A stretch of DNA of 23,353 nucleotides from IMG/VR virus record IMGVR_UViG_3300027127_000025, positions 1 through 23,353 of that record; one strand, 5' to 3'. The notes beneath the pieces are model-generated. The model saw nothing but the letters and a program-made list of their open reading frames with translations. It searched no databases and was not told the origin of the DNA. Below are positions 1-23,353 of the stretch, one piece after another; position 1 is the stretch's first letter, and the number at the start of each line of letters is the position of its first letter. The DNA comes from a virus. The translations under genes and the position numbers were made by a program.

Positions 1-380
1 GCGTCGTCGATGCTGGTCAGAGTGATGAACTCTGAGGGGTGCGCGGAGATGCGGACACCAGTGCGCTTGATGGTAGCGGCGATAGTGTCGAGAGCAGCGC
101 GAAGGTCAGACCAGTTAGGCAACTGGTCGAGACGAAGATTAACGTCAGGATGGTCGATAACAGGAGTAAGCGTAGAGGACAAACGGTAGCCAGCAATGCC
201 GGTGTCGGCGCAATGCTGAATGATGCGATTGGTGACAACGAAGTTGTTGAGGATGCGGTCGCTGAGAATGCGGATGGCATCTGCACGGGGCAGAGACAAG
301 AAACGTGTCAAGGTCATAGTCTGGAACTTGTGACCTTGCTCGGCAAGAACGTTAGAGATGCAACAGAGGGATAGCTTCAT
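1..380 (-). CDS. uvsE: UV-damage endonuclease, UvdE/UvsE-like (N-terminal part, 3' end outside window)
   Basis: An open frame starts at the ATG at 380-378 and reads leftwards off the window edge, giving 126 complete codons. The family nicks DNA 5' to UV photoproducts and uses a TIM-barrel with metal ions. Family landmarks visible here are Asn10 in an N-terminal strand, the segment GYRLSSTLTPVIDHP (residues 64-78, His77 as a likely metal ligand) and RISAHPSEF (residues 110-118, His114 as a likely metal ligand). In the Thermus enzyme the last motif is HPGQY; here the probing positions would be Glu and Phe, which is a difference worth noting. An SD-like GGAG lies just before the ATG. GC content is about 55% with strong preference for C at third positions, against 20-45% in the adjacent DNA, which suggests recent acquisition or different codon selection. 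It is the last visible gene of the leftward block. Confidence 0.8.
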   Translation of the reverse strand, partial: MKLSLCCISNVLAEQGHKFQTMTLTRFLSLPRADAIRILSDRILNNFVVTNRIIQHCADTGIAGYRLSSTLTPVIDHPDVNLRLDQLPNWSDLRAALDTIAATIKRTGVRISAHPSEFITLTSIDD

Positions 381-412
381 TTCTCCAGAAGCAGATCAGA
401 AAAACCTAGTTC

Positions 413-434
413 AGTCAAGGGTTTATTTTTGACT
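413..434 (-). terminator. weak stem-loop between the nuclease-like gene and uvsE
   Basis: AGTCAA (413-418) and TTGACT (429-434) are perfect 6-bp inverted repeats around a 10-base loop, directly after the stop codon of the upstream gene. On the minus strand a run of five T follows about 7 bases later. The stem is short and the loop large, so it would be a poor terminator. The same TTGACT-like sequence on the minus strand could instead act as a -35 element for uvsE, but I see no convincing -10 at 16-18 bases. Confidence 0.25.
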
Positions 435-950
435 TCAAGATTTGTAACTTTTTTCCAATTTAAAATTATTAATATCAAGCTCTAGCTCTTCTTGATTAGC
501 GGCGTATCCTTTGCCATGCCCCAGATCTAAAAGTCTTTCTTGTTTAGTTAGCTCCGAGTAAGCCATAAATCCTTTAAAAGAATAACCCTTGTCGATTTCT
601 CCGATCATGAGGGCATACAAATCAACACTTGGCTCTTTCCACGGAGCAGCTAACAACCTGCCGGTTCTGTATTTCGTTGTTTTTACATCAATGACGAGAT
701 CATTCAGAACCGCATCACCTTTGTCGGTCTTTGAGTTTCTGACCTCAATTGAAATGTCGGGATAAAGATTAAACAGTTTGCAGAATGCAACTTCACCTCC
801 GATTCCTTCAAGATCGGTCATTTCGTCGCTTTGACCGCCAATCTTGTTATTTTTTACATTTTTATTTCTAGCATTCTTGTGCCGCAGTTTCGCTAAATAG
901 CGACACAATGCTTGCTCTTGTGGATTCAGCAAAACAAAATTAGATTTCAT
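435..950 (-). CDS. PD-(D/E)xK nuclease-like phage protein
   Basis: 171 aa. Residues 48-60 carry a GIGGEVAF helix-like segment with Glu53. Further on come Asp79 (KGDAVL) and the strand Asp88-Val-Lys90 (VIDVKTTKY). The spacing E ... D-x8-D-x-K fits the catalytic core of the PD-(D/E)xK superfamily, which includes restriction enzymes, phage exonucleases and Holliday-junction nucleases. The exact substrate cannot be told from the sequence. The N-terminus (residues 22-37) is rich in Lys, Arg and Asn and could bind nucleic acid. It sits 4 bases after the upstream gene and about 54 bases before uvsE, so a DNA-repair or DNA-processing role is plausible by context. No clear SD precedes the ATG. Confidence 0.55.
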   Translation of the reverse strand: MKSNFVLLNPQEQALCRYLAKLRHKNARNKNVKNNKIGGQSDEMTDLEGIGGEVAFCKLFNLYPDISIEVRNSKTDKGDAVLNDLVIDVKTTKYRTGRLLAAPWKEPSVDLYALMIGEIDKGYSFKGFMAYSELTKQERLLDLGHGKGYAANQEELELDINNFKLEKSYKS

Positions 951-954
951 TAAA

Positions 955-1206
955 TTAAATAGTAATAATCGTTGTGCTTACGGAGTCTCCGCACTGATCA
1001 CATTTGGGTCCGTACTCATGAGAGTCATACTGAAAATGCTCTAAGATTCCTTGGAATCCAATATGATTATTAAAAATTTGCTCTTTCACCTTTGCGAGAA
1101 CGTGATCAATGATTTTTTCCTTTTCTTCTTTAGGAAGATCATCGAATCGTTTTCCATCTACGGTAAAATCATATGCGATACAACCTTGAGTAATTACGAA
1201 TTTCAT
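955..1206 (-). CDS. hypothetical phage protein with C-terminal CxxC
   Basis: 83 aa and not recognised as a named family. The middle (residues 23-45) is a charged predicted helix. The C-terminus has GPKCDQCGD (Cys69 and Cys72), a single CxxC knuckle. With Cys9 as the only other cysteine, a zinc site would be incomplete unless the protein dimerises. Its ATG overlaps the upstream stop as TAATG at 1206, so translation is probably coupled. Confidence 0.6.
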   Translation of the reverse strand: MKFVITQGCIAYDFTVDGKRFDDLPKEEKEKIIDHVLAKVKEQIFNNHIGFQGILEHFQYDSHEYGPKCDQCGDSVSTTIITI

Positions 1207-1859
1207 TATTGTTCTTTTTTAAATTGATAAAAATAATCCCAGTTGTCTCCCGCTATCCATTTGCCTTCTCCTTCACAAGTGAATTCCTGAGTAAACACCT
1301 GCCAATCAGGTTTGTCAAGTTTTTTTGAAATAAAAGCTCCACCATCTTTCCAAAGGACTCTATTATTTGGCTGCAAAAATAATTGATTTACAGGTTTACC
1401 ATCCTTATCTTTTAAACCCCAAATAACGTGACCGCATTTGTGACCGCCAGCCATCTCTGAATATCCGTAAGACGCATCTGGATTATCGCGCCAATCAATA
1501 GTAAAAAGATATTTACCTTCAACCCATTCGTGATTCTTTAGCTGAATATTAACTCTAGAATTCTTATGGTATTCCCATCGGGTTACTGAAATATCATAAG
1601 AAAAGCAATCCCAAAGCTGCAACCAATCTAAAGGTAGATTAGAGTGCTGTGGTTCATTAACCAAATAATGAATTGGAACGCGATCATGACGCGAACCATA
1701 TTCTGTCATGACTTGAAACGTTAAACATCTTCTGGTTAAACTAGTGATTCCAAATACCTCACAGAGAATGTATTCTGTTTTCTTATTCTCGTTGTTATAA
1801 AGAAAATCGCTTTTTAAGTAAGCTGGAAATACAGGAATATTTGCGTTGAGATGAGGCAT
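1206..1859 (-). CDS. hypothetical protein, aromatic-rich
   Basis: 217 aa, function not recognised. The sequence is rich in Trp and Tyr, looks mostly beta, and contains short conserved-looking segments such as FTIDWRDNPDASYGYSEM (residues 119-136) followed by HKCGH. No signal peptide or membrane segment is visible. It lies between a GT9-like gene (5-base gap) and a small CxxC protein (1-base overlap), in the same leftward operon. The start is the first ATG after the upstream gene, with no obvious SD. Confidence 0.6.
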   Translation of the reverse strand: MPHLNANIPVFPAYLKSDFLYNNENKKTEYILCEVFGITSLTRRCLTFQVMTEYGSRHDRVPIHYLVNEPQHSNLPLDWLQLWDCFSYDISVTRWEYHKNSRVNIQLKNHEWVEGKYLFTIDWRDNPDASYGYSEMAGGHKCGHVIWGLKDKDGKPVNQLFLQPNNRVLWKDGGAFISKKLDKPDWQVFTQEFTCEGEGKWIAGDNWDYFYQFKKEQ

Positions 1860-1864
1860 TAATG

Positions 1865-2620
1865 TTACGGTGATTTATGAAAGGTTATTCCTTTGGGGAT
1901 TGATATAAATTTTCTTTTTGGATTATTTTGTCTATAATAAACGGACTCAAACCATCTTCCATCACAACCTCCTTGTTCTCTGTAATACATTGTGAAATTT
2001 ACATCCATTAAATCTAAAATAATGCTCAACCCTCCTTCAGAAACGTAAGTGTGACTAGCTTGTTTAATTTGGCAAAGATCAGCATAAAGTCCATTTTTAC
2101 CAGAGATTGTTTTTACTGAGCTAGGAACGAAATAAGATAACATAAAAACGCCCCATTCTCTTTTACCCAATCCATCATATTGCAGTTTTTGATTCTGTTC
2201 TATAATAAAAGGTTTTGAAACCAGAACATCAGTATTAACGGCTTCTTTAACAGGCACGTTTATTACGAAATTTTCATCTACTCCTAAATCGTTTTCTCTA
2301 GCCAATAAATACGGAATCCATCCATGCTGCAATTGGGGATAACATGGATAGCCAAAATTCATGTATTCTCCATTTATGCCAAAGTCTGCTGGATTGAATT
2401 TATAAGGTTGACCACCACATCCATAATCATTAACTTTAAAAGGAACTTTCCTTATACTATTTGTAAATGGCTGTTTCAGTGTCAATTCAGCAATATCTTT
2501 GAAACAGTCTGCATCAGTAACTACAAAGTCTATTTTTTCCCCTGTCTTTTGATAATACCAAGAAGCAATCGGCCAAGTTTGGATAAAATCCCCAAGAAGT
2601 CCGGTATGCGTAAAAATCAT
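1865..2620 (-). CDS. glycosyltransferase family 9-like protein
   Basis: 251 aa. The N-terminus MIFTHTGLLGDFIQTWPIASWYY matches the start of GT-B, family-9 (heptosyltransferase-type) enzymes: a first strand, a GLLGD loop, then a Pro-containing helix. A second Rossmann-like strand, KIDFVVTDADCFKDI, follows. Near residues 190-215 SHTYVSEGGLSIILDLMDV resembles the nucleotide-sugar side, where family members have a Gly-Gly loop before a helix. It is shorter than typical cellular GT9 enzymes (about 320-350 aa), so it is a compact phage version. A strong SD (AAAGGAG, 6-base spacer) precedes the ATG, the best ribosome site in this block. It could act on phage DNA, virion proteins or the host surface; the sequence does not decide. 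Confidence 0.5.
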   Translation of the reverse strand: MIFTHTGLLGDFIQTWPIASWYYQKTGEKIDFVVTDADCFKDIAELTLKQPFTNSIRKVPFKVNDYGCGGQPYKFNPADFGINGEYMNFGYPCYPQLQHGWIPYLLARENDLGVDENFVINVPVKEAVNTDVLVSKPFIIEQNQKLQYDGLGKREWGVFMLSYFVPSSVKTISGKNGLYADLCQIKQASHTYVSEGGLSIILDLMDVNFTMYYREQGGCDGRWFESVYYRQNNPKRKFISIPKGITFHKSP

Positions 2621-2621
2621 T

Positions 2622-3245
2622 TTACTCCTTTGATTTATTTGATATATATTTTTTCATTTCCTCAACCGTCATAACGTCGAGTTTTGTAGTGATGTGTTTG
2701 TAAAAATCTGGGAAATTATCTTTGATCATGATCAAATTAGAAAGAGAAGACGACATTGAGGGTCGATTCATAGAAGAATAGAGTAATTTAATAGCATCTT
2801 GGTCGCCATTAACGATCTCGCTTCTCATCTTTGGTGACAGCAAGAACCCAATCAAAGAATCATGAAAGCTCTTTATCATTGTGATAGAAGATATCGTGTA
2901 AGCATCCTCTTTGGAAAAGAAAATATCAATTGGGATTTTCCAATGAGAAAGAACATTACCTTTATAAGATATATTTACCTCAAGGTTTCTGCCTTCATTG
3001 CCCATCCAGATAACGTCAGATAAGAATGTTTGACATGAATAAAAAAAGTTTTGAATTTTTTCTTGAACCTCTGTGGGCAAGTTCCCAATCAAATCCTGTT
3101 CTGAAGCAGCCTGTCTGGTCAGTTCAATAATTGCTTTTTTATAATTTCTTTTATTTATTTTAAAACCAACAATGTTTTCAATATCTGACTTGATAAGTTC
3201 AAGCTCAGACCATACTTTTTTTTCCTGTTCTTTTAAAGTCATCAT
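2622..3245 (-). CDS. hypothetical protein
   Basis: 207 aa, no family recognised. The first 45 residues are a Lys/Glu-rich predicted helix or short coiled coil (LKEQEKKVWSELELIKSDIE). The remainder mixes beta strands (residues 90-115) with helices, and the C-terminus ends in charged residues. The start is the first of two tandem ATGs; it overlaps the TGA of the upstream gene by 4 bases, which implies translational coupling. It ends 1 base before the GT9-like gene. Confidence 0.6.
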   Translation of the reverse strand: MMTLKEQEKKVWSELELIKSDIENIVGFKINKRNYKKAIIELTRQAASEQDLIGNLPTEVQEKIQNFFYSCQTFLSDVIWMGNEGRNLEVNISYKGNVLSHWKIPIDIFFSKEDAYTISSITMIKSFHDSLIGFLLSPKMRSEIVNGDQDAIKLLYSSMNRPSMSSSLSNLIMIKDNFPDFYKHITTKLDVMTVEEMKKYISNKSKE

Positions 3246-3469
3246 GGTAAGTTGCTTTCGATTATATTGCCCAAATCTTTTCTGTTTATTTTAAAAATCC
3301 ATCCAAATGAATTTGTCCAATATTCAATATCAGAATCGAAAAAATCTTTCTGTTTGTGAACTACAGAGAAAAATTGATCCTTGTATAAAATAACTTTTTG
3401 GCTCTTGACGCCAAAATTTGGATTATCGGCTATTAATTCAATATCGCAAAGAGTTTTATAGAAAATCAT
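3242..3469 (-). CDS. small hypothetical protein
   Basis: 75 aa, not recognised. It looks like a single small alpha/beta or all-beta domain with several aromatic residues (for example YWTNSFGWIFKINRKD). It overlaps its neighbours by 4 bases at both ends (ATGA), which is the main support for it being a real gene in the operon. Confidence 0.6.
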   Translation of the reverse strand: MIFYKTLCDIELIADNPNFGVKSQKVILYKDQFFSVVHKQKDFFDSDIEYWTNSFGWIFKINRKDLGNIIESNLP

Positions 3470-3741
3470 GGCGTCGCCCTCAATTCAACTGCACCTTTGC
3501 ACAAATAAGATTCACCAGTATAATTATAATTTAACCAGCCTCGAAATACAATTCTATCTTCAAGAAAGTCAAACTCTGATACTTCCATCAAAATTGGCTT
3601 TTGTATATCTTCGGACGAAATAACAACAAAATTTTGGGGAGGCTTGTGGCTATTTATATCACAGATATAGTTTTCTACTAAATCAATGCCGATCTTTTGC
3701 GCTGACAAATTAGGAATTACGAAACGTGTTAGGAATTTCAT
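3466..3741 (-). CDS. small hypothetical protein
   Basis: 91 aa, not recognised. It alternates hydrophobic and charged residues as in a small beta-rich domain, and has two cysteines (27 and 81). ATGA overlaps at both ends tie it to the BGT-like gene upstream and the 75-aa ORF downstream. Its position right after the glycosyltransferase may mean a functional link, but nothing in the protein itself shows this. Confidence 0.6.
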   Translation of the reverse strand: MKFLTRFVIPNLSAQKIGIDLVENYICDINSHKPPQNFVVISSEDIQKPILMEVSEFDFLEDRIVFRGWLNYNYTGESYLCKGAVELRATP

Positions 3742-4730
3742 TTGATGAATTCTTTTATTTGGTTTAAAGCTGTTAATTTTTCATCCATTGCTTGAGAGAA
3801 AAAAGTCTGCTGGTACATCAGATTGGTTTGAAAAGCGAGAGACTCTGCATAATTAACCACTCCGTTCTTGAGCTTTTTATCGTCGAGAATCAAAGATTCT
3901 GGAATAACGTATCCGCACTTTTTAATTGTATTTGAACAGTCGGCGTCAAACAACATAACAACATCGGACATTAGAGATTCATAGAATCGATTGGCAAGAA
4001 AAGCATAATTATTATGAGTATGCTCGTCTTCCATATAAATTGAATATTTATACTTTCGTAAGTCTTCGTTATTCTTTTGCCATTCAAGTTTTGGTATGTA
4101 ATTGCAGTTACAGCCAAGTCCTTGGAATTTTTTCCAGTTTTTATTTGAAGCAGACAGAAACACTCCTTCAGTCAGGAACTTCTTGAACGACTCTGCTCGC
4201 CATTTGCGGTAAGTTCCATAATAAATCACGCCGCTTTTATTTGACATATTAACCGGCGTTCTATCATCGTCCATTATCAATGAATTTAGATTAACAGTAA
4301 GCCAGTTATTAATAAAATCATTAAGTTTCTTATTTGCAATGTTCTTGTTCAAGATCCAATGGCGGTATCCTTGTCTGGGATTGTTGCAAATCATATCGTA
4401 GCTCAAACCCATGTTTTGAATGCCCCATCGCAAAAGCTGATTGTCTTCAACGTCATGGTCGTTGACCAGCCAGATGTACCGAGCCTTTGGGTTCTTTTCT
4501 AGAACTTGGCGGTAAGGAACGTGAGGCATATAAGGCGAAGCGTAGCAGCAGATGATGACATCATACTGCTTCTTTAGAACCTCTGGTAAAAAATATTCGC
4601 CATCAAGAAGGTCTGCGCCCAAAGCCTTCTTCAAAATAAGGCTATTGCGACAGTGAACAATTGATGTATCACTATAGTCTTCTGCAAGAGGTTTTCGCTT
4701 ACTGGTCGCTTCGATTATCAGAATGTTCAT
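3738..4730 (-). CDS. GT-B glycosyltransferase resembling T4 DNA beta-glucosyltransferase
   Basis: 330 aa. The N-terminal half looks like a Rossmann-type domain (MNILIIEAT; YDVIICCYAS at 56-65; ARYIWLVND at 83-91). The C-terminal half has GVIYYGTYRKWRAESFKKFL (167-186), followed about 60 residues later by NRFYESLMSDVVMLFDAD (247-264). From memory, the UDP-glucose site of T4 beta-glucosyltransferase has the same layout: a Gly-rich strand followed by Arg residues (GGSFRSGQRES) and then LRVWETMASDAVMLID. The R-x3-R/E and R-x2-E pairs are preserved here. This supports a GT-B sugar transferase of the BGT type that may use hydroxymethyl- or other modified pyrimidines in DNA, but the acceptor is inference. 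No hydroxymethylase is visible in the window. It has ATGA overlaps with both neighbours. Confidence 0.6.
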   Translation of the reverse strand: MNILIIEATSKRKPLAEDYSDTSIVHCRNSLILKKALGADLLDGEYFLPEVLKKQYDVIICCYASPYMPHVPYRQVLEKNPKARYIWLVNDHDVEDNQLLRWGIQNMGLSYDMICNNPRQGYRHWILNKNIANKKLNDFINNWLTVNLNSLIMDDDRTPVNMSNKSGVIYYGTYRKWRAESFKKFLTEGVFLSASNKNWKKFQGLGCNCNYIPKLEWQKNNEDLRKYKYSIYMEDEHTHNNYAFLANRFYESLMSDVVMLFDADCSNTIKKCGYVIPESLILDDKKLKNGVVNYAESLAFQTNLMYQQTFFSQAMDEKLTALNQIKEFIK

Positions 4731-5023
4731 TGTCTAGTAATTTTTAAATATTTAAGATATTGACGCTTGGCTATACTTTCACTTGAATAGGGGCCGTAGC
4801 AAAAATTTTTACTATTGTTCCAAAAATACCAACCATTGCCAGTCCCAACAAAAAGTTGATCATCAAGACCGTCGTATATTCTTTCAATAGAGTCGCACCA
4901 GCATTGAGTTTTGCCGGGTCTTACAATGTGCAAGCCGCAATCAGCGTCAAGTTCGCATTTGTGCCAGACGTTGCCAAAGCCATCGTCTAATTTATTTTGC
5001 TCGTTCGAATTCGCCTTGCTCAT
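4727..5023 (-). CDS. small Cys-containing hypothetical protein
   Basis: 98 aa, family not recognised. Five cysteines (about residues 23, 29, 42, 44 and 75) and the segment GKTQCWCD suggest a metal site or a compact fold, but the spacing does not match a classic zinc finger. The second half is rich in Trp, Tyr and Gly and ends in a basic helix. It overlaps the deaminase-like gene by 32 bases and the glycosyltransferase gene by 4. Confidence 0.6.
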   Translation of the reverse strand: MSKANSNEQNKLDDGFGNVWHKCELDADCGLHIVRPGKTQCWCDSIERIYDGLDDQLFVGTGNGWYFWNNSKNFCYGPYSSESIAKRQYLKYLKITRQ

Positions 5024-5369
5024 TTGAATAGAATATTTCTTTGAAAGCTACGTCTTTCAACAATTTTTGACAATATTTGCAAGGTTTTCCCATAGCTATT
5101 TTATCATTCCTGTCAATACGAAAGGTAACTAAAGTGTGCTTGGTGTGGTCAATTCTGCCAGATTTGATTACCGCACAAGCCTCTGCATGAAGCCCGCTTC
5201 CATCAAAGTACCCGTACTTTTGATTAATTGGATGAGATTTTTTGGAGTTTTTCCCAATTGAAATTATCTTGTTCTTATTCAAGACAAAAGCAAAGTGCCG
5301 ACACCGTAGTTCAATGTCGTCGTAGATAATAAGATTTCTTGCAAGCTGCACAAGTCTTTCGAACTTCAT
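4992..5369 (-). CDS. cytidine/deoxycytidylate deaminase-like zinc protein
   Basis: 125 aa from the chosen ATG. The zinc-deaminase signature is complete: His61-Ala-Glu63 (LHAEACAV; Glu63 as proton shuttle) and Pro96-Cys97-x2-Cys100 (GKPCKYC). Upstream, KNSKKSHP resembles the N-x-K-T-H-P element of phage and riboflavin-type deaminases. It probably deaminates a free cytosine nucleotide or nucleoside to feed dUMP/dTMP synthesis. Base- or RNA-editing-type activity cannot be excluded from sequence. The frame could start at a TTG at 5405 or an ATG at 5387, but the ATG at 5369 has a GGGGG SD-like run just before it and places the family core at the usual distance from the N-terminus. It lies just downstream of the GNAT-like gene. 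Confidence 0.65.
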   Translation of the reverse strand: MKFERLVQLARNLIIYDDIELRCRHFAFVLNKNKIISIGKNSKKSHPINQKYGYFDGSGLHAEACAVIKSGRIDHTKHTLVTFRIDRNDKIAMGKPCKYCQKLLKDVAFKEIFYSNEQGEFERAK

Positions 5370-5401
5370 CCCCCAATGGTAACACATTTTAAAGAGTTCT
5401 G

Positions 5402-5881
5402 TCAATGCTTTTTGAAGCCTAAAATGACAAAAAGCTCATTTTCATTTAAAACTTCGCTAAAACCAAAAAACTTAGAGAAATTTAAATATTTTTCAAAATT
5501 CTTTCTGCGCTTGAGGGCTTTAATAAAAATAGATTTAAATTTTAAAGATGAAATAAGTTTTTTAAATTCGTTGTACATCTCATGTCCAGCAATGATGTTT
5601 GGGTCCATAAGAACTAAAATTTCTGCTGAAATGTTAGTCTCAGGCTGTATTATAATAGCACCAAAGACTTTATCTTTATTGTCTTTATATACAAAAGAGT
5701 ATTTAATGTTTTCTAAAATTAAATTTTTATTTTCCTGCAAAAACAAAGAAGGTGATTCAGTTTCGCTTATTCGAAAAGAAGATTGCGTTTTTACAGCAAG
5801 CCTTAGTACTTCATTAGCATGAGTTTGCTCCATTTTAACAATAGAGAAACTGTTAATTTTTATTTTGTTTTTACCTGCCAT
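5402..5881 (-). CDS. GNAT-like N-acetyltransferase (weak)
   Basis: 159 aa. The order of elements resembles a small GNAT fold: an N-terminal helix after MEQTHANEVLRLA, a strand YSFVYKDN, the central strand KVFGAIIIQ (residues 71-79), a helix after a Gly-His (GHEMYNEFKKLI) and a C-terminal FSKFFGFSEV like the common 'FY-x3-GF' end. The acetyl-CoA pyrophosphate loop is not canonical, so the activity is uncertain. It is the first gene of the leftward operon and faces the tail gene L across only 32 bases. An alternative start is Met17. Confidence 0.4.
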   Translation of the reverse strand: MAGKNKIKINSFSIVKMEQTHANEVLRLAVKTQSSFRISETESPSLFLQENKNLILENIKYSFVYKDNKDKVFGAIIIQPETNISAEILVLMDPNIIAGHEMYNEFKKLISSLKFKSIFIKALKRRKNFEKYLNFSKFFGFSEVLNENELFVILGFKKH

Positions 5882-5913
5882 ATGCGTGTAATATAATTAA
5901 GGGGTAAAAGGAA
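5882..5913. promoter_or_regulatory. divergent start region between the leftward operon and tail gene L
   Basis: Only 32 bases separate the two divergent ATGs. On the plus strand there is a perfect -10-like TATAAT (5892-5897) with a poor -35 match 17 bases upstream (TTTTAC, 5869-5874) inside the leftward gene, followed by the SD AAAGGA before the ATG at 5914. A start there would give a leader of about 10 bases. On the minus strand only AT-rich TATATT-like sequence is present and no SD. Promoter use is inferred. Confidence 0.4.
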
Positions 5914-7425
5914 ATGTCAAGGGCTTCTAATCAAAAAGTTAATGCGGAGCTTTTCTCGCTGGAACCAACAGCGTTGTTAGAGTTTTTTGTTATTTACTAT
6001 GATTATATTAATACTCCAGATGATAAATTATACATTCATGGCGGTACAAATGGCATAAACGGTTCGATTTATTGGCAGGGAATAGAATATTTACCTTTCC
6101 CTATTCAAAGTTCTGGTTTTGAAAGTAAAGGCGACGGTTCGTTGCCTAGACCCAAGCTGGCAGTCTCAAATCAAGATTTTTTCGTTTCTAATTTAATTCG
6201 ACGCTATAATAATTTAGTTGGTGCAAAAGTGGTAAGAAAAAGAACTTTTGCAAAGTTTTTAGATAATCAAAATTTTTCTGACAACAAAAACCCCTACGGT
6301 TCTGCTGACGCTACTGCTGGATTAGAAGATCAAGTATTTTATATTCTTAGAAGAGCAACTGAAAATCGTGCAGTTGTTGAGTTTGAATTATCTTCTCCTT
6401 TAGAAATTGAAGACGTAACATTCCCCAAGAGATCTGTAATTGCAAGATACTGCGGTTTTCACTATCGCGGCAATGGATGCAAATACATGGGGCCACCAGT
6501 TGCTGACGAGAATGACATGCGTTTAAGAAAAGCTGTTGATTTTAAAGCGGGGCTTTTAAGAAGATATTATACAGGAACAGCTGCGGGATATGCTAGTGAT
6601 CTTAGTACAATGACGACAAAAATTGCAAATTCTACATTTAGTTCTGAAACAGTTCTTTCAAATACAACAGTAGAAAATGCAGAAAATATTGCTCATGAAT
6701 TTATAGGATATTTTAAAGTAAATGCAAATGAAGCTGGTGTTTATGAATTTGGACTTGATCCTGACGATAGCGCGGACTTATTTATAGATGGAAACAGAAT
6801 TGCATACTTTTATGGTGGCAGGGGTCAAGCAGGTTCTCCGACAGGAACAACAACTTCTACTCTTTCGTTGTCCGCAGGGTATCATAGAATTTTGATCAGA
6901 CATCATGAGTACACTGGAGGACAAGGCGTAACTTTATACTATAAGCCGCCTCCAATAACTGGGAGTTCAACTTGGGAGGCTGTACCGGCATCAAGATTTT
7001 ACTATGATGTTTTAGAGCAAAATACTTTAACTTCTAGTCAAAGATTTTATTCAAATTCCCAGTTAAGTTCTTCCATTCCTCTCGGCAACAACGCTTTGTT
7101 GGATGGATTAAATAGAGGCTTGTGGAAAGCAAATGCTGGAGTTTATAAAGTTGGAGAGTTCGTTTATATCGAGAATCATAATGTTAAAGTTGCCAAAAGA
7201 GACATAAATGCAATTCCTAACTACACCCCTCTTTTAAGATTTTATGTTTGTGTCAAAACTCATACGGCAAGCGGCGTAAGAAATCCTTCTTTCAATAAAG
7301 AATACTGGGTTTGCGACCAATGCTCTAAAACCCTTAATGGATGTAAACTAAGATTTGGATCTGGTGATTATTTACCTTTCGGTGGATTTCCTGGTGTAGA
7401 GGAATATTCAGTTTCTTCACAATAA
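5914..7425 (+). CDS. tail-tip protein L-like with inserted PA14-like domain
   Basis: 503 aa; lambda gpL is about 232 aa. Residues 1-200 follow the L family: ALLEFF near the start, a Trp-Gln-Gly-x-x-Tyr strand, GDGSLPRPKLAVSN, and ARYCGFHYRGNGCKYMGPPVAD. In lambda L four cysteines bind an iron-sulphur cluster. The same spacing is seen here as Cys180-x8-Cys189 and Cys470-x6-Cys477, with an additional Cys467. Between the pairs lie about 280 extra residues. One part is a PA14-like domain (about 213-362; GVYEFGLDPDDSADLFIDG and LSLSAGYHRILIRHHEY). The other is an aromatic CBM5/12-like module (404-466; W-x5-VY-x-VGEFVY ... FYVCVKTH ... YW). The protein should form part of the tail-tip ring; the insertions probably face outwards. 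A strong SD (AAAGGA) precedes the ATG. Confidence 0.8.
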   Translation: MSRASNQKVNAELFSLEPTALLEFFVIYYDYINTPDDKLYIHGGTNGINGSIYWQGIEYLPFPIQSSGFESKGDGSLPRPKLAVSNQDFFVSNLIRRYNNLVGAKVVRKRTFAKFLDNQNFSDNKNPYGSADATAGLEDQVFYILRRATENRAVVEFELSSPLEIEDVTFPKRSVIARYCGFHYRGNGCKYMGPPVADENDMRLRKAVDFKAGLLRRYYTGTAAGYASDLSTMTTKIANSTFSSETVLSNTTVENAENIAHEFIGYFKVNANEAGVYEFGLDPDDSADLFIDGNRIAYFYGGRGQAGSPTGTTTSTLSLSAGYHRILIRHHEYTGGQGVTLYYKPPPITGSSTWEAVPASRFYYDVLEQNTLTSSQRFYSNSQLSSSIPLGNNALLDGLNRGLWKANAGVYKVGEFVYIENHNVKVAKRDINAIPNYTPLLRFYVCVKTHTASGVRNPSFNKEYWVCDQCSKTLNGCKLRFGSGDYLPFGGFPGVEEYSVSSQ

Positions 7426-7787
7426 TGCAATCAATAATTGAACATGCAAGTAATTCTGAATTAGAAGTTTGTGGATTTGTTTTTGTTGAAAACGGAGATT
7501 TAAAAACAGAACCTGCAAAAAATATAGCGGTTTATGCGAATGATGTATTTGAAATTCATCCGTTGGAAATTCTAAGGCACATCAGGAGTGGTAAACTCGC
7601 TGCAATTTATCATACCCACCCAACCTCAACAGAACAAGAATCAACATTTGATCAATTCAACTGCGAAAACTCTTGCATTCCTTACATTATTTATAGCAAA
7701 GAAACTAAAAAATTTAATTTGTTGCTACCTAAAAAATCACATGTAAAACAAGAATATGTTGAGATACTAAAGAAAAAATATGACTAA
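7425..7787 (+). CDS. tail-tip assembly protein K-like, JAMM (MPN+) peptidase domain only
   Basis: 120 aa. The complete JAMM zinc-peptidase signature is present: Glu14 (LEVCGF), then His63-x-His65-Pro-x6-Ser73-x2-Asp76. Lambda gpK pairs such a domain with a C-terminal NlpC/P60 domain; here that second domain is absent and the protein stops soon after the JAMM fold. In lambda the protein acts in tail-tip assembly and may cleave cell-wall or tail components. The gene starts within the L stop codon (TAATG) and overlaps the next gene by 8 bases, keeping the lambda order L-K-I. Confidence 0.8.
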   Translation: MQSIIEHASNSELEVCGFVFVENGDLKTEPAKNIAVYANDVFEIHPLEILRHIRSGKLAAIYHTHPTSTEQESTFDQFNCENSCIPYIIYSKETKKFNLLLPKKSHVKQEYVEILKKKYD

Positions 7788-10416
7788 TGTTTATCTATAC
7801 GGAGAATTGCGAAACAAATTTGGCGAAGAATTTAAATTCAATATAAATTCTGCTAAAGAGGCTTTGCTCGCAATCAATGCTAATAAAAAAGGGTTTTTAG
7901 ATGAAATAAAGAAGTTGGCAATGAAGGGGGTCCATTATAGAATGGTGATTGATGATGAGGTTGTTCAACACCCCAAGGAAGCGGAGATTCAAAAAGCTCC
8001 AAATGAAATTCATATAGTTCCTATTGTTTGGGGAGCAGGGAAAAATGGTATGGCAATAGGAATGATAGTGCTTGGAGCGGTATTGGTCGTAGCTACGGGA
8101 GGACTCGCGGCAATTGGAGGTCCAGCAGCAATGGGAGCTTTCGCGGCAGGAGGTTCTTTAGCTGGAGTTGCAAGTACAGTAGCAATGATTGGTGCATCCA
8201 TTGCCATTCAAGGAGTCATGTCTTTGCTAACCCCTAAACCAAAAGCGGATTTTAATCAAGAAGTGCAGGCTGGCGGTAAATCTTATTTATTTGGAAATAA
8301 ACCGGCAAACACATCTCAAGGTCAAGCAGTTCCAGTTGGGTATGGTAGATTAAAGATTGGAAGCTCTCAAATAAGTGCAAGCACAGATCACTATGCTTTA
8401 GCAACTGATATTAAGCAATTGATGACTCCTGTTGATAAACCAATCAATGAATATGTTGAGCTAGTAGCCGATGACGAAGCTGCACCAGCCGGTGCTGTAG
8501 AAGACATGTTCAGCACCAATCAAGCTGTTGACATGGATGACACTACTACATTTTATACCGTTAATGTTTTAAATTCTTATATTGATATTGTAACAAATAG
8601 TGCAGATAAAGTTTTTTCTAATCCTGTTGAAGTTGTAGTCAGAAAAAATGGTGATATAGTTTCTAATCCAGATTTAACAACTTATGATGATAATATAAGT
8701 TATGAGTGGGAAGAATTAAGCAATGATAGCTCAAAGGGCAAAGTAAAAATAGAAAATCCATATACAGTTAAATCAGGTCTTCTTGTCAGATCTTATCATA
8801 TTCCAGATTTTACAGTTCAGTCTATTTTCACTGGATTGAAAAGCAGTCAAACTGGATATTTTCAAAAATATTCTCAAGGTGATTTAGTAAAGTTTGGTCC
8901 GTCTCAATTTAATAATTTGAAATTTGCAACTTGGGACACTGGTTATAATTATTTCAGCGGAGAACTTGTAAATTATCCAACAGGCAGTCCTGCAACTGAT
9001 ACATATTTTCAAGCAATAGTTAGTACAGGATTTTCTGGTCAATTGCCAACTGGCGCTGGAAATACCATAAACTCAACATGGTGGAGAAAAATCTTACCGC
9101 CAAATCTTGAGTATTTGTATAAATGCGTACCTGCCAATGGTGTTTCTGGCCACTTACCGACAACAGGAGAAATTGCTGGTGGAGCGCCAGTTGCAGAATC
9201 AACATTTTGGACTAGAGTTGAAACTCCCACTACTACAGCAGAGATGGATACTTTATTCTCTGACTATCCAGCCTACGAAGATAAAAATCAATATACTTAT
9301 GTTGATGCAATAGACAATGTATACGAAGGCAAAATAAATGGAACTACAGCAAATATTGATAACTATGGGATGGAGTTTCTTGGTTATTTTTATGTGCCGA
9401 CAGTTGGCGGCGATGGCAAAAGTTTCATAAAAGATGTTTTTGAAGTTGGAACAGGCACTGGATTGTACGAAATTATTAAAATTGGAGATACGGGACAATG
9501 GAGTGGTTTAGGATTTACTGGACTAGGTGGAACAGCTATACCTCCAAGAATAGGCTCAACATTTTATAAAAACCAAACGCAAGGAACTGGAAATGGCAAA
9601 ATAATGCCAGTAGGCGCATATGAATTTAAACTTGATTCTGACGATGCTTCAGATTTATATATAGATTCTACTTTGGCTAGTGCATATTATAGCGGCCATG
9701 CAATGTTTTCTGGATTTGCAAATCCGCCTTGGATCAGTCAACCAAGCAGTGCTGAAATTTCTGGACTTCATTCTTCTACCACAACATTGTATTTAACTGC
9801 TGGCTATCATCGCTTACTAGCAAGGCTGCAAGATTTAAGAGGTAGCGAAGGAATTAGTTTGTATTATAGATATGACACTAACAGAGATGGAGTATTTTCA
9901 GATTGGCAACTCGTACCAAAAGAAAAATTATTTCATTCCGTTTCTGACCTGACGACACCAAAGACTCAAAAGTTTTCTGATATAGGCAAAAGGGCTTTAA
10001 TTGTAGGTGCCACTGTAGCTGGAGAAAGATATAAAATAAAAACTGTTGGAACTACAAATTGGACATCTATTGGATCGGCAATTGCTCAAGTTGGAGCGGT
10101 TTTTGAAAGAAATTCTACAGCTATTTCTGGCAGTTCTCTCCAACAAGTTGTAGAAGATTTTATAACTTATTCTGAACAAAAATCAGCTGAATCAAATAGA
10201 ATTGCTAGATTTATATCTGAAAGACCTTTGGTTAAAGGGCAAAGAACAACTGGATATTCATTTTATAAAGCTAGATATCGATGCAAGGTTACTGTAAATA
10301 ATAGAGATATCTATTATTCCGCTCCAGTTAAAGTGAATATTAATTTCTTATCAACGCCTACAAGATTTAGAGGAGTTTCGACTCCAGAATTAAGCCAAGC
10401 AGTTCAAACGGCATAA
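7780..10416 (+). CDS. tail-tip assembly protein I-like with very long modular extension
   Basis: 878 aa, against about 220 in lambda gpI. Residues 1-84 form the ubiquitin-like N-terminal domain (VYLYGELRNKFGEEF; EIHIVPIVWGAG). Residues 89-150 are a Gly/Ala-rich hydrophobic stretch, and 165-200 carry the family's C-terminal element (SYLFGNKPANTSQGQAVPVGYGRLKIGS). The rest is extra. It has a CBM5/12-like module (384-435) with a second half-copy (445-480), and a PA14-like domain (about 534-718) interrupted by a 'Y-x-I ... W' module at 562-612. A second 'Y-x-I ... W-x2-IG' module is at 747-790, followed by a final beta-rich segment. This protein probably contributes receptor-binding surface as well as assembly function; that is inference. 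It overlaps J-N by TAATG. Confidence 0.75.
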   Translation: MTNVYLYGELRNKFGEEFKFNINSAKEALLAINANKKGFLDEIKKLAMKGVHYRMVIDDEVVQHPKEAEIQKAPNEIHIVPIVWGAGKNGMAIGMIVLGAVLVVATGGLAAIGGPAAMGAFAAGGSLAGVASTVAMIGASIAIQGVMSLLTPKPKADFNQEVQAGGKSYLFGNKPANTSQGQAVPVGYGRLKIGSSQISASTDHYALATDIKQLMTPVDKPINEYVELVADDEAAPAGAVEDMFSTNQAVDMDDTTTFYTVNVLNSYIDIVTNSADKVFSNPVEVVVRKNGDIVSNPDLTTYDDNISYEWEELSNDSSKGKVKIENPYTVKSGLLVRSYHIPDFTVQSIFTGLKSSQTGYFQKYSQGDLVKFGPSQFNNLKFATWDTGYNYFSGELVNYPTGSPATDTYFQAIVSTGFSGQLPTGAGNTINSTWWRKILPPNLEYLYKCVPANGVSGHLPTTGEIAGGAPVAESTFWTRVETPTTTAEMDTLFSDYPAYEDKNQYTYVDAIDNVYEGKINGTTANIDNYGMEFLGYFYVPTVGGDGKSFIKDVFEVGTGTGLYEIIKIGDTGQWSGLGFTGLGGTAIPPRIGSTFYKNQTQGTGNGKIMPVGAYEFKLDSDDASDLYIDSTLASAYYSGHAMFSGFANPPWISQPSSAEISGLHSSTTTLYLTAGYHRLLARLQDLRGSEGISLYYRYDTNRDGVFSDWQLVPKEKLFHSVSDLTTPKTQKFSDIGKRALIVGATVAGERYKIKTVGTTNWTSIGSAIAQVGAVFERNSTAISGSSLQQVVEDFITYSEQKSAESNRIARFISERPLVKGQRTTGYSFYKARYRCKVTVNNRDIYYSAPVKVNINFLSTPTRFRGVSTPELSQAVQTA

Positions 10417-11309
10417 TGAAAATTTTAAATCCATACAGATTTTATAGAGGAAGCAGCAGTGGGAAACAAAATAATAAGGTTCCTTCTCTTACTCCTCCAA
10501 GACCTCAAGATTTAAAAAAATCCATATCAATTGCAGAAATTGTCGATTTACTTTGCGAAGGTCCGATTTATGGCTTGGTTGATCAATTTGGCAAAAAAGT
10601 TTATGGCTTAGACATGTTAAAGGGAGTCTATTTGAATAAAGTACCAGTTATGAATTATGATGGTAAATATAATTTCCGAAATGTTGTTATGGAAATTAAT
10701 TTGGGAACAGAGAATCAAAAGCCATTGGCTAATTTTAGTAATGTTTTCATTTATAAACCAGCTAGTTTTAGATTACTAGGGCCGGTAAATGTTCCAAGTG
10801 ATCAAAGTGTTGGTGGATCTAATGACGTAAGAGATGGGAAAAGTTTTACAAACTGGGCGCTTGGCTATCCAACAGATGTTAGAGATCCATTCACATTTGT
10901 TCATCATATAAAAAATAAAGACGTAAGAAAAATTAGAATCAGTTTAATTATTGAAGCTCTCAGCGATACAGTTGATAAAGGTTCTGCTCCTGGTGAATCT
11001 GGCGATCTGGGTATGCAAAAACCAACAACAGTTGTTATCGCTGTTACACACGGTATCGAAGGTACAAGAAAAGTCACAACAAAAGAATATCCTATTACTG
11101 GAACAGTAACTTCTCCTTACGCTTACATGTTAGGTGAACCAGTTTCGCAATCAACTAGAATAGGTTCTGGAGCAGTGACTTCAAGCGGAGGAGCGACCAC
11201 AACTACAAGCGCAACTCCAAGTTCTGGGGGTGCATCACCTAGACTACCTGGTTTAACCGCAGGTCAAATAGAAGCCGCTCAACCCTCGGTGCCTATAAAT
11301 CAACCATAA
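10416..11309 (+). CDS. central tail-tip (J-like) protein, N-terminal part as a separate ORF
   Basis: 297 aa. Residues 33-110 match the start of lambda gpJ: ISIAEIVDLLCEGPIYGLVDQ, then VYLNKVPVMNYDGKYNFRNV and EINLGTENQKP. Later, DVRKIRISLIIEALSDT and the segment ending GTVTSPYAY correspond to the early beta domain. The last 60 residues (Ser/Thr/Gly/Pro-rich, ending in PRLPGLTAG ... INQP) look like a disordered linker. In other phages the frame would continue into the main J body. Here it stops at TAA (11307-11309), and the next parts are in other frames. Confidence 0.75.
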   Translation: MKILNPYRFYRGSSSGKQNNKVPSLTPPRPQDLKKSISIAEIVDLLCEGPIYGLVDQFGKKVYGLDMLKGVYLNKVPVMNYDGKYNFRNVVMEINLGTENQKPLANFSNVFIYKPASFRLLGPVNVPSDQSVGGSNDVRDGKSFTNWALGYPTDVRDPFTFVHHIKNKDVRKIRISLIIEALSDTVDKGSAPGESGDLGMQKPTTVVIAVTHGIEGTRKVTTKEYPITGTVTSPYAYMLGEPVSQSTRIGSGAVTSSGGATTTTSATPSSGGASPRLPGLTAGQIEAAQPSVPINQP

Positions 11310-11324
11310 TTATAAATTTATAAT
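11309..11324. repeat. 16-bp perfect palindrome at the first J junction
   Basis: ATTATAAATTTATAAT is its own reverse complement. It begins at the last base of the J-N stop codon and runs into the first two bases of the next ATG. There is no SD in the 13-base spacer. It could be a protein-binding or recombination site, or simply AT-rich spacer that keeps the start open. Confidence 0.5.
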
Positions 11325-11889
11325 GCCATTAGAAAAAACATATCAAGAGCTTTTGGCCTCAAAGATAAACCCAAGAAACCCTTCTGCGGTTTTACCTGTT
11401 ATTTATAATTTAAGAAAAAAGTCTTTTGAGCCTTACGTTCCTACAGCAACAAATAGAATTATATTTTCTCCTGGTGTTGTGGGGGATGGAGCAACTGCGG
11501 TATTTGATGTTATTAGTCCTACAAGTTATACGAGAAGTCAAACTATTACTTTGTCTGGCACGGCAACTTATATATTAACAGATGGTACTACGTCTTATAC
11601 AAAAGCAGCTACTAGTATAGTAGCTCAAATAGATGTTGGAATAACAAATGAAAATAGAAATTTAATTGGATATCAGCAAAGAGTTTTAGCTTCTGAAATA
11701 GGAGACAATGGAGTATTTTCTTTTACAATTTCAAGTGAAATTATGGAGAAATTAAGTATCGGCACTCATTATGTTTATATTGATGCCGCTTCTCCTGATA
11801 ATGCGCCAGTTAGACTTTCTGCAAGCAGCACGCCTTCAAATCCAACTGATCCACTTTACTATACAAGAACCTTTACAATAACAGCATAA
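11323..11889 (+). CDS. tail-tip accessory protein between the two J parts
   Basis: 188 aa, no direct family recognised. After a short helical start (LEKTYQELLASK) it is rich in Thr, Ser and Val and looks like one or two immunoglobulin-like beta domains (TITLSGTATYILTDG; HYVYIDAASPDN; YTRTFTITA). It lies exactly where lambda J would run on from its N-terminal region to the 'LP-x-...-RYVIVEKRTAET' segment. It is therefore probably a structural decoration or connector of the tail tip. No SD is present; the start follows a 13-base AT-rich spacer. Confidence 0.65.
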   Translation: MPLEKTYQELLASKINPRNPSAVLPVIYNLRKKSFEPYVPTATNRIIFSPGVVGDGATAVFDVISPTSYTRSQTITLSGTATYILTDGTTSYTKAATSIVAQIDVGITNENRNLIGYQQRVLASEIGDNGVFSFTISSEIMEKLSIGTHYVYIDAASPDNAPVRLSASSTPSNPTDPLYYTRTFTITA

Positions 11890-11905
11890 ATTTTATTATA
11901 TATAA
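11890..11905 (+). promoter_or_regulatory. AT-only spacer before the main J ORF
   Basis: The 16 bases are all A or T (ATTTTATTATATATAA) and hold no SD. With the following ATG they form TATAAATG, close to the T4-type late -10 TATAAATA, but a start from it would fall inside the coding region. An unstructured initiation region is more likely than a promoter. Confidence 0.25.
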
Positions 11906-14900
11906 ATGGAACCGAACTCTACAGATCCAGATGAAGGCACAAGCAGCAGTGTTGATACCAATGTGGTTTCTCAGGCAACTTTACGCAATTCAAATGAAAT
12001 TGAATTATTGCCTTCTGAAAATGGCAGAGACAGGTATGTTATAGTAGAAAAAAGAACTGCTGAAACAATTTCTCCTTTAGTAAAAAAAGAGGTCGTATTA
12101 GATGGTATTTACGAAGTAATAGATAGAAACTTTTCATATCCATATGTAGCTCACGTTGGTATGAAATTTGATTCAAGAACATTTGGTAACATGCCAAATA
12201 GAGAGTTTGATGTGAAAATGAAGAAGGTAAAAGTGCCTTCTAATTATTTTCCTATTGGTGGAGATGGTTTAGACAGAAGATATGTCTTTGCCAATCCAGA
12301 TTATCCAGCAAACCCAAATAGTCTTGACGTTATATTCATGGTTGATCAAAACATGAATGCTCAAACTAAAGCTTTGATAAGAAGAAATTTGCAAGAAATG
12401 ATCTTCAAATTAGTTGCTGGATATACTAATATAAGATTTTCTATATGGCAAACGGCTGCATCGGGAACTAATACGGTCGTAAATCAAGCAACCAATGAAA
12501 CTATAGTTGGATTTACATATTATAATACGGCCTCGTTTGCAGAAATGGAAACTCCAGATTCTGCTGGAGCAAATCAAACAAATTTATTTAAACAATTAGA
12601 CACTGCTCTAAGCACAGCCCAATTAAGTCCAGCAACAAATCCTTCCGAAACTAATATTGCCAATTTCTTTTTAAGAAAAAGTCAATTCAGTATAACTGAT
12701 GAAGTAGGCAAGCTGTCAGAAGAAACCGTTCTTCAAAATCTTTGGAAAAATACAGTAAGAAAAGTCGTTTATTTTTCTGGATCAACTCCAGAAACGATGA
12801 GTTCCGAAACTTATCAAATTCTCTTGAACAGGGCAAGAGAAGCTGGAATTCAATTGTATTATTTAAATACAGACCCTGATCGTTCTGGGACAAGAACTCT
12901 CAGAGAACTCGCAGAAGACACTGGTGGTGCAAAATTTAATTTACTTTACGATTCTGATTCAAAACTACAACAGTTTTGCAATACAAACTTTTACGACAGT
13001 AATAAAATTTATTACGGAGATTGGGACGGTACTTTTAAAATTGCTTGGACAGATAATCCCGCATGGATTTTGTATGATATAATTACAGACTTTAATTATG
13101 GTTTGGGCAATTATATTGATTCCTCTTCTGTTGATAAATGGACTTTGTATGATATTGGTAGATACTGTGACGCTGTAGATGATGATGGCAGATTTAGAGG
13201 CGTGCCTGATGGTAAAGGAGGTCTTGAGCCAAGATATACATGTAATATTATTTTCTATAATAAAGATGAAGCCTATAATGTATTAAAAGATATCGCAGCA
13301 ATATTTAAAGGAATTATCTATTGGAATACAGAAGGCTTTTCTTTCTTCGCTGACAAGAAAAAAGAGCCATTGGTTTATTTTGCAAATACTAACGTTAAAG
13401 ATGGTTTATTTAGCTATTCTGAAACCGCAAAGAATAAAAGATATACTAGTGTAGAGGTAACTTATAATGACAAATTTGATAATTATAAAACTAAAGTCGA
13501 ATTTGTCGAAGACGTTGACGGAATTTTAAATTATGGTTTGAATCCTTATAAAATAAATGCGGCTGGATGCACTTCACGATCAGAAGCTAGAAGAATAGGA
13601 AGATATGCATTAACAAGCTCTATATACGAGACAGATACAGTTACCTTCACTGCTGGATTAGAAGGCGCGTATTTACAACCTGGCGATGTATTTGGTATCA
13701 GCGATGAAATAAGAAACGTTGGCAGATCATTTGGTAGAATATTAGAAGTCAATGAAACAGCTAAAACAATTAAAATTGATGGTGAGTTCAACACTGGTTT
13801 AGACTCTGGAGTTTACATCCATGTGCCATCTGGTAATTTTTCTCTCTCCGATTTAAATTCTTTAACTGGAAGTGACGGTGGATTTACCGGAACTCTTGAA
13901 CAAATTAGAGCCAGAAGACAAAAACAAACTAGAAAGTTTAATATTCATACGGTCACAGACGACACATATGGGGCCACTTTAACTTTAACTGGAGATTTCT
14001 TATTAAAATCAGGTATATTTGATGTTTATGCGCTTGAAAATAGAACTACAGGAGCTTCTTCAACGTACACGGGTATAACAACATTAACTGGTGTAGTTTA
14101 TAACTTTCCTCCGCATACCGTTGTAAATGGAAATCCAAGGTGGGATACTTTGACTTTCTCTGGCATTTCTGGAGTGCTTTCTAATCTTGAAATAGATATT
14201 GATTTTTCTGGAGACGCTGGGACTGGATTATTAATATCTGCCTCAACCCCAAGTTGGGAAGGAATTATAACTGGTTTTAATAATATTAATTCAGACAGTG
14301 GAGATTTTGCTTGGACTGTCGCATCTGAAGGAAGATTAGAGTCTTATAACTCAGCTGTTATTTATAGATACAATAGTGGAGGCGCTTATGAGGCGTCTAA
14401 CTTATTAGGCAATATTAATAGCATATGGTCTAACCCTGTTTATACTAACGCAAGTACTGGAGATGTTGTTATTGCTGTGTGGCCAAGTGGAACACTAGAT
14501 TCTACAACTCCAAATGCAATATGGTCAACCGGATACGCAGCAACAGAAGTATTCAAATTGGGATTAGATACAAATACTAGCAAAGATAATTGCTTATATT
14601 GTGTCGCGCTAATTAAAGAAGGTTATCGTTTACTTGAAGCTGGTAGCAAAAGAGGTTTAGATTATCCTGGTATAAAATTTAATTATAGAGATTTGTTGGC
14701 TTATTCTAAGTTACGTCCATATTATACTTTTGTTCAAGCTGATTTCGGAAGCAGAGCAGAATCTATTTATGAAGATTGGAAATCTGGCAGAGATTATTCT
14801 GTTGGAAATATTGTAAAACATTATTCCGATACATATATCTGCACAAGATCTCATAAATCTTCTGAATATTTCAGCGAAGATTATTTAAATTCATTTACAA

Positions 14901-17900
14901 GGCAATGTGATATTGAAGCTGGAAATAAAAATATCGGATTAACAACTCAACATATCTCTGAGCTTGGTGGCGTTGCTGTTGGCATGTATGTAGCTGGTGC
15001 TGGAATTCCAGCAAATTCAAGAATAAATAGCATAACCGACGATCCAAGTAGCATTACTTTTCATATCGATAAAGATCCAACTGCTACGGCTAATAATGTA
15101 ACAGTAACTTTTTCAAGCAGATTAGTGGGAGGCAACAGCTCATCTGCATCAAAATGGACTAGAGGAAATGAGGAAGGATATTATTCAGTTGGCTTGCCAA
15201 AAGATTTTTATGGTACAGGTAAAATTCCTTTAACAACACCTTTAACATCTAGTCTCGTATCTGGCGCATTTACTGCCCTCGGATTAGAAGTTTACGTTGG
15301 CACTGGAACTTTAGGACAATCGGATTTAAGATTATTACCAGAGTCTAACGGAATTGGATATAGTGGTTTAGTTTACGGCACTGGATACCCCAAAGGCGTT
15401 TATAGTTTAACTGTAGACACAAATCCTCAAAATTTAGATTTAATAAACGAAGGTTCTCTGTATGTTTTAAGCGGATCTGGAGTTGAACCAAAACTTTATA
15501 AAACTATTGCGAATAAAGAAGAAGAGGCTAACCAGTACGCTATTGTTGGCATAGAGTATTTAAACAATAAAGATGATTATATTGAAAAAGATATTTTAGA
15601 TACCTCTCCAAGTTATTACGTTCAAGGGCCATACGATGTGGTTATAAAGCCTAATCCACCATCTGGAATACAAAGCATAAGTGGTATATCTGGAGCAACA
15701 AAATATACTGGTATTCAAGTGATATGGTCTGGAACAAACAGTCCAATTACCGGCTATAAAGTTTATGTTAGCAGGCCAGATTATTCAACAATAACAAATG
15801 AAACAGACGCGATTGTAGAAAGCTATACCATTCCTTCTGGAACGCATACATTAACCATTCCAATAACAGGTTCAGACGGTAATGATATTTGGGGCCAATA
15901 TGATTTTAAAATATATTCGCAAGGCACAACATACAAATTACTTTGCACAGATCCGGTAGAAACTGGAATTGTTATGCTGCCTTCTGGTAATTTAAAGATT
16001 AACGGAACTAACGCATTAACTTCTACAATTCCAAGTGGATTTACAATTGATACAGCAGATCAAGACTCTGTAAAATATTCGATTGGTTATGCTGGTGGCA
16101 CTTATACTGGAAATGGTAGAGGGAACTGGACTTCAAAAGATTTAGTTTTTAGATGGAAATACATTGATCCAACGGGCGGCAAAATGACAACTAAAGAGCA
16201 GATCTACGAAAATCCATTTGTTGATTTGCCTCAAAAAGTAACAGTACAGGTTTTAGATTCTGCTGGTCAAGTCTTAAAAGAAGAGAAGAATTATCAAGGG
16301 CTATCTTATAGAATAACACAAGCCGATAATGCTGCAATGTTTGATAGCTCGACTACTCCAGATTTTGTAGAGTACTCAAGAGAAATAGGATTAAGAGTTA
16401 TTGTTACTGACAACACTAATTTGTCTAAAACAGGCACCTTCCAAGCAGTAAATCAATACCCTGGTTATTCTAAAATACAAGTCATAGACTCTTATCAAAA
16501 CTCTCCATATTATATTCTATCTGGATATTATGGAAATAGAGGATTTACTGGATTGGCTGTTTGGAGTCCTGACGTAGCAAGTACAATTGGGGCTATAACA
16601 ACAATTTCTGGTTCTGGGGTAAGAGATGCTGACGGTAATTTAATTAGAAGCGAAAGCGAAGATGTTCCATTAACATTCAGAGATATCTCTGGGGCATTTT
16701 CAACCGCTACATTCTACAATGGCACTGGATTAGCGGTAGGTACTAGAGCGGCGGTTTCAATTAATTTTAAAGGAACAGGCGAGCCTGATTATGAAAAATA
16801 TGTTTATGCTTATGATGATTTAAAAGATCATTATGAAAAATATGTTGATAAATCAATTTCTGTATCACAATGGGGTGCGGATCACTATTCTTCCTTCGGT
16901 CAAAGTGAAGGAAGAGAAATTCCAACAAAGGAAGGAAATCCGCTAGGTATTTGTAACCTTCACGATATAAATCCAGCAACCCAGCCAAATAAAACAGGAT
17001 TTTCTGGCATTGCATTCACAGTATTACCAGAAGACGTTTCAAAGGGTAAGATAATATTTAATTGCTTTAACGCCACTTCAAATAAAGATGTTTTCAGTGT
17101 TGATGTATATACTGGAGTTGGCTATACTGATATTATAAATCATACCGAAATGGAAGAAGGTAATTGGTACGAAATCGTTACTTTAGGCAGCAGCGTGAAT
17201 TGGAGAACTATAGGTCATGATTCAAATACTCCAATATTAGGAAGCGAATTGGAATACAATGGAGAAACAATAGCTGGATCAAGTGCGACCGTAAAAAGAG
17301 TATTTAAACCTGATTTAGTTAATCATACTAATCTCTTTGGGGCGGTTTCTTTAACAGAAACAAGAAGTTATTTGAATGTGATTACTCTTGGAGAAAGATT
17401 GCCTACGGGACAATGGTTATACTTTAGATTCAGACCTTGGGACGACTATGGAGCAGGTTTTACTTCTAAAGTTGTAAGCGGATATTTAGAAAGAGAGCCA
17501 ACAGAAGTTACATCTCCAATTGCAAATAGATATAACTTAGACGGAGGTAGAAATGAAAACGAACTTATCAGTATTCCTGGTAATACTCTAGTTAAAAACT
17601 ATAAATACAGAATAGAGCAATTAGGCAATCCAGAAATAAACTGGGTCACAATTGGAGCAGATTCGGCTACTTTAAATTCTGAATTTATATATAACGGAGA
17701 AACTGTGTCTGGAGGTGGAACTACAATTGGTAAAGTTAAAAGAGTAGAAATTCCCTACGTTGTTCCAGAAAATCAAATAAATTCAACTAATCTTGTAACA
17801 CCAAGAACAGATTCTTCGCTTGTATTGCCCACCGATATACAAGAAGGAAGCTCAATCATTCTGGTTAATAGAAGTCTTGAACATAACTTATACGTTGAAG

Positions 17901-18010
17901 ACAGCAATGGAAATCAAATCTCTATAATCAGGCCCAATGAACGAGCCGAGATTATTAGAGATGATGTTGAATGGAGAGACGACAGAGGCTCCGTTCTATC
18001 GCTTGAGTAA
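11906..18010 (+). CDS. central tail-tip / host-specificity protein J-like, main body with VWA-like insertion
   Basis: 2034 aa. Residues 31-115 (IELLPSENGRDRYVIVEKRTAE; PYVAHVGMKFDS; VKVPSNYFPIG) and 367-600 (YYGDWDGTFKIAWTDNPAWILYD; GLEGAYLQPGDVFGI) are the conserved gpJ core. Between them, at 139-355, sits a Rossmann-like domain of von Willebrand A type: LDVIFMVDQNMN at 140-151, NQTNLFKQL, VRKVVYFSGS and GIQLYYLNTD. Its metal site is degenerate (D-x-N-x-N instead of D-x-S-x-S; no Asp in the third loop). Further along are a CBM5/12-like module from about 956 holding a 'GMYVAGAGIPA' module, an FN3-like domain (about 1251-1350), a 'HYSSFGQSEGR' module (about 1629-1674), two 'Y-x-I ... W-x2-IG' modules (about 1748-1800 and 1896-1951) and a beta-rich end. 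The variable C-terminal half should determine host recognition. It ends with TAA directly abutting the nrdB stop. Confidence 0.85.
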   Translation: MEPNSTDPDEGTSSSVDTNVVSQATLRNSNEIELLPSENGRDRYVIVEKRTAETISPLVKKEVVLDGIYEVIDRNFSYPYVAHVGMKFDSRTFGNMPNREFDVKMKKVKVPSNYFPIGGDGLDRRYVFANPDYPANPNSLDVIFMVDQNMNAQTKALIRRNLQEMIFKLVAGYTNIRFSIWQTAASGTNTVVNQATNETIVGFTYYNTASFAEMETPDSAGANQTNLFKQLDTALSTAQLSPATNPSETNIANFFLRKSQFSITDEVGKLSEETVLQNLWKNTVRKVVYFSGSTPETMSSETYQILLNRAREAGIQLYYLNTDPDRSGTRTLRELAEDTGGAKFNLLYDSDSKLQQFCNTNFYDSNKIYYGDWDGTFKIAWTDNPAWILYDIITDFNYGLGNYIDSSSVDKWTLYDIGRYCDAVDDDGRFRGVPDGKGGLEPRYTCNIIFYNKDEAYNVLKDIAAIFKGIIYWNTEGFSFFADKKKEPLVYFANTNVKDGLFSYSETAKNKRYTSVEVTYNDKFDNYKTKVEFVEDVDGILNYGLNPYKINAAGCTSRSEARRIGRYALTSSIYETDTVTFTAGLEGAYLQPGDVFGISDEIRNVGRSFGRILEVNETAKTIKIDGEFNTGLDSGVYIHVPSGNFSLSDLNSLTGSDGGFTGTLEQIRARRQKQTRKFNIHTVTDDTYGATLTLTGDFLLKSGIFDVYALENRTTGASSTYTGITTLTGVVYNFPPHTVVNGNPRWDTLTFSGISGVLSNLEIDIDFSGDAGTGLLISASTPSWEGIITGFNNINSDSGDFAWTVASEGRLESYNSAVIYRYNSGGAYEASNLLGNINSIWSNPVYTNASTGDVVIAVWPSGTLDSTTPNAIWSTGYAATEVFKLGLDTNTSKDNCLYCVALIKEGYRLLEAGSKRGLDYPGIKFNYRDLLAYSKLRPYYTFVQADFGSRAESIYEDWKSGRDYSVGNIVKHYSDTYICTRSHKSSEYFSEDYLNSFTRQCDIEAGNKNIGLTTQHISELGGVAVGMYVAGAGIPANSRINSITDDPSSITFHIDKDPTATANNVTVTFSSRLVGGNSSSASKWTRGNEEGYYSVGLPKDFYGTGKIPLTTPLTSSLVSGAFTALGLEVYVGTGTLGQSDLRLLPESNGIGYSGLVYGTGYPKGVYSLTVDTNPQNLDLINEGSLYVLSGSGVEPKLYKTIANKEEEANQYAIVGIEYLNNKDDYIEKDILDTSPSYYVQGPYDVVIKPNPPSGIQSISGISGATKYTGIQVIWSGTNSPITGYKVYVSRPDYSTITNETDAIVESYTIPSGTHTLTIPITGSDGNDIWGQYDFKIYSQGTTYKLLCTDPVETGIVMLPSGNLKINGTNALTSTIPSGFTIDTADQDSVKYSIGYAGGTYTGNGRGNWTSKDLVFRWKYIDPTGGKMTTKEQIYENPFVDLPQKVTVQVLDSAGQVLKEEKNYQGLSYRITQADNAAMFDSSTTPDFVEYSREIGLRVIVTDNTNLSKTGTFQAVNQYPGYSKIQVIDSYQNSPYYILSGYYGNRGFTGLAVWSPDVASTIGAITTISGSGVRDADGNLIRSESEDVPLTFRDISGAFSTATFYNGTGLAVGTRAAVSINFKGTGEPDYEKYVYAYDDLKDHYEKYVDKSISVSQWGADHYSSFGQSEGREIPTKEGNPLGICNLHDINPATQPNKTGFSGIAFTVLPEDVSKGKIIFNCFNATSNKDVFSVDVYTGVGYTDIINHTEMEEGNWYEIVTLGSSVNWRTIGHDSNTPILGSELEYNGETIAGSSATVKRVFKPDLVNHTNLFGAVSLTETRSYLNVITLGERLPTGQWLYFRFRPWDDYGAGFTSKVVSGYLEREPTEVTSPIANRYNLDGGRNENELISIPGNTLVKNYKYRIEQLGNPEINWVTIGADSATLNSEFIYNGETVSGGGTTIGKVKRVEIPYVVPENQINSTNLVTPRTDSSLVLPTDIQEGSSIILVNRSLEHNLYVEDSNGNQISIIRPNERAEIIRDDVEWRDDRGSVLSLE

Positions 18011-19066
18011 TTAGAATTTAATATCAAACACTGATTCGTCGATCTTGCTATCCACGCCTTTAACGTAAGAAGAAATCTCAGTCTCCTGTGGGGCGACTTG
18101 AATCTTCTTGCTATCATAGAAGCTATCTAACCATCCAGCAATAGGATTGCCCTTTGCGTTGTATAGCTTCTTGTATCCCATAGAAGTAAGACGATTATCA
18201 GCAAGCCACTCAACATAATGCTTGAGCGAATCAGCGGTGAGACCAATTAAACTACCCTTTGAGAAAAGGTAATCGGCCCAGTCTTTTTCTGCATCCACGG
18301 CCATACGATAAGCCTCGTAGATACGATCTTCATTCTTCTTAAAGATATCTTGGAAGCCTTCCTTTGGCTGATCACGGAGAATCTTCATGATGTTCTGAGT
18401 GATTGCAACGTGAAGGTTTTCGTCACGCGAAATTAAATTAATAATTTTAGCGTTTCCTTCCATCTTTCCGCGATATCCAAAGTAAAACGAGCAAGCGAAT
18501 GAAACATAAAAAGTTACCCCTTCGGTGATCTGAGTTGAAAGGAGTGCATCGAAGATTTGCTGCCTTGGGTCATTGCTCTTGGTATTAAGCAAAGCGTCGT
18601 ACTTATTGGAAATAAACTGCGCCCTCTTGACGATCTCCTTGTCATCTAAAATAGAGTCGAAGAACTTTGTAGCATCAGGATGGACGTTCTGCAAGATATA
18701 TGTATAACTATTGCTATGAATAGTTTCAAAGAATGACCAAACATTCATGCAGATCTCAAGTTCTGGATTACTGACGTAATCAGAAAGAGAGTTAATGCTA
18801 CGGGATAGCATTGAATCTGTCATAGTTTGGAAGCGAAGATTACTATCAAAAACAAACTTCTCTTCTGGAGATAGATTCTTATAATCAGCTGCATCCTTAG
18901 TAAGATTAACTTCCTGTGGTCTCCAGAAGAAATTAATCTGCTGATCGTAGAGATCATAGAACTTGGGATACTTTAAACGATCATATCTTTGGATCGCCAA
19001 ATCTTCGCCAAGGAAGAGCGGTTGTTTAAGTGAGTCCACGTTTACAGTGTTGAGTACAGTTTTCAT
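18011..19066 (-). CDS. nrdB: ribonucleoside-diphosphate reductase class Ia, beta subunit
   Basis: 351 aa, close in length and sequence to E. coli NrdB (376 aa). It houses the di-iron centre and tyrosyl radical that drive NDP reduction. Visible residues by alignment from memory are Trp48, iron ligands Asp61, Glu114, His117, Glu181, Glu215 and His218, and the radical Tyr121 in ETIHSNSYTYIL. FYVSFACSF and MEGNAKIINLISRDENLH are nearly identical to the cellular enzyme. The C-terminus ESVFDIKF is the acidic-aromatic peptide that docks on NrdA. With the radical Tyr and a full iron set, this is an ordinary class Ia subunit rather than a radical-less form. No SD is visible. It lies 4 bases after a small ORF that separates it from nrdA. 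Confidence 0.95.
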   Translation of the reverse strand: MKTVLNTVNVDSLKQPLFLGEDLAIQRYDRLKYPKFYDLYDQQINFFWRPQEVNLTKDAADYKNLSPEEKFVFDSNLRFQTMTDSMLSRSINSLSDYVSNPELEICMNVWSFFETIHSNSYTYILQNVHPDATKFFDSILDDKEIVKRAQFISNKYDALLNTKSNDPRQQIFDALLSTQITEGVTFYVSFACSFYFGYRGKMEGNAKIINLISRDENLHVAITQNIMKILRDQPKEGFQDIFKKNEDRIYEAYRMAVDAEKDWADYLFSKGSLIGLTADSLKHYVEWLADNRLTSMGYKKLYNAKGNPIAGWLDSFYDSKKIQVAPQETEISSYVKGVDSKIDESVFDIKF

Positions 19067-19070
19067 ATTA

Positions 19071-19334
19071 TTACATGTAGTTTCTACTGCGATCTTTTCG
19101 TCCTCCTGAGTGGTGAGGTCTATTAGTTCCTTGCCACATTTTCCATTCTTTAGTTGTAGGGGCTTTTAATTTCTTTTTTTGTTTTTCCGCCTCTAAAAGC
19201 CATACTGGTTTGTAAAGATCAAAAAGTTGATTAATATAGTTATCGTCAGCCGTTCTAGCTGATTCATAACCTTTATTGATAAGCCACTTTCGCTTTCGCG
19301 AAACACTGGCATTAGAGAGAAATTTATAGTCCAT
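19071..19334 (-). CDS. small basic protein between nrdA and nrdB
   Basis: 87 aa from the ATG at 19334 (a TTG at 19349 would add five residues but lies inside nrdA). Not recognised. It is strongly basic, with RKRKW near residue 15, a helix with KQKKKLK at 51-57 and a C-terminal GGRKDRSRN tail, as expected for a nucleic-acid-binding or RNA/ribosome-associated peptide. The ATG is 2 bases past the nrdA TAA, and nrdB begins 4 bases after it, so the three genes should be co-transcribed and coupled. No HNH or GIY-YIG motif is visible, so it is not an evident homing endonuclease. Confidence 0.6.
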   Translation of the reverse strand: MDYKFLSNASVSRKRKWLINKGYESARTADDNYINQLFDLYKPVWLLEAEKQKKKLKAPTTKEWKMWQGTNRPHHSGGRKDRSRNYM

Positions 19335-19336
19335 TT

Positions 19337-21637
19337 TTATAAGGTGCAAGCTCCACCAGCGCAGCCTTGGGTGTCGTCTTGCGGTTCTTCGGTTTTTGTT
19401 TCTTGTTTAATTTCTTGTTTTGTATGTAAAGCGGTTTGAGTGTCGCCGTCAAACGTATTTGTGTAGTAAAGATTTTTAATTCCGTACTTATAAGCCAGCA
19501 TTAAGTCTCCAACAAGTTCTCCTTGGCTTGGAATTTTATTTTGATAACGAGTGGCGTTATAATAAAGATTAGTTGAAATACTCATGTCAACAAATTTTTG
19601 AAGAGCAGCGACTACCTTCAAATACCCCTGATTATTGGGCATTTCAAACGCGAGGGTATAATTATCCTTGTTATTTTTGATATGGGGGACCACAACTGGG
19701 ATAACTCCAGCCTTTGAACGCTTATAAGAAATCAAAGAACGAGGAGGTTCAATCCCGTTAGTCGATGATTGAATAACAGAGCTAGACTCAACAGGCATCA
19801 AGGCAGTCAAGGTACTGTGACGCATACCGTGAGTTTTAATTTGCTTTCTAAGCTCTTCCCAATCACAGTGCAGTTTCTCAGTGACAAATTCATCAATATT
19901 CTTGCAATAAGTATCGATTGGCAGAATAGCTTTTGAGAACTTTGTTTCAGAAAACAAGGCGCATGGACCCTTTTCTTGAGCCATCTTAACTGAAGCCTTG
20001 ATGAGATTATAACTCACAAGCTCCATGATAGCGGCGGCTTTGTTGGCGGCATTCTTGTCGGTATACTTGACGCCAATATTAGCAAGATAGCCAGCAAGAT
20101 TAGTGACGCCAACCCCAAGACTGCGGCGATTCTTTGCAAAATTTGCAGCAGCAGGAACGAAATAGTTTTGATGATCAATCAAAGCGTCAAGCATACGAAC
20201 AATAATTTCGCATACAGGCTCCATCTCGTCCTTTACAACCTCAAGAAGATTAACGGCAGATAAGATGCAAACGCCGATTTCTCCATTGGGATCATTCAAG
20301 TCCTTGATAGGCTTGAGCGGATGATTGACCTCAAGGCAAAGATTGCTGGTATCAACTTGGGCATTCCAAGAACCATGCGAGTTTGCATGATCAACGTTCA
20401 TCAAATAAATGCGACCAGTTTCTACACGCTCTTTAGAGAACAAAAAGAAAAGATCACGCGCATTAATTGTCTTTTTAAATTTAAGGCTCTTGTTCTTTTC
20501 TGCCGCTTCATAAAGCTCCTTGAATTCTGGCATACCAAAGCTATTCCAAAGCTCTGGGACTTCGTGATAAGAAAATAAAGTAATGCTTTCATTCTTGACC
20601 AGACGATCATAGAATGTACGATCAAATCCGATGCAATAGTCGAGTTTGCGAACTCGGTTGTCGTCTGTGCCAGCATTATTTTTTAATACAAGAATATCCT
20701 CAATATCATGATGGAACCAAGCCATGTTTACTGTTGCAGATCCACCGCGAATACCATTTTGATGACAAGACTTAACGGTAGATTCAAACATCTTTAAAAA
20801 GGGAACAGGTCCAGTATGGCTAACCATGCCGCCCTTAACAGGTGCATTAACTGCACGGAGACGACTTGCGTTAATACCGATACCGTAACGATTTGCGGTA
20901 GCAAATCCAATGGCGCTATTATTCGCAAAGATAGAGTCAAGAGAATCGTCTACACTAAACAAAGCGCAAGACGCATAAGATTTGAGGGTAGTTCTCACTC
21001 CAGCCATAATAGGAGTGGGCAAATTAATTTTGTGCTGGCTAAAATAATTATAAGCCTTCTTGATATAGTTGGTCCGCTCTCCCTTATAGTCCTTAAATAA
21101 GGTCATTGCAATGAGCATATAAGCAAATTGCGGGGTTTCATAAAGCTTCTTATTAGTTCTATTCTGAACTAGATACTTTTCGCAAAGCTGCTTAATACCA
21201 GCGTATGTGAAATTAAAATCACGATCATGACGAAGGCATTCATCAAACTTATGGAATTCACGATCATCATACCATTCAAGAATGGCGGGATCATAAACTT
21301 TATTTTTAATATTATCTTTTACGAAATCAATAAGTTTTGGGGCATTCTTGCCTCCCCAAACTTCTTTACGCAACTGGTAATTTAAAAGACGAGAAGCAAC
21401 ATACTGATACTGAGGCTTTTCTTCGGAAATGAGTCCAGCCGCAGCTTCAATTAATGTGTTGTGGATATCTTTAGAGGATATTCCATCAAAGAAAGAAAGG
21501 TTCGCATTCATCGCGACTTCCTCAAAAGAGGTATCGTGAATTCCAGTGCAAGCCCATTCTAAAACTTTGTTAATTTTATCGGCGTCGAACTTTTCAATTT
21601 CTCCGCTTCTCTTCTTAACAGTCATTAATTTTTTCAT
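19337..21637 (-). CDS. nrdA: ribonucleoside-diphosphate reductase class Ia, alpha subunit
   Basis: 766 aa from the ATG at 21637. It reduces ribonucleoside diphosphates with NrdB. Residues 5-90 are a single ATP-cone (MTVKKRSGEIEKFDADKI; LISEEKPQYQYVA). Active-site residues by comparison with E. coli NrdA are Cys224 (SYASCALF), Asn432/Cys434/Glu436 (NLCLE), Cys457 (GVCILSAVNL), radical-transfer Tyr724-Tyr725 and the C-terminal swinging cysteines 759 and 764 (GCAGGACTL). The linker before the tail is longer and more charged than in E. coli. The frame could extend 12 codons to a TTG at 21673, but family alignment and a promoter that would start transcription near 21653 favour the ATG. Neither start has an SD. 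Confidence 0.95.
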   Translation of the reverse strand: MKKLMTVKKRSGEIEKFDADKINKVLEWACTGIHDTSFEEVAMNANLSFFDGISSKDIHNTLIEAAAGLISEEKPQYQYVASRLLNYQLRKEVWGGKNAPKLIDFVKDNIKNKVYDPAILEWYDDREFHKFDECLRHDRDFNFTYAGIKQLCEKYLVQNRTNKKLYETPQFAYMLIAMTLFKDYKGERTNYIKKAYNYFSQHKINLPTPIMAGVRTTLKSYASCALFSVDDSLDSIFANNSAIGFATANRYGIGINASRLRAVNAPVKGGMVSHTGPVPFLKMFESTVKSCHQNGIRGGSATVNMAWFHHDIEDILVLKNNAGTDDNRVRKLDYCIGFDRTFYDRLVKNESITLFSYHEVPELWNSFGMPEFKELYEAAEKNKSLKFKKTINARDLFFLFSKERVETGRIYLMNVDHANSHGSWNAQVDTSNLCLEVNHPLKPIKDLNDPNGEIGVCILSAVNLLEVVKDEMEPVCEIIVRMLDALIDHQNYFVPAAANFAKNRRSLGVGVTNLAGYLANIGVKYTDKNAANKAAAIMELVSYNLIKASVKMAQEKGPCALFSETKFSKAILPIDTYCKNIDEFVTEKLHCDWEELRKQIKTHGMRHSTLTALMPVESSSVIQSSTNGIEPPRSLISYKRSKAGVIPVVVPHIKNNKDNYTLAFEMPNNQGYLKVVAALQKFVDMSISTNLYYNATRYQNKIPSQGELVGDLMLAYKYGIKNLYYTNTFDGDTQTALHTKQEIKQETKTEEPQDDTQGCAGGACTL

Positions 21638-21659
21638 AAAAAGTAAAATAGGGTAAAAG

Positions 21660-21687
21660 ATATTACATATCAAACAGGAACTGCCAA
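21660..21687 (-). promoter_or_regulatory. candidate promoter for the nrd genes
   Basis: On the minus strand, TTGGCA (21687-21682, one mismatch to the -35 consensus) is followed by a 16-base spacer and TAATAT (21665-21660). This would place the transcription start near 21653 and give a leader of about 16 bases before the nrdA ATG at 21637. Its -35 overlaps the hairpin at 21684-21701. The match is moderate and untested. Confidence 0.35.
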
Positions 21688-21701
21688 ACTAAAAAGTTTG
21701 G
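21684..21701 (-). terminator. 7-bp hairpin between the GNAT gene and nrdA
   Basis: CCAAACT (21684-21690) pairs perfectly with AGTTTGG (21695-21701) around a 4-base loop, AAAA on the plus strand (TTTT on the transcript side). It lies 8 bases after the GNAT stop codon. No T-run follows on the transcript, so it would attenuate or protect RNA ends rather than act as a strong intrinsic terminator. A smaller ACGA/TCGT hairpin (21706-21717) overlaps the GNAT stop itself. Confidence 0.4.
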
Positions 21702-21709
21702 ACAAACGA

Positions 21710-22180
21710 TTATTCGTAGTTCTTTACAAAAGAAAGTGTATCTAGGCGAAATCCGTTAGCCATATAAAACCCTTGAAGTCTCGGATCTCCGCCATTACAC
21801 ATGTAGTTCATGGACAAAAAGTCAATCTTTTTTTCGACAATAATTTTCTCAACTTCTTGTAGAACTCTAAATCCTCCAAACATAGTTGGATGGGTTGAAA
21901 CCCATACAATCTCATTCAATCCTGTTTTGCCGCAACTCCAATCTTTCGATATAATTCCAGCAAACAAAGACACAGGCTGATCTTTGTCGAAGTAACAAAC
22001 TATTACCGCATCATTTTTAAATACTAATAAAAGCTGAATGAGCTGATTCTCTAAGTGGTCAAGATCCCAACGACCAGCTACATGACCTTGCTTATCAAGA
22101 ATTTTTTTAAGCCCCTTGCTATCCTTCATTTTTTGAAGGATAGGCTTGAGGGCTAAAGTACTTATAATTCTTTTGACCAT
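21710..22180 (-). CDS. GNAT-family N-acetyltransferase
   Basis: 156 aa. The central strand NEIVWVSTHPTMFGGFRVLQEVEKII (from about residue 88) has the layout of GNAT motif A, where a strand leads into the acetyl-CoA-binding loop (here GGF rather than the usual G-x-G/A) and a helix. The C-terminal RLQGFYMANGFR is the typical 'FY-x3-GF' end of motif B. The target is unknown; similar phage GNATs are widespread and mostly uncharacterised. The upstream gene's stop shares bases with the ATG (TAATG at 22180), and nrdA follows after 72 bases. Confidence 0.65.
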   Translation of the reverse strand: MVKRIISTLALKPILQKMKDSKGLKKILDKQGHVAGRWDLDHLENQLIQLLLVFKNDAVIVCYFDKDQPVSLFAGIISKDWSCGKTGLNEIVWVSTHPTMFGGFRVLQEVEKIIVEKKIDFLSMNYMCNGGDPRLQGFYMANGFRLDTLSFVKNYE

Positions 22181-22944
22181 TACTTAATAAACTTCAGTAA
22201 TGCGCGAGCTTCTTTAGCTGGAATATCTGACCATGTTTTCCAATTTGCAGCATCTTCATTTTGATAAGACTCTGCCTTCCAAAGCTCTCGTAACCAAGAT
22301 TTAAAATCGCTAAATCCACCGCCGATATTTTCGGTAAACTTCTTGGAAAGAATCCCTTGCGGAGAAATGTCGGCAGATCCGTCTATTGAAGAAGATGCTG
22401 CTTTAGCTCCATTTCCTTTCGCAATTTCATCTTCTCCAACAATATGAATGCCTAGATAGTTTCTCACGGTACGCACAAACGCGCGATTTGCAGCGATAGT
22501 TTCAAGAAACTTTTGACCAAAGCCATCTGTATTTTCAAAAGTTGCATTTGCAACATCCATAGACGAGATAGAATTCCAATCATCTTCAATTGAATTAACG
22601 TTTGTTTCGAAATTGCTGATCCAATCAATAGTGCAAGATGCGACTACATAATCTCTTTCGAGCTTAGGAAATTGGAAAAGGACTCGGGAATATCCACGCA
22701 ACTTTGCAACCTCTTTGATTCCTCCAAGCTTAATTAAAAGCTGCTCGTCTCGCAGATCAGTAGCTGATTCTGGAACTGGTTGGTTCCTACGATTGAACCA
22801 ATCCTTATTTGGATAAAGATGAGCGGGATTAACCATTGCGCGCCAATTGACGGTGCCATCTTTATTAAAGATATAATTTACTCCATTGAGAAGCCCGCGT
22901 TCATCGCGAACTGTTGGTTTGGTAGTTTGTGTTTTTTCGCTCAT
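22180..22944 (-). CDS. hypothetical protein, possibly ssDNA-annealing/recombination type
   Basis: 254 aa, not firmly recognised. The segment LLIKLGGIKEVAKLRGYSRV (about 69-88) and, later, AANRAFVRTVRNYLGIHIVGEDE (about 151-173) have the flavour of phage single-strand annealing proteins of the Rad52/Sak/Erf kind. In those an alpha/beta core with tests on each strand ends in a helix of the 'A-x-x-RA-x-x-RA-R' type. A low-complexity Ala/Ser linker (about 181-192) is followed by a C-terminal domain containing WLRELWKAES, which could be a protein-interaction tail. The likeness is weak and I have no search to back it. It overlaps the upstream gene by 44 bases. Confidence 0.4.
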   Translation of the reverse strand: MSEKTQTTKPTVRDERGLLNGVNYIFNKDGTVNWRAMVNPAHLYPNKDWFNRRNQPVPESATDLRDEQLLIKLGGIKEVAKLRGYSRVLFQFPKLERDYVVASCTIDWISNFETNVNSIEDDWNSISSMDVANATFENTDGFGQKFLETIAANRAFVRTVRNYLGIHIVGEDEIAKGNGAKAASSSIDGSADISPQGILSKKFTENIGGGFSDFKSWLRELWKAESYQNEDAANWKTWSDIPAKEARALLKFIK

Positions 22945-23353
22945 CTTTTAAAAAATAGAAGTGTGGAGACTCTTTCCAGAAGTCTGGATCATCGACTATT
23001 TTTGAGTACTTGTCAAGCTTTGGTAGATCTTTTTTCCAGAAAAATTCACAAGCATAAATTTTACCATTAGAAATAAAAACCTTTTCAGAGGAAAAGAGGC
23101 ACGCTTCATTTATTTCGTCAATATTTTTAATATCTTCTTTAACGAAAGCCATTTCCTTTTCTAAGGAGAAATCAAAAAACCTTTCTGCTAATTCGCCCCA
23201 TTTCTCATTATCTTTGGCAAAAAGAGAAATTTTAATTCCTAAAGACTTTAGCTCCTCCAAATATTCAATAGTAATTCTTTCGCTAGCTTCTATTGTGATC
23301 GCTTGAATTTTATTTTTAATCTTATTGATGCATGGAATAGATATTTCTTTATC
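22901..23353 (-). CDS. hypothetical protein, 5' end outside window
   Basis: The frame is open from the right edge at 23353 to the stop at 22901, giving 150 codons. The TTG at 23260 is just an internal leucine (EYLEELKSLG). The sequence reads as alpha/beta with strands such as IQAITIEA and GIKISLFAKD, and a C-terminal region rich in Trp, Phe and Lys. I do not recognise the family. Its last 44 bases overlap the next gene's start. Confidence 0.55.
   Translation of the reverse strand, partial: DKEISIPCINKIKNKIQAITIEASERITIEYLEELKSLGIKISLFAKDNEKWGELAERFFDFSLEKEMAFVKEDIKNIDEINEACLFSSEKVFISNGKIYACEFFWKKDLPKLDKYSKIVDDPDFWKESPHFYFLKDERKNTNYQTNSSR

Follow-up and report, generated by a model that had tools for sequence, protein, structure and literature searches.

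A lambda-type tail-tip J gene divided into two reading frames, with a third protein encoded in the break, in a phage clade widespread in metagenomes

Introduction

The tail tube is closed by the J hub, which has to open upon receptor contact. In phage lambda the FNIII-A domain and the HDII insertion of this hub touch the plug protein gpI and shift when the hub opens. The lambda FNIII-A domain comprises J residues 72–215 and is inserted between the HDII-insertion strands 65–71 and 216–223 (PMC10721106). The lambda hub is already spread over three chains, gpL, gpI and gpJ (PDB 8iyk and 9e7m; PMC10721106, PMC11101478), and a hub subunit in general may comprise a single polypeptide or up to three, as in lambda (PMC13243795). 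T5 pb3 and other one-chain hubs contain the same hub domain set (PMC10721106). In RcGTA the HDII insertion is shared between two chains, gp13 and gp15, as it is between L and J of lambda (PMC10721106), and gp32 of Salmonella phage Jersey, a gpJ-like protein, carries an additional Ig-like domain, HDII-ins3, in its N-terminal finger (PMC13243795). J was a single open reading frame in 17 isolate or prophage-type records that we examined (lambda, Silvergun, Cr-LKS4, ANB28, Mannheimia 1152AP2, KS9, Torfinnsbu, ES18, Jersey, Henu5_1, Mcat9, MT836303, RHph_TM16, PMBT3, JWF, EAb13 and 5371), and a J cut with a third protein in the break was not described in the literature searched. Here we describe such an arrangement in a viral sequence of 23,353 nt, referred to as the window; all coordinates are those of the whole window, with position 1 as its first letter.

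Results

The plus strand of the window carries a tail-tip cluster of the lambda type (Table 1). The gene order L-K-I-J of lambda is retained, with the L-like gene starting at 5914, the K-like gene at 7425 and the I-like gene at 7780, followed by JN, MID and JC, where JN and JC are the two reading frames with homology to J and MID lies between them. The stop codon of the I-like gene overlaps the start of JN (TAATG), and across relatives the I-JN junction is always near TAATG. An earlier note, made on this DNA from the letters alone, had described the three reading frames as a J gene split in three successive frames; its coordinates, its frames 3, 1 and 2 and its two AT-only spacers of 13 and 16 nt were all confirmed when the sequence was checked.

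Table 1. Coordinates of the tail-tip genes and of the segments of JN, MID and JC in the 23,353-nt window
Feature	Position	Strand	Evidence or remark
gpL-like hub protein with inserted PA14 domain	5914–7425	+	PF05100 E 9e-55; PF07691 E 2e-6
K-like protein, 120 aa	7425–7787	+	JAB domain only
gpI-like protein, 878 aa	7780–10416	+	phrog_32 E 2e-39 over aa 1–203
JN ORF, 297 aa	10416–11309	+, frame 3	ATG start, TAA stop
JN core, aa 1–242: N-terminal peptide MKILNPYRFYRG, HDII-insertion strands, first two thirds of FNIII-A	10416–11141	+	phrog_1727 E 3e-16; phrog_31 E 1e-14; dN/dS 0.04–0.26
JN C-terminal tail, aa 243–297: S/T/G-rich, gapped, variable; linker	11142–11306	+	dN/dS 0.26–1.3; alignments
Spacer 1, 13 nt, A/T only, TTATAAATTTATA	11310–11322	+	between JN and MID
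MID ORF, 188 aa	11323–11889	+, frame 1	ATG start, TAA stop
MID aa 1–48: conserved putative anchor, helices 7–15 and 20–34	11323–11466	+	AlphaFold2; dN/dS 0–0.23
MID aa 49–188: predicted Ig-like beta-sandwich	11467–11886	+	AlphaFold2 model; structure comparison
Spacer 2, 16 nt, A/T only, ATTTTATTATATATAA	11890–11905	+	between MID and JC
JC ORF, 2034 aa	11906–18010	+, frame 2	ATG start, TAA stop
JC N-terminal tail, aa 1–29, polar	11906–11992	+	
JCa, aa 30–118: last third of FNIII-A, HDII-insertion strand, HDII	11993–12259	+	lambda J ~165–249, Prob 100; dN/dS 0.03–0.12
Insert in JC, aa 119–362, vWA-like at best	12260–12991	+	between lambda J 249 and 250–254
JCb, aa 363–640: HDIII/HDIV part of J, Phage-tail_3	12992–13825	+	PF13550 E 3e-23; phrog_31 E 2e-114
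JC remainder, aa 641–2034: C-terminal fibre/adhesion	13826–18007	+	weak fn3 and CBM_5_12-like segments, below curated cut-offs

Extra modules seem to be loaded across the whole hub of this phage. The PA14 domain of the L-like protein occupies positions 6550–6963 (E 2e-6) and a weaker PA14-like segment lies in the I-like protein at about 9598–9807. Lambda I has 223 residues, and the I-like protein is four times that length. In the K-like protein the NlpC/P60 half of lambda gpK seems to be absent. Elsewhere in the window, NrdB and NrdA (ribonucleotide reductase, with ATP-cone and barrel) with a small gene between them lie on the minus strand at 18011–21673, the nearest relative of NrdB being a cyanophage NrdB at 46%. 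A cytidine/dCMP deaminase-like protein just below the Pfam cut-off (4992–5405) and a DUF5843 protein (435–950) are also on the minus strand, in a cluster where most of their neighbors have no family.

Relatives were found in IMG/VR with MID, JN and insert profiles and were ranked by similarity. The order I-JN-MID-JC is kept in at least 114 contigs from 94 metagenomes, extending to about 45–50% identity in JN, and all three genes are present in at least 89 contigs, in the same order in 89 of 89. Among the matches listed (114 contigs, 89 of them with all three genes) there was no fused JN/JC reading frame and no contig with room for MID yet without it. An unsplit J would be detectable by this approach, because the same HMMs report one fused reading frame in a Pasteurella prophage (L145); relatives were ranked by similarity and the best matches listed, and a more distant unsplit relative could therefore have escaped. 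The clade is widespread in metagenomes and absent from 50,697 isolate phage records, and no prophage or host genome match was found for it.

Sequencing or assembly indels in a single J gene could produce such pieces, and records of this kind do exist. One contig (L023, 1166–4420) has JN in three frames and is interrupted by several frameshifts, located in JN, in the insert and in JC, which are probably sequencing errors and show what an artefact looks like, and in Pseudomonas phage PACT201 (PP931175.1, L220; 2003–3647) the "central tail fiber J" is given as three short pieces, probably in an error-rich record. In the present case, however, several other assemblies have identical joints: contigs L002–L005 are 100% identical to positions 10001–12400 over 2400 nt, gap-free and with both joints included, and L013 and L019 are likewise 100% identical over the portion of 10001–12400 that they cover. 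Diverged relatives share the break, with a real stop, spacer and ATG and with differing spacer lengths, and an unrelated 188-residue gene occupies it. Indels that fuse the frames were looked for, and no fused form was seen in several assemblies of the same sequence or in about 100 diverged relatives. The relatives already refute the indel explanation, to which we give practically no credence. All of about 90 relatives have the arrangement, and the split is therefore real and old, has become fixed in a phage clade and does not stem from sequencing error.

In 55 distinct junction pairs, stops and starts are conserved at both joints. The JN-MID gap ranges from -1 to 21 nt, the MID start overlapping the JN stop in some relatives. 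Between MID and JC there are 10 to 19 nt, and 391 nt in L014. The gap lengths modulo 3 are distributed 28/16/11 at the first joint and 42/10/3 at the second, and all three relative frames are seen at both joints across lineages. Purifying selection acts on the JN core, on MID and on JC, with dN/dS mostly 0.03–0.3. The JN tail is near neutral at 0.26–1.3, as would be expected of a linker beyond the domain end. This dN/dS pattern is that of three proteins with a loose linker following JN, and does not fit gene decay or slippage.

Programmed frameshifting, ribosomal bypassing or an intron would offer another route, by which the three reading frames would yield a single long J that contains the Ig-like domain internally, and the pieces do lie in J order, separated by short spacers and one frame step apart. 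This is opposed by the variation of spacer length and frame relation with lineage, by the lack of a conserved slippery site, by the conserved ATG that each reading frame has of its own and by the JN tail, which is under almost no constraint, as a domain joint that is translated through would not be; no Rfam intron or other element was found. Because frame relations differ among lineages, no programmed frameshift joins the genes, and recoding as a whole is highly improbable. The earlier note proposed genuinely distinct chains, the insert being one of them, and this is supported by the conserved stops and starts, the variable spacing and frame, the selection on each reading frame and the nearly unconstrained JN tail. 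The three successive frames that it emphasised are incidental, since other lineages have other frame relations. On the two sides of the breaks, where it had placed disordered linkers, the JN tail is S/T/G-rich and variable, and the JC start is polar and is replaced in six contigs.

The AT-only composition of the spacers was described correctly, but it is not special: it is ordinary for this phage, because a Shine-Dalgarno-like motif was found at just 4 of the 20 starts checked in the window. Spacers free of a Shine-Dalgarno sequence were considered as a special signal and rejected, as starts without this sequence are usual here. A promoter-like element, TTTACA-16-TATTAT, lies within 11872–11905 and ends 6 nt upstream of the JC ATG, and it could yield a leaderless JC transcript; in relatives spacer 2 is 95% AT, with ATAAT or TATAA in 46 of 54. 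The promoter scan as a whole did not rise above shuffled sequences.

In HMM-HMM comparison with a profile led by lambda J, JN matches J residues of about 6–174 (Prob 99.3) and JC residues of about 165–588 (Prob 100), and in the alignment to lambda J no part of the J content is missing across the pair and hardly any is doubled. Each protein is homologous to gpJ (phrog_31, PF13550) in its N-terminal and hub regions. The J family matches of JN cover its first 110 residues and those of JC are strong (Table 1), and the solved relatives of JCb are 9l9p, 25vf, 9e7m and 8iyk. Hub and fibre do not share one chain as in gpJ, JN and JC being separate reading frames in 89 of 89 contigs listed. The JN and JC pair is J by descent, and neither alone is a whole J. 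MID has no match to J, either in the same HMM-HMM comparison or in J family searches, and its interpretation as a displaced piece of J was rejected for lack of a match to the J profile. The split reported in the earlier note is thereby upheld but not the three pieces, as there are two J pieces and a MID without J homology; its unrelated beta protein between the pieces lacks a J match and has a predicted Ig-like sandwich.

As aligned to lambda J, the break falls within FNIII-A, at a loop flanked by "..GTVTSPY" and "..EIELLP", and on this lambda-based alignment FNIII-A would therefore need two chains to complete it. JN might instead be a left-over start of J that now serves as a small tail protein in its own right, with JC alone making the hub, and the similar start peptides on JN and JC in some lineages would suit such an origin. 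JC, however, lacks the initial strands of both the HDII insertion and FNIII-A, and JN keeps exactly that missing part, with dN/dS of 0.04–0.26 and in all contigs, so that we regard this explanation as improbable.

The 240-residue insert of JC (12260–12991) is present in all of the at least 101 contigs that cover the region. It carries the vWA-like sequence LDVIFMVDQN and matches PF00092 weakly (E 0.014, in 1 of 10 members), and where a vWA domain has the metal-binding motif DxSxS it has D[QK][NK][ML]. A vWA domain in a tail tip was not found in the literature searched.

In six contigs (L014, L082, L096, L091, L094 and L108) JC starts with MK[IM]LNP.RF..G, a copy of the JN start (MKILNP.RF..G), and within the loci examined this peptide occurs solely at JN and JC starts. 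In L014 the two copies differ just at synonymous sites over the shared peptide. The six rows occupy three places on the JC tree, one of which is the first branch of the clade, the basal fork being weakly placed. An old duplication of the J 5' end is the simple reading to which this 12-residue peptide points: the end would have been duplicated around an inserted module, with the N-terminal third retained in the upstream copy and the remainder in the downstream one, and the start peptide of JC would later have been lost in most lineages. Alternatively, a useful docking or start peptide was gained repeatedly, and three separate changes on the tree also fit.

The AlphaFold2 model of MID, built from 35 diverse sequences, has a mean pLDDT of 82, compared with a poor earlier model from 10 sequences (pLDDT 56). 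Residues 1–48, with the motif KT.EE..A.KI.PRNYS..L..IY, are the most conserved part of the protein. For the remainder, the best match in VIA-align is to a 94-residue beta-sandwich domain (Z 9.5, rmsd 2.5 over 93 residues), followed by Ig, FNIII and PKD folds at Z 7–8.5, and in the model it is a sandwich of 7–8 strands of the Ig-like/FNIII/PKD type, an assignment of fold and not of family or function. Ig-like sandwiches occur in non-adhesin proteins too. Foldseek with the model returned no whole-protein match at high TM-score, searches with MID of PHROGs, Pfam and PDB sequences gave nothing convincing, and MID was found in none of the 50,697 isolate phage records. The sandwich varies more than the helical part, with dN/dS up to 0.45; in L012 it contains insertions, and in L014 a domain is added to it. 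In the latter contig (5208–6637) MID reaches 350 residues through a further beta domain and is followed by an extra reading frame of 129 residues before JC. The interval between JN and JC takes up new modules, as in L014. The helices are probably a tip anchor and the sandwich an exposed module.

MID could also be absent from the virion and assist the split hub as an assembly factor or chaperone that is made where and when JN and JC are. Its strict co-occurrence with the split in the contigs listed, its very conserved helical N-terminus and its want of a known homologue would all agree with such a function, but the sandwich is the more variable part and bears insertions and an extra domain in L012 and L014, as would sooner be expected of an exposed module that binds a surface than of a chaperone, and we consider a role confined to assembly unlikely, if worth keeping in mind.

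Discussion

The reading that we prefer, with a probability of roughly 0.7, is that the lambda-type hub has been divided between two chains and that MID is a third tip subunit at the FNIII-A finger; assembly of these in the virion is deduced from the genes. JN and JC would fold together as one gpJ-type hub subunit, in which JN would supply HDII-insertion strands and about two thirds of FNIII-A, and JC the rest of FNIII-A, the closing HDII-insertion strand, HDII to HDIV and the fibre, such that FNIII-A and the HDII insertion would each be a two-chain domain. MID would dock on the tip via its conserved helical hairpin and display the Ig-like sandwich near the FNIII-A finger, taking the place of a domain that in other phages is inserted in the chain itself, and may serve as a surface-binding module, probably for glycan or envelope. 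The stop-start overlap or very short gaps between the genes could provide near-equal amounts of the proteins by translational coupling. A fuller version is tentative, and we would not yet bet on it: a five-chain hub in which two chains together complete FNIII-A and MID, as a separate Ig-like adhesin, docks at their joint, in a slot that can be re-equipped without disturbing the hub frame, as with the longer MID and the extra reading frame of L014, and with an N-terminal docking peptide shared by JN and JC.

If both domains are indeed formed from two chains, covalent continuity of J is not required for tip closure or for relay of the trigger. The arrangement is also an example of how a module can be added to a tail tip without in-frame insertion, the chain being broken at an exposed loop. 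The clade is missing from the 50,697 isolate records, and current annotation of lambda-type tips therefore misses the split arrangement.

Compared with lambda, the window proteins are homologous along the HDII insertion, FNIII-A and HDII to HDIV and share the gene order, whereas J is cut in FNIII-A into two genes with MID added in the break, JC has the 240-residue insert and L and I carry extra domains. There would be five chains in the window phage, compared with three in lambda. T5 pb3 and the other one-chain hubs differ in having their domain set on a single chain. The RcGTA split lies between L and J, whereas that of the window is inside J, within FNIII-A. In Jersey gp32 the Ig-like domain is within the J chain, whereas MID would be a separate protein. 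MID has no sequence match to an alignment that includes Jersey gp32; by analogy, it is nevertheless plausible that the gp32 domain is the same-chain counterpart of MID, and the position of the MID gene fits this comparison.

Follow-up and report, generated by a model that had tools for sequence, protein, structure and literature searches.

The closest described counterpart of the locus analysed here is the gpJ hub of phage lambda (8iyk, 8xcg; PMC10721106, PMC11101478), with which it shares an FNIII-A region, HDII-ins1, an HDII/HDIII/HDIV core, the upstream L, K and I genes and about 37% identity over the core. Lambda gpJ is a single polypeptide in which about 10 residues occupy the point of interest, whereas the present locus encodes two chains, a further protein (orf188) and, at that point, a predicted von Willebrand A (VWA) domain. 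In lambda, the hub lumen tapers from 3 nm to 2 nm and is occupied by gpI and the tape measure (PMC11101478, PMC10721106). An accessory domain in the tip-facing part of a J-type hub has also been described in Salmonella phage Jersey, whose hub protein gp32 carries HDII-ins3, a proposed antireceptor (PMC13243795); that domain, however, is Ig-like and sits in an N-terminal extension, while the one described here is of the VWA type and sits at the VPSNY/WDGTF loop. A VWA domain within the baseplate/fibre gene region of a virion is known from gp164 of Bacillus phage 0305phi8-36 (PMC2147016), a phage of a different type, where it belongs to a separate gene and not to the core of a J hub.

In fold, the domain also resembles vWF A1 and TFIIH p34, to which it has no detectable sequence relationship and from which it differs in being viral and inserted in a tail protein. 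Both of these act in protein-protein docking without a full MIDAS, the metal site whose canonical form is DxSxS, T, D. VWA domains in general are common adhesion modules.

A split J in a lambda-like tail gene order

The window, meaning the whole stretch of 23,353 bases that was analysed, is an entire virus record and represents a fragment; its features are listed in Table 1. According to alignment with lambda J, JC comprises the last strands of the FNIII-A region, HDII-ins1, the VWA insert, the HDII/HDIII/HDIV core and a long C-terminal part. It is identified as J by PHROG J models matching from residue 361 on (phrog_31, E=1.6e-114; also phrog_2589 and phrog_1727), by Pfam Phage-tail_3 (PF13550) on residues 454-607 (E=3.3e-23) and by J structures in the PDB, with E down to 1.8e-65, and it contains the HDII-HDIV core, from WDGTF to Phage-tail_3, that marks a lambda-type hub.

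Table 1. Features of the window, with positions in bases.
Feature	Position	Strand or direction	Details
gpL-like	5914-7422	rightward	503 aa
Small minor tail protein	7425-7784	rightward	
gpI-like	7780-10413	rightward	878 aa
JN, N-terminal part of J	10416-11306	+	phrog_1727, phrog_31; lambda J alignment
orf188, conserved small protein between JN and JC	11323-11886	+	188 aa
JC, second part of split J	11906-18007 (ORF to 18010)	+	2034 aa
Insert in J	12251-13003	+	JC residues 116-366; alignment with 13 insert-free J proteins and a solved J structure
Predicted VWA fold proper	12320-12988	+	strand 1 (JC residue 139) to last helix (JC residue 361), AlphaFold2
First MIDAS-position loop, DQNMN	12344-12358	+	insert residues 32-36
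Loop PDSAGANQTN with MIDAS Thr position	12554-12583	+	insert residues 102-111
Loop SGSTPE, fifth MIDAS position	12776-12793	+	insert residues 176-181
Second insertion in hub core, DDDGRFRG	13178-13201		8 residues
CBM_5_12 match, sub-threshold	14777-14860		JC residues 958-985
Ribonucleotide reductase small and large subunit genes	18011-21673	leftward	

JN is matched by phrog_1727 (E=3e-16) and phrog_31 (E=1e-14) at residues 14-110 and, weakly, by the FNIII-A family PF24801 at residues 155-235. On the published domain map of lambda J (PMC10721106), the end of JN falls inside the FNIII-A region and the start of JC inside its equivalent, and HDII-ins1 and the N-terminal FNIII-A region, the latter with its weak Pfam match, are thus present but divided between JN and JC. 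Instead of the single polypeptide of a lambda-type hub, the complete loci examined have two ORFs, divided within the FNIII-A region and parted by orf188, which has no match in INPHARED and whose fold might be guessed from its sequence to be a beta-sandwich. Furthermore, JC starts with MK[IM]LNPxRFx[KR]G, as JN does, in the lineages L020/L021, L093-L096/L292/L300, L347/L348/L351/L358 and L352-L357. The simplest reading of this shared start is that J, or its 5' end, was duplicated and complementary parts were then lost, an origin of the split that the motif suggests.

Several other features of the neighbourhood were recorded. The gpL-like protein has about 300 residues outside the part matching phrog_18; only about 203 aa of the gpI-like protein match gpI, its other 675 residues being an extension in which PA14 is weakly matched at 607-676. 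In C-terminal J, there is a weak match to CBM_5_12, a carbohydrate-binding module. Among clues to the host, none of which assigned one, the gpI core weakly resembles Cylindrospermopsis, Vibrio and Proteus phages, the large subunit of ribonucleotide reductase is nearest to Synechococcus phages (about 52% identity), and DnaE of a related contig has distant matches to many phages.

The insertion in the J core and its predicted fold

In JC, the motif KVKVPSNYFP occupies residues 107-116 and WDGTF stands at residue 373, with the insert between VPSNY and WDGTF; in lambda J, only QTRQYSGI separates VPSNYNP from WDGTF (residue 260). The alignment of JC with 9l9p_S, a solved J-type chain, runs to JC residue 116 (chain residue 260) and resumes at 367 (chain residue 263), so the roughly 250 residues between form a clean insert. 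When 13 insert-free J proteins from IMG/VR are aligned with it, both flanks match and one long gap lies between them. Two controls extend this comparison: the VPSNY-WDGTF spacing is lambda-like in 70 of the 75 readable IMG/VR J proteins from outside the group, and an insert-free J query against INPHARED matched 1533 records. Of these, 1500 have at least 80% coverage in one place, and the 60 rows listed evenly along the ranking are all single pieces. The insertion of about 250 residues in the J core, as originally predicted between KVKVPSNY and WDGTF, is therefore confirmed by these alignments and controls. Its linkers are conserved, the N-terminal one reading GGxGLDRRYV..NPxYxxxP and the C-terminal one NFYDSN. 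The second insertion in the hub core, DDDGRFRG, likewise occurs throughout the group and is missing in the other aligned J proteins.

An AlphaFold2 model of the insert, built with the sequences of 23 relatives, has VWA topology (pLDDT 75.9, pTM 0.80) and is weak mainly in its first 20 residues and in the short stretches 106-108, 148-155 and 159-166. Its predicted elements follow the order strand 24-31, helix 37-55, strand 60-68, hairpin 74-90, helix 110-121 and helix 133-149 in the first half, and strand 168-175, helix 185-198, strand 200-206, helix 217-223, strand 227-230 and helix 236-246 in the second. Foldseek returned 289 PDB matches at E<=1e-3, and the best among the matches listed are VWA folds, including TFIIH p34/Tfb4 (4wfq), vWF A1 (1u0o), an integrin I domain (1aox) and Rpn10 (8j4a), together with the VWA-type folds of inter-alpha-inhibitor, Ku, Sec24, integrin beta-I and the CD11b I domain; viral VWFA proteins are among the matches listed from BFVD. 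TM-scores are moderate, at 0.4-0.6. By sequence family, most members have no match to Pfam PF00092 or PF13768, the best PF00092 match, at E=5e-4, stays below the curated cut-off, and one relative (L013) scores 19.6 bits against a cut-off of 23.8. When the insert sequence was searched directly against Pfam and the PDB, only chance matches appeared, to Condensin2nSMC, lanmodulin and HA2.

These sub-threshold Pfam matches and the moderate TM-scores would be compatible with another Rossmann-like alpha/beta domain. Such a fold is nevertheless very improbable, given that the listed matches in two structure libraries are VWA folds of unrelated proteins and that both the T/N loop and the Asp closing strand 1 occupy usual VWA positions. 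A von Willebrand A fold in the J core is thus very probably real and conserved, judging from the model. The original prediction, which had read the order of strands and helices by eye, was borne out in this respect by AlphaFold2 and Foldseek, and the VWA domain it placed inside J agrees with the alignments to insert-free J proteins; its start, 12320, coincides exactly with predicted strand 1, but the fold runs past the proposed end at 12970, to about 12988.

The metal site was also correctly described as degenerate. Across 60 distinct full-length insert sequences, Asp32 is the only invariant one of the five canonical MIDAS positions: position 34 is N (K once), position 36, the third site position in the first loop, is N, D, G, S or T, the Thr position T110 is T in 56/60 and Q in 4/60, and the canonical Asp of the fifth position is replaced by S (56/60) or G (4/60). 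Since the Ser positions and the last Asp are replaced, a normal MIDAS has not been kept, and the DxSxS...T...D pattern of MIDAS-containing VWA adhesins is absent from these 60 sequences. P102, D103, G106, N111 and P180 are likewise invariant in 60/60. Among 55 sequences, the MIDAS-side loops have an entropy of 0.69 bits versus 1.33 for the other loops (permutation p about 1e-4), making the former-MIDAS face the best conserved loop set of the insert; it may represent a reused ligand face that needs no metal.

Distribution, selection and co-variation

A search for J proteins with the same insertion point, as had been proposed, found relatives of the insert in over 110 IMG/VR contigs, all from one uncultured phage group, with no tblastn match in INPHARED isolates and nothing in GTDB genomes by pattern scan. 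The 60 distinct full-length sequences have pairwise identities down to 42%, and six loci identical to the window across the insert do not count as independent. In the last scans, 112 loci had JN and sufficient sequence downstream of it, and all 112 carry the VWA; the insert is fixed in J of one uncultured siphovirus-like phage group, known from environmental sequence alone, throughout which split J and orf188 accompany it. All of these loci belong to one group, and their combination of split, orf188 and VWA therefore counts as a single evolutionary case and not as repeated evidence. A VWA domain within the J core was absent from INPHARED, from the IMG/VR J samples and from the literature searched, a survey that does not span all J proteins. 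The original remark that this is no ordinary phage tail feature stands for J in every collection searched, but gp164 of 0305phi8-36 has a reported VWA domain and a hub with an accessory domain is known from Jersey.

An assembly or frame artefact, an intein or a similar parasite is scarcely credible as the source of the insert. One contig, L041, has an interrupted VWA coding stretch at 2997-3750 (ORF of 169 aa), which may reflect misassembly or a broken copy, and nothing else of this kind was found, whereas dozens of independent contigs, at 42-100% identity, keep the frame open, no family of inteins or nucleases matches, and dN/dS is 0.064. On the basis of conservation, open frames and this ratio, an intein, a mobile element and an artefact were all rejected.

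With that dN/dS, the VWA is under strong purifying selection; the corresponding values are 0.029 for the hub core, 0.115 for JN and 0.137 for orf188. Mean identity to the window is 67% for the VWA, 80% for JCb, 64% for JCa, 55% for JN, 49% for orf188 and 51% for C-terminal J, so that the VWA is more conserved than JN, orf188 and C-terminal J, and the most variable parts are orf188 and C-terminal J. Neither the ratios nor the identities support a hypervariable receptor-binding domain. In mirror-tree comparisons, where shared recombination blocks or similar evolutionary rates also give correlation and where JCa is short, the distances of the VWA correlate with those of JN (0.82), orf188 (0.82), JCb (0.74), JCa (0.58) and the gpI core (0.55), following JN and orf188 more closely than the VWA's own flanks, with partial correlations of 0.52 for JN and 0.45 for orf188. 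Pairs expected from lambda to be in contact behave likewise (gpI-JCb, 0.59; JN-JCa, 0.44). Owing to these confounders and to the short JCa, JN and orf188 are suggested as docking partners at most.

Docking and its alternatives

Given close to an even chance is the reading in which the VWA acts as a metal-independent docking domain outside the tip, joining the J halves and orf188. Three VWA copies would sit around the outside of the tip cone, in an orientation taken from lambda, where the lumen leaves no room for three such domains inside. The former-MIDAS face would bind JN and/or orf188 without metal, and the VWA would clamp both J parts and orf188 together, during assembly or tail opening. 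Purifying selection, co-variation with JN and orf188 and the size of the lumen favour such an outer docking domain. A hub model of the whole JC (40 sequences, without JN or trimer) was of low confidence (pLDDT 51.8, pTM 0.39) and was set aside.

The main rival, doubtful though with an appreciable chance of being right, is adhesion to a conserved host component: the VWA would be a putative adhesin for the host surface, placed on the flank of the J cone and mediating reversible attachment before the C-terminal fibre engages. The conserved former-MIDAS face could equally contact a conserved host receptor, the tail tip comes close to the cell wall, and VWA domains are generally common as adhesion modules. 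Comparable placements are the Ig-like J insertion of Jersey, proposed as an antireceptor (PMC13243795), and the VWA domain in the baseplate/fibre gene of 0305phi8-36 (PMC2147016). The loss of the metal site, purifying selection with slower change than in JN, orf188 and the C-terminal J region, and co-variation with tail-tip partners all argue against it; variation would be expected to peak in a host-range module, and here it does so in orf188 and C-terminal J. Selection, conservation and the tracking of JN and orf188 agree better with docking inside the virion than with an adhesin driven by host range, and the original label of an adhesion-type domain finds no support in them.

It is improbable, on the other hand, that the VWA serves as a spacer or collar of purely structural function, with no specific ligand, and is retained since the hub now depends on its packing. 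The lost canonical MIDAS, the conserved linkers at both ends, suggesting rigid attachment, and strong purifying selection would all suit such a role, but the conservation is concentrated on the MIDAS-side loops instead of being even over the loops. Returning to docking, a fuller version holds that J was duplicated, that complementary parts were lost, and that the hub now consists of three proteins (JN, orf188 and JC) held by a metal-independent VWA clamp; this is possible, if rather unlikely.

The locus thus represents a real, conserved and unusual variant of the lambda-type hub, whose mechanism, between docking and adhesion, we infer. The lambda-type hub core is among the more constant parts of siphovirus tails, and in the samples searched the VPSNY/WDGTF loop hardly varies in length. 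By accommodating a 250-residue VWA domain at this loop, alongside a split J and orf188, the group offers a natural test of the hub connections that tail assembly and DNA release cannot do without. It also exemplifies the recruitment of a predicted VWA domain, its metal site lost, to the hub of a virion. If the three-protein hub proves true, the VWA would make up for the covalent continuity lost in the split J.
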